41,731 bases of DNA from a virus. Made by a program: the position numbers and the translations under genes. Each line of letters opens with the position of its first letter. Within the stretch, counting starts at the first letter, position 1. Positions 1 to 41,731 of this stretch are shown here, one piece after another. Location: positions 1 through 41,731 of IMG/VR virus record IMGVR_UViG_3300032296_000148; one strand, 5' to 3'. A model generated the notes under the pieces. That model saw only the letters and a list, made by a program, of their open reading frames with translations. It did no database searches and was not told where the DNA came from.

Positions 1-21
1 AAGGAGAAGAACAGTGGATGA
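1..21 (+). CDS. 3' end of an upstream small phage gene (partial)
   Basis: The first seven codons read K-E-K-N-S-G-stop in frame 1. Three genes further down end in the same KEKN peptide (at 1015, 1242 and 1438), so this is very probably the tail of a related small gene that starts outside the window. Its AAGGAG codons (1-6) also serve as the ribosome binding site of the next gene, which starts at 14. Function unknown. Confidence 0.6.
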   Translation, partial: KEKNSG

Positions 22-331
22 GGATAAAGCAGAAGTAATGCCAAATATAGATTACATATATTCGGCTGTGATAGCGGACAGTGAGGCACTGGAAGAGGCA
101 AAGATGACGTTGGAGATCATTAAGAAAACTGATCCGGGCGTTTACGATGAAATGATTAACGACACGCTATCGATGATTCGCAAAGCACTGAGCAGTTCTA
201 TCCTTAGTGTTGTCGATAGGATGGTTAAAGTAGAGGTAGAAGCGGAGCGCGAGGCGTGTGCTGTCATTGCGTTCAATGCAAAGACTTATCTGGAAGCAGC
301 CGCAGCTATCCGCGAGAGAGGTGCGCCATGA
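14..331 (+). CDS. small conserved phage protein, unknown function
   Basis: This 105-residue acidic, helical protein starts at GTG (14) with AAGGAG at 1-6, a good spacing, and overlaps the stop of the preceding gene. Its C-terminal half has the pattern E-A-E-R-E-A-C-A followed by A-A-A-A-I-R-E-R-G. I recognise this ending from many small accessory phage proteins of unknown role. No signal peptide, membrane segment or catalytic motif is visible. It ends in an ATGA overlap with the next gene, so the two are probably translationally coupled. The role is unknown; an early accessory function is only inferred from position. Confidence 0.75.
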   Translation: MDEDKAEVMPNIDYIYSAVIADSEALEEAKMTLEIIKKTDPGVYDEMINDTLSMIRKALSSSILSVVDRMVKVEVEAEREACAVIAFNAKTYLEAAAAIRERGAP

Positions 332-543
332 ACAATCAAAACGTAATCGCACTACCCGCATCAACAAGCTACACACCAGAACAGGCGTTGCAGTCTGCTT
401 TGAACGAGTCGCTTACTGATGTATTGATTATTGGGTACGACAATGAGGGTGAGTTAGTTATACGCTCATCAAAAATGAGTCGCATGGATGCCTTGTGGAT
501 GACAGAGAAGGCGAAAGAGTGGGCGTTGCGGGGTGGGCTATGA
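328..543 (+). CDS. small hypothetical phage protein
   Basis: This 71-residue protein starts at ATG 328, overlapping the previous stop by ATGA. A longer reading back to 256 is possible but would run deep into the previous gene. The middle (D-V-L-I-I-G-Y-D-N-E-G-E-L-V-I-R-S-S) looks like a beta hairpin, and the rest (residues 50-70) is helical with the pattern D-A-L-W-M-T-E-K-A. That arrangement is common in tiny phage proteins of unknown function that sit beside replication genes. No catalytic residues can be assigned. It overlaps the next gene at 540-543. Confidence 0.7.
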   Translation: MNNQNVIALPASTSYTPEQALQSALNESLTDVLIIGYDNEGELVIRSSKMSRMDALWMTEKAKEWALRGGL

Positions 544-806
544 AACCTGTAGCGTGGATAAAAATACGCGAGTTGTCGTACATGAAAGCCGTAGCAGAAC
601 ATGGCAAAGACGACTGGCAGACTAATCTTGGCTTAAAGCCTGAGCCTGATGACGAGGGCTTGTACACAGAAACGCAGGTGCAGCGGATGATTGAGTTGCT
701 TGAACGCTGCGAGAACGAAATGCGCTACGCCGGATGGACAGAGGTTGAGTCCGACAACCCAGCGCGTAATGAGGTATACGAAGAGGTGAAGGAGTTTTTG
801 AAATGA
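540..806 (+). CDS. small hypothetical phage protein
   Basis: This 88-residue protein starts at ATG 540 in an ATGA overlap with the gene before it. The sequence is hydrophilic, rich in Glu and aromatic residues, with a central Y-T-E-T-Q-V-Q-R-M-I-E-L-L-E-R helix and an acidic C-terminus. It has no transmembrane segment or cysteine cluster. I do not recognise a family. It is one of a run of overlapping tiny genes that probably share one transcript. It ends in an ATGA overlap with the next start at 803. Confidence 0.7.
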   Translation: MKPVAWIKIRELSYMKAVAEHGKDDWQTNLGLKPEPDDEGLYTETQVQRMIELLERCENEMRYAGWTEVESDNPARNEVYEEVKEFLK

Positions 807-1015
807 CTGACGCTCTGCTAATGGACATGGTCTATGTAGGCTGCGGCGTCATATTTGGGTTAATCGTTCGCAAGTTTGTCGTGACGTACTGTAAACGTCC
901 GTGGGTGGGGCTGACGGATGAGGAGGTAAAGGATATTGTGTGGAACCTACCATACGAACCCAGCCAAGAACATATCCGAGCCATCGAAGCCAAGCTGAAG
1001 GAGAAAAACACATGA
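803..1015 (+). CDS. small membrane protein with W-x-GLT-x-EE C-terminal module
   Basis: This 70-residue protein has one hydrophobic segment at about residues 5-24 (V-Y-V-G-C-G-V-I-F-G-L-I-V), then a basic stretch, then a C-terminal module starting W-V-G-L-T-D-E-E and ending E-A-K-L-K-E-K-N-T. The same module occurs in the next gene on a different N-terminus. From general phage knowledge, W-x-GLT-x-EE followed by EAKLKEKN is common in small accessory phage proteins of unknown function. The N-terminus suggests anchoring in the inner membrane. The codons for KEKN (998-1009) contain the AAGGAG that serves the next start. Confidence 0.75.
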   Translation: MTDALLMDMVYVGCGVIFGLIVRKFVVTYCKRPWVGLTDEEVKDIVWNLPYEPSQEHIRAIEAKLKEKNT

Positions 1016-1242
1016 ACCTACGAGAAGCAGTAGCTAATCTCATCAAGGTCAAAGGCCGACACAACACCGAGATTGCGTATCAAAAGTTGATCGAGGCGTT
1101 TGATGCAGATGAACCAGAGCAGCGCGAATGGAAAGGGTTGACCAAAGAAGAAGCTAGAGAACTTTGTGTAGCGAATGTACCGTATGTTGTAGATATGGTG
1201 GCTGCACTGGAGGCAAGGCTGAAGGAGAAGAACAATGGTTGA
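1012..1242 (+). CDS. small soluble phage protein with W-x-GLT-x-EE module
   Basis: This 76-residue protein starts at ATG 1012, inside the stop of the gene before it, with AAGGAG at 998-1003. Its N-terminal half is a soluble helix (A-V-A-N-L-I-K-V-K-G-R-H). Its C-terminal half repeats the module of the preceding gene: W-K-G-L-T-K-E-E, then about 25 residues later E-A-R-L-K-E-K-N. A longer reading back to 940 would overlap the upstream gene by 75 bases and lacks a good binding site, so I reject it. Function unknown; the pair looks like a duplication followed by N-terminal replacement. Confidence 0.75.
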   Translation: MNLREAVANLIKVKGRHNTEIAYQKLIEAFDADEPEQREWKGLTKEEARELCVANVPYVVDMVAALEARLKEKNNG

Positions 1243-1438
1243 CAGCAAACGAGTATGTCCACCTTGTGATGGCGAATGTAAACAAGGCAGAGATTGCCCC
1301 GCAGATGAACTAAAAATGTTTGTCATCGAGAAACTTGTACAAATCGCTTCTGACACAGGCATTTCACCAGAACCTAAAATAAAAGCTTTAGGTTTATTAA
1401 ATCAAATAGCGGCAGAACTAAAGGAGAAAAATACGTGA
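1235..1438 (+). CDS. small Cys-rich (putative zinc-binding) phage protein
   Basis: This 67-residue protein starts at ATG 1235, and its AAGGAG site (1222-1227) lies within the previous gene. Four cysteines near the N-terminus (C8, C11, C15, C21, in C-P-P-C-D-G-E-C-K-Q-G-R-D-C-P) could bind a metal. The Q-G-R-D-C-P string is frequent in small phage proteins. The C-terminal half is an amphipathic helix ending A-A-E-L-K-E-K-N-T, the shared ending of this gene cluster. The molecular role is unknown; zinc binding is inferred from cysteine spacing only. Confidence 0.7.
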   Translation: MVDSKRVCPPCDGECKQGRDCPADELKMFVIEKLVQIASDTGISPEPKIKALGLLNQIAAELKEKNT

Positions 1439-1638
1439 TCGTAGAAACAATCAACTACAAAGCTATCTGGGCATGGGTCAATGCAGTATGGGCGAAGTCC
1501 ATGATTGCTATTGTGCTGTTTGTTATCGGTATCTGGATCGGTGGTGTTATGGCTGAAGGCCGGATCGTATCGGACTGCAAGTTTGCCGGTGCGTTCCGCG
1601 CTGACATCCAAGCGTTTACTTGCCAACGAAGGATTTAA
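1435..1638 (+). CDS. small inner-membrane protein
   Basis: This 67-residue protein starts at GTG 1435, overlapping the previous stop as GTGA, with AAGGAG at 1421-1426. One clear membrane span lies at about residues 21-40 (S-M-I-A-I-V-L-F-V-I-G-I-W-I-G-G-V-M), followed by a short C-terminal region with two cysteines (C48 and C63) that could sit in the periplasm. No family is recognised. Small membrane proteins at this position in phage genomes often have unknown host-takeover or exclusion roles, but nothing in the sequence decides that here. Confidence 0.7.
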   Translation: MIVETINYKAIWAWVNAVWAKSMIAIVLFVIGIWIGGVMAEGRIVSDCKFAGAFRADIQAFTCQRRI

Positions 1639-1641
1639 CCT

Positions 1642-2304
1642 ATGAACCTACGCTGGTCACACTCTGCGCTGAAAGACTTCGAGGGCTGCGCTCGTCGCTA
1701 CCACGTGGTCAAGGTGCTGAAGAAGTACCCGTTCCCTGACACCGAGCAGATACGCTACGGTACACAGTTCCATGAAGCCGCTGAGTTCTACGTCAAAGAT
1801 GGCACGCCGCTGCCCGAGCAGTTTATGTATGCCAAGGACGTACTGGATGCACTGAAAGCCAAGCCCGGTCGCAAGCTGTGCGAGTTCGAGATGGCGCTTC
1901 GTGAGGACTTGTCACCGTGTGCATGGAACGCTGAAGACGCATGGGTGCGCGGCGTGGCTGACTTGCTCATAGTGAATGATGACAACCTAACGGCGCATGT
2001 CATTGACTACAAGACCGGCAATAACAAGTATCCCGACCGAGATCAGCTAGTGTTGATGTCGCTGATGGTGTTCGCCCACTTCCCACATATTCGTAACGTG
2101 AAGTCGGCGCTGTTGTTTGTAGTAAAGAACGACATGGTCAGGCAGGCTATGTCGCGTGAAGAAGCTGACGCACATTGGTGGAAGTACAGAGAGCGCATCG
2201 CTCGACTGGCTGCATGCCACGCTAACAATGTGTGGAACCCGACACAGACCCCGCTATGCAACTGGTGCGCGGTCAAGGAATGTGAATTCAACCCAAAACA
2301 TTGA
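1642..2304 (+). CDS. PD-(D/E)XK nuclease, Cas4/RecB-like
   Basis: This 220-residue protein starts at ATG 1642 with AAGGATT upstream. The nuclease core is visible: F-H-E (H44-E45), G-V-A-D (D107), and I-D-Y-K-T-G (D122 and K124) followed by Q135. These are the metal-binding and catalytic residues of the RecB/Cas4 class. One cysteine near the start (C16, in F-E-G-C-A-R-R-Y) and a cluster near the end (C206, C209, C214) match the four-cysteine iron-sulfur arrangement of Cas4 and AddB. It probably trims DNA ends during phage recombination or replication, working with the helicase and SSB-like genes downstream. There is no CRISPR array or other cas gene, so a CRISPR role is not supported. Confidence 0.85.
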   Translation: MNLRWSHSALKDFEGCARRYHVVKVLKKYPFPDTEQIRYGTQFHEAAEFYVKDGTPLPEQFMYAKDVLDALKAKPGRKLCEFEMALREDLSPCAWNAEDAWVRGVADLLIVNDDNLTAHVIDYKTGNNKYPDRDQLVLMSLMVFAHFPHIRNVKSALLFVVKNDMVRQAMSREEADAHWWKYRERIARLAACHANNVWNPTQTPLCNWCAVKECEFNPKH

Positions 2305-2312
2305 GGTGCACC

Positions 2313-2576
2313 ATGACACAGACAAATGGCAAGCGTGACTACAAACACGCATACAAGTTACAGAAACAAACGGGTGAGACTGAAGATCAACTTGAAAGAC
2401 AACGTGCAAGGAGAATGTATGACCGAAAGAAAATTGATAGAACCGGCAAGGATATTGACCACATCAAACCAATCCGCGCTGGAGGAACAACAACAAACGG
2501 CAACACGCGTCTTAGAAGTAGGAGTGCCAACCAGTCTGATAACGGGAAAAACAAGACTGCAAGGAAGCGCGATTAG
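2313..2576 (+). CDS. HNH-like endonuclease domain protein
   Basis: This 87-residue very basic protein starts at ATG 2313 with GAGGTG just upstream. Its second half reads G-K-D-I-D-H-I-K-P, then G-G-T-T-T-N-G-N-T-R-L, then S-A-N-Q-S-D-N. This is the beta-beta-alpha metal motif of HNH nucleases (D49-H50, N64, N73). No zinc-binding cysteines are present, as in many minimal phage HNH proteins. It may nick or cut DNA during packaging, recombination or mobility; the target is unknown. It is unusual that a second gene with its own ribosome binding site begins inside it at 2419 in another frame. Confidence 0.75.
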   Translation: MTQTNGKRDYKHAYKLQKQTGETEDQLERQRARRMYDRKKIDRTGKDIDHIKPIRAGGTTTNGNTRLRSRSANQSDNGKNKTARKRD

Positions 2577-2796
2577 TGGCAGACCTCGATACGATATTGA
2601 TCGTGCAGAAATACCGCCGAGAGTTTTACGCGACTTGTGGATTACAAAGTTTGGCGCAGGTTGGGTGGATGCAGTTGATGTAGATAACGACTACGAAGCT
2701 GTGAAACAACAGTTGTGGTACGCGGGTATGTTGGAGAAGTTATATCGTCCGGACATCGGACGCGAAACATGGAGAGTATTCGATGCAAATACTTGA
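2419..2796 (+). CDS. hypothetical protein overlapping the HNH gene out of frame
   Basis: The 125-residue product starts at ATG 2419, with a full AAGGAG at 2408-2413 five bases upstream. It therefore overlaps the HNH gene by 158 bases in another frame. The N-terminal 50 residues, inside the overlap, are low complexity. The conserved-looking part follows (R-P-R-Y-D-I-D-R-A-E-I-P-P, then K-F-G-A-G-W-V-D, then Y-A-G-M-L-E-K-L-Y), a small folded domain with no known motif. The stop overlaps the helicase start by 14 bases. A shorter form from GTG 2523 cannot be excluded. Function unknown; the position suggests a replication-related accessory role. Confidence 0.7.
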   Translation: MTERKLIEPARILTTSNQSALEEQQQTATRVLEVGVPTSLITGKTRLQGSAISGRPRYDIDRAEIPPRVLRDLWITKFGAGWVDAVDVDNDYEAVKQQLWYAGMLEKLYRPDIGRETWRVFDANT

Positions 2797-4360
2797 GAAC
2801 AAAGCGCTCGTGCTACGTACACGAACGCCGGAGAAGTACAGAATCATTCCTAAGAGTCGAGTAATCAATACACACTCGAACGGTATTCACGAAGTCGCTG
2901 TTCACTGGGGGCTGGATGAAGTACGTGTACTCAAAAATCTTGGCGTCAAAAATGTCCCGTCTCCGATTACTCGCCGGTATGACTGGCCGGGGCGGTTTAA
3001 GCCTATGTCACATCAGGTTGAAACGTCGGCGTTCCTCACCATGCACCGCAAGGCGTTTGTTTTCTCTGAGCCGGGTACGGGCAAGACTCTCTCGGCGTTA
3101 TGGGCTGCTGACTACCTTATGGCGCGTGGGGAGGTTCGGCGGTGTTTGATTCTCTGCCCGCTGTCGATTATGCACAGCGCGTGGATGCAGGACTTGGGCA
3201 ACAGCATCATTCATCGGTCAGCAATCGTTGCCCACCATAGCCAAGCGTCGCGTCGTATCGAGATGGTGCAGGGTGACTACGAGTTCGTGATCATGAACTA
3301 CGATGGTTTGAACCTGACCGCGCAGGAGATCATCGCTGACGGCAGGTTTGATCTGGTGATTGTTGATGAAGCCAACGCTTACAAGAACGTGTCAACAAAA
3401 CGCTGGAAGGCGCTGTACTCAATACTGAAGTCCAACACAATACTCTGGATGATGACGGGTACACCGGCATCACAGTCACCCCTCGACGCGTATGGCCTGT
3501 CGAAGCTAGTCAACCCGGACGGCGTGCCGAAGTTCTACACAGCGTGGCGCGACAAGGTGATGAACAAGGTGTCGCAGTTCAGGTGGCTGGCTAAAGCCGA
3601 TGCGCCGCAGAAAGTATTTGATGCACTGCAACCAGCGATACGGTTCACCAAAGAGCAGTGCCTAGACTTACCACCAGTTATTACCGTAACGCGTGAGGTG
3701 CCGTTAACACCACAGCAGGCCAAGTACTACATGCTGTTAAAGGAACGCATGGTGATGCAGGCAGCAGGCGAAACAATCACGGCAGTCAACGCAGCGGCAT
3801 CGGTCAACAAGCTGCTACAGATCAGCGCCGGGGCATCCTACACGGACATGCAGGAGGTAGTGGAGTTCGACTGCTCGCCACGCTTGAATGTGTTGATGGA
3901 GGTGCTGGAGGAGACCGAGCGCAAGGTGCTGGTGTTCGCGCCGTTTCGCCACAGTATTGACACCATTACAACCTTTCTCAAGAAGAACAACATTGCCTGC
4001 GAGGAAATACATGGCGACGTTACTGCCACGAAACGTACTGCGATATTCAAGCGTTTCCAAACAGAGAACGAACCGCGTGTGCTGGTCATACAGCCTCAAT
4101 CAGCAGCGCATGGTGTCACGCTCACCGCAGCAGACACCGTTGTGTTCTGGGGTCCTGTGATGAGTGTGGAGACCTACATTCAATGCTGCGCTCGCACAGA
4201 CCGTAAGGGGCAGACTTCTGACAAAGTTACTGTGGTGCACATTCAGGGTAGCCCGATTGAAAAGAAGATGTTTGCACAATTGGCAAATCGTGTTGATGAC
4301 CATTCATTACTGATCAAATTGTATGAGGAGGAGCTTGCAAGCGACAAAAAGCGGAAGTAA
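2783..4360 (+). CDS. SNF2/superfamily 2 DNA helicase-translocase
   Basis: This 525-residue ATP-dependent DNA translocase has two RecA-like lobes. Walker A is S-E-P-G-T-G-K-T (95-102) and the DEAD-box equivalent is V-D-E-A-N (194-198). Motif III is T-G-T-P-A-S (225-230), and motif VI in the C-terminal lobe is Q-C-C-A-R-T-D-R-K-G-Q (467-477), with arginine fingers. The R-x-D-R-x-G-Q form is typical of the SNF2/UvsW-like group. A probable role is remodelling forks or branched recombination intermediates, as UvsW does in T4; this is inferred from family. It starts at ATG 2783 within the end of the preceding gene and lies between the nuclease and the SSB-like gene, which supports a replication/recombination operon. 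Confidence 0.9.
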   Translation: MQILENKALVLRTRTPEKYRIIPKSRVINTHSNGIHEVAVHWGLDEVRVLKNLGVKNVPSPITRRYDWPGRFKPMSHQVETSAFLTMHRKAFVFSEPGTGKTLSALWAADYLMARGEVRRCLILCPLSIMHSAWMQDLGNSIIHRSAIVAHHSQASRRIEMVQGDYEFVIMNYDGLNLTAQEIIADGRFDLVIVDEANAYKNVSTKRWKALYSILKSNTILWMMTGTPASQSPLDAYGLSKLVNPDGVPKFYTAWRDKVMNKVSQFRWLAKADAPQKVFDALQPAIRFTKEQCLDLPPVITVTREVPLTPQQAKYYMLLKERMVMQAAGETITAVNAAASVNKLLQISAGASYTDMQEVVEFDCSPRLNVLMEVLEETERKVLVFAPFRHSIDTITTFLKKNNIACEEIHGDVTATKRTAIFKRFQTENEPRVLVIQPQSAAHGVTLTAADTVVFWGPVMSVETYIQCCARTDRKGQTSDKVTVVHIQGSPIEKKMFAQLANRVDDHSLLIKLYEEELASDKKRK

Positions 4361-4398
4361 AATGTTTGACATAGCAGTACATAACAAAGGAGAAGTAT

Positions 4399-4800
4399 AT
4401 GACTGAGCAAATACCTTTGGCTCGGCTTGCGAAGATGTATCTGAAGATGCGGGAACGCATACAAGAACTGACGCAAGAATACGAGACACAGATCGAAGCC
4501 ATCAAAGCGCAGCAGCATGAAGTCAAGATGGCGATGAAAGAACAGATGATGAGCAACGGGCAGAAGTCGGCTCGTACTGATAACGGTACCGTGATACTGA
4601 GTGTGAAGACACGTTACTCGACGCAGGACTGGGCTTCCTTCAAGGAGTTCATCGTCAAGCATGATGCTGTGGATTTGTTGGAGAAGCGCATCGCGCAGAC
4701 CAACATGGCGCAGTTTTTGGAACAGAACCCCGGTCTCGTACCGCCGGGATTGAACTCTGACATGGAGTATGACGTTTCGGTACGCAGACCAACTAAGTGA
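4399..4800 (+). CDS. conserved phage coiled-coil protein beside the SSB-like gene
   Basis: This 133-residue protein starts at ATG 4399 with AAGGAG at 4387-4392. Residues 8-50 form an amphipathic helix or coiled coil (L-A-K-M-Y-L-K-M-R-E-R-I-Q-E-L). A compact domain follows with T-V-I-L-S-V-K-T-R-Y and D-W-A-S-F-K-E-F-I, and the end is P-G-L-V-P-P-G-L-N-S. I recognise this arrangement, especially the P-P-G-L-N motif, as a conserved phage family often located beside SSB or recombination genes, but I know no proven function. It ends 7 bases before the SSB-like gene, so the two are probably co-translated and may act together on DNA. Confidence 0.75.
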   Translation: MTEQIPLARLAKMYLKMRERIQELTQEYETQIEAIKAQQHEVKMAMKEQMMSNGQKSARTDNGTVILSVKTRYSTQDWASFKEFIVKHDAVDLLEKRIAQTNMAQFLEQNPGLVPPGLNSDMEYDVSVRRPTK

Positions 4801-4807
4801 GGACACA

Positions 4808-5719
4808 ATGAATAGCATCGTTGAATTCAACGCATCACAAGTACCTTCGTTTGTTAAGAAGGGTGAAGTATCAGCAATCGCCAAGTCGCTCATGGGTGGT
4901 GGTGGCGGTGGTGGCAAGCGCATCTCCATTCGTGGTGGTGTGTTCCGTCTGGTCTCTGACGGCAAGGAAGTGGCATCGATTGAAGATCGTCACCTCGATG
5001 TCGTGGTGGTCAACGCAGCGCCGAAGATCAGCCGTATCTTTTACGCTGGCAAGTATGACGGTGACAACCCTTCAGCACCCGACTGCTGGTCTGCTAACGG
5101 TGAAACCCCTGACCCGACTGCTGGCAGCAAGCAATCAGCAACATGTGCTTCGTGCCCACAGAACATCGCAGGTTCAGGCGAAGGTAGTTCACGTGCTTGC
5201 CGTTACCAACAACGTCTTGCTGTAGCACTGGCGAATGATGTGGGTGGTGATGTCATGCAGTTAACGCTGCCTGCACAGTCGATCTTCGGTAAAGAAGAAG
5301 GCGATAACCGTCCGCTGCAAGCGTATGCACGTTTCTTGGCTGCACAAAACGCAAGCCCTGATCAGGTTGTCACACGCCTGAAGTTCGACACCAAAGCCGC
5401 TGTGCCAAAGCTGTTCTTCAAAGCGATGCGCTGGCTGACCGAAGACGAGTACGAGACTGTACAAGCACAAGGTCAAACACAGGCAGCAACAAACGCCATC
5501 ACGATGACTGTTGCACAGACAGACAAAGTACCTGCTGCGCCTGCCGAGCCTATCGCTGGTACTGCACCGAAGGCTGCGAAGAAAGCCAAGCCTGTCGTGG
5601 TTGACGATGAAGCTGAAGAGCCGACCAAGCGCGAAGAGAAAGAAGTCGGTTCAGCGGTGCCAAAGAAAGGCGGCAACCTCGCCAGCATCGTTGATCAGTG
5701 GGACGACACCGACGACTAA
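4808..5719 (+). CDS. putative single-stranded DNA-binding protein
   Basis: The 303-residue product starts at ATG 4808 (GAGG at 4799-4802); a start at 4769 would overlap the previous gene. Residues 30-36 are seven glycines. The body (about 37-215) is predicted beta-rich, with four cysteines (C93, C113, C116, C131) suited to a zinc site. A long Ala/Pro/Lys/Glu linker (about 235-290) leads to an acidic tip D-Q-W-D-D-T-D-D, the hallmark of SSBs, which recruit partners through this tail. I infer that it coats single-stranded DNA during replication and recombination. The fold assignment needs structure prediction; another recombination mediator is the main alternative. Confidence 0.7.
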   Translation: MNSIVEFNASQVPSFVKKGEVSAIAKSLMGGGGGGGKRISIRGGVFRLVSDGKEVASIEDRHLDVVVVNAAPKISRIFYAGKYDGDNPSAPDCWSANGETPDPTAGSKQSATCASCPQNIAGSGEGSSRACRYQQRLAVALANDVGGDVMQLTLPAQSIFGKEEGDNRPLQAYARFLAAQNASPDQVVTRLKFDTKAAVPKLFFKAMRWLTEDEYETVQAQGQTQAATNAITMTVAQTDKVPAAPAEPIAGTAPKAAKKAKPVVVDDEAEEPTKREEKEVGSAVPKKGGNLASIVDQWDDTDD

Positions 5720-5905
5720 GTTCATGGGGGAAAGCGGATGGTGTGGTGGTGTTCCTGAATTCCACATTTACTACACTGCAGCGAGTACCCCACCCCTTAA
5801 AGCCCAGCGGGAGGTGGCGCTAATAACACCCGCAGTGGGGGCCGGGGGTCCTTTTCGGTTGTAGCTCCATACTTCGGTGACCCCACACTTTTATAGGAGA
5901 AAGAA
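5720..5905 (+). other. non-coding leader with complementary GC-rich segments (possible structured RNA)
   Basis: These 186 bases between the SSB-like gene and the wHTH gene hold no convincing ORF. CCCCAC (5788-5793) can pair with GTGGGG (5835-5840), enclosing a second stem GCGGG (5807-5811) with CCCGC (5829-5833). The same GTGGGG can instead pair with CCCCAC at 5881-5886, and GGGGTC (5845-5850) with GACCCC (5879-5884). These alternatives exclude each other, as in attenuators. A promoter could also lie here, but I see no convincing -35/-10 pair. The ribosome binding site of the next gene (AGGAG, 5896-5900) follows directly. Confidence 0.4.
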
Positions 5906-6160
5906 ATGTTTGATGGCAAAACATACGACCCAGAACGCGACAAAGAAAGATTAAAAACGCAACTGTTTAACGTGTGGCGCTTAATGCGGGATGGGCGTTG
6001 GCGGACACTAGAACAAATCTCTGAACGTGTCTGCTGCCCCGAAGCAAGTGTCAGCGCCAGACTACGTGACTTTAGGAAGAAAAAGTTTGGAGGGCACACC
6101 GTTGAACGCGAGTATGTTCGCAGGGGTCTTTTCAAATACCGTGTCATACCAAACGAATAA
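5906..6160 (+). CDS. winged-helix DNA-binding protein
   Basis: This 84-residue protein starts at ATG 5906 with AGGAG at 5896-5900. It reads D-G-R-W-R-T-L-E-Q-I-S-E, then P-E-A-S-V-S-A-R-L-R-D-F-R-K, then G-G-H-T-V-E-R-E-Y. This is a compact winged helix: helix, turn, recognition helix (S-V-S-A-R-L-R-D) and a wing. I have seen this family often in phage early regions. It probably binds DNA and regulates transcription or licenses replication; the target is unknown. The complementary segments just upstream make leader control of this gene a possibility. Confidence 0.75.
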   Translation: MFDGKTYDPERDKERLKTQLFNVWRLMRDGRWRTLEQISERVCCPEASVSARLRDFRKKKFGGHTVEREYVRRGLFKYRVIPNE

Positions 6161-6163
6161 ATT

Positions 6164-6442
6164 ATGGCCTACTCTGAAAACATTCGATTCGAGGTTGCGA
6201 AAGCACCCAAGACCATTGGCAACCAGCTTGGGCGATGGGCAATACATCTGGATTTTCCGGTGATAAAGATTGCACAAGCTACTGGCGCTACACGCCAGAC
6301 GGTTTACAACTGGTTCAAAGGCGGCGAGGTTCTACAGGCGTACAAGAACAACGTCAACACACTCATAACAATCCTGCAGTCCTCACCGACTGCTGAAGAA
6401 GCTTGGAGAAAGACATGCAAAACATTCGACCTTCGTCCTTGA
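6164..6442 (+). CDS. helix-turn-helix DNA-binding protein
   Basis: This 92-residue protein starts at ATG 6164, three bases after the previous stop, with no clear Shine-Dalgarno, so coupled translation is likely. The HTH is at about residues 31-52: V-I-K-I-A-Q-A-T-G-A-T-R-Q-T-V-Y-N-W-F, where A-T-R-Q-T-V-Y-N-W is the recognition helix, close to XRE/Cro proteins. It is probably a transcriptional regulator of the phage, or an adaptor for the primase-helicase downstream. No dimerisation or effector domain is visible. Two consecutive DNA-binding genes suggest a small regulatory step before the primase gene. Confidence 0.7.
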   Translation: MAYSENIRFEVAKAPKTIGNQLGRWAIHLDFPVIKIAQATGATRQTVYNWFKGGEVLQAYKNNVNTLITILQSSPTAEEAWRKTCKTFDLRP

Positions 6443-6579
6443 CCGACAAAGAGTTGTTTCATTACGCCGGTCAAATGGTGGATGAAGACAAACCTGTGCC
6501 GCCTGAGTGGATACAAGAAATGGTTCGCCGCTTTTTCTCCGGCAAACTTCAAGTGCCTACGCCGCGCTTCCAAGACTGA
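6415..6579 (+). CDS. small hypothetical phage protein, 54 residues
   Basis: This short gene starts at ATG 6415 with GGAGA at 6405-6409 and overlaps the HTH gene by 28 bases. The product begins M-Q-N-I-R-P and continues S-L-T-D-K-E-L-F-H-Y-A, then V-P-P-E-W-I-Q-E-M-V-R-R-F. Tiny proteins with a TDxEL...PxEWxxEL/M..RF layout are widespread in phages; none has a known function to my knowledge. The good ribosome binding site and tight fit (18 bases before the primase start) support a real gene. Confidence 0.65.
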   Translation: MQNIRPSSLTDKELFHYAGQMVDEDKPVPPEWIQEMVRRFFSGKLQVPTPRFQD

Positions 6580-6597
6580 TCACCCAAGGAGAGTACC

Positions 6598-9510
6598 TTG
6601 CATCCGCTCGATTTTCTAGCGGCTGTGTTGCCGTCTGCGGGTGATTACTACTGCGTAGCGGAACTTAGCTCAATAAAAAAAGATCATTTCTTCACCAAGG
6701 ATTTAAATGACATACCACCGAAGGTTGCTGAGTACGCCGCTGCTGACTACGACATTTACTTTGCACTAGCGTCTTTTGAGAAAGCGAACGCACGTACGGC
6801 TGCAAACGCGGTCAATGTGCGCTCATTCTTTGTAGACCTCGATTGTGCAAAGGCAAGTGAGAAAACGTATGCCACAAAGAAGGAGGGGCTGGCTGCGTTT
6901 ATTGCGTTTCTGGAGAAGACCGGACTCGACGAGCTTGGCACACCGTTCATCGTTGACTCGGGTGGTGGCTACCATGTGTACTGGCCGCTGACAGAAGATG
7001 CGCCGATCTCTAAGTGGAAACCTGTTGCTGAGAACTTCAAGCGCCTGTGCAAACAGGAAGGGCTGAAGATCGACATGAACGTGACGGCTGACGCCGCGCG
7101 GGTCTTGCGCATACCGGGTACGCTTAATCACAAACGTGAGCCATACAAGACCGTCACTATCAAGGCGGTGGCAGACCCCATCGAGTTCGACTTTGATGCG
7201 TTTGCCAATCTCGTGCGCAGCCAACTCAATGTGCTGCCGGTTGAGACCACGAATGTGTTTGACCTGCCGGGGGTGCGGCCTACCAAGCCGTCATCCAACA
7301 TTGACCCGTCTGCGTTCAAGAACAGCGTCACGTACTTCAAGAAAATCATCGACAAGACCAAGGCCGGTACAGGCTGCGGACAGATCGCACACTACATAGA
7401 GAACGCGGCTGACGATGGCATGGAGCCGATGTGGCGTGCCGTACTATCAATCAGCTACAAGTGTGAGGATGGCGAGAAATGGAACAAGCGCCTGTCAGCA
7501 CTCCACCCATACACCGAAGAGCGCATGCAGCAGAAGCTGCGTGAAATTAAAGGACCATACCCCTGTACAAAATTCGATAGCGAGAACCCCGGTATCTGCA
7601 CCGGGTGCCCACACTGGGGCAAGATCACCAACCCGCTGGCGCTCGGCAGAGATGTCGCTGTCAGCTACGAAGAGAAACAAATTGAAGTGTCGGTCACGTC
7701 CCACGAAGGCGACGTGCTAGAAGAAGCCACACCGATAAGCTACACCCGACCCATACCACCACGCGGCTACGCATACGGCGAGAAGGGCGGCATCTTCAGG
7801 GAGGTGGAGGACGAAGACGCTGACGGCAAGAAGTCCAAGCGCAGGGTAGAGATTCTTCGCTACGACTTGTTTGTGGTTGATGTCATGAACGCCAACGGCG
7901 AGCACAGCGTGCACATGGTGGCTATGCGCCCCGAGGGGGCAGTGGATGTCATCCTGCCGCAGAAGGCCACCGTCAGTAAGGACGAGACCGTCAAGTGTCT
8001 GGCCTCGCAGAACATCCTTGCGTCATTCGGTTCGGGCAACGACAAGAACTTGTTCGAGTACGTCCGCGCAGCGGTGGAGGCGTTCAGTAGCAGCCGCAAG
8101 GCGACCAAGATACCGGCAAGCTATGGCTGGCAACCGGACGGTTCTTTTGTTCACAACAACACCATCTACTTCCCAACCAGTGTCACTTCTTCTCCCCGCT
8201 CCATGCCTATGCCGGGGCTTGAGAACTTGTACAACGCTACGCGACCACAGGGCGACATTGAGCACTGGCGTGCCATGTGGAACTTGATGATTGCCAAGGA
8301 GCACTACGAACTGCTGACCATGGCTTGCGTGGGGTTCGGCTCACCGCTGATGGCCTTCACCGGCCTGCATGGCATGACGTTTCACTTAGGCTCTACCGAG
8401 TCCGGCACCGGCAAGACGTTGGCGCTGCAAATGGCGGCATCTATCTGGGGGCATCCTGACCGGTACCGTGTGGGTAAGGCGACCTCTGACGTTGCCATGC
8501 TGCAACGTGCTGGCTTGCTGAACTCGCTGCCGCTGATCTCTGATGAGATTACTGCCAAGAACCGCAAGGACATGGAGTGGTTCCCGGCGTTCATGTTCGA
8601 CTACAGCGAAGGGCAGGGCAAGGATCGTATGGAGTCCGGTGCCAACAAAGAGCGCCTCAACACAACGCTCTGGAAGGGTTTGTCGCTGATGTCCTCCAAC
8701 ACCCACGTCACCGACTACATGACCGGTGCTCGTAAGCACTCCTCGGAAGGCGAACTGCGGCGTATGCTGGAGTTGACCCCTACGAAGCAGCTAGAGTGGA
8801 CGGCGGACGAAGAGTCCATCATCATGGCCTTCGGCCAGAACTACGGCATGGCAGGGCCGCTATTCGCTCGCTGGCTGGCTCAGAACCGGGAGACTGCCAA
8901 GAACATGGTGGTCAAGGTCAGGCTGCGTCTGAAGGCTATGTTCCACGCCCGTGGTGATGAGCGGTACTGGGTAGCAGGTGCGGCGGCGGTTGTGGCAGGG
9001 GCAATACTTGCCGGTAGTAAATACGCCAACATCATCGACTTGCCTGTAGAAAAGATTATGTTGTGCCTGAAAGCCATGATCGAGAAGGCACGCGGCATCA
9101 TGAAGGCCAGCGTGCGTACGGCTGAAGACATCCTGAACAGCTACATCCGTGAGTACTACGGCAACTTCGTGGTGCTGACCGCAACCCCTGACGGTATTGG
9201 CGCTTCCTTCGGTAACGGTGGGCTGATTGACCAGACTACTATGCGGTCGGATGTCGCGGGGCGGGTGGAGCACAACACGGCTCCGGGGTTCACGGACTTT
9301 TACATTGAGGAGCAGCTATTGAAGGCGTACTGTTCCTCCATGTCGTTTGGCTACGCGGACTTCAAGCGCCAGCTAGAGGCTATGTACCGCACCACCTACA
9401 TGCGCAAAGACATGATGTCCAGAACCAAGGGGCCACCGATGCGGGTGAACGTGATGCGTATCAACCGACCCAATACGGACGATGACCTCGCAACAGAAAT
9501 CGCTGCTTAA
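6598..9510 (+). CDS. primase-helicase fusion (AEP-like primase plus DUF927-like ATPase)
   Basis: This 970-residue protein starts at TTG 6598 with AAGGAGAG at 6586-6593; no ATG is better placed. The N-terminal part (about 1-220) resembles archaeo-eukaryotic/RepB-type primases: F-F-V-D-L-D (D80, D82, metal site), D-S-G-G-G-Y-H-V-Y-W-P and L-R-I-P-G-T-L-N. A cysteine set (C323, C334, C337) may bind zinc. The C-terminal part (about 480-900) is a DUF927-like ring ATPase with Walker A S-G-T-G-K-T (602-607) and Walker B I-S-D-E (D649-E650). The enzyme would unwind the template and lay primers at the phage fork. No DNA polymerase is in the window, so the phage either carries one elsewhere or uses the host's. 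Confidence 0.88.
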   Translation: MHPLDFLAAVLPSAGDYYCVAELSSIKKDHFFTKDLNDIPPKVAEYAAADYDIYFALASFEKANARTAANAVNVRSFFVDLDCAKASEKTYATKKEGLAAFIAFLEKTGLDELGTPFIVDSGGGYHVYWPLTEDAPISKWKPVAENFKRLCKQEGLKIDMNVTADAARVLRIPGTLNHKREPYKTVTIKAVADPIEFDFDAFANLVRSQLNVLPVETTNVFDLPGVRPTKPSSNIDPSAFKNSVTYFKKIIDKTKAGTGCGQIAHYIENAADDGMEPMWRAVLSISYKCEDGEKWNKRLSALHPYTEERMQQKLREIKGPYPCTKFDSENPGICTGCPHWGKITNPLALGRDVAVSYEEKQIEVSVTSHEGDVLEEATPISYTRPIPPRGYAYGEKGGIFREVEDEDADGKKSKRRVEILRYDLFVVDVMNANGEHSVHMVAMRPEGAVDVILPQKATVSKDETVKCLASQNILASFGSGNDKNLFEYVRAAVEAFSSSRKATKIPASYGWQPDGSFVHNNTIYFPTSVTSSPRSMPMPGLENLYNATRPQGDIEHWRAMWNLMIAKEHYELLTMACVGFGSPLMAFTGLHGMTFHLGSTESGTGKTLALQMAASIWGHPDRYRVGKATSDVAMLQRAGLLNSLPLISDEITAKNRKDMEWFPAFMFDYSEGQGKDRMESGANKERLNTTLWKGLSLMSSNTHVTDYMTGARKHSSEGELRRMLELTPTKQLEWTADEESIIMAFGQNYGMAGPLFARWLAQNRETAKNMVVKVRLRLKAMFHARGDERYWVAGAAAVVAGAILAGSKYANIIDLPVEKIMLCLKAMIEKARGIMKASVRTAEDILNSYIREYYGNFVVLTATPDGIGASFGNGGLIDQTTMRSDVAGRVEHNTAPGFTDFYIEEQLLKAYCSSMSFGYADFKRQLEAMYRTTYMRKDMMSRTKGPPMRVNVMRINRPNTDDDLATEIAA

Positions 9511-9697
9511 GGTGAAGTACCCGTGGGAGAAGACACCCCACGGGCATAGCTTTTTTGTACCGAGCCTTGACCCCGTAGCTACGCGCCGTGAGGGTCTGCA
9601 AGAAGGTATCCGTGTGCGAATACTCGGGAAGGCCGTCACTTGTATCTGGAACGGTCAACTCGGGGTTATGTTTACTCGCTCACGGCAGCAACGTTGA
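9482..9697 (+). CDS. small conserved phage protein after the primase gene
   Basis: This 71-residue protein starts at ATG 9482, overlapping the end of the primase-helicase by 29 bases. It reads Y-P-W-E-K-T-P-H-G-H-S-F-F-V-P-S-L-D, then R-R-E-G-L, then G-Q-L-G-V-M-F-T-R. The order PW-(x)-GxxFFVPxL-xx-R-REGL-x-RI is a phage family I have seen directly after or within replication genes. It is a small beta-rich fold, function unknown. The last 26 bases (9672-9697) overlap the end of the large minus-strand gene, so the two transcription units collide here. Confidence 0.7.
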   Translation: MTSQQKSLLKVKYPWEKTPHGHSFFVPSLDPVATRREGLQEGIRVRILGKAVTCIWNGQLGVMFTRSRQQR

Positions 9698-12600
9698 ACG
9701 CCTTGGCAAGTGCGATCTTGGCTTGGCGAATCTCTTTCAGGCGCTCCGTCTTCTCATCCGACGACAGCGCTGATGCCCTGATCTGCTTCTCCAGCGTGGT
9801 CAACTCGCCCACATCCTTCTTGAAGTCCTCGGCAATATCAGCGAACACGATCTCACGGCTGTAGCGTTGAGCCAGCGCCTGTGCTTCTGCGGCACGCCCC
9901 TCGTCCACATACTTGTCGAACGTGTTCTTGATCTGCTCATACCGCTTGGCACGCTCATACATCGAGGTAATCTGCCCCGGCGCATCAGAGGCTTGGAACA
10001 GCGAGCCAATAACCGGCATCTCTGACAGGCGCTTGGACGGCGCTTCTCTATCGGTTGGCAGTATCGCGTTTGCCGCCTGCATGATGGACAGACCCAAACC
10101 GCCTGAGTAGCCTGCGACGAAATGCTCAATCATGATAGGCGACACCGTGCCGCCTGTGGCTTGGCTAAACAGCTTGGCAAGCTCGCTAGTACCCGCACGT
10201 ACGCGCTCGGTTGGCAGCAACTCCTGCTCCTGCGCACTTTCAATGTCACGTCCGGTGAAGAACGACTTGTTGAGCGAGGCTTCAATGATTGGCTTGATGG
10301 CCTGCGGCTGCGTCGATACACCCAACGGAGAAGACATAGCCACCATACCACCCAGCGCCTTCAGTACCTCACGAGCCTCTGCGTCCTTGCGGCCTGCCAG
10401 TATGACGGCCTCCGGCAGCGCCTTAAAGATCAGACCCACTTCAAACGGGATCGGTATCTTCAGCGGGTCTTTCACGCCGGGAATACGCACAAACCAGTTC
10501 TGCAAGCGGGTGCGCATGTCAGCGTTCTCGTATGCCTCATCGTCCTGCATCATGGAGGCGTACATCACGGTCAGCGCACTCATCATGGAGGCGCGGGTGT
10601 AGAACTTCTGCTTTTGTTTGAGCGCTTCTGCGTACGGCAGCTTGCCGGTAAACGCTTCCCATAACACGTTCAAGCCCTGAATCTGTGCGTTCAAGAACGG
10701 CACCATCATGTTGAGCTTGTACAGCGTGCCGGAGGTACCGCGCTTGCTGAAGTTCATGGCTTCGAGCGCGGCGAGTGTAGCCTCCATATCCGACAGACCC
10801 TGCTTGCGGAAGTCGTTGTAGAGCGCCACACGGGATGAAGCATCTGCCTTCATCGCCACCCGATCCAGTTTCGCCAGCGCCTGCTCCCAACCCGGCTTGC
10901 CAGATACAAGCTGGAGCATGATTTTTTCCATGTCTTCTGAGGTGCCAGAAATAATCTGACCACCCAGCACACCGCGCTCCTGCAAAGCTTTCTCGCCTTC
11001 ACTCTTACCCGCCCACATCTTCTGGAGTTCGCCCAAGGCACCGACCACCGGCTTCATATCACCGCCAGTCAGCAAATAGTTTGACGTTGAGTCACGGACA
11101 ATCTGGCGCACAGAGTACGCAGGGTTACGGGTAATCATGGCACGCATAAACCGCGCAGGCACGCTCATCAACTTAACGAACCCGCCCATCTGCGTGACGG
11201 TGCCGTGCAACCCTTGCACTAGCATTTCAGCAGGAACGCCAATCGCGTCGGTATCTACCCTTGCGTGGTATGGCACGCCGTCAATCTTGAAGCGAATGAC
11301 TTCCGGGCTGGCGGGGCCGGGACCTTTGACAATACCTTTAGTCTTGCCGGTCAGTTCATTGACTTTGCCTTGCAGCAGTCCCGCGCTTTGCAACGTGAAC
11401 GCCACTTGCTTGGTTGCCATATTGCGCAGACCCATGTCGGTCAGCAGCGCCGTGTTTTGCAAAGCAGCGGTGAAGAAGTCTTTGGTGTCTTCCTTGCCAC
11501 CCACCAACTCATTCAGATACGGCTGATTCTTGATGTCACCAATAGTTATCGGGGTACGGTCGCCAATCTCAAACAGGACGTTGTCACCCTGTACACGGTA
11601 GAAAGGCACGTAGTCGTTAGTCGATGACAACTGAGCGCCAAGCTCTTTGGAGATAGCGCCTGTCTTGACCAGCCAGTTGATCAAACCCTTGTTGTATTCG
11701 TTGTACTGCTTACGTGCAGCTACAAACTCAGGTATTGCGTCACCGGCTGCGATAGTGGCTTCGATCTCTGCGGTGGTCGGTGGCTTCTCAAAGTTCAGTA
11801 CACGAGCGCCTACACGCTTGGCACGGTAGGCTTTTAGGTAGGCATCAAACGCGTCGCGTACGGCGGCTGAGTTACCCAGACCTTTGACCTTTGCCAGTGT
11901 GTCAGCAACGTCTTTCAGAGAAGCAGTGCCTGCCTCCTTGATGATGTAGTTGCCCTTGTCGTCCTGCTCAATAGTACGTGCGCCGTTGGTAGCGGTTGTG
12001 GCGGTAAACGCCATACGCTGATCGTGCATGCGAGCGTAGTACATCATCTGCATAGCTTCCGCAGAGTTCTTCAGGTACGACGCAACTTCTTTCAGCGGAG
12101 CAAACCGGTCAACCAGCGCGGTACGAGCGCCCAGACCTGTGACGTTGGAGAACACCTTGTTAGTGCTCTCTGCGGGAGCCACGCCTGTCTTGGCATTAAA
12201 TGCAGCAAATGCAGGGTTAGCATCGGCAGCGTACTGCGCAGCACCACGACGGAACACAGTCTCGCCAGACGGATTACGGTATGCGCCTAGTGTGTTGTTG
12301 TAAACGCCTTTGTGGGCTTCACGCAGCAGGTAGAAGATGTCTGATGTCGAGGCCGTGGGCAGTTCAGCAAAACCCATCTTACGCATCGCGGCACGTACAG
12401 CGCCAATCAACGCCTTGATAAAGTCACCTGCTTTTGCCAAGAACCCCTTATCAACCGAGGCTTCCTGTACGTGCGCCAACATCTCACGCAGAGCGCGGGT
12501 TTGGCCTTCACGCAGGATGTTGTTCAGTTCTTCTTTGCTTGCACCACGTTCTTCTGCTTCACTGTACTTACGGGCGGCTGCTTCGGCAGCGTCCATGACA

Positions 12601-15600
12601 TCTTCTTCAACACCGAGTTGCCGTGCAACACCAATGATGCCATCTTTGTTTTTGTCCAGCGCCTTGTACAGCGCGTCCATGCCCTCACGGCCAAGCAGCG
12701 TGTCTGTGCCATAGTGCCCTAGTTCGTGCGCAACGGTCTTCTCCAGATCAAGCAAACTGGTGTGGTGGTTACCAATGACAACTACTGTGCCGTCCGGCAG
12801 CACGCCGCCCTTGACCTTGCTAGTGTTTACATCCAGACCATCACGCGCCATGGCTTTTATAAACTTGCCCGGTGCGTTCAACAGGTCTTTGGCGTAAACA
12901 AACTTGATGCCCTTTGGCAGCTTGGCTTTTACCTTGTCAATAAACGCCTGCGCTTGGTCAGCGTCAACTGCGTTTTCAACAGCTTCGCCAATACGGAAGG
13001 CCGTACCATCTTGATCAATCGGCAGCATGTCAGCGCCGTAGCCCGTATCCTCGCCAAGTTTTTCAAAGTATTTAGCCTCTGCATCGCGCAGGGCTTTCTT
13101 ATACTCGGCGCTCTTGGCACCGTACTTCTGCTTTGCAAGTTCAACTTTAGAGTCTGACTTAGCAAAGCGTGCAGCCGCATCACGGCCCTGCGCGGTGCGC
13201 AGCGGCTTGGTAGCTTTTGGTCGAGGCGCTACATCGGTGACGTTTGCCTGACGCGCCAGCGTGCCAGCTACAGTAGCAAAATCTTCAAGGTTTTCTTTAG
13301 CACCCGCACGCTGTGCTTTGGCTACCGGTTCGTCTGCCTCAACTTCGTCTTCAATTGACAGACGGCGCTCTTTACTAATAGGCACAGACTTCTTCGCTGG
13401 TTTACCCCAACCCACACCTTTAACTGGCTCACGGGTAGCATACGCACCTTCAGTTTTCTTTTGCCTGACAGGCAGCCCTGTTTCTTTTTCAACGATCTGT
13501 ACTTTTTCACCCGTCTTCTTGTTTTCACGTTCAACAGGCACCACGGTGCGTTTGGTTTTTAGCAAGCCTTCGCCTGTGGCAACACGACGCTTGAACTCTT
13601 CAGCCTGTTTGCTGGCCGCTTCTTTGGCGTTAGCAAGTTCTTTCTCAGCTAAGGCGACCTGTGCACGCTGCTTGTTAGCTTCAGCTTGCGCCTGACGACG
13701 TGGGCCACCCACAAGATCAACATTTGCCAACTTGTCCTGAAGCTCTTTGAGCTTGGCTTTTTCTCTAACGATGCGCTCATCCGCCGCCGCCAGTAAGGCT
13801 TCATTTCTCGTGTCTCCTTCAGCAAACTCTTTGTTTGCTTCTCTGCGTTGCTTTTTAACCGCATCAACATTTTTCTCTGCTTCTTTAACTTGACGCTCTA
13901 GCTCCGCAATACGCGAGGCAGACATGTTCTTTTGTTTAGCCGTACGTAGTTCAGACTGTCTGGCAATCAGAGTTTGCTCCGCAGCCACTAACAATTCTTT
14001 ATCAAATTCTGTGTCGTACGAAATTATTCTGCTGGCGCGAAAACGAGCTTCTTCTAGACCTTCTCGTACGGCTTTGATTTCCTGCTCTAACGCACTTGCT
14101 TCCTCAAACAAAGCATCAAACTCCGGTGACATGCGAGCGTCTTCTGGCATGGCTGCTTTTAGTTCGGCCAACCGTGCTTCAAATACCGGTACTTGTTGTT
14201 CAAAGCGTTGAATGATCGGGCCGTAGATAGCCTGACCACGTTGTGCACGAATCTGCGCGGTCAAGTCCCGCATCGTTTCTAAGATGTTTGTTTCTTTACT
14301 ACGAATTTGATCTTTTAGCTTACGCGCTTTGTCTTCTGCTTGCGATGCCTCGTATGGCCCGCGCTTACCTACAGCCGCTTCAGCAGCTTTAGCGTCTGCT
14401 ATTGTTTGCTTTAGCGCCGCAACTTGCTTGGACCCAAGAAACTTCTGAAAGTTTGCTGCGCTGGCACGGACTACACCAAGGTCTTCAGCGCCAAATAATG
14501 CACGTTGCCCACTTTCTATACCCGGTGCCTGCGCTTCGCGCATTGAACGCACTGCACTTGCAAGCCCCGGCAACTCATCTTGTACGCGCTGCCCAAGCAT
14601 TACACGGTTAGCGACATCCTCTGCACGATCTAAAACTTCGCGGGTGGCTGTGCCATTGTCGATGGAATCTTGAACTTGCGTTAGTAGCTGACGGGCATTA
14701 CGCGGGATTGTGCTGCTTGGTATCGCACGCTCAAGCAAACCGCCCACATAATCACGCTGACGGCGTAACTGTCCTTCCAAAGTCTGCGCAGTCTCGCCAC
14801 GTTCTTCAGCAACACGTTGTGCTTCACGATAGTTGCTTTGTGCAGTTAATGGGCCTTCTGTTGGTAGCCCCTGCTTTCGTACTTCAGGACGTGCCGTCAG
14901 TAAACGTGCGCGAATAACATCAAGCTGTCGCGCCAAAGCTTTCTCTGATGCCTGACCGTTTATATACGCATCAAGCGCGACGTTCATTTGTGCTGCTGCC
15001 CGTGTCGCATCTTCAGTATTTATTGGCTGTTGATTTTCGGCTGCACGCTGGTTAGCCACTTGATTTAACAACGAATCAATGTAACGCGGCTTGGCTTCTA
15101 CTGCCTGCTGGCGCAGGATGTCGGAGGTAGCAGACGCAAACTTGCGCATGTCAGGACGAGAACTGTCCAGCGTCATGCCGGTGGCAATCTTGTCCAGATT
15201 CTCTTTCATCTTCACCAACGCATCATCTGCCTGCTCGGCAAAATCGTTAGCCTTTGTTCTGTAGTTCTGCTTCTGTAAGCCGGGTTCGACAGTCACGCCC
15301 GGCGCACGTTGTTTAGCTTCACGAGATATTGTGCCTGCAAGATCGCCAGCTAACTGTTCTGTACGTTGTTCGCTCGCTTGTTTTTCAAAATCACGTTGTT
15401 GTGATTCAATTTGATTAAACAGACGGCCCGCTTCTTCCATTTCGCGCTGACCACGAACATCCGCGCCCATACGTTGCAGAGCTTCTTTTTCAGCCGCAAG
15501 CGTTTCTTTGGGTAAATTTCTAAGCTGCCCACGCAACGCTGAAAGTATGGTACGGCTTTCTTTGGCAGAGAAACCGGGGATAGGTAGCTCGTTATCCACC

Positions 15601-17129
15601 AGCGCCTGCGCTCGTGCCGGATTGCGCATCAGAATATCAACCGCGCCGTTACGAAGGTCTATGTCAGACAGCGGCTGTATGTTGTTGTAGTACTGCAAAC
15701 CAGCTAAAGCGTCTTCCGTATCTTTCTCAAGACGTGCAGTAGGAGACTCAGCTTCAAACGGAGCCGGTGCCTGCAAATCCGCCATAGTACGAGCTTCTGG
15801 AACAGCAGCGGCAGCAGGTTCTTCAGCTAACCCCATTTGCTCCAGTTGATACTCTTGCGGAGTCATGCCAGCCACGCGTGTTTGTTCGCGCAGTGCAGGT
15901 AGCTTGGCTTTAACTTCGTTGTATTCAGGCATCAACTCCTGAATCTGTGTGCGCAGACCTTTGAGTTCTTCTGTCTTGGCGATGTAGGCTTCTTTGGCTT
16001 CGTCGGTCGCACCCTTACCCGGCTTCTTACCGCGCTCTGCCAGCAGCGCTTTCTCTTGAGCCTTCAGCGCATCAAACCTATCGCCCACACCCAGCACGTA
16101 CTGCGGGTCTTGGAGTTGTGCCTGTCTTTCGGCTTCACGTTGTGCTGTTTCAGCTTCTTTTTGTAACGCCTCGCCCCGCGCTACCTCTTCCCGCGCACCG
16201 CCACGCTGTGCTACTCGACCTGCTGCACCCACTGGCGTACCAAACAACGTCGCACCATACGCAGCTTCTTGGTATTCCTTTAACGCGTCGTTAGAGAGCA
16301 GAGGTAGGTCAGCCTGCCAACGCTCCAGCATTTGCTGAGTTACTTCGGTAGGGATTTCAGCAACTGCACCACGTGCGCCGCCTTTTGCTAGTACCTTCTT
16401 GAGACTTTCTTCTGCCAGTTCACGTGTGGCTGGGTTGACCAGCGCCTGCGCGGCTTCTCTCTCGCCAATACCTAGCATGCGACCTACCAGCTTGCCGCCA
16501 AAGGTAAAGCCCAACATCAAACCTTCCGCAGCGGTTTGCCCGACAGCCGACGTTAAAGTTTTACCCGGCTCTTGTGCAAGTCCTTCGGTAGCACGGCGCT
16601 CTGCACCTGTACCGTACGATTGTAAAAAGATGGGTGACAAAGCACCTATGGCACCGCCAACAAGCGGACCAGCAGGACCAAAAGGCGTACCTGCTATGGC
16701 ACCCAAACGCCCGCCAGCGAAGGCTTCTGCAAGCTGTGGGGACTGTTCTGCAATGAACTTCGGGGCTTGGCGCATCACCTCGCCAGCGGCGGGGAATAGC
16801 CCTTCTTCAGCGTACTTCTTCTTGACAGCTTCGAGGCTCAGTTGTGAGGGGGTCTCGGCCTCTAGTGCACGGGCGCGAGCCGCGCCGCGTTGAGCGGCTT
16901 CTTCTGCACCAAACGGAGTTTCCAGCGCGGTGCGCTGTGACGACAGTAACTTCTTGAGACCGGCAACACCACTTTCAATGATGCCAACATCACGGCGCGG
17001 TTCTTCTTGCTGCCCTTGCTGTGCCAGAAACGAGTTGAACATACTCGTCGCTTGTTCTGGTGTGGTGCCAACAGGAACCTCAAAACGCGCAATCCGGCCA
17101 TCCGGCATCTGAAACCGTGCTATCGGCAT
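9672..17129 (-). CDS. giant polyvalent virion protein with HExxH metallopeptidase and LPD38-like C-terminus
   Basis: At 2,485 residues this is the largest gene. The order is: a short N-terminal module (P-D-G-R-I-A-R-F-E-V-P, then G-T-T-P-E-Q-A); Gly/Ala-rich hydrophobic segments at about 130-225 that might insert in membranes; roughly 900 residues of charged coiled coil; a zinc metallopeptidase-like domain with H-E-L-G-H at 1468-1472; and from about 2000 a region with N-P-A-Y-S-V-R-Q-I-V-R-D that I recall as large-polyvalent-protein domain LPD38. Polyvalent proteins are thought to be injected with the DNA and protect it or cut host proteins. As last gene of the tail/ejection group, the likely role is DNA ejection plus early protease action in the host. 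The third zinc ligand is not certain (perhaps the Glu in R-E-M-L-A-H-V-Q-E). Confidence 0.85.
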   Translation of the reverse strand: MPIARFQMPDGRIARFEVPVGTTPEQATSMFNSFLAQQGQQEEPRRDVGIIESGVAGLKKLLSSQRTALETPFGAEEAAQRGAARARALEAETPSQLSLEAVKKKYAEEGLFPAAGEVMRQAPKFIAEQSPQLAEAFAGGRLGAIAGTPFGPAGPLVGGAIGALSPIFLQSYGTGAERRATEGLAQEPGKTLTSAVGQTAAEGLMLGFTFGGKLVGRMLGIGEREAAQALVNPATRELAEESLKKVLAKGGARGAVAEIPTEVTQQMLERWQADLPLLSNDALKEYQEAAYGATLFGTPVGAAGRVAQRGGAREEVARGEALQKEAETAQREAERQAQLQDPQYVLGVGDRFDALKAQEKALLAERGKKPGKGATDEAKEAYIAKTEELKGLRTQIQELMPEYNEVKAKLPALREQTRVAGMTPQEYQLEQMGLAEEPAAAAVPEARTMADLQAPAPFEAESPTARLEKDTEDALAGLQYYNNIQPLSDIDLRNGAVDILMRNPARAQALVDNELPIPGFSAKESRTILSALRGQLRNLPKETLAAEKEALQRMGADVRGQREMEEAGRLFNQIESQQRDFEKQASEQRTEQLAGDLAGTISREAKQRAPGVTVEPGLQKQNYRTKANDFAEQADDALVKMKENLDKIATGMTLDSSRPDMRKFASATSDILRQQAVEAKPRYIDSLLNQVANQRAAENQQPINTEDATRAAAQMNVALDAYINGQASEKALARQLDVIRARLLTARPEVRKQGLPTEGPLTAQSNYREAQRVAEERGETAQTLEGQLRRQRDYVGGLLERAIPSSTIPRNARQLLTQVQDSIDNGTATREVLDRAEDVANRVMLGQRVQDELPGLASAVRSMREAQAPGIESGQRALFGAEDLGVVRASAANFQKFLGSKQVAALKQTIADAKAAEAAVGKRGPYEASQAEDKARKLKDQIRSKETNILETMRDLTAQIRAQRGQAIYGPIIQRFEQQVPVFEARLAELKAAMPEDARMSPEFDALFEEASALEQEIKAVREGLEEARFRASRIISYDTEFDKELLVAAEQTLIARQSELRTAKQKNMSASRIAELERQVKEAEKNVDAVKKQRREANKEFAEGDTRNEALLAAADERIVREKAKLKELQDKLANVDLVGGPRRQAQAEANKQRAQVALAEKELANAKEAASKQAEEFKRRVATGEGLLKTKRTVVPVERENKKTGEKVQIVEKETGLPVRQKKTEGAYATREPVKGVGWGKPAKKSVPISKERRLSIEDEVEADEPVAKAQRAGAKENLEDFATVAGTLARQANVTDVAPRPKATKPLRTAQGRDAAARFAKSDSKVELAKQKYGAKSAEYKKALRDAEAKYFEKLGEDTGYGADMLPIDQDGTAFRIGEAVENAVDADQAQAFIDKVKAKLPKGIKFVYAKDLLNAPGKFIKAMARDGLDVNTSKVKGGVLPDGTVVVIGNHHTSLLDLEKTVAHELGHYGTDTLLGREGMDALYKALDKNKDGIIGVARQLGVEEDVMDAAEAAARKYSEAEERGASKEELNNILREGQTRALREMLAHVQEASVDKGFLAKAGDFIKALIGAVRAAMRKMGFAELPTASTSDIFYLLREAHKGVYNNTLGAYRNPSGETVFRRGAAQYAADANPAFAAFNAKTGVAPAESTNKVFSNVTGLGARTALVDRFAPLKEVASYLKNSAEAMQMMYYARMHDQRMAFTATTATNGARTIEQDDKGNYIIKEAGTASLKDVADTLAKVKGLGNSAAVRDAFDAYLKAYRAKRVGARVLNFEKPPTTAEIEATIAAGDAIPEFVAARKQYNEYNKGLINWLVKTGAISKELGAQLSSTNDYVPFYRVQGDNVLFEIGDRTPITIGDIKNQPYLNELVGGKEDTKDFFTAALQNTALLTDMGLRNMATKQVAFTLQSAGLLQGKVNELTGKTKGIVKGPGPASPEVIRFKIDGVPYHARVDTDAIGVPAEMLVQGLHGTVTQMGGFVKLMSVPARFMRAMITRNPAYSVRQIVRDSTSNYLLTGGDMKPVVGALGELQKMWAGKSEGEKALQERGVLGGQIISGTSEDMEKIMLQLVSGKPGWEQALAKLDRVAMKADASSRVALYNDFRKQGLSDMEATLAALEAMNFSKRGTSGTLYKLNMMVPFLNAQIQGLNVLWEAFTGKLPYAEALKQKQKFYTRASMMSALTVMYASMMQDDEAYENADMRTRLQNWFVRIPGVKDPLKIPIPFEVGLIFKALPEAVILAGRKDAEAREVLKALGGMVAMSSPLGVSTQPQAIKPIIEASLNKSFFTGRDIESAQEQELLPTERVRAGTSELAKLFSQATGGTVSPIMIEHFVAGYSGGLGLSIMQAANAILPTDREAPSKRLSEMPVIGSLFQASDAPGQITSMYERAKRYEQIKNTFDKYVDEGRAAEAQALAQRYSREIVFADIAEDFKKDVGELTTLEKQIRASALSSDEKTERLKEIRQAKIALAKAFNVAAVSE

Positions 17130-17147
17130 TTCTTTACCCCTAGAGGT

Positions 17148-18878
17148 TTACTGAATGTCTATCAACCGAGCGCCGCCGCCCACGCCAAGCGGAGGAGGCG
17201 CTACACCACCGCCTTCAGGATACGGCATCGGCAAACCAGAACGCCTAAACACGTCATTAAAGATTTGCCTTTTTGCCGCGTCTAGTTTGGCTTGATCCAG
17301 CCCTGCCAGTTTACCCGCATTAGATTTTTGCCATGCTTCATATTCTTGACGCGCATTATCAGTGGCAATGTTGACCGGGTCTTTGTTACCCCCGTACATT
17401 TTCATTCCGGCTATATGCCCTGCCACTTGCTCACGAACACGCTGCAACGCAGCCTCGTCAGCCATACCCTGTCTTTCAATTTCTGTTTGTGCTTGCAGCA
17501 GTGCTCGCTTCTCTTGCGAAACAGTTTGGTTTTGTGCGTTAACAATTCCAGAAGCCGTCTCAACACTCTTACCGGTAATGTTAACCACCGCATCAATTTG
17601 CGCTTTCTTGACGTTGAGTCCCGCTTCCATGGCTCTGTCCATGAACTGCTGCTGATCTTTCCAGTCACCACGGGCTTCGGCACGGCGTGCTTCTTCAATT
17701 GAGGCTGCTTGACGACGGCGCTCTTTAGCAGCTTCCTCTAGTTTCTCCAGACCCGCCATGTATTGCTTAGTGCCAACCTGCGCCCCTTCAGCAATATTCT
17801 GTAAAGCAAACTGCGACTTGCCGCCAGCAATTGCCAAACCAGCGTTGACCAACGCCATGTTGAAGTTCTTCGCTTCTTTACCTTTGGCCGACTCTTCTTC
17901 TTTAGCAAGAAGTTTCTCTAAGCCTTCGTAAGCCTGACCTTTAGGTTTACCTTGCTCGCGCAAACGTGCGCGTTCTGCAAACGCTGCCTCAATATCACCA
18001 GACAAGCCGCCGTAAAGACGCTCTACGTCAGGCATAACATTTTGTACTTTAGCAAGTTCAGTCGCTAAATCAGTTTCTTTACCCGGCGTAAATGCGCTTG
18101 CTGCTGTCGCTTCTTTCTTTGGTCCTGCCGCTTCTTCTTTTTTGGCTACACCTGCGCCTTTGCCTTTACCCTTGCCTGCACTAGGTGCAGCGGGTGGTGC
18201 TGTTCGTGCGTCGATGAAACGCGGTGCTACTGGGGCTTCTGGGCTTGAAGTCAACTCTGCTGTGGGTGCAAGTGCGCCTGCCGCGCTAAAGTCCTGACCT
18301 TTGTAGCCACCGCCACCGGTATCTAGTTCTTCTCTACGCATACGCGCCAGTGCTTCAGGAGCCTGCTCATACGCCATGATGCCGGTACGATCTTGTTTCC
18401 CATACCTGATTAGCGGGGTCTTGCTTTCGAACGGCAAGTTACTAACGGTTTCGTATGCACGCCGTCCGTAGTTCATGACGTTACTTGGTATTTCTGCCAG
18501 CGAGCCAAAGAATCCAGAAATCTGTTCACGGCGACGGCGTGCAAGTTCAGCCTGTTCATCAGCCGTCAACCCGCCTTTATCAAACGCCACAATCCCACCG
18601 TCCGCGTACTCTTGCTGTACTGGCAGGTTCATGATGCCCACGTTCTCCGGCAGCATGGCGACTTGTTGCTCCATCTTCTGTTTCACAGATGGTTGCTGCG
18701 GACGACTCATCGCCTCCTGCCCTGCGGCAGCATCCACCATCGGCTTCTTGATCTGCAACGCCATCATGGCAGCAGCTTGCGGAATGGATTTATCTTTACC
18801 CTGCATCACGTCAAGAAGCCGAGCAACGGGGTAACTCATCGCCGCCTTGAAGTACGAGTTGATGTTAGCGCCGATCAT
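17148..18878 (-). CDS. internal virion / ejection-type structural protein
   Basis: This 576-residue protein starts at ATG 18878 with GAGGAG nearby, overlapping the previous stop as ATGA. Segments: a helical N-terminus; Y-A-D-G-G-I-V-A-F-D-K-G-G at about 91-103, a glycine motif frequent in phage injection and tail-interior proteins; an Ala/Pro/Lys-rich linker (about 225-265); and a long helical part (about 265-530) with E-E-A-R-R-A-E-A-R. It lies between two other ejection-type genes and the giant polyvalent gene. I infer an internal protein released with the genome, comparable in position to T7 gp14-gp16, with no clear homology visible. No enzymatic motif is seen. Confidence 0.7.
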   Translation of the reverse strand: MIGANINSYFKAAMSYPVARLLDVMQGKDKSIPQAAAMMALQIKKPMVDAAAGQEAMSRPQQPSVKQKMEQQVAMLPENVGIMNLPVQQEYADGGIVAFDKGGLTADEQAELARRRREQISGFFGSLAEIPSNVMNYGRRAYETVSNLPFESKTPLIRYGKQDRTGIMAYEQAPEALARMRREELDTGGGGYKGQDFSAAGALAPTAELTSSPEAPVAPRFIDARTAPPAAPSAGKGKGKGAGVAKKEEAAGPKKEATAASAFTPGKETDLATELAKVQNVMPDVERLYGGLSGDIEAAFAERARLREQGKPKGQAYEGLEKLLAKEEESAKGKEAKNFNMALVNAGLAIAGGKSQFALQNIAEGAQVGTKQYMAGLEKLEEAAKERRRQAASIEEARRAEARGDWKDQQQFMDRAMEAGLNVKKAQIDAVVNITGKSVETASGIVNAQNQTVSQEKRALLQAQTEIERQGMADEAALQRVREQVAGHIAGMKMYGGNKDPVNIATDNARQEYEAWQKSNAGKLAGLDQAKLDAAKRQIFNDVFRRSGLPMPYPEGGGVAPPPLGVGGGARLIDIQ

Positions 18879-19912
18879 GATGCACTCCTCATAACATTGC
18901 GCACGGCTAACTCAGCCAGCCCTGCCGGAGCTTTTTCTTCTTCAACCGCGCCACCTTCTTTCATCACGCCGGGACGACTCAACCCGTACGCAGCCAGACC
19001 TAGACCGCCAACCTGTGACAGCATTGATGGCGGTGCTTGATACTGCTGATACGTAGTTTGTGACAACGGACCACCACGCAGAATGTCCGACATGAATGAC
19101 AACTGCTGATACGGCTGACCACGCTGTGACAAGAAGTCTTGATATGCCTGATCCAGCGCTGTTTGTTCACGCTGCTGTTGTTGAGCGCCTGCTTGAGCTT
19201 GCGCACGCATAGCGGCTTCTTGCTGACCAAACTGAGTCTGCCCTAATTGACCCAAAGTACTTGCACCTTGCAGCCCCAGACCGGCACCGCGCAAGCCAAG
19301 ATCAGCACCAAACTGTTGTGCCTGACGCGCCTGCTCAAACGCCGTCTGCATACCACGACCATAAATATCTGACTGTAGCTGACCGAGGTTACGCTGGCGC
19401 TCGGCTTCCATAAGGGCCGATCTTGAACCACCAAATGCGCCGCGCTGTGCAGCCATGGCTTGTTGGGTTTGCCCTTCCATTGCGGAACGACGTGCTGCTT
19501 CACGTAACTGCGGCTCAAGAGCCAAGTTAGTAAATGGCGACATGTATGCACCCATCGACCCCGGCGACGTAGCTTGTTGGGCATACTGCTGACCTGCCCC
19601 CATACCTTGCAAACCTGCAAGACCTGCCATTTGTGTGCCGGTGCCAAGCTGTTGTGCAGGGCCAAGATTGGCTGCTGCTTGCATCGACTGCTGTTGCAGT
19701 GGGCTGAACTCAGCTACACGTTGTCCGCCGTAGGCTTGATATGGCGACTCTGTCAGCGCCTCGGCTTTACCCAGCATGCGCTCGACATACGGTTTGGCAT
19801 ACTCAGGGATAGTGGTTGTGGTCTGCGTAGTGCTAGTGGGTTGTCCTCCACCACCGCCACCTGCATAGAATGTAAACCACTCTGGGTTAAACAACCACTT
19901 AAAGATATTCAT
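18875..19912 (-). CDS. Gln/Ala/Gly-rich virion protein of the ejection group
   Basis: The chosen start is ATG 19912 (GGAG six bases upstream, ATGA overlap with the preceding gene), giving 345 residues; a start at 19963 lies inside that gene. The protein begins M-N-I-F-K-W-L-F-N-P-E-W, has six consecutive glycines, then Y-Q-A-Y-G-G-Q-R-V-A-E-F-S-P-L-Q and R-G-A-F-G-G-S-R-S-A-L. This motif set is common in podovirus-like genomes, in proteins placed next to DNA-ejection genes. The composition is strongly helical and rich in Gln, Ala and Gly. It is probably a minor virion component inside the tail or head; the exact function is unproven. Confidence 0.7.
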   Translation of the reverse strand: MNIFKWLFNPEWFTFYAGGGGGGQPTSTTQTTTTIPEYAKPYVERMLGKAEALTESPYQAYGGQRVAEFSPLQQQSMQAAANLGPAQQLGTGTQMAGLAGLQGMGAGQQYAQQATSPGSMGAYMSPFTNLALEPQLREAARRSAMEGQTQQAMAAQRGAFGGSRSALMEAERQRNLGQLQSDIYGRGMQTAFEQARQAQQFGADLGLRGAGLGLQGASTLGQLGQTQFGQQEAAMRAQAQAGAQQQQREQTALDQAYQDFLSQRGQPYQQLSFMSDILRGGPLSQTTYQQYQAPPSMLSQVGGLGLAAYGLSRPGVMKEGGAVEEEKAPAGLAELAVRNVMRSAS

Positions 19913-20313
19913 AATTTTGCTCCTGCAACCCGGTACTTTTCTTTGAGACCAAATCGCTCCCACAGTCTTGTTGCTGATGCACGCGACGCGCCTTCAATGT
20001 AAGTTGCGCCAAATGCTTTCAGTAGCTCTGTGAACTGCGCGTAAGTCTCGTGGCCTGTAATCAACTTACCGCCCATCGTGACAACAAAAGCAACGCGATC
20101 ACTTGGGCGGTTATAAAACTGAATCGTTGCAGCACCGTGGATAACGCCATCATCGTCAATGGCAACAACCAACATCCAAGTACCGTTTACTACAAAAACT
20201 TTAGCGTGTTCAAGACTATAGTCATCTTGATACGCCAAGGCCGCATCGATAAATTTTTCCACCTGCGGCCATAGTTGGTTCACATAATTAACATCTACGT
20301 GTTGTATTTTCAT
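19909..20313 (-). CDS. GNAT-like small protein of the ejection group
   Basis: This 134-residue protein starts at ATG 20313 (ATGA overlap with the preceding gene) and its own stop overlaps the next start. Strands V-F-V-V-N-G and W-M-L-V-V-A-I-D-D-D-G-V-I-H-G-A-A-T-I-Q-F-Y, then T-M-G-G-K-L-I-T and a C-terminal R-L-W-E-R-F-G-L-K, resemble a GNAT acetyltransferase fold. T7 gp13, at a similar genome position, has been compared to this fold. The acetyl-CoA-binding R/Q-x-x-G-x-G/A loop is not obvious, so it may be catalytically inactive and serve as a virion assembly factor. I favour a gp13-like internal or assembly protein. Confidence 0.6.
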   Translation of the reverse strand: MKIQHVDVNYVNQLWPQVEKFIDAALAYQDDYSLEHAKVFVVNGTWMLVVAIDDDGVIHGAATIQFYNRPSDRVAFVVTMGGKLITGHETYAQFTELLKAFGATYIEGASRASATRLWERFGLKEKYRVAGAKL

Positions 20314-22172
20314 GCAGGCAAATGTTTATCCGCTCTCGTGTTTGCTGCAACCTTGTTTTTACCTACCGTTTTACTCCGCGCTTTCTGTACCCGATTCATC
20401 ATCGCATACAATTTACGCGCTCCTGCTTCGGTGGAACCGTTACCCAGTTCGGACACGATACGGGCGGGAATAACGAATTCGCCATCAGCAAGGCGAGCAG
20501 GCTGTTTATTACCAATGACAGCAGGAATGGAATCAGATACGCCATCACCCGGCCCTTTCAGTAGTCGCCCACCATCAGAGTAGTCACCCAAGTTAGAAAT
20601 ACCCCCACCTGCGGCGTAACCGCCTATTTGACCTAGCCTGCGGTCCATCATCGCGTAGAAATCAGTCAGGCCAAGCTGCTGTTCAGGCGTTTGATATGGC
20701 GCAATGTTAATAGGTGCTGGGGCTAGTGACGCAAGGCCAACGCCACCCACAGGCGCAGCGATGCCGCCAGCAGTTTTGCTGCCAGTCTCTAATGGAGCGC
20801 GTGTCGATGCCGGAATGGTCATCGGCACACCCATCGGCGATCTAACTTGCTCATCCACATAACGTGGCGTAGTTAGTTGCGTAAATGTGTTTGTCTTTGG
20901 ATCGAATGAGTATTTGTACGCGCCCTCGGTTTTTGTTGAGCCGCCTTCGGCAAACTTTGGTTCACCACTGTACGCGCTTACGCCCGCATCGCCGCTTGGC
21001 GAAATAACATTTACCGCTTCAGGGCGCTGCACCATCGGGTTGCTGTACATCGCTGTGTTGATACCTGCCATTGGGTATCCGGTGTTTGCACCTACGGCAT
21101 TCATAGCCGCCATCTGTTCTACAGGGCCACCGACAGCCAAAGCCATAATGCCGCCCTCTGCTGCTTTGATCGGTTCACGTGCGGTGAAAGTAGGGTTAAA
21201 GTACACCTGCTCCCGTGAATCTGTAGTGGGGCTAACTGCGTACGCTTCAGCGTTGGGGTTGTATGCAAACTCATACGGGCGAATCATGCCCTTGTCTGGT
21301 GGTGGCGGTGCTTTAGGTTTTGGCTGCATCAAACTGTACAAACCATAAGCTGCACCTGCTGACGCGTAAGGATGCTCTTTGATGTAATCACCCGCGGCAT
21401 CCATGCTGGGGTTTTTGATAAGGTTGCCAAAGTTAGAAAGGAAGTTTTCACCGGGCTGAATTGTTCTTGCAGCTGCTTGTTCTGCGGCAAATTTTTCGGC
21501 TACTTTAGAAGCCGTTGTCATGTCTCGCGCCGCATTTGCTTGAGCTAGATACTCTGGTGAAGTTGCATATCCTTTAACTGCGGATTCAAGACCGGGTGTT
21601 TTAGAAACCAATTCGGTGCTAGTTTTGCCAAGCTCTGCAACTTTACCAAGTTCCGCACCTTTAAACGGATTTAACTGCGCTTGCTGAAAAGCGTTGAGCA
21701 CTTGATTCTGCCCAGCTAAATTAGGCGCTACCTGTGCAAACGTACTGCCTTGCTGGGCTAACGGGGCAAATGATTTCAAGCCGCCTAATGCTGGAGCCGC
21801 TTGGCTAAAGATACCCGGTGCAGCGGGAGCCACCGATGGCAATCCAGCAAGAGCAGGCATAGCTTTAGAAAAAATCCCGGCGGTCGGTGCAACCGCAGAT
21901 GGCAATCCGGCAAGCGCAGGCGCAGCCTTGGCAAAAATACCCGCAGTAGGAGCAATCGCAGAAGGCAGAGCGCCCAAGATACCCGGTGCCGCTAGGTTTG
22001 CTCCAGCGTAAGACAAGGCAGGCATAGCTGCCATAGCCGCTCCACTACCAAGTGCAGTACCAGCAGTTAAGCCAGCACCAAGTGCAGATGAAGCGCCAGC
22101 AGCGCCTGCTAACGCAGAAGCACCGGCTGTTGCGCTTACAGCACCGGCAGCGGCGGGGGCTAAAAAGGCCAT
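20310..22172 (-). CDS. large virion protein with tandem repeats and D-G-V-S-D-S-I-P-A motif
   Basis: This 620-residue protein starts at ATG 22172 with GAGGTG upstream. The first 130 residues are Ala/Gly/Pro-rich and hydrophobic and contain three exact-length 21-residue repeats (L-P-S-A-x-A-P-T-A-G-I-F-x-K-A). The middle has several A-E-G-G glycine loops. The C-terminal 100 residues carry G-P-G-D-G-V-S-D-S-I-P-A, then A-R-L-A-D-G-E-F-V-I-P-A and Y-A-M-M-N-R-V. I recognise this C-terminal module from many tailed-phage tail and ejection proteins. The likely role is an internal or tail-channel component released during infection. The Ala/Gly-rich N-terminus could cross a membrane (inference). Confidence 0.75.
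   Translation of the reverse strand: MAFLAPAAAGAVSATAGASALAGAAGASSALGAGLTAGTALGSGAAMAAMPALSYAGANLAAPGILGALPSAIAPTAGIFAKAAPALAGLPSAVAPTAGIFSKAMPALAGLPSVAPAAPGIFSQAAPALGGLKSFAPLAQQGSTFAQVAPNLAGQNQVLNAFQQAQLNPFKGAELGKVAELGKTSTELVSKTPGLESAVKGYATSPEYLAQANAARDMTTASKVAEKFAAEQAAARTIQPGENFLSNFGNLIKNPSMDAAGDYIKEHPYASAGAAYGLYSLMQPKPKAPPPPDKGMIRPYEFAYNPNAEAYAVSPTTDSREQVYFNPTFTAREPIKAAEGGIMALAVGGPVEQMAAMNAVGANTGYPMAGINTAMYSNPMVQRPEAVNVISPSGDAGVSAYSGEPKFAEGGSTKTEGAYKYSFDPKTNTFTQLTTPRYVDEQVRSPMGVPMTIPASTRAPLETGSKTAGGIAAPVGGVGLASLAPAPINIAPYQTPEQQLGLTDFYAMMDRRLGQIGGYAAGGGISNLGDYSDGGRLLKGPGDGVSDSIPAVIGNKQPARLADGEFVIPARIVSELGNGSTEAGARKLYAMMNRVQKARSKTVGKNKVAANTRADKHLPA
21784..21966 (-). repeat. three tandem 63-base units inside the 620-residue virion gene
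   Basis: The minus strand encodes three consecutive 21-residue units, L-P-S-A-I-A-P-T-A-G-I-F-A-K-A-A-P-A-L-A, L-P-S-A-V-A-P-T-A-G-I-F-S-K-A-M-P-A-L-A and L-P-S-V-A-P-A-A-P-G-I-F-S-Q-A-A-P-A-L (plus Gly), with no insertions or deletions. On the plus strand the starts GGCAATCC recur at 21838 and 21901. The repeats have drifted at the DNA level but kept their length, so protein structure constrains the period. Confidence 0.75.
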
Positions 22173-22197
22173 GATTTCACCTCAATGTCAATTGCAA

Positions 22198-22212
22198 GAA
22201 GTGTAGCACTTC
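22198..22212 (-). other. small perfect hairpin in the leader of the 620-residue gene
   Basis: GAAGTG (22198-22203) and CACTTC (22207-22212) form a perfect 6-bp stem with a 3-base loop in the 61-base gap 22173-22233. On the minus strand it is not followed by a run of T, so it is a weak terminator candidate. It could instead be an RNA processing or regulatory element before the ejection genes. The rest of the gap shows no clear promoter. Confidence 0.35.
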
Positions 22213-22233
22213 ACTGCGTCAAATCCTACGGTA

Positions 22234-22554
22234 TCAGCCAACTTTCCAGTTGGTACCGTCTGAATAAACAGGCACCTTGCCGCTACCACCGCCTGCCACC
22301 GTGGAGCCAAATGTTGATACCGACGAGTCGATAACAAATGCTCTTGCCCCCACGCCTAACTGCGCAGCGCCGGGTAATGTTGCTACTTCGTAAACTCCAC
22401 TTAAACAGAATCCTGCTGCAAGGTTATCAATAGTGCTGAAGTATTGGCGCAGGATGTTGTTGAGCGTGTCCTGATACTGCCGGTCATACTGCACGGGCGC
22501 AAATGGCAGCAGGGGCGCTTTAGTGAGCGTGATAGTTTTAAGCTGTCTTGCCAT
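22234..22554 (-). CDS. small tail-associated protein
   Basis: This 106-residue protein starts at ATG 22554; its AGGAGG site overlaps the stop of the nozzle gene, so the two are coupled. The N-terminal half is helical (Y-D-R-Q-Y-Q-D-T-L-N-N-I-L-R-Q-Y-F). The C-terminal half is a beta module with L-P-G-A-A-Q-L-G-V-G-A-R-A-F-V and V-P-V-Y-S-D-G-T-N-W-K-V-G. The ending YSDGTNWKVG is common at the C-terminus of phage tail proteins. It is probably a minor tail-tip or fibre-adaptor protein attached to the nozzle; the role is inferred from position. Confidence 0.65.
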   Translation of the reverse strand: MARQLKTITLTKAPLLPFAPVQYDRQYQDTLNNILRQYFSTIDNLAAGFCLSGVYEVATLPGAAQLGVGARAFVIDSSVSTFGSTVAGGGSGKVPVYSDGTNWKVG

Positions 22555-22559
22555 CGCAA

Positions 22560-24698
22560 CTACCTCCTGCCGTCCGGTCTGACATCAATCCGGGGCACAC
22601 CTAACTGCCATTGCGTACCCAACGTATCTGACTCGATCTTGAATGCCATCTGCCGCCCACGTACACGGCTATACACAATCTCGGTGAACTCTTGCACGTT
22701 GTATACCTGCTGCCCCGCATAAGACTGAGAAGACTGGATTGTTGGGCTCGGGGATACCCCATACCCAGAACCGGGGTTCTGCCGTGGGCGCACTACAAAC
22801 CTAACGCGAGGCTTCTCTGGTGACGATGTAGTGGAATTATCAAATGTAATGTCCGGCAACATGCGCCACACAAACCCGTAGTTATGTCCATCGCCAATAT
22901 CAAAGTCTGACGATTGAATGTACGCGCTGATTGCACTAGGCGGGTTGGTAGTGCCGTCATCAACTGCGGCTTCGTGATATACCAATAAGTTACCGCTAGT
23001 TGCCGCCATCGGGAACTGACGTAGCGGGCTGTCAAGCCACGCCGTTCTATCCATCGTGCCGTAATACCACACACGATCCAGATAGTTGAAGATTACATAA
23101 CGGTCGATGACATCGGAATTAGCTGAGCAGTAAAACCACCATACTTCTGAGTAGCCTTCATTAACACCGGCAAAGAATTGCTCCTGCTGGTCGCGATTAA
23201 TGTCACCAAATACATACTGACGCAGTGAGCATGGAAGCGTTTCAACCCGCCCTGAGTATGTATAGAACTTATCTACACCCATCCAATAAATGACACCCGC
23301 AGCGGTTGCCATCGCATTTTGAGATGCTATGGATATATTGTCAGCAAGTAGTGTGAACCCCCAAACAAGCGGAGGGCCGAGATACTGCATGGAGTAAATG
23401 GCAGCGTCCGTCCAGATAACAATTTCTTGCCGAGTCTGCAAAGCGCCGACAATATAGGAGCCGTGCGAAAGACGGTAATCACCCGCTTGGTTTGTTGGAG
23501 TTGGCTCCCAATCCGTGTAGCTTTCTTGCGCAGTCCAACGAATCACCATCGGATCAAGCGTAGTAGATGCGTACGTACCACTTGGGTCGTTTGCACCGAA
23601 GGCAATCACAATTCGCGTCGAATCCGACACCATTATTTCGTTCACTAGCGACGGCGTGTAAGTTCCGGATACCACCGTACCGCGTGTAGTCAGCGCCGGA
23701 TTTGCCCCAGTCCCCGGTTGCCAGATATAAATGGCCCCACCACGAGGGTTGAATAGTAAATACTCGCCAAAGTTTGATTGACTCCACAGGCGCAACTGCA
23801 CTTCGGTCGTTGACCCGTTTGAAAAGCCTTCGCCCCAACCGGGGAATGTGGTGGATTGCGATACTAAAGCGCCATTGCTTTGAGATGCAGCAGTTGTGCC
23901 ATCAGCACCGCGAACGCAGCCAGTAAAATCTGTCGCCGTTTTACCTGAGTATGTGATGTACTCGCCGTTAATCCAAATAGCTCCACTGGCAGTAAATGCA
24001 GATGTGCTGACTACTGTAATGGTAGTCACGCTGTTATTAATGCCACCGTTTAACGTAGACGATGACGTGCCAGAAATAAACCCGCCCCATGGTGGAACAC
24101 CCCATCCGGTGCCAACGGTGTTAATAGCAGGACCAACACTGATTTGATACGCCGCATCGGTAGCGGAGCCTCCATTACCTACGTCAGATGAGTTTGCCGC
24201 AACAGACGAGGTAATCGTGTATGAAGTGCCAGACAGCACAGACTGAATCTGAAATTCAGAGTTAAGAATAGCGGCTGTTATATTGCCGCCAAGACTTACT
24301 GCACTTGAGAAAGTAACAAAGTCGCCAGCCTGTAGGCTAGAAACTCCGGTATCAGTTACCGTGATTGTGGTTGAGCCGTTAGTCGCTGCAAACGTAGTAG
24401 TGTTTGTTGTGTTAGCGCGGATAGGCGTGATGTCGTAATAAGCACCGCCACTCTCTATATAAAACTTAAGGTTGGTGCCAACACCAGCAAGATTAAAACC
24501 TTTAAGCGTCACCCAGTTCCATAACGAACGACATATACCTTGAAAGGTGTTGTACGACAAAGCTGCCCAACCACCAATTTTCTCCGGGTAGCCGGAACGA
24601 AAGCGCACTTTATCGCACTCAAACCAACCACCTTCATTGGCAAGCGTCGTGCCTTCGCGGTTTACACCGGGGCGGAACTGAAGTTTTTGCAAAGGCAT
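22560..24698 (-). CDS. tail nozzle / stabilisation protein (T7 gp12 or P22 gp10-like)
   Basis: This 712-residue protein starts at ATG 24698 with AAGGA upstream. The opening F-R-P-G-V-N-R-E-G-T and C-D-K-V-R-F-R-S-G-Y-P-E-K-I-G-G-W is the signature of the packaged-DNA-stabilisation/tail tubular family. Later segments W-T-D-A-A-I-Y-S-M-Q-Y and V-W-G-F-T-L-L are typical blades of its beta-propeller. Residues about 95-280 are an insertion of two small beta modules, one ending G-C-V-R-G-A-D-G-T-T-A, a pattern also found in the 315-residue adaptor at 37810. It would form the end of the short tail that holds the DNA in and attaches the tip proteins. Confidence 0.8.
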   Translation of the reverse strand: MPLQKLQFRPGVNREGTTLANEGGWFECDKVRFRSGYPEKIGGWAALSYNTFQGICRSLWNWVTLKGFNLAGVGTNLKFYIESGGAYYDITPIRANTTNTTTFAATNGSTTITVTDTGVSSLQAGDFVTFSSAVSLGGNITAAILNSEFQIQSVLSGTSYTITSSVAANSSDVGNGGSATDAAYQISVGPAINTVGTGWGVPPWGGFISGTSSSTLNGGINNSVTTITVVSTSAFTASGAIWINGEYITYSGKTATDFTGCVRGADGTTAASQSNGALVSQSTTFPGWGEGFSNGSTTEVQLRLWSQSNFGEYLLFNPRGGAIYIWQPGTGANPALTTRGTVVSGTYTPSLVNEIMVSDSTRIVIAFGANDPSGTYASTTLDPMVIRWTAQESYTDWEPTPTNQAGDYRLSHGSYIVGALQTRQEIVIWTDAAIYSMQYLGPPLVWGFTLLADNISIASQNAMATAAGVIYWMGVDKFYTYSGRVETLPCSLRQYVFGDINRDQQEQFFAGVNEGYSEVWWFYCSANSDVIDRYVIFNYLDRVWYYGTMDRTAWLDSPLRQFPMAATSGNLLVYHEAAVDDGTTNPPSAISAYIQSSDFDIGDGHNYGFVWRMLPDITFDNSTTSSPEKPRVRFVVRPRQNPGSGYGVSPSPTIQSSQSYAGQQVYNVQEFTEIVYSRVRGRQMAFKIESDTLGTQWQLGVPRIDVRPDGRR

Positions 24699-24707
24699 GA
24701 TGCGTCC

Positions 24708-25409
24708 TTACACAGTGCCATACGCTGTTACGTTAGCTAACGCCGTAAAGTTACCGGACGAATCAAACTTACCGATGTTGGTAGCCCCGTATTTTAAGTA
24801 CAGCACCCCACCAACCTCGACAAATGTGTAGTTTGTTGTGGCAATCGTGCCAGCGCCTGCCGCGACGCTACCTGTTAGATTGCCCGTGACGTTGCCTGTA
24901 ACCCCAGCCGGTGCACTTACCGCGCCAGTAAGCGTTGACGTGCCCGCCACATTAAGCGTACCGCCAAGGCTAAAGTTGCCGACTACATGGTTTAGTTGCT
25001 CAACGACATTAGTACCATCCGCACGAAGCAAGACCGTTTTACCCGTGGGAATTGCTACACCTGTACCGGCTGCGGTGGTGTTACCAATAACGGTTGAGCA
25101 ATAGATTGTTGCGGTGTAGCCAGAGACGTTGTTAACTACGTACAGTTTGGTAACCGGCGGTACATAGATAGCAAAGGGGGCTGCTGTCGTCGTAGTAAGT
25201 GAAATAGCCGCACATCGAGCCTGATCAGCCGCACCATTAGAAGCCGTCAAAGCTTGGTTGGCAGATACCGCAGCAACTAATGCCAGCCCAGATATAGCAT
25301 CCTCAATAATGGTGCCGAGATTACTGTTGGTAGTCGAACCCCAAGTACCCGACTGTTCGCCGGTAGCAATTAATTCGATTCGCAAATCGGGGGAGTATGA
25401 ACTTGGCAT
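24708..25409 (-). CDS. tail fibre-like beta-rich protein
   Basis: This 233-residue protein starts at ATG 25409 with AAGGAAT upstream. The N-terminal region P-D-L-R-I-E-L-I-A-T-G-E-Q-S-G-T-W-G followed by T-T-N-S-N-L-G-T-I-I-E-D is a recurring start of phage tail fibre/tip proteins. The C-terminal part has short repeats (G-T-L-N-V-A-G-T-S-T-L-T-G-A, then V-T-G-N-L-T-G-S-V) typical of trimeric beta-helical shafts. No enzymatic domain is visible. It lies between the spanin genes and the nozzle gene. It is probably a minor fibre or a shaft connecting to another receptor-binding protein. Confidence 0.7.
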   Translation of the reverse strand: MPSSYSPDLRIELIATGEQSGTWGSTTNSNLGTIIEDAISGLALVAAVSANQALTASNGAADQARCAAISLTTTTAAPFAIYVPPVTKLYVVNNVSGYTATIYCSTVIGNTTAAGTGVAIPTGKTVLLRADGTNVVEQLNHVVGNFSLGGTLNVAGTSTLTGAVSAPAGVTGNVTGNLTGSVAAGAGTIATTNYTFVEVGGVLYLKYGATNIGKFDSSGNFTALANVTAYGTV

Positions 25410-25411
25410 GG

Positions 25412-25663
25412 CTATTCCTTACTTTTGCCTGACGGCGTTGTATTGTTTGACGCACTGGTCGAGGGCTGCTTGGAGGCGGGCTGCGTCGGCACTGTACCCT
25501 GCAAGAAACTCTCCATCTCCTTTTGCCAATTCCGCACCGGAGGCTCCAGCGCAAGATCGGGCGGTACCGGACATGGCACCATCTTTGGAGGGGCGCTCCT
25601 GCCTGTCGCGCAGGCTGTTAGACAGAGCGGTAGCACGAGCGTTAATATCCCTGATCTGCGCAT
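25412..25663 (-). CDS. Rz1-like outer-membrane spanin (lipoprotein)
   Basis: This 83-residue protein is encoded entirely inside the Rz-like gene in another frame, the classic Rz/Rz1 nesting. The start is ATG 25663 with GGAGGG 7 bases upstream; a longer reading to 25849 has no signal peptide at its start. The sequence has a lipoprotein signal: M-R-R-S-G-I-L-T-L-V-L-P-L-C-L-T-A-C, with lipidated C18. The mature part is proline-rich (P-P-K-M-V-P-C-P-V-P-P-D). It would sit in the outer membrane and pair with the inner-membrane spanin to fuse the membranes at lysis. Confidence 0.85.
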   Translation of the reverse strand: MRRSGILTLVLPLCLTACATGRSAPPKMVPCPVPPDLALEPPVRNWQKEMESFLQGTVPTQPASKQPSTSASNNTTPSGKSKE

Positions 25664-25892
25664 CCTTTTCCCTCCGCAGCTTATCTGCCGCTGCCTGCAT
25701 TTCCTGCTCACGGGCTCTAGCAGCTTCCTGCCCTTTGGCGTACTCGGCGTACTGCTCTGCCTTTTCCTTCGCCCACTCTGCCTGCACTTCGGCTTTGCCC
25801 GCAGTATTGCCTTTATAATACCCGCCCCCAGCCGCCGCGCCAATAGCAAGCACGAACGTCAGCAAGACCCACGGGTTAAAAAACGCTGTCAC
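25419..25892 (-). CDS. Rz-like inner-membrane spanin
   Basis: This 157-residue protein starts at GTG 25892, overlapping the previous stop. One N-terminal membrane span (about residues 8-26, W-V-L-L-T-F-V-L-A-I-G-A-A) is followed by a long periplasmic coiled coil with many Ala, Glu, Gln and Arg (A-R-E-Q-E-M-Q-A-A-A-D-K-L-R-R), then a C-terminal segment with two cysteines (113 and 147). This is the i-spanin layout, near the DUF2514/Rz group. It would work with the nested o-spanin after the endolysin has cut the cell wall. GC-rich and in frame with the surrounding lysis genes. Confidence 0.85.
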   Translation of the reverse strand: MTAFFNPWVLLTFVLAIGAAAGGGYYKGNTAGKAEVQAEWAKEKAEQYAEYAKGQEAARAREQEMQAAADKLRREKDAQIRDINARATALSNSLRDRQERPSKDGAMSGTARSCAGASGAELAKGDGEFLAGYSADAARLQAALDQCVKQYNAVRQK

Positions 25893-26083
25893 TTTGGCGG
25901 TACCTTGGTGGCGCTATCGAGCTTCTTGTGCACTCGCACTTCTTTGCAGACCTGCACTTCTTTACCCTTCTTATCCTTCTGGGTGTTGCAGACCTTCTTT
26001 GTCTCCGCAGCATGAATCTGGAACGCCAAAACAGCACTTAACAAAACAGTAACAGCCATGCGTAGGCCAAGTAGCTTCATCAT
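25889..26083 (-). CDS. small secreted protein of the lysis region
   Basis: This 64-residue protein begins M-M-K-L-L-G-L and has a signal peptide with the hydrophobic core V-T-V-L-L-S-A-V-L-A-F and probable cleavage after I-H-A (residue 25). The mature form is about 39 residues, very Lys-rich, with C32 and C46 that could form a disulfide. The ribosome binding site is GGAG just upstream, and both ends overlap neighbouring genes by ATGA or similar. It would act in the periplasm. A role in lysis is inferred from position; it could be a regulator of the endolysin or spanin, but no family is recognised. Confidence 0.65.
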   Translation of the reverse strand: MMKLLGLRMAVTVLLSAVLAFQIHAAETKKVCNTQKDKKGKEVQVCKEVRVHKKLDSATKVPPK

Positions 26084-26547
26084 GTGATCTCCGGGTGTGG
26101 TGGTTGTACTGGGGCTGGTTTGCCGCCATAGCCTGTGGCGACGGCAGGCGAACTAATCGGGTCGATACTTGGCTCCATGCGTACAGGTGCTTGCGTAGGT
26201 GCAGGTGCCTTGGGTGCCGGTGGGGTCGGTTTGTCTTCCCTTTCTTCCTTGGTGGACAGGCCCGGTGGCACGAACTGCTGGAGCGCGTCTTTACCCTTAA
26301 CTGCTAGTAGCGTAGCCAGTGAGCCAAGGATGTACTTGGACATATCCGACAGAATCAGGAAGAACTGTTTATCCGCTGGAGCCATCCCCGACATCGGCTG
26401 CTCGACGAACACCACTGAATACAAGCTAACGCCCACCATGATGATCACGGTGCAGCAGAAGGTTACAGCGATACAGAACTTAATTACTGCATCGTGTTGT
26501 TCCTGCGTCATTGCAAGGAACTGGCTTATCAGTTTTAGCGGGTTCAT
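26080..26547 (-). CDS. membrane protein, candidate holin
   Basis: This 155-residue protein starts at ATG 26547 with GAGGA upstream, inside the end of the lipoprotein gene. It has a strong membrane span at about residues 22-46 (F-C-I-A-V-T-F-C-C-T-V-I-I-M-V-G) and a second, weaker one at about 62-84 (F-L-I-L-S, Y-I-L-G-S-L-A-T-L-L). A long cytoplasmic tail rich in Pro and Ala follows (A-P-K-A-P-A-P-T-Q-A-P). Two spans and its place among endolysin and spanin genes fit a class II-like holin. The Pro-rich tail is longer than in usual holins, and a pinholin or other membrane role is possible. Confidence 0.6.
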   Translation of the reverse strand: MNPLKLISQFLAMTQEQHDAVIKFCIAVTFCCTVIIMVGVSLYSVVFVEQPMSGMAPADKQFFLILSDMSKYILGSLATLLAVKGKDALQQFVPPGLSTKEEREDKPTPPAPKAPAPTQAPVRMEPSIDPISSPAVATGYGGKPAPVQPPHPEIT

Positions 26548-26731
26548 TGGGTTCCTCTTTCAGCATTTCCGGTTTCAGCAACTGATCCGGACAGGTTCCT
26601 GTTACAGCACATTGTGGGCGTTGGCAGCGCGGCTTGTCCCAGTTTTCGGGGTTTTGACAAAAGTACCTAGTCCGCTCACAGCCACTAAGCCAAACGACTG
26701 CCAGTATCAAGCATAGCCAACGCAATTTCAT
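26480..26731 (-). CDS. small Cys-rich lipoprotein of the lysis region
   Basis: The start chosen is ATG 26731, giving 83 residues with a signal M-K-L-R-W-L-C-L-I-L-A-V-V-W-L-S-G-C, lipidated at C18. An earlier start at 26779 lies within the endolysin gene and hides the signal peptide. The mature part has a pattern R-Y-F-C-Q-N-P-E-N-W, P-R-C-Q-R-P-Q-C and G-T-C-P-D. Similar small phage lipoproteins with a CQNPxNW motif occur in other podovirus-like genomes. It overlaps the endolysin end by 47 bases and the next gene by 68. Its function is unknown; superinfection exclusion or a part in lysis are both possible. Confidence 0.7.
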   Translation of the reverse strand: MKLRWLCLILAVVWLSGCERTRYFCQNPENWDKPRCQRPQCAVTGTCPDQLLKPEMLKEEPNEPAKTDKPVPCNDAGTTRCSN

Positions 26732-27338
26732 AGTGATGCTCCCTATCTGCCAATCCAATAAACCCGCCGTTAATCGCACGGGTTAAGCCCTTGAAGTCAT
26801 TGCCATCAACAAACCGATTCAGCTTGTTTGTCTCCCAGAACCAGCAGGCACTCTGCGCCGCGCCTTCGAAGGTCTCCAAGTATTCCGATGCTTGTTGGGG
26901 GGTCAGGTCAAGCGACGCACCAAACCAAAAATAATTATCCTTGCCAGTTAGCTGGAGAATTCCTCTTCCCCGGTAGGCAAAGCCCTCGGCAGACGCTTCG
27001 TCACCATTACCCATCCTGTTAGCGTATACACGACTGGCGATCTTCTTGGGGTTGCGCTCGTACTGTTTGGCAAGCTCAAGCGTTGGGAAGTACTTCGGGA
27101 ATACGCGCATCAGACCTGACGCTGAGTAGTTCAGGTTCTCGGTAACAAAAACAAAGCCGCCCGACTCATGTCCGCACTGGGCGAGGAACGCAGCCACACG
27201 CTTCGGGGTGTTAATCTGATACTCATCGAGGAGAGACTTGCCGCCGAACTCAGTCTGCGGGCCGAACAGGGTGTCGTACCACTGCTGCGCATACTTGGTG
27301 TTGGGCGCAAACTTCTTGAACTGTGCCAACGTGATCAT
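26685..27338 (-). CDS. endolysin, glycoside hydrolase family 19
   Basis: This 217-residue chitinase-like lysozyme is of the GH19 type common in phages. The sequence reads F-L-A-Q-C-G-H-E-S-G-G-F with E58 as catalytic acid, then T-E-N-L-N-Y-S-A-S-G with E67 as the likely second Glu, then Y-R-G-R-G-I-L-Q-L-T-G-K-D-N-Y, the substrate cleft segment. It would cut the glycan strands of peptidoglycan. There is no signal peptide, so export probably depends on a holin (candidates at 26080 and 40473). The length matches phage single-domain GH19 enzymes. It starts at ATG 27338 in an ATGA overlap with the gene before it. Confidence 0.9.
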   Translation of the reverse strand: MITLAQFKKFAPNTKYAQQWYDTLFGPQTEFGGKSLLDEYQINTPKRVAAFLAQCGHESGGFVFVTENLNYSASGLMRVFPKYFPTLELAKQYERNPKKIASRVYANRMGNGDEASAEGFAYRGRGILQLTGKDNYFWFGASLDLTPQQASEYLETFEGAAQSACWFWETNKLNRFVDGNDFKGLTRAINGGFIGLADREHHYEIALAMLDTGSRLA

Positions 27339-27640
27339 TTGTCGTACATCCTTTCAATCAGTATTTCCTTGCGCAGTTCCCGCATCTTCCGCACCTCATG
27401 CACCGCTGCTTGCGTCGCGTAGTACATGTCGTAATACATAAACGCTAAGACCGGCATCACAATAAAGAACATCAAGAGAACCGCCATCACCACAACAATC
27501 AGTGACCAAGGGACATTCTCATCGTCGCGCTTCTTGTCGTCAGCCACAGGAGTCCCACCGCCCATATAACTACGAACACCACTGCCGAGACCCATGCCAC
27601 CTTTGACTTGATTTCCGCTATTCTTTTTCTGCGTCGCCAT
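27335..27640 (-). CDS. small membrane protein of the lysis region
   Basis: This 101-residue protein has a membrane span at about residues 45-69 (W-S-L-I-V-V-V-M-A-V-L-L-M-F-F-I-V-M-P), with a polar Gly-rich N-terminus before it and a charged helix after it (H-E-V-R-K-M-R-E-L-R-K-E-I-L). From ATG 27640 it overlaps the preceding gene out of frame by 142 bases. An alternative start at ATG 27595 has a somewhat better AAGGTGG site, so the N-terminus is uncertain. It stops in an ATGA overlap with the endolysin. It may be a lysis-related membrane protein; no family is recognised. Confidence 0.55.
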   Translation of the reverse strand: MATQKKNSGNQVKGGMGLGSGVRSYMGGGTPVADDKKRDDENVPWSLIVVVMAVLLMFFIVMPVLAFMYYDMYYATQAAVHEVRKMRELRKEILIERMYDK

Positions 27641-28185
27641 GTTGCTATCTGTGCAAGTCTAAGTTCCTCTGCGTGGGCTACCTCCTGCTCGGCAACGATC
27701 CGCTGCCACATCTCTTCAAACTTACCCCACAGCGCACCCAACTCCGGCGGGGCTTTGTACACCATCGTCTCGCGTATTTCTACCAGCATCGCATCGAGCC
27801 TCGCGGTAATCAGAATGCGCTTTAATGCCCGCCTGCCAATACTTTCTTCACCCTTGTATACCTGCTTTGCTTCCAACTGCTCTTTCAAGAACACCTTGCT
27901 GATTGCATCATACGCATCCATTAAAGCGCCCAACTGATTGCCGATGTCGGTGAATACGTCGTTCGGATCAGCCTTTGCCACTTCCTGCACCCGCTGCACT
28001 TCCGCGTGATACTGCTGCTTTTGTACAGGTGTTGGGTCAACAATCTTGTTGTACTGCTCCTTTAAATCTTTCAGTACGTCACTAACATCCCCCGCCGCGC
28101 CTTTGATCTCTTTGTATAACTGACAGCCTTTTTTGACTGCCGCGACAGCGGCGTTTGCAGCAGCCAGTAGGGTTAGCGGGTCAAT
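27499..28185 (-). CDS. membrane-anchored phage protein with probable ATT start
   Basis: The 228-residue frame is open from ATT at 28185-28183, directly after an in-frame TAA; GGAGG lies five bases before the ATT. The N-terminus would read I(M)-D-P-L-T-L-L-A-A-A-N-A-A-V, which resembles conserved starts of phage proteins of this type. The next usable start is GTG 27999, 62 codons in, with no binding site, so a short form would lose that region. The middle is helical; a membrane span lies at about residues 196-215 (V-A-W-V-S-A-V-V-F-V-V-I-W-A-V). Its place before the lysis genes suggests membrane or lysis timing, which is inference. Confidence 0.7.
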   Translation of the reverse strand: MDPLTLLAAANAAVAAVKKGCQLYKEIKGAAGDVSDVLKDLKEQYNKIVDPTPVQKQQYHAEVQRVQEVAKADPNDVFTDIGNQLGALMDAYDAISKVFLKEQLEAKQVYKGEESIGRRALKRILITARLDAMLVEIRETMVYKAPPELGALWGKFEEMWQRIVAEQEVAHAEELRLAQIATWRRRKRIAEIKSKVAWVSAVVFVVIWAVGLLWLTTRSATMRMSLGH

Positions 28186-28196
28186 TTATTCCTCCA

Positions 28197-28799
28197 TCAA
28201 CGAAATGCAGGGCCACCAACCCACAGTACTAATGAACGACGGATGCCTTTTGTTACTGGCGCTACTCGGTGTAATGTATACGACGGAAAGAACCAAGCCC
28301 GTCCTTTTATACACTCAAGCGTTTGTACTTCGTCGTTACATGTTTTAACCTGAAATTCTCCGCCTTCAAACTCTGAGGGGTCTGACAGGAGCATGGCAAA
28401 AGATAGCTTGCGGGGAACATGACGATCACTTGGCGACGCGTCTATGTGCCAGCTATAGTGGCCCTGCTGCTCTTCCGTATATAACCCTAACTGCATTGGC
28501 TCATGAAATCCGGTCAAATCAAAATGAAAATATCTGCTGTTTACTTCAGCAACCGCATTTGCCAGTTTTTCCCATATCGGAAGAAGTTCGTGCTTCATGC
28601 CAATCCATGCCACTTCGCTAGACCGCACAGATGGATTTACCGTGTTTTGTTCCCCGCCGCCGCCAATACACCCCGGCTGTAAATTTAACCACTCTGGCTG
28701 CGCCAATAACAAATTAATATCTTCATTAGATAAAAATCCCTCCCAGTATGCGAGGTGGTCTTTACCGGGAATACTGCGCGGGGGTATTGGATATATCAT
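28197..28799 (-). CDS. Fe(II)/2-oxoglutarate dioxygenase, PKHD-type prolyl hydroxylase-like (oxygenase 1)
   Basis: This 200-residue enzyme starts at ATG 28799 (ATGA overlap; a start at 28826 would read into the preceding gene). The double-stranded beta-helix metal site is complete: Y-S-W-H-I-D (H118 and D120), distal H177 in L-H-R-V, and R187/R188 in G-I-R-R-S-L-V-L-W for 2-oxoglutarate. The layout is close to the PKHD/PiuC prolyl-hydroxylase-like family. It would oxidise a protein side chain or small molecule using O2, Fe(II) and 2-oxoglutarate. Last gene of a seven-gene overlapping cassette, just before the lysis region. The substrate is unknown. Confidence 0.85.
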   Translation of the reverse strand: MIYPIPPRSIPGKDHLAYWEGFLSNEDINLLLAQPEWLNLQPGCIGGGGEQNTVNPSVRSSEVAWIGMKHELLPIWEKLANAVAEVNSRYFHFDLTGFHEPMQLGLYTEEQQGHYSWHIDASPSDRHVPRKLSFAMLLSDPSEFEGGEFQVKTCNDEVQTLECIKGRAWFFPSYTLHRVAPVTKGIRRSLVLWVGGPAFR

Positions 28800-29281
28800 G
28801 TGTACCCCAACGGTTTGTTTGCCCAAGGATTAACGGCCACCGATAAGCGAGTTCCGGTAAACGGCTCCACTCCATGTAACAAGCCGGGAGCAAATACAAG
28901 CATTCTGTTGGTTATTGGTTTCACTCTTGCCGTCTCCGTCATAAAATCTCCGCCTACTACATCGACATCAGCGTAATACACGATGCTACACAGTGGATGT
29001 GCGGTATTTCCCGATGTTTCGTAAAGCTTTTCGTCCTTATCTACATGCCAGTCAGGTCTTGTTCCGTAGTGCGCCCAGTATTCACTACCTACCATGCGGG
29101 ACAAATCAAAAAACTTTGCCGCTCGTTTTAACAGCAGCGCCATCGGCGAGTTATCCCCATCAAGTTTTTCAACACTACCCGACTCCCAACGCATTTTTCT
29201 TTCTTCGTCCCCACATGCAAAATAATCAACCACTGCTTGTCGATGTGGCTCATCCAATACGTTGTCTAAAACAACTAACAT
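28796..29281 (-). CDS. Fe(II)/2-oxoglutarate dioxygenase (oxygenase 2)
   Basis: This 161-residue enzyme is shorter than oxygenase 1 and clearly different in sequence. Metal ligands are in P-D-W-H-V-D-K-D-E (H79, D81) and G-L-L-H-G-V-E-P (H136); R145 in G-T-R-L-S-V-A-V would bind 2-oxoglutarate. Strands I-V-Y-Y-A-D-V and M-L-V-F-A-P-G complete the jelly roll. It is similar to small phage 2OG oxygenases seen in cyanophages and other aquatic phages. ATG at 29281 overlaps the preceding gene by 7 bases, and it overlaps the next gene by ATGA. Probable protein-modifying or nucleotide-modifying hydroxylase; substrate unknown. Confidence 0.8.
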   Translation of the reverse strand: MLVVLDNVLDEPHRQAVVDYFACGDEERKMRWESGSVEKLDGDNSPMALLLKRAAKFFDLSRMVGSEYWAHYGTRPDWHVDKDEKLYETSGNTAHPLCSIVYYADVDVVGGDFMTETARVKPITNRMLVFAPGLLHGVEPFTGTRLSVAVNPWANKPLGYT

Positions 29282-29817
29282 TTATTAAATACCATAGCCA
29301 ACGTAAACCGATACTGTGCCGCCGCATGTGACTGAGGGCGAATAGTATGTGGCATCTTCGCATCAAAAACTAGCAGGCGTCCGGGCGTATACGGCGATGC
29401 AAACACAATATCCTTGTGGTCCTCGCTAAAAAATAATGTCTCTCCATGCCAGCCATCAAACCATTCAAGATTGACGTAATACAACAAAATTTTATCTTCT
29501 GGATGCGAATGAACATAGTTTGTATCTGCTGCCGTGGATAAATTTAAAATTGTTTTGTTAAGCACATACCCGTCAAGTTCTTTGGCTGCTGGCGAATTGG
29601 CAAGGTTTTTTAAAATACCTAACCTATCTATATCTTCTGGCGAATACACAGAATGCAAAAATCTATTTGTTTGTTTTTCAACAATATTGCCATCCGCCCA
29701 ACCAATTACAAAATTTGAGTTTTGAGCAAACTGATAAACTACATCGCGATAGTGCGCATCAAACAAATTGTCATAGACGCAAATGCGCTTACCATTTTGA
29801 AAGAATAATTCTTTCAT
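29275..29817 (-). CDS. putative Fe(II)/2-oxoglutarate dioxygenase with HxE triad (oxygenase 3)
   Basis: This 180-residue protein starts at ATG 29817 in an ATGA overlap (GGA six bases upstream; ATG 29823 is an alternative that adds two residues). The jelly-roll pattern is visible: Y-V-H-S-H-P-E-D (H105 and E107, or H103 and H105), L-L-Y-Y-V-N-L, G-R-L-L-V-F-D-A, distal H157 in M-P-H-T-I-R, and R170 in Q-Y-R-F-T-L-A-M-V. The usual HxD appears as HxE, which occurs in some members; activity is less certain than for its neighbours. Base composition is AT-rich compared with the flanking modules. Confidence 0.75.
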   Translation of the reverse strand: MKELFFQNGKRICVYDNLFDAHYRDVVYQFAQNSNFVIGWADGNIVEKQTNRFLHSVYSPEDIDRLGILKNLANSPAAKELDGYVLNKTILNLSTAADTNYVHSHPEDKILLYYVNLEWFDGWHGETLFFSEDHKDIVFASPYTPGRLLVFDAKMPHTIRPQSHAAAQYRFTLAMVFNKC

Positions 29818-30383
29818 TTGCATTCCATAGCTGCACTTCTGTTTTTTCCGTAGGAATAGTTGTCGCGCATCGAGCTGTCACCTGCTTCAGAAGTATGTTG
29901 ACCATTCTTGCGAACAAAATGTAGAAATACTTGCCCAGAATAGTAATCATCTGGACCATCACACCTATTTCGCCAATGCTCTACATCACAGCCGGGGTAA
30001 ATAACTCCATCACCTTCGCCAAGATCAATACGTTTCCCACCCATATAGATAGGCCATGCGTAATGATGGGACCTGCCAAGCTGTATAGTAATGCTGACCT
30101 CACAAGCTGGTCTGTCTGTGTGCTTCTCAAGAACATCACCATTGCTATACAACCTTGCATACGCGTAAGTTGGTATTAATTCGTCGCCAACAACTTGTTC
30201 CACTGTGGGCCATAGGCGTTCATGTAATGTTTCAAACATATATTCATGGTCCAAAATTGTTTTGGCACCGGGTATTTGCGGATCACCTTTTGGGTTTAAA
30301 TCAGCCTGCCGAAGTAATACATGCGTAAAAAAATGACAAAACTCAATAGGCACAATTTTTGGCATTAGTATTATTGTTTTCAT
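29814..30383 (-). CDS. Fe(II)/2-oxoglutarate dioxygenase, cyanophage prolyl-hydroxylase-like (oxygenase 4)
   Basis: This 189-residue protein carries L-E-K-H-T-D-R-P-A-C-E-V-S (H88, D90) and, after G-E-G-D-G-V-I-Y-P-G-C, the distal histidine H136 in V-E-H-W-R. The final strand is S-G-Q-V-F-L-H-F-V. H-T-D-R-P-x-C-E with P-G-C-D-x-E-H-W-R is the signature I know from the P4H-like oxygenases of cyanophages. The usual arginine that binds 2-oxoglutarate is not obvious in the last strand (Q151 sits nearby). It starts at ATG 30383 in an ATGA overlap with oxygenase 5. Substrate unknown; a protein proline is a reasonable guess from family. Confidence 0.82.
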   Translation of the reverse strand: MKTIILMPKIVPIEFCHFFTHVLLRQADLNPKGDPQIPGAKTILDHEYMFETLHERLWPTVEQVVGDELIPTYAYARLYSNGDVLEKHTDRPACEVSITIQLGRSHHYAWPIYMGGKRIDLGEGDGVIYPGCDVEHWRNRCDGPDDYYSGQVFLHFVRKNGQHTSEAGDSSMRDNYSYGKNRSAAMECK

Positions 30384-30925
30384 TTAGCACCGGCTAAAAA
30401 GCAATCTAATACTTTCTCATACGGCATCTTCATATACACTTGCAGCACATGCCTTGGCAAGCTATCGTTCCCTACTACCGCATGGGCTTTGCGTGTATTT
30501 AAAAGCCATACATCTCCGTCATTTGCGGTATAACTCAACACCGGGGACAAAAATTCTGGTTTTACCATATAGTAATTATGCCCGCGATCTAATGCTGTCG
30601 CGTCATCCGGTACATAGTTACCATCATAAAATATGGTCGTTTCGCCATTGGTTTTGTAATAAAAATTAATTGTGCAGTGTTCTTCTGTATGTACATGGGG
30701 GCCAAGCGAATAAATGTTATTTTTACTTACCCCCAAGCAGTGTTTTCTTAGCCCCGCCGGTAGCATTCTTAAAATATTTGCAGTTTCTTGTTTTGTTAAA
30801 CGTTTACGAGAAACAACGGAAAGCCCGTCTGCCCGCACTCTACCGTGACTCCCAAGATGTTCAGTATCTGCGAAAAAGTCTATAGGTGCAGTACAAGTAA
30901 GCTGTAAACGTGCCGCGTAACTCAT
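30380..30925 (-). CDS. putative Fe(II)/2-oxoglutarate dioxygenase or cupin with HxE triad (oxygenase 5)
   Basis: This 181-residue protein starts at ATG 30925 (ATGA overlap; 30946 would extend into the preceding gene). A metal site is suggested by G-P-H-V-H-T-E-E-H (H79, E81) and R-K-A-H-A-V (H148); R158 in L-P-R-H-V-L-Q-V-Y could bind 2-oxoglutarate. Strands I-N-F-Y-Y-K-T and V-W-L-L-N-T fit a jelly roll, as in aspartyl/asparaginyl hydroxylase-like or cupin enzymes. It is less certain than oxygenases 1, 2 and 4. It is AT-rich and overlaps genes on both sides. Confidence 0.68.
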   Translation of the reverse strand: MSYAARLQLTCTAPIDFFADTEHLGSHGRVRADGLSVVSRKRLTKQETANILRMLPAGLRKHCLGVSKNNIYSLGPHVHTEEHCTINFYYKTNGETTIFYDGNYVPDDATALDRGHNYYMVKPEFLSPVLSYTANDGDVWLLNTRKAHAVVGNDSLPRHVLQVYMKMPYEKVLDCFLAGAK

Positions 30926-31428
30926 GTCACCATAAGGCCGTAGCAATCCGTTTGCGCAACAACTGTTTTTTCAGAAGAGCTGAATCGAATTTGTCTCGGG
31001 CCGGATAGCACTTTGTCTTCAATAAGTAAATCACCACGACCAAGAAATAGCTGCGCCCCTTGTGGCACCACTGTTTGTTCATTTGCACTCAGGTAAAATT
31101 TGGCAAAATGAGCAGACAGCGGTAACTTGTCTGAGTTCATAAAAGGGCTGACGCATAACACTTCTAAATCTTCAGGTATTTCTAATCGCCAACTGCCGTG
31201 TGGTTCTGGATCAGTTAACGTACAAGAACCTTGTTCGCGAACCAAACGCTCTCCTGTCTGCTGATTAACAAGCACACTACTGCCTGATATGTTGTACCAA
31301 ATAAACCGAAAAGTAGCGTCAACACTAATTAAGTTATCTACTACTGGGTCCATAGTAACTATTTCATCTTTGGCAAATTTAGTTATTGCGACAACAAACC
31401 CAAACGCATTGTGCACACTGGTCTGCAT
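30922..31428 (-). CDS. beta-rich, possibly cupin-like protein of the oxygenase cassette
   Basis: This 168-residue protein starts at ATG 31428 with GGAGGTG upstream. It is almost all beta strands (F-R-F-I-W-Y-N-I-S-G-S-S-V-L-V, L-E-V-L-C-V-S-P-F, A-Q-L-F-L-G-R-G-D-L-L-I) with a pattern V-P-Q-G-A-Q-L-F, as in cupins. No clear His/Glu metal set is visible, so it may be a non-catalytic binding protein. Its last codons overlap the start of oxygenase 5. It might bind the substrate or chaperone it for the enzymes downstream; this is inference from position and fold impression. Confidence 0.6.
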   Translation of the reverse strand: MQTSVHNAFGFVVAITKFAKDEIVTMDPVVDNLISVDATFRFIWYNISGSSVLVNQQTGERLVREQGSCTLTDPEPHGSWRLEIPEDLEVLCVSPFMNSDKLPLSAHFAKFYLSANEQTVVPQGAQLFLGRGDLLIEDKVLSGPRQIRFSSSEKTVVAQTDCYGLMVT

Positions 31429-31429
31429 A

Positions 31430-31768
31430 TCACACCTCCACAACCGCATCGGCAGGAGGCGGGATTAATTGATCAACCGGATATGAATTTTCTTGTCCTA
31501 CCATTGCGCGATACTCTGCAACCTTCGTGGGATCTGCAATAAACTTTTCCTCACGCTCTTGCTGTTCCGCATGATAGACCCCCGCCATAGCAATACGTCT
31601 TTTAATTTCAACGGAATCCGATATGTCAGGCCACATATTCATAGGCTGATACGCATATGCTGGATAATCATCGGGGTTTTGGGACTTCGTTGTGTCCGAT
31701 GCAAACGACACAATCAATGAATATGATGGCTCGTCAAACGCATGTATCTTCATGTAAATAGTATTCAT
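31430..31768 (-). CDS. small protein between adhesin and oxygenase cassette, possible fibre assembly factor
   Basis: The start chosen is ATG 31768 with GGAG upstream, giving 112 residues; 31819 would overlap the adhesin gene. The sequence reads M-K-I-H-A-F-D-E-P-S-Y-S-L-I-V-S-F, then Y-A-Y-Q-P-M-N-M-W-P-D, then a charged helix (Y-H-A-E-Q-Q-E-R-E-E-K-F) and a Pro-rich end. A beta N-terminus plus helical C-terminus directly after a fibre/adhesin gene recalls tail-fibre assembly chaperones, but no family is certain. It is first of the seven overlapping genes 28197-31768. Confidence 0.6.
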   Translation of the reverse strand: MNTIYMKIHAFDEPSYSLIVSFASDTTKSQNPDDYPAYAYQPMNMWPDISDSVEIKRRIAMAGVYHAEQQEREEKFIADPTKVAEYRAMVGQENSYPVDQLIPPPADAVVEV

Positions 31769-31779
31769 TACTGCTCCTA

Positions 31780-32784
31780 TTAAGCTACGCCGCCTTGTCG
31801 TGTACCTGTGACAGGCCAAGTTACAAATGGATTGCCAACAATATAGTTACCTGCCGCGCCGCCCGAGCCTCCAGTGCCACTATATCCATTTCCATTTGGA
31901 AACGGGCCGGTAAACCCTGCGGCTCCAGCCGATCCAGCAGCCCCACGACCCCCACCAGCTCCACCCGCGCCACTAGCAAGTGGCGTCCATCCGGGGTTTA
32001 CTCGTGAAGGGCCTCCAGACCCACCAGCCGGTGAAGTTCCCGCATTACCACTAAAGCCCGGACCACTGTTTAAGCCCGGCCCCGGACCAGCAGCACCTCC
32101 GCCACCACCACCGCCACCACTTGTGCCAGCGCCGCCGCCGCCACCGCCACCGCCATAACCACCCCACCAAGCTTTAGAATATGAACGAAGGCCCCCACCG
32201 CCACCACCGCCACCCCCACCGCCAGCAATAGTTCCGTTATTGGTAATGATGGTTGGGCGATTTACGTAAACCGCGCTGCCAGCACCACTGCCAGCACTTC
32301 CGGGGTTACCAGCCGTATTAAGAGGCACACCCGCAGGTCCGGGCGCAGTGCCGCCAGCACCGCCTGTTCCACCCATTCCTTGAATCAATCCGTTATTTAC
32401 AATTCTTACAGTGTCACCGGGGTTAAACGACGATGGTACTAATAAAGCATAAGCAGGTACTGTCGTACTGCCAACTGTTACACCGGGGTTAATTGTTAAC
32501 ACAAGATCGGTTACCCCCGCTATATACCCCGGCCCACGATTTGTGTATACGTCGTAATTATTTGTATTTGACGCAATCGTCAAACTTACTGGAACTCGAC
32601 TTGAAGAACCGTAAAAATTACCCATCGAGATCGTACCCGACGTAGGGATTGCCGCATTAGTTGGCGTGTTAGGCACCCGCCCACCACCACGATAGTATTC
32701 ATTGAGCGAATGGGGTACCGTACCACCAAATTCGGTGGCAATTGTGTTCATTGATATGGCAGTGCCGGGGCCGGGGATTGGCAT
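31780..32784 (-). CDS. glycine-rich adhesin-like tail protein
   Basis: This 334-residue protein starts at ATG 32784, two bases after the S74 fibre gene. The N-terminal part has T-A-I-S-M-N-T-I-A-T-E-F-G and T-I-S-M-G-N-F-Y-G, a motif pair found in phage collar/tail adhesins. Residues about 136-305 are extremely Gly-rich, with an 11-Gly run (188-198) and others of eight, interleaved with Pro, Ser, Ala and Asn (G-P-G-P-G-L-N-S-G-P-G-F). Such composition is that of polyglycine-II sandwich adhesins, e.g. gp38 of Salmonella phage S16. It probably forms the receptor-binding tip of a fibre. It sits directly before the oxygenase cassette, some members of which may hydroxylate prolines. Confidence 0.75.
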   Translation of the reverse strand: MPIPGPGTAISMNTIATEFGGTVPHSLNEYYRGGGRVPNTPTNAAIPTSGTISMGNFYGSSSRVPVSLTIASNTNNYDVYTNRGPGYIAGVTDLVLTINPGVTVGSTTVPAYALLVPSSFNPGDTVRIVNNGLIQGMGGTGGAGGTAPGPAGVPLNTAGNPGSAGSGAGSAVYVNRPTIITNNGTIAGGGGGGGGGGGLRSYSKAWWGGYGGGGGGGGAGTSGGGGGGGGAAGPGPGLNSGPGFSGNAGTSPAGGSGGPSRVNPGWTPLASGAGGAGGGRGAAGSAGAAGFTGPFPNGNGYSGTGGSGGAAGNYIVGNPFVTWPVTGTRQGGVA

Positions 32785-32786
32785 CT

Positions 32787-33872
32787 TTAGTTTCCTTTCT
32801 TCAACGCCTCAACTTCAGCACGGAGTTCTTTTATTGCTTCTACAATAAGCGGTAGCGCACGCTCGTAACGGACGGTCATATACTGGGCGTCTATCGGGGC
32901 CGGAGCCACAATCTCGGGTAGTATTTGCTGCATACTTTGTGCGGATACCCCAACTTCCCGCACTACTTCATACCCCAACGCCTGCGCAGTTTCATTAGGT
33001 TCGTAATAAAAACCCTCTAATGAGCACAGCTTATCCAGCGCGTTTTCAATCTTACCAAGTTTATCCTTGAGCCGGTCGTCTGAATAGTATGCCGTGACGT
33101 TATTGGTAGCACGTATTTCACCAGCGGTACCTGAAGCAGCCGTACCTACACCAACAGAGTTAAACTGAGAGTTTTGCGTAGTACTGGTAAATGTAGCCGC
33201 ACTGCCAGTCGTATTCTGGTTCAGTGTCGGCACATCCGCTGCTTGAATGGTGGACATCACTACGTTAGTACCGTTACCGCGCAGGTACTGGCCTGATGTA
33301 ACTGCGCCAGCAAAGGCATTCATCGCGGCTTGTGCTGTTGTTTGCCCGGAGCCACCATTAGAGAGGGATAACGTACCCGTTACACCATTTGCTAAATTAA
33401 CTTGTGCCCATGCGGGATTGTTGGTTGTGCCTGTATTCGCAAGGTAGCGTGTTGCGTTTGTATCTTTGGCTAAACGAACAAAATTATCCGTTGCAGATGC
33501 GTACAAAATGTCACCCTGCGTTGCGCCCATACCGAATGTATCGATAGAGGTGCCATCGACGTTTACTGACCTAGCTGCGGTATAGGTTACAAAAACATCT
33601 TTGGTGCCAGCAGAGAATGTAGTCTTGGTTGGCGCACCAGCGCTTGAAGCAAGTACCGTATCTCTGGATAGCGTGGTGCCGGAGGTGGTATAAGTACCGA
33701 TGCCGACTTCCCACTCAGACGTGCCTTGACCTGCAATGGTGTAGTACGTGGTGTTACCGTTGCCGATAACAGAGAACGATTGAAACCCTGTTGACGCTCC
33801 ATCAAGTGTAATGGTGCCCGTACCAGTAGTAGTGGTGGTTTCTTTAACTCGGTCCGCTAATACTAACGGCAT
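32787..33872 (-). CDS. tail fibre with S74 intramolecular chaperone domain
   Basis: This 361-residue protein starts at ATG 33872 (GAGG upstream). The N-terminal half is beta-rich (T-G-T-I-T-L-D-G-A, then W-E-V-G-I-G-T-Y) like other phage fibres. The C-terminal part has A-Y-Y-S-D-D-R-L-K-D-K (S264, K269), then L-E-G-F-Y-Y, V-S-A-Q-S-M-Q-Q-I-L-P-E and R-A-L-P-L-I-V-E-A-I-K-E-L, which is the Peptidase_S74/endosialidase-type chaperone. It helps the fibre trimerise and then cuts itself off before the Asp of S-D, with Ser and Lys as the catalytic pair. It is one of several fibre genes here. Confidence 0.88.
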   Translation of the reverse strand: MPLVLADRVKETTTTTGTGTITLDGASTGFQSFSVIGNGNTTYYTIAGQGTSEWEVGIGTYTTSGTTLSRDTVLASSAGAPTKTTFSAGTKDVFVTYTAARSVNVDGTSIDTFGMGATQGDILYASATDNFVRLAKDTNATRYLANTGTTNNPAWAQVNLANGVTGTLSLSNGGSGQTTAQAAMNAFAGAVTSGQYLRGNGTNVVMSTIQAADVPTLNQNTTGSAATFTSTTQNSQFNSVGVGTAASGTAGEIRATNNVTAYYSDDRLKDKLGKIENALDKLCSLEGFYYEPNETAQALGYEVVREVGVSAQSMQQILPEIVAPAPIDAQYMTVRYERALPLIVEAIKELRAEVEALKKGN

Positions 33873-33880
33873 GATTTACC

Positions 33881-35080
33881 TCACACTGTGTCTATTTCTT
33901 GCCAGTTGCCGGGTTCGTCAGTATCTATAACGGCCCAGTTCGGTGATGTGTTGCTATTCATATTCTGCCAGCTTGGTGTTTGGTTGTCGTTAATTAGCTC
34001 CCACAAATAACGTCCAAACGGCGAATCATACAAACGCGCTTGCTCCGCAACAGTAGCTACAAAGTTTGCTGATGCAAACGGCGCATCTATAAACTGCGCT
34101 GTTTCTGCCACTGTACTTACAAAGTCAACCTGTACCGATTGAGTGTTATCAAACTGTACGTCTTCATCAATATTGGCTGCAAAATCAACTTGTGTTGCTA
34201 TTACGTCATTACCCGTTACTGACTCACTTATTGCACCTGCCGCAGCATTCTGCGACGACTCTGTACCACTAAAGTTTGCCGTTTCTGCGTATGCCGCAAA
34301 TGCGTCCTGCGCTCCGCTATTAATTGCATTCAACTGCGCATCTTCATCAATACTCGCTACAAAATCAGTCTGCACTGACTCTGCTGCACTTGCGCTAACT
34401 TGCTCTGCTTGTGTTGACACAAAGTCTGTCTGTACTGATTCTGTCGTACTGCCATTTACTGCTTCATCTACGGAGCGGAACGCCGTCACTGAACGATCCA
34501 CCGTACTACTCATTTCAATCCGGTCTTCAAAAATACTAATAAGTACGCCGGATGTGATATTTAAATCGTAAGCATCTATTGTTTCGCTAATTGTGTCAAA
34601 GAACGGCATTGTTCCTTGGAACACAGCACTAAAATGCCCTTCTTCCGTTATCAACCCATTAGCGGTCTGTACCCCGGATACTGCATCATCAAAAGTTGCC
34701 GACTCAGCAATAGCGCCAACAAAATCAACTTGCCCCGCTTCAGTACTACTAAAGTTTCCTTGCTCCGCAATAGATGCAACTCCGGTTTGCAGCGCCGCAT
34801 TTACTGCATCAAACTGCGCATCCTCATCAATCTGACCGTCAAACACCGTTTGTACGGACACGGTGCTATCAAAACTAGCCGATTCATTGTTTGCTGCAAA
34901 TGTGATGCGCTCGTCATCTGGCGCGTCTAAAAACTGAATCGTCTCTGCTTGCGATGCTACAAACGTACCGATGCAAATTTCAGCTACAGAGCAGTTAACT
35001 TGTTCAGCTACCGTAACCGAAAATACGTTCTGACCTAACGAAGAGAAAGGCGCTTGCGAAAAAGCTGTGATGCCAAACAT
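33881..35080 (-). CDS. virion protein made of 17 tandem 20-residue repeats
   Basis: This 399-residue acidic protein starts M-F-G-I-T-A-F-S-Q-A-P-F-S-S, a start known in aquatic phage tail proteins. Residues 24-363 consist of 17 repeats of exactly 20 residues with no gaps, consensus near (I/V)-(A/D)-E-x-(A/V)-x-F-(D/S)-x-x-x-(S/A)-x-Q-x-D-F-V-A-(S/T). The last 36 residues carry W-E-L-I-N-D-N-Q-T-P-S-W-Q and P-G-N-W-Q-E-I, Trp-rich. The period and the hydrophobic/acidic alternation suggest a solenoid or fibrous shaft. It is probably a fibre or decoration protein; its function is inferred from position before the S74 fibre. Confidence 0.75.
   Translation of the reverse strand: MFGITAFSQAPFSSLGQNVFSVTVAEQVNCSVAEICIGTFVASQAETIQFLDAPDDERITFAANNESASFDSTVSVQTVFDGQIDEDAQFDAVNAALQTGVASIAEQGNFSSTEAGQVDFVGAIAESATFDDAVSGVQTANGLITEEGHFSAVFQGTMPFFDTISETIDAYDLNITSGVLISIFEDRIEMSSTVDRSVTAFRSVDEAVNGSTTESVQTDFVSTQAEQVSASAAESVQTDFVASIDEDAQLNAINSGAQDAFAAYAETANFSGTESSQNAAAGAISESVTGNDVIATQVDFAANIDEDVQFDNTQSVQVDFVSTVAETAQFIDAPFASANFVATVAEQARLYDSPFGRYLWELINDNQTPSWQNMNSNTSPNWAVIDTDEPGNWQEIDTV
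33992..35011 (-). repeat. 17 tandem 60-base units (20-residue protein repeats)
   Basis: Every unit is exactly 60 bases and in frame. Examples on the minus strand: I-A-E-Q-G-N-F-S-S-T-E-A-G-Q-V-D-F-V-G-A; Q-A-E-Q-V-S-A-S-A-A-E-S-V-Q-T-D-F-V-A-S; V-A-E-T-A-Q-F-I-D-A-P-F-A-S-A-N-F-V-A-T. The first half of each unit (x-A-E-x-A-x-F) is best conserved. Some neighbours share the S-V-Q-T-D-F-V segment almost exactly, suggesting recent duplication; others have drifted. This is a protein repeat, not a CRISPR array. Confidence 0.8.
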
Positions 35081-35095
35081 GCGCCTTTATCCTTA

Positions 35096-35275
35096 TTAAG
35101 CAGCGGTCAGTTGCGCCTCATCAAACCAACGAGATTGCACGACACCGTTAGCATCAGTCCACGAAACAAGATACGAAAAATTACCATCCTCGTCCATGCG
35201 CAGCGCTTCCACAGGACCTTGCGGTACTGCTACCACCAGCTTGACGGTGTCGCCTTTTTTAAACATCGTAGCCAT
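35096..35275 (-). CDS. small DUF2158/YodC-like protein, 59 residues
   Basis: This short gene starts at ATG 35275 with GAGGAG seven bases upstream. It reads M-A-T-M-F-K-K-G-D-T-V-K-L-V-V-A, then G-P-V-E-A-L-R-M-D-E-D-G-N, then Y-L-V-S-W-T-D-A-N-G and S-R-W-F-D-E-A-Q-L. F-K-x-G-D-x-V-x-L ... V-x-W ... W-F-x-E-x-x-L is the small SH3-like beta barrel of the YodC/DUF2158 type. The function in phages is unknown; it lies between tail genes and could be a small structural adaptor. The good ribosome binding site and fit make it a real gene despite its size. Confidence 0.7.
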   Translation of the reverse strand: MATMFKKGDTVKLVVAVPQGPVEALRMDEDGNFSYLVSWTDANGVVQSRWFDEAQLTAA

Positions 35276-35288
35276 AGTTACTCCTCAA

Positions 35289-35861
35289 TTAAACAGCGTC
35301 AGCAGAGAAGGTGTAAGTGACGTTCAGCGTATCGCCGTTTGCCACCACTTTATCGCCACCAGTGAAGTCGCCTTCCGAGAACAAGATGCCTGATGTGCCT
35401 GACGCTACAGTCGCCAAGAAAGCACCCGCCACAGTTGTCGTGTTGTTAATGTTAAACACCGCAGGGCTTGCCGAGTTATCAATAACCGATGGGTCAGCTA
35501 GTGTTGCGTTGCCAAAGGTTACAGACTTGCGGCTACCAGAGTAGTTAGTGTCCTCAGTCCAGCCCGCATGTGACGCCAAAGTATCACCTGCGTTGTAGGT
35601 AGTGCCCGAACCGGGGCCAGTCACCAGACCAAGATACCAAGCAGCGGTGTAACCAGATGCTTTGAAATATTTGGTGTTCAAGTCTTGCAGACCTTCATTG
35701 ACAACGAGGTTGTGGAAAGTGTCTTCCCACTTCTTCTCACCGTCAGGGCCAAAGCACTCGACCTTGAACACACCACCTAGTTTTACGCGACCGTCGCTTG
35801 CCGTGAGTGTGCCCACGCCAGCTTGAACAGTCTCACCCATTTGCGATTTTGCGATAGGCAT
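35289..35861 (-). CDS. virion protein, beta-rich (tail/fibre region)
   Basis: This 190-residue protein starts at ATG 35861 with GGAG upstream. It has F-H-N-L-V-V-N-E-G-L-Q-D-L-N-T-K-Y-F, then A-W-Y-L-G-L-V-T-G-P-G and N-A-G-D-T-L-A-S-H-A-G-W, and a beta-rich C-terminus with many Thr and Ser. I recognise the N-L-V-(T/V)-N-x-G and T-L-A-S-H-A-G-W motifs from a common phage structural family of unknown role. It could be a fibre-attachment or decoration protein. No catalytic features. It lies 9 bases downstream of another beta-rich gene. Confidence 0.7.
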   Translation of the reverse strand: MPIAKSQMGETVQAGVGTLTASDGRVKLGGVFKVECFGPDGEKKWEDTFHNLVVNEGLQDLNTKYFKASGYTAAWYLGLVTGPGSGTTYNAGDTLASHAGWTEDTNYSGSRKSVTFGNATLADPSVIDNSASPAVFNINNTTTVAGAFLATVASGTSGILFSEGDFTGGDKVVANGDTLNVTYTFSADAV

Positions 35862-35870
35862 GATTACTCC

Positions 35871-36293
35871 TTAAGGAAAACGAATTAAAGCCGTCGTCGC
35901 CGTATTCGCTGGCATGGTGACGGTAAAAGTTTGATTACTACAAGTTTTGTCTGCACCAAAATCCAGCACAGCCACCGAAGCGTTACTTTGTGTCACGTTG
36001 TAGATCAATGCGCCGCGTGCAGTAAAACTAGCGCTTGCCCACGCCGGACTATCAAAATTAACGTATACAACACCTTCAGACGAAGCACTAATTGACACGC
36101 CTGTTAGCGTTTCTCCGCCTGCGACGTAGCCCGTGCCTGTTACTTCGTTGCTGGTGGTGTATGCAGTTGTGTTCGGGCCAAGGTCGGCATTCGCCGTGTA
36201 CAACGCTATCTTCAGGGTGTTCGACGCAAGGTTCTGCGCTCCCTGAAGCATCTGCTGTTTAAAGCTCGTTGTCAGACCTTGTTGCAGTGCCAT
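35871..36293 (-). CDS. virion protein, beta-rich (tail region)
   Basis: This 140-residue protein starts at ATG 36293, overlapping the stop of the adaptor gene (TAATG). N-terminal helix S-F-K-Q-Q-M-L-Q-G, then L-K-I-A-L-Y-T-A-N-A-D-L-G, then strands to the end (R-G-A-L-I-Y-N-V-T, V-L-D-F-G-A-D-K). The (F/L)-K-I-A-L-Y-T-x-x-A-x-L pattern is widespread in phage structural proteins, often near tail fibres. It probably forms a small beta-sandwich component; exact place unknown. It is coupled to the adaptor gene, which supports a role at the head-tail interface or tail surface. Confidence 0.7.
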   Translation of the reverse strand: MALQQGLTTSFKQQMLQGAQNLASNTLKIALYTANADLGPNTTAYTTSNEVTGTGYVAGGETLTGVSISASSEGVVYVNFDSPAWASASFTARGALIYNVTQSNASVAVLDFGADKTCSNQTFTVTMPANTATTALIRFP

Positions 36294-37012
36294 TACGGAT
36301 TCACCTTAATCTTAGCCTGCCCATCACGGTAAGCATCACCACGCTCAAGACCCGTACCCAGACGGTTCAATTGTGCCAACGCATCCTGATACTTCTTCTC
36401 ATACAGCGCGATCAAATCCACTTCGCCTTTCAAGAAGGTGTAGCCCTCGACCAACGTGCCGTAGAGCAGTACCGGTGAGTAGTTGTCACCAAGCCATGTG
36501 CGTCCGTCTGCTGCCACCGTGATTGATTCAGGGTAGTAGTAATAGTGCAACTCGACGTTGTACAAAATGTCAGGCGTAGGGCCAAGAATAAAACTCAACT
36601 CATCGGTGATTGTGCTCGAAATAACAGTCGGGCCAAATAGTGCGTAGTAGCGAGGTATGCCTGTATCTGTTGGATCAGGGTACGCTTGCCGAATAAAGTT
36701 CACATCCTTATTCAGTAAGTACTCATACACGCCGGTGTTATCAATCACCGCCATCGAAAAAACTGACAAAAAATCGGTCGGGCATGACAAGTATTGGTTA
36801 CCGCCTGTAGTCACACCTGTGACGTTCTTGCGCAACGCCGGAATCTGCACCGTGTTATAGATGCGCTCTTCCGCCTGCTGAATAAACAGGTCAATCTGTT
36901 CAGTGCCGTCAGACGAAGTGGTGCCCGTCCCTGCTACGTTCGTCCACGTGTTTGTGGGGAAGTCGTTTTGCAGGTAGTTCTTGACCGCAATAAACAGTTC
37001 GTTATACGTCAC
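36293..37012 (-). CDS. head-tail adaptor (T7 gp11-like phage adaptor)
   Basis: This 239-residue protein starts at GTG 37012 with GAGGTG upstream. Helical start (Y-N-E-L-F-I-A-V-K-N-Y-L), F-I-Q-Q-A-E-E-R-I-Y, P-A-L-R-K-N, then Y-L-S-C-P-T-D-F-L-S-V and a beta domain G-I-P-R-Y-Y-A-L-F-G, Y-N-V-E-L-H-Y-Y-Y-Y-P-E-S-I, ending with a helical bundle. This is the layout of the phage adaptor family that joins the portal to the nozzle in short tails. Its location upstream of the other tail genes fits. I am fairly sure of the class, less so of the exact family name. Confidence 0.75.
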   Translation of the reverse strand: MTYNELFIAVKNYLQNDFPTNTWTNVAGTGTTSSDGTEQIDLFIQQAEERIYNTVQIPALRKNVTGVTTGGNQYLSCPTDFLSVFSMAVIDNTGVYEYLLNKDVNFIRQAYPDPTDTGIPRYYALFGPTVISSTITDELSFILGPTPDILYNVELHYYYYPESITVAADGRTWLGDNYSPVLLYGTLVEGYTFLKGEVDLIALYEKKYQDALAQLNRLGTGLERGDAYRDGQAKIKVNP

Positions 37013-37020
37013 AGTTCACC

Positions 37021-37209
37021 TCAACCCATTGGGCCTCGTGCTATTACGCCTTTGGTAGCCGCGCCGGTGCCACGAATCTTGATGCCGGTGGTTTTCTCAG
37101 GCTTGAAGTTGCCCTTGCTAACGCCCGCAGAGATATTCATCTCGTTCAGGTAGTCTTTACCGCTCTGGGTTTTGACTTCCGCTTTGTGTGGTGAAGGTTT
37201 AATAGCCAT
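37021..37209 (-). CDS. small basic conserved phage protein
   Basis: This 62-residue protein starts at ATG 37209, overlapping the previous stop as TAATG, with GGGGGA upstream. It contains I-K-I-R-G-T-G-A-A-T-K-G-V-I-A-R-G-P-M-G at its C-terminus, a strongly conserved ending I have seen in many podovirus-like genomes. The rest is polar and basic. Its length and charge suggest a virion-associated or DNA-binding peptide. Function unknown. It lies between the Lys-rich small gene at 37209-37373 and the adaptor gene. Confidence 0.7.
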   Translation of the reverse strand: MAIKPSPHKAEVKTQSGKDYLNEMNISAGVSKGNFKPEKTTGIKIRGTGAATKGVIARGPMG

Positions 37210-37373
37210 TATTTCCCCCGTGCGCTACCGCGCTGGTTTGCTACTCGTGCCATGTTACGGCCCATGCTCTTTAGCATCTCGTTGGTAACGCCGCCTTTTG
37301 CCATCTTGTGCATGCGCTTCTCATGCCCCTTGACGGCCTTGTCGGCTACCATTTTCATTGCCTTCTTGTCCAT
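37209..37373 (-). CDS. small basic Lys/Met-rich phage protein, 54 residues
   Basis: This short gene starts at ATG 37373 with AGGAG eight bases upstream. The product reads M-D-K-K-A-M-K-M-V-A-D-K, then H-E-K-R-M-H-K-M-A-K-G-G-V, then E-M-L-K-S-M-G-R-N-M-A-R. The M-A-K-G-G segment resembles the M-K-K-G-G segments of the cluster at 39000-40489. It is probably helical and DNA- or membrane-associated. Its stop overlaps the next ATG. Function unknown. Confidence 0.7.
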   Translation of the reverse strand: MDKKAMKMVADKAVKGHEKRMHKMAKGGVTNEMLKSMGRNMARVANQRGSARGK

Positions 37374-37381
37374 ATTAACTC

Positions 37382-37810
37382 CTATGTGATCGTGATTGTC
37401 ACGTTTCCTACAACGCCTGTCGAGGTCAAGTTGTTAGGGGTCAGCCCCGCATCATTTGCCCTAGAACCGCCCACCGGATACCAACCCCACTGAAATACCC
37501 GACTACCTCCGCTTGGCACCCCATCCGACACTTCTGCCGTACTTGGCGTTACCGTCAACTGCAACCCTGTGGCTCCTGACTGGTAGTAGCTCAAGTCCTT
37601 ACGCGGGTCGCGCAACCCCTGCGGGTCATCCACCGGATACATACCCAACTGCAACTGCGGGTGATCCGGGTCCCAACATGTCGGGCACACCAGCAGGTTA
37701 TACGTCTTGGTCTTTACAACCTGCTTGCGCAACACCTTGAGCTTGTACCGCTGACCACACCGGTCGCACTCTGCAATTGCATTTTTACCAGAGGCAAACC
37801 TGTTTCCCAT
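37382..37810 (-). CDS. zinc-ribbon virion protein
   Basis: This 142-residue protein starts at ATG 37810 in a TGATG overlap with the 315-residue adaptor. It has two Cys pairs, C-D-R-C-G-Q-R-Y (C15, C18) and C-P-T-C-W-D-P-D-H-P (C42, C45), forming a zinc ribbon. H-P-Q-L-Q-L-G follows and then a beta-rich C-terminal half (Q-W-G-W-Y-P-V-G-G-S). This zinc-ribbon family is frequent next to head-tail genes in phages. It probably stabilises the head-tail joint or acts in assembly; role not proven. Confidence 0.72.
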   Translation of the reverse strand: MGNRFASGKNAIAECDRCGQRYKLKVLRKQVVKTKTYNLLVCPTCWDPDHPQLQLGMYPVDDPQGLRDPRKDLSYYQSGATGLQLTVTPSTAEVSDGVPSGGSRVFQWGWYPVGGSRANDAGLTPNNLTSTGVVGNVTITIT

Positions 37811-38757
37811 CAGACACCGCCAGAGATGTACTGCTGACGCGGCACAAGTCGGTCTGCGGCCTTTTCACGATCCTCGCTCGCCGCCAAGTCCCACGCCTCA
37901 TCGTACTGCTGTTTCAAAACTGTTAACCTATCCATCGCCCCCGGCACTTTCAGCGCCAAGTAGTACGCCAGCCCCGCAGTCATGCAGGGCAGGAAACGAA
38001 ACGGGATGTCCATGGTTTTTGTACCGCCACCTACGTCCTGTATGCGGCGCAGCCGCCAATACACGAACTGATATGTCGTTGCCGAGTCGGGTGTCGGCCA
38101 GACCGTGATGCTGTTCTTCTGCACCAAGTCGATTGTTGCGCCGGTATTAAGCTGTGCAGGCGTTGTACCGTCTTGCCCTCGGGTGCAATTCAGCAGCAAG
38201 GCAGGTTGCGCACCGGCAGCGGGTTGTGTCTGGTTGTAGCCAATCAACTCTGAGCCAATACGGACAAAGCCTGCAAACGGTACACCCACCAGCGAAGTCA
38301 CCGGAATCGATGTTGCCGCTGCACTTGTTGTGGCCTGTACGGTACCTGCCAGCCGCGAGTCGTTACCCGTCATGCGCTGCACCCATACCTGAATCGGTCG
38401 GCCTTGGGTCAGCTTGTTTGGCAGTGTGGCATAGGTGGAGATTGAGATACGGGTGATCGTCAGATCGGCTTGGTTGCTGGCTTGATTGGCGTTGGTTCTG
38501 ATGACGTGATCAAGGAGGTCTACGGTGTCATCCGGCAGCGCATAGGTGGGCTGTCCTTGTACAAGGGTTATCGACTGCTGCTCGAACGTCCACATGTTCA
38601 AGCCACGGTTTGCCCAGTCCGCAAACAACAGGTTCAACGACCTCCGAGCGGTGCGCAAGTCATAGCCGGTACGAAGCTCGCCGCCAGCGCGTTCAAACGC
38701 TTCCTCGACGATGTCGTTCAGGTCTATGTTAAATGTTGCCGTCCCGGAAGTTGTCAT
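37810..38757 (-). CDS. head-tail connector/adaptor with inserted beta module (P22 gp4-like)
   Basis: This 315-residue protein starts at ATG 38757 with AAGGT upstream. N-terminal helices (D-L-N-D-I-V-E-E-A-F-E-R-A-G, then S-L-N-L-L-F-A-D-W-A-N-R-G) followed by P-T-Y-A-L-P-D-D-T-V-D-L-L resemble gp4-like head completion proteins of P22. A beta module about 135-210 has I-G-S-E-L-I-G-Y, then N-C-T-R-G-Q-D-G-T-T-P, which resembles the insertion in the nozzle protein. The C-terminal part is helical (Y-Y-L-A-L-K-V-P). It would bind below the portal and receive the tail. Confidence 0.75.
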   Translation of the reverse strand: MTTSGTATFNIDLNDIVEEAFERAGGELRTGYDLRTARRSLNLLFADWANRGLNMWTFEQQSITLVQGQPTYALPDDTVDLLDHVIRTNANQASNQADLTITRISISTYATLPNKLTQGRPIQVWVQRMTGNDSRLAGTVQATTSAAATSIPVTSLVGVPFAGFVRIGSELIGYNQTQPAAGAQPALLLNCTRGQDGTTPAQLNTGATIDLVQKNSITVWPTPDSATTYQFVYWRLRRIQDVGGGTKTMDIPFRFLPCMTAGLAYYLALKVPGAMDRLTVLKQQYDEAWDLAASEDREKAADRLVPRQQYISGGV

Positions 38758-39003
38758 TTACTTACCTTTGCTTCGATGTGGCGCTACTTTCTTGGCGATG
38801 CTCTTTGGTTGCGCAACAAACTGCTTACCTGCTGCTTTTCCTGCACGCTTTGCCCGAGTTGTCGCGGCGTACTCAGCGGGGGTAAGTGACTTGATCGCGC
38901 TTTCCGGTAGGTACCGCTCTCCGGTCTTTGACGATGGTTTGCCGCTCTTTGTCCGCCATTTCTGCTGCGTCCACGCCTTTAAGCTTTGCTGCGGGGCTTT
39001 CAC
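38758..39003 (-). CDS. small basic phage protein
   Basis: The start chosen is GTG 39003 (GTGA overlap with the preceding stop, AAGGA five bases upstream), giving 81 residues; ATG 39039 would overlap the neighbour by 40 bases. The sequence Q-Q-K-W-R-T-K-S-G-K-P-S, then E-R-Y-L-P-E-S-A-I-K-S-L-T-P-A-E-Y-A-A-T-T-R is a conserved phage small-protein family with a Lys-rich end (DUF5872-like by memory). It is probably DNA-binding or a scaffold in the virion. Function not established. Confidence 0.7.
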   Translation of the reverse strand: MKAPQQSLKAWTQQKWRTKSGKPSSKTGERYLPESAIKSLTPAEYAATTRAKRAGKAAGKQFVAQPKSIAKKVAPHRSKGK

Positions 39004-39293
39004 ACAATCCTTCCACGGGTCTTGCCACGCATGGCACAACCATCCGCACGGGCTGACGCGGACTTCACAGCACCACCCTTCTTCATACCGTCAAGCTCAG
39101 ACATTGCGGCCTTCATACGCTCACGCGCGGGTGGGCGAGGTGTGGCGCTGTCGGCTTTCTTGAATTTATCTTCTATGCCCTTCAAGCCTGCTTTATTTTC
39201 AATCTCGGCAAATGCTTCTGGGTCAACGTCCTTGACCTCGCCTCTGGCACGTTGCGCGTCAATCTCTTTTACCAGCTTGCGTAAATCACCCAC
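39000..39293 (-). CDS. small basic phage protein with RADG...RGKTRG C-terminus
   Basis: The start chosen is GTG 39293 with GGAGG five bases upstream, giving 97 residues; ATG 39329 would lie deeper in the preceding gene. It is helical, with D-L-R-K-L-V-K-E-I-D-A-Q and E-R-M-K-A-A-M-S-E-L, then M-K-K-G-G-A-V-K-S-A-S-A-R-A-D-G and R-G-K-T-R-G-R-I-V at the C-terminus. The ending is shared with the genes at 39564 and, in part, 39989. Function unknown; the C-terminal peptide may bind a common virion partner. Confidence 0.7.
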   Translation of the reverse strand: MGDLRKLVKEIDAQRARGEVKDVDPEAFAEIENKAGLKGIEDKFKKADSATPRPPARERMKAAMSELDGMKKGGAVKSASARADGCAMRGKTRGRIV

Positions 39294-39567
39294 GGTAGCC
39301 TCCGCCCTTCTCTTTGTACTTCTTGGCAAGAAGTTGTGCCTTGCGGGCCGACCATTCCCCTGCCGCTGTACCTTGCGTCGCTGAGTTCTTGATCTGATTA
39401 AACAGACTTTTCCTCATGCCCGGCTTGGTGTAATTGCCAGATTCATTCACGCGAGACTTCGTCTCCCCGCCATCCTTGTAGACCTTCACAGGCTCGTTGC
39501 CGTCCCGTTTCTTGATCTTCTTGATTTTGGCAGGGTTGATGTCACCCATCCCGCGTGAAGGCATCAT
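39286..39567 (-). CDS. small basic conserved phage protein (KGGGY ending)
   Basis: This 93-residue protein starts at ATG 39567 (ATGA overlap). It reads V-K-V-Y-K-D-G-G-E-T-K-S-R-V-N-E, then G-N-Y-T-K-P-G-M-R-K-S-L-F, then W-S-A-R-K-A-Q-L-L-A-K-K-Y-K and G-G-G-Y-R-G. The R-V-N-E-x-G-N-Y-T-K-P-x-M-R and W-S-A-R-K-A-Q signatures identify a widely conserved small phage protein of unknown function that I know from structural regions. It is very basic, so DNA or portal contact is possible. Confidence 0.75.
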   Translation of the reverse strand: MMPSRGMGDINPAKIKKIKKRDGNEPVKVYKDGGETKSRVNESGNYTKPGMRKSLFNQIKNSATQGTAAGEWSARKAQLLAKKYKEKGGGYRG

Positions 39568-39977
39568 ACGATTCGACCCTTTGTTTTACCACGCTGCGCA
39601 ATACCGTCGGCACGAGAAGAAGCGGAGGATACTTTGCCGCCTTTTTTCATGCCTTCACGCTTCATCATAGCCTTGGGGTCAAGTTCCGAGCCAAGCTGCA
39701 TCTCACGGGTATTAGAAGCAGCGCCGCCACTACCGCCGCCTGCACTGGGTTTAACTGGTTTAGCAGAAGCTGCGCCACCAGAAATCGGTTTAGCTAGACC
39801 TCTTTTAGGAGGGTTACCTTCAGCATCTAACCGATCAATTGTATTTAACAAAGGGTTAATTGACAGAGGCCCGCGCTTGCCTTCGGCTTCTTTTTTCAAA
39901 TTAGCCACTTTTTCAGCACGAGTTTCTCCCGGCTGGTCTTTAATTAAATCTTCTATACGACGCGTCATATCACCCAT
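39564..39977 (-). CDS. small basic phage protein with SSRADG...RGKTKG C-terminus
   Basis: This 137-residue protein starts at ATG 39977. The N-terminal part is helical and charged (R-R-I-E-D-L-I-K-D), then a Gly/Ala/Ser/Pro linker (G-G-A-A-S-A-K-P-V-K-P). The end reads M-K-K-G-G-K-V-S-S-A-S-S-R-A-D-G, then A-Q-R-G-K-T-K-G-R-I-V. The final 28 residues are clearly related to those of the gene at 39000, though the N-terminal parts are unrelated. Role unknown; the arrangement suggests one short binding tail on several partners. Confidence 0.7.
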   Translation of the reverse strand: MGDMTRRIEDLIKDQPGETRAEKVANLKKEAEGKRGPLSINPLLNTIDRLDAEGNPPKRGLAKPISGGAASAKPVKPSAGGGSGGAASNTREMQLGSELDPKAMMKREGMKKGGKVSSASSRADGIAQRGKTKGRIV

Positions 39978-39988
39978 GTCAGCACCTA

Positions 39989-40489
39989 TTAGCAGTACTT
40001 CTTGGCCGAGCCGCCGCTCTTCATACCTTTGCCGCCAGCCATCGTGACCATCTTGCCTTTAGTCTTGCCTTTAGTAGCAACACCGTCACGGCTAGGAGCA
40101 GCCGTCTTGACGGTACCCATTTTGCTTGGCATAACACCACCACCTGCGTAACCGCCTTTAGCCATCTTCTTCATACCGGCTTCCTTCATTTCATGTTTGA
40201 CCATGGACTTGGGTGCGCCCTTTTTCTTCATGAACGCAACCTCTTTACCCATCATTTTCTTCGACTCAGCCATGCCGCCTTTTTTCATGCCGCTGACTGC
40301 TTTGCGCTTCATCGCATCGGATTCTGATGAACGCTTCTCGGATTCTGCTTCAAGTCTTAATGGCATACCGCCTCCTGATTTAGTGAACTCGCGCCCCACG
40401 CTCATTGGTACGCCAACTTTCTTTGCAAATGACGGGCTGTGAGCGACAGCCCTCATGAACCGTTCTTGCTTTTCACTCTTGGCTGGCAT
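39989..40489 (-). CDS. very basic Lys/Met/Gly-rich virion-region protein
   Basis: This 166-residue protein starts at ATG 40489. The N-terminus M-P-A-K-S-E-K-Q-E-R-F-M, then S-P-S-F-A-K-K-V-G-V-P is a motif pair I know from small phage proteins (DUF3008-like). The rest alternates M-K-K-G-G, M-K-K-K-G and M-A-K-G-G segments, and near the end A-P-S-R-D-G-V-A-T-K-G-K-T-K-G-K, a relative of the ending of the genes at 39000 and 39564, followed by a Gly-rich tail. The high charge suggests packaging-related DNA contact or an unstructured virion peptide. No enzyme motif. Confidence 0.7.
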   Translation of the reverse strand: MPAKSEKQERFMRAVAHSPSFAKKVGVPMSVGREFTKSGGGMPLRLEAESEKRSSESDAMKRKAVSGMKKGGMAESKKMMGKEVAFMKKKGAPKSMVKHEMKEAGMKKMAKGGYAGGGVMPSKMGTVKTAAPSRDGVATKGKTKGKMVTMAGGKGMKSGGSAKKYC

Positions 40490-40664
40490 CGGGTTTCTTC
40501 CGTCCAGTCAAGCCGCGAACCGTATCGGACTCCCAAATACGAATGCTGAACCACACAATAGACACGATTGAAAACACGTTTGGCAACCATGAAAGTAAGA
40601 CGCCCAATCCAGCAAGGATCGAGACGTTGTCCATGAAGTCTGGTTCGATGTGGTCTTTCAACAT
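40473..40664 (-). CDS. small membrane protein, candidate holin
   Basis: The start chosen is ATG 40664 (GAGGG upstream), giving 63 residues; a TTG two codons earlier is possible. A membrane segment spans about residues 14-44 (V-S-I-L-A-G-L-G-V-L-L-S-W-L-P, I-V-S-I-V-W-F-S-I-R-I-W-E-S), followed by a charged end (T-V-R-G-L-T-G-R-K-K). The I-R-I-W-E-S-x-T-V-R ending is common in short phage membrane proteins annotated as holins. It is far from the endolysin at 26685, however. It could be a second lysis control protein or a virion-associated membrane peptide. Confidence 0.6.
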   Translation of the reverse strand: MLKDHIEPDFMDNVSILAGLGVLLSWLPNVFSIVSIVWFSIRIWESDTVRGLTGRKKPDASQE

Positions 40665-40912
40665 TTCCAAGCCCTCAATGATTTGTTAATACGGCTGTTC
40701 GGATCGTTTGCTGTTTTGGCGCTTGTCAGCTTTTTCTTCATCCCTGACATACGTGCGCAGAAAGACTTCTTCCTTGCGCCACCTTCCGGCTGGGGGGCTT
40801 TCAACCCCGGCTTCCCCGGATTCGCTGCGTTGTATGAGGCTCGCCCTTTGGCGTTTAGGCCACCCTTGGGATTTTTGCCCTCTTTCCTTGTCCATGCTGG
40901 AGACTTAGCCAT
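40658..40912 (-). CDS. small basic conserved phage protein (DUF6321-like)
   Basis: This 84-residue protein starts at ATG 40912. The sequence K-S-P-A-W-T-R-K-E-G-K-N-P-K-G-G-L-N, then P-Q-P-E-G-G-A-R-K-K-S-F-C-A-R-M, then K-T-A-N-D-P-N-S-R-I-N-K-S-L-R-A-W identifies a highly conserved tailed-phage small protein. I recall this as DUF6321, not fully sure of the number. It is rich in Lys and Gly and normally found among head-tail genes. Function unknown; DNA or capsid contact is inferred from charge. It overlaps the neighbours on both sides by 8-13 bases. Confidence 0.78.
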   Translation of the reverse strand: MAKSPAWTRKEGKNPKGGLNAKGRASYNAANPGKPGLKAPQPEGGARKKSFCARMSGMKKKLTSAKTANDPNSRINKSLRAWKC

Positions 40913-41396
40913 AAAACACCGTCGCAGTTACCGATGAGCCACACCCCACAAAAATACCGTTGGGGCAGTAAATACCTTCACCGGGGATCAAGATAGGCAA
41001 ACCAACGGTGTTGAAGGTGTCGATTTCTAAAGCAATGCTGCTATATGCCGTGACGTTACCGCTTGTAGTCGTGGTTGGCGCATCCGCACAGGTAAACGTA
41101 TCGTCGCTCGTCTTCGTAATCGTATACACACCGTCCCGCGCTGTGCCCGACGTAAAGTCCAAGAACACACGCTGCCCAGTAACAAAGCCGTGGTTCACTA
41201 TCGTGACTGTGATTGTGGCACTTGGACTTGTACGAGAATACGTACCAGACGATTGAACAGTTGGGTCGCAGACAGCAACATTTCTTGCAGACACCGTTGC
41301 ACTTGTTACCGTAATGGACTTCAAGCGTGTAGGAATCTGAGTTACCAACAGTCCGGTGTTTGCGGCACGGGCGGATTTAACGTCAGTCTGCATCAT
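40905..41396 (-). CDS. beta-rich virion protein, paralogue of the gene at 41406
   Basis: This 163-residue protein starts at ATG 41396 with AGGAAT upstream. It reads V-T-I-V-N-H-G-F-V-T-G-Q-R-V, F-T-S-G-T-A-R-D-G-V-Y, T-T-S-G-N-V-T-A-Y-S and ends I-L-I-P-G-E-G-I-Y-C-P-N-G-I-F-V then V-F-Y-G. N-H-G-x-x-x-G-x-x-V and F-T-S-G-T-A-x-D mark a small beta module recurrent in phage surface proteins. It could be a head decoration or tail fibre-base protein. Its neighbour repeats the same order of motifs. Confidence 0.7.
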   Translation of the reverse strand: MMQTDVKSARAANTGLLVTQIPTRLKSITVTSATVSARNVAVCDPTVQSSGTYSRTSPSATITVTIVNHGFVTGQRVFLDFTSGTARDGVYTITKTSDDTFTCADAPTTTTSGNVTAYSSIALEIDTFNTVGLPILIPGEGIYCPNGIFVGCGSSVTATVFYG

Positions 41397-41405
41397 GGCC
41401 TATTC

Positions 41406-41731
41406 CTATCCGTAAAAAATAGTCATAGTGACGTTAGTGGATGGTAACAAACAGAACAAACCGCCTGTTGCAAGAATACCTTCACCCGGAATCAGCGTAT
41501 AAAACGACGTACCCGAAGAGCAGTCCAGTTCAACAAGGACTTTGGGGTACATCGTTACGTTGCCGCTGGTAGTCAGTGTTGCCGTTGTTACAGTAAACGT
41601 ATTAGTTGTTACATTTGCTACAACATAGCTGTCGTCTACCGCTGTACCACTAGTGAAGTTAAGCCCAACTATGTCGCCGTTCGACAGCCCATGATTAGCA
41701 ATAGTCACGGTGCAGGTCGTTGAACCCGGAA
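41406..41731 (-). CDS. beta-rich virion protein, 5' end outside the window (partial)
   Basis: The minus-strand frame is open to the window edge; codons before the internal GTG at 41708 continue T-V, S-T-T-C in frame, so the true start is beyond 41731. The visible 108 residues read T-I-A-N-H-G-L-S-N-G-D-I-V, F-T-S-G-T-A-V-D-D-S-Y, T-T-S-G-N-V-T-M-Y-P and end L-I-P-G-E-G-I-L-A-T, then T-I-F-Y-G, the same motif order as the gene at 40905. Two adjacent paralogues suggest tandem duplication of a capsid decoration or tail protein gene. Confidence 0.68.
   Translation of the reverse strand, partial: PGSTTCTVTIANHGLSNGDIVGLNFTSGTAVDDSYVVANVTTNTFTVTTATLTTSGNVTMYPKVLVELDCSSGTSFYTLIPGEGILATGGLFCLLPSTNVTMTIFYG

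Follow-up and report, generated by a model that had tools for sequence, protein, structure and literature searches.

Organization of the gene block

The window analysed here is the whole 41,731-nucleotide stretch of IMG/VR record IMGVR_UViG_3300032296_000148, which derives from an uncultured aquatic phage. A block of seven minus-strand genes (G-F-E-D-C-B-A, positions 28197-31768) encodes five jelly-roll oxygenase-type proteins (A-E; probably so in the case of D), a sixth protein (F) with a double cupin fold lacking a metal site, and a small protein (G); the five oxygenase-type genes lie directly beside the gene for a Gly-rich tail-tip protein (H). Features and the evidence for each are as follows.

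28197..28799, minus strand: A, PKHD-type 2OG-Fe(II) oxygenase, 200 aa (PF13640, PHROG 61, triad, PDB sequence search)
28796..29281, minus strand: B, 2OG-Fe(II) oxygenase, 161 aa (PF13640, conserved triad and R145)
29275..29817, minus strand: C, FlmC-like jelly-roll oxygenase, 180 aa, HxH site (NCBIfam FlmC below cutoff, profile match to B)
29814..30383, minus strand: D, probable oxygenase of the PHROG 2954 'ferrochelatase' family, 189 aa (PHROG, HxD...H, profile match)
30380..30925, minus strand: E, JmjC/cupin-like jelly-roll protein, 181 aa, HxH site (AlphaFold2 and Foldseek)
30922..31428, minus strand: F, double cupin-fold protein, 168 aa, probably non-catalytic (AlphaFold2, Foldseek, no invariant His)
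31430..31768, minus strand: G, 112-aa protein between adhesin H and the cassette, possible adhesin chaperone (conserved family)
31780..32784, minus strand: H, Gly-rich tail-tip/adhesin-like protein, 334 aa, candidate substrate (PHROG 2056, composition)
32787..33872, minus strand: I, tail fibre with S74-like C-terminal region, upstream neighbour (PHROG tail-fibre families)

As the preliminary description of the window had stated, the seven genes are joined mostly by ATGA-type overlaps (F/E, E/D, D/C, and B/A); the exceptions are a 7-base overlap at C/B (ATGTTAG) and a 1-base gap at G/F (TGATATG). Promoter and terminator scans gave results no better than shuffles. The cassette forms part of the tail module; the replication genes lie well away from it, at 1.6-9.5 kb of the window. 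H matched PHROG 2056 ('tail fiber protein, host specificity', 2.8e-7), its last 199 aa consist of 40% Gly and 8% Pro, and the entire protein contains a single Lys, while I matched PHROG tail-fibre families down to 2.7e-29. The window gene at 22560-24698 was considered as terL and rejected, as it encodes a stabilisation/tail-needle-like virion protein.

Family assignment and metal sites

By curated family match and triad, A and B are members of the 2OG-Fe(II) oxygenase superfamily. Both matched PF13640 above the curated Pfam cutoff (3.7e-14 and 1.7e-6, respectively), and A also matched PHROG 61 (5e-33). The triads read for both in the preliminary description (H118/D120/H177 in A; H79/D81/H136 in B) were 100% conserved among relatives, as was R145 of B, and each HxD...H triad is accompanied by a distal 2OG-binding Arg/Lys (R187 in A, R145 in B; 97-100% conserved). 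PiuC and prolyl 4-hydroxylases were among the matches of a PDB sequence search with A; these PKHD-type/prolyl 4-hydroxylases (PiuC, algal and Bacillus P4H) have fold family and motif in common with A but are standalone cellular enzymes whose substrates, where known, differ. In cyanophages, relatives of the A family are found next to DNA helicase genes as well.

D matched PHROG 2954 (4e-42), which PHROGs labels 'ferrochelatase'. Its triad H88/D90/H136, likewise as first described, was 100% conserved as HxD...H in 71 sequences, and its profile matched phage 2OG enzymes in hhalign (probability 71%, E 3.6e-5; run with D alone, fused D-A sequences excluded). No conserved Arg/Lys was found about 10 residues past the distal His, the usual 2OG-binding spacing; R138, at +2 of the distal His, is invariant. 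Neither D nor two cyanophage proteins annotated 'ferrochelatase' matched a ferrochelatase domain in Pfam or NCBIfam at E-values up to 1, and a ferrochelatase function of D was therefore rejected. Judged by these comparisons, the phage 'ferrochelatase' that is so widely reported is probably an oxygenase under the wrong name, which would change how pelagiphage and seasonal virus data have been read in print (PMC9599517, PMC11561400).

For C and E, the triads originally read (H105/E107/H157 and H79/E81/H148) proved wrong, being contradicted by relatives and, for C, also by profile comparison. Relatives place the metal sites at H103/H105/H157 in C, with R170 also present, and at H77/H79/H148 in E, with R158 also present. 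At the sequence level, C and E are thus three-histidine variants (HxH...H) of the usual HxD...H site in which histidine replaces the acidic ligand. Neither has the 2-His-1-carboxylate triad: HxD occurs at the same columns of C only in distant homologues outside the main family, and the clade of E found in the window has HxH where a sister clade (subfamily) has HxD, position 79 being D or H only across 146 ORFs (73 unique). Any use of 2OG at these sites may be atypical. C belongs to the jelly-roll superfamily by its profile match to B (probability 96%, E 4.5e-9); it was sub-threshold in Pfam (E 0.011) and reached 3e-14 with the NCBIfam FlmC oxygenase model, below the curated cutoff of that model. 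A literature search for FlmC found no paper. The C profile had no match in bacterial and archaeal genomes and hence yielded no host or prophage link. E was modelled by AlphaFold2 as a jelly roll (pLDDT 89.7), and the best PDB matches in Foldseek were the ribosomal oxygenases YcfD, NO66, and MINA53 (E 1e-4 to 1e-3). The TM-score to these is only about 0.5, however, and they measure 360-460 aa against 181 aa for E.

The beta-rich, cupin-like protein of the preliminary description corresponds to F, for which AlphaFold2 gave a confident double cupin barrel (pLDDT 95.6) and Foldseek returned HutD/ChrR-type and other cupin-like folds. No invariant His/Glu/Asp metal site was found in 31 sequences; F as a metal cupin was rejected because the metal ligands are not conserved despite the cupin-like fold, and the protein is probably non-catalytic, judging from sequences and model. 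G, with 134 relatives in IMG/VR and none found in cultured phages, is a possible adhesin chaperone. E, F, and G had no match in Pfam, PHROG, or NCBIfam, and PDB sequence searches gave no match with the profiles of B, C, D, and F and chance-level matches only with that of E.

The enzymes are poorly similar to each other, as first noted: hhalign among the families gave no significant link save weak A-B and B-C signals, which were stronger with more sequences. Tandem duplication was rejected, since the family profiles align weakly or not significantly.

That F keeps its fold without metal ligands and that HxH departs from the canonical triad would agree with jelly-roll proteins reused as non-enzymatic structural or decoy virion parts, C and E being the first degenerate ones, but the metal positions are strictly conserved in A, B, D, and E (position 79 of E only D/H), and this explanation is very unlikely. 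2OG enzymes are also known to modify nucleic acids, and DNA had been named among the possible substrates. For A-E, however, no TET/JBP- or AlkB-type match and no nucleic-acid-modifying family match above cutoff was obtained, PF09859 gave weak matches to cyanophage homologues only, and the cassette lies in the tail module, away from the replication genes; a DNA or RNA hypermodification pathway is therefore extremely improbable.

Conservation, order, and linkage in relatives

Related phage loci were compared as 99 non-identical groups, in which the order tail adhesin-G-F-E-D-C-B-A was consistent in 1,346 of 1,369 gene pairs (23 inconsistent). All five oxygenase families occurred together in 8/99 groups, so that a contiguous five-family cassette is uncommon. 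Subsets differ freely between phages (D-A only, E-C-B, E-D-A, E-C-B-A, and so on), and related cassettes also carry other oxygenases or a desaturase. Families A, B, and D kept HxD...H in every sequence, and dN/dS values of about 0.06-0.09 indicate strong purifying selection in all families tested. A Gly-rich H gene was located at most 4 kb upstream in 67/67 C, 72/72 B, 85/86 E, and 86/93 D loci, the searches with C, B, and D not being anchored on H; of the seven D loci that depart from this, five are overlapping records of a single phage type in which the D-A pair sits immediately upstream of H-G. Neither fewer than three jelly rolls nor a lack of conservation in related phages, both named beforehand as counting against the initial description, was found.

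A pathway acting in sequence had been proposed. Metal sites, selection, order, and tail-gene adjacency support a dedicated modification function, but relatives retain almost any subset of the enzymes, which disfavours stepwise action and fits parallel action on different residues or substrates better.

Related phage systems

The cultured pelagiphage HTVC023P (gp65-gp71), the sole isolate encountered with such a locus, carries a small version of the cassette at the corresponding tail-side position. Upstream of its homologue of window gene 22560-24698 lie an A-type gene (1.6e-32), a D-type gene (4e-46), and ox6-type genes, and its Gly-rich protein gp70 adjoins oxygenase gp71, whereas B, C, E, F, and G were not found in the stretch tested and the oxygenases are interrupted by other genes. 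Sharing the locus and having homologues of A and D, the HTVC023P-type 2OG gene group belongs with the cassette described here; it had been read as metabolic genes with ferrochelatase (PMC9599517). T4-like cyanophages (S-SSM5 gp42-gp49; S-SCSM1) also cluster several different 2OG-Fe(II) enzymes, a D-type protein included, and in S-SCSM1 the oxygenase run is near tail-fibre genes and a D-type domain is fused to a PF13640 domain; these phages differ in being myoviruses with other family combinations and no F or G. Among cultured phage records, a single weak E-like protein was found, and a DNA-level search of cultured phages gave no match.

The unusualness claimed for five oxygenases in one phage was overstated, in that such genes number 1-5, and as many as 24, in cyanophages (24 in S-SCSM1; PMC9602691), and HTVC023P-type pelagiphages have eight non-orthologous ones, close together and reported as non-adjacent (PMC9599517); the contiguous five-family cassette is still rare. 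That aquatic phages can have many oxygenases each, frequently close to tail genes, has already been published, while a contiguous modular cassette, a near-fixed link to a Gly-rich tail-tip gene, and HxH variants were not found in a literature search.

Among the genes of aquatic phages that still lack an explanation, 2OG-type oxygenases are some of the most frequent, and they are generally classed as metabolic. Ordinary auxiliary metabolic genes altering 2-oxoglutarate, iron, or small-molecule metabolism during infection have been proposed for cyanophages (PMC3037559, PMC9602691), and PHROGs assigns this class. Near-constant adhesin adjacency, fixed order, and five families would, however, be unexpected for bulk 2OG turnover, for which one enzyme is enough, and such a role is improbable for the cassette.

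Proposed function

An ordered mix-and-match set beside a tail-tip gene suggests modification of the phage's own tail or of the host surface. Our tentative preference, with somewhat less than even confidence, is a modular oxygenase cassette tied to the tail-adhesin module, whose hydroxylases would act in parallel on the tail adhesin. This is based on gene order, H linkage, free subsets, invariant active sites, low dN/dS, and the HTVC023P locus, together with the proximity of A to solved protein prolyl hydroxylases and of the E fold to protein-modifying ribosomal oxygenases. Catalysis, substrate, timing, and biological role are what we infer from the genes, folds and motifs, conservation, and linkage given above: A, B, and D would be iron enzymes with HxD...H and C and E their HxH...H relatives, with F as a metal-free cupin-fold partner and G as an adhesin-associated small protein. 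As translation is coupled, the enzymes would be made together with the tail adhesin, presumably late in infection. Each would independently oxidise (typically hydroxylate) specific residues in one of the virion's tail proteins, with the Gly/Pro/Asn-rich adhesin H as the likeliest target, and thereby tune the folding, stability, or receptor contact of that protein, and enzyme subsets would be swapped between phages as adhesins are swapped. A further-reaching version, which we consider doubtful, is a combinatorial post-translational modification of receptor-binding proteins, in which shuffled hydroxylases, some of them three-histidine, diversify the host-contact surface of a polyglycine-type adhesin.

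The conserved link to a tail-tip gene provides a concrete, testable substrate. If tail proteins prove to be hydroxylated, a major class of 'auxiliary metabolic genes' would turn out to encode virion-maturation enzymes, and the HxH variants would widen the known range of iron sites in the jelly-roll fold. Against the tail-adhesin reading stand the missing recognisable 2OG-binding Arg/Lys in D, the HxH sites of C and E, and the helicase neighbourhood of cyanophage A relatives; adjacency to the tail module could, moreover, come from an insertion hot spot that both share.

Also against it, some cassettes encode radical SAM proteins or a desaturase-like membrane protein of fatty-acid type (PF00487 6e-5, below cutoff), for which chemistry on lipids or other small molecules would be the better fit. 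Modification of lipids or glycans on the host surface (LpxO-like acyl hydroxylation, desaturation), e.g., for a superinfection block, would explain adhesin adjacency by both following the host receptor. We regard such surface modification as unlikely, since none of A-E matched a lipid hydroxylase above cutoff, many protein hydroxylases are among the solved relatives of A and the nearest folds of E, and the cassette appears to be read with late structural genes. Consistent with surface modification are nevertheless the desaturase-like genes in the same slot of about 11 loci, a further HxD-type protein (ox7) without Pfam match whose motif resembles Asp/Asn-hydroxylase-type enzymes, and a weak PF05118 match (E 0.042) in 1/27 E members.

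Gene order and conservation of the block

The window is a virus record from IMG/VR, 41,731 bases long. Its minus strand encodes the tail-side genes, with the cassette and its neighbours arranged in the following gene order.

Genes of the block, in gene order
32787-33872, minus: I, tail fibre with an S74-like end
31780-32784, minus: H, Gly-rich tail-tip protein, adjoining G
31430-31768, minus: G, 112-aa protein between H and F
30922-31428, minus: F, cupin-fold protein between G and E
30380-30925, minus: E, oxygenase-type
29814-30383, minus: D, oxygenase-type
29275-29817, minus: C, oxygenase-type
28796-29281, minus: B, oxygenase-type
28197-28799, minus: A, oxygenase-type

The ATGA overlaps of the preliminary description were recovered at F/E, E/D, D/C, and B/A, but not at C/B (7-base overlap) or G/F (1 base apart). 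The G+C content of the block was 43.5% versus 52.4% elsewhere in the window, as expected for shuffled genes. A set of 188 loci was compared, most from six IMG/VR scans and a few being cultured-phage regions; the loci share ancestry, and, as each scan lists at most 80 loci and needs conserved peptides, frequencies are not population estimates. A family member was carried by 187 of 188 loci, which comprised 99 non-identical groups. Conservation of the block in related phages was confirmed, with the order H-G-F-E-D-C-B-A consistent in 1,346 of 1,369 gene pairs across these groups and overlapping junctions recurring (e.g., F/E overlapped in 51 of 59, with ATGA in 44). Five of the families A–E were present in 8 groups, four in 36, three in 25, two in 17, one in 9, and none in 4. 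Among the loci listed (not deduplicated), H lay within 4 kb upstream in 67/67 with C, 72/72 with B, 85/86 with E, and 86/93 with D. Median dN/dS of the seven families A–G was 0.063–0.088, with D calculated from two pairs only.

Cassette proteins of IMGVR_UViG_3300033571_000657 were 100% identical to those of the window over 10 kb; judged by sequence, the two records come from one phage or from near-identical ones. The next gene beyond the cassette (27499-28185, minus) has an apparent ATT start codon with a GGAGG ribosome site. The ATT is kept in seven related loci (L011, L038, L039, L064, L073, L074, L160), while others show GTG in its place or an ATG immediately preceding it; an AUU start thus appears to be conserved. 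The 2,485-aa protein encoded at 9672-17129 (minus) matched solely PHROG 18222, a function-unknown family.

Family and fold assignment

A and B scored above the Pfam 2OG-FeII_Oxy_3 cutoff, and the nearest solved relatives of A were PiuC and prolyl hydroxylases. C matched the FlmC oxygenase model at 3e-14, under its curated cutoff, and E, F, and G matched no family in profile searches. The AlphaFold2 model of E was a jelly roll closest to ribosomal oxygenases, at modest TM-scores near 0.5. For F, a two-barrel cupin-like fold was confidently predicted; its top Foldseek matches (cyclic-nucleotide-binding and two-barrel proteins) superposed poorly, HutD and ChrR superposed better (TM about 0.5), and the closest viral structures were uncharacterised phage proteins. 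No conserved metal ligands were found among relatives of F. PHROG 274, named "DNA endonuclease V," matches A, B, and C, and a C homologue from cyanophage P-TIM40 (L193:2632-3348) bears this name in RefSeq; it is likely a misnomer.

D belongs to PHROG 2954, called ferrochelatase in cyanophage and pelagiphage annotations. Neither D nor two cyanophage proteins so annotated matched a ferrochelatase in Pfam/NCBIfam, and all three are only about 190 aa long. HxD...H was kept in 71/71 aligned D sequences, and D profiles matched 2OG enzymes (probability 71%, E-value 3.6e-5; unrelated families ≥ 0.29). D is therefore likely an oxygenase, and the phage "ferrochelatases" (PHROG 2954/3531; L052:3944-4531; gp67 of pelagiphage HTVC023P) are probably misnamed jelly-roll oxygenases. 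Cyanophage S-SCSM1 has the D domain as a fusion with a PF13640 domain, a protein in which those who published the genome describe a second oxygenase region, pfam05721 (PMC9602691). As D and A are often neighbours and are fused in S-SCSM1, they may work together.

Metal sites

The triads proposed for A, B, and D held, with HxD...H kept in every relative. That of C did not, as relatives have N, K, H, or G in place of E107. Every member of the main C family has H103 and H105; in homologues from beyond that family (L189, L193, L101) the very same columns read HxD, and profile alignment with B, as with phage 2OG enzymes, sets H105 against Asp. Across the E family (146 ORFs, 73 unique), H77 and H148 never vary, and position 79 separates two subfamilies, one with Asp there and the other with His; no third residue occurs. 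From these sequence comparisons, we infer that C and E of the window are three-histidine variants. HxH-type E co-occurred with D (27 unique sequences with, 3 without), versus 14 with and 29 without for HxD-type E (Fisher p 8e-7, uncorrected for shared ancestry). In the four phage types with tandem E copies (L063, L068, L073, L091), the HxH copy invariably precedes the HxD copy.

Relation to known phages

Cultured-phage relatives were numerous for the A type (363 records) and D type (156), mostly in cyanophages, few for B and C, limited to one weak match for E, and absent for F and G. The gene at 22560-24698 has a homologue, a virion protein gene, in HTVC023P and in LUZ24-like Pseudomonas phages. 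In HTVC023P, the stretch immediately preceding this homologue contains gp65 (A family), gp66 (weakly like ox6, a further oxygenase family), gp67 (D family), the Gly-rich protein gp70, and gp71 (ox6). Many such genes per phage are already known: 2OG-type oxygenase genes number 1–5 per cyanophage and 24 in S-SCSM1 (PMC9602691), and HTVC023P-type phages have eight non-orthologous ones, which the paper places near, yet not next to, one another (PMC9599517). No earlier report of the cassette was found in the open-access literature, which is no proof of novelty.

Proposed role and other occupants of the slot

Gly makes up 29% of H, rising to 40% over the final 199 residues. The most economical interpretation is a hydroxylase set made together with the tail adhesin and acting on it; catalysis, substrate, and role are what we infer for these enzymes. 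H would more plausibly undergo Pro or Asn than Lys hydroxylation, since it has a single Lys against 29 Pro and 25 Asn. Action in sequence, as originally suggested, is disfavoured relative to parallel action because individual members are freely lost and gained. The main rival reading, modification of a host lipid or glycan, draws on desaturase-like genes inside or ending the oxygenase cassette at about 11 loci.

Other occupants of the cassette slot (ox6 to ox9 being further oxygenases)
ox6: PF13759-like, also HxH
ox7: HxD motif, no Pfam match
ox8, ox9: PF13640
Desaturase-like membrane protein: HxxHH (e.g., L084:7769-8509, L099:6400-7134)

In one phage type (L166-L169, L181), D-A lies upstream of H-G and two radical SAM genes lie downstream; two more small conserved families, possibly cupin-like, also follow H-G there.
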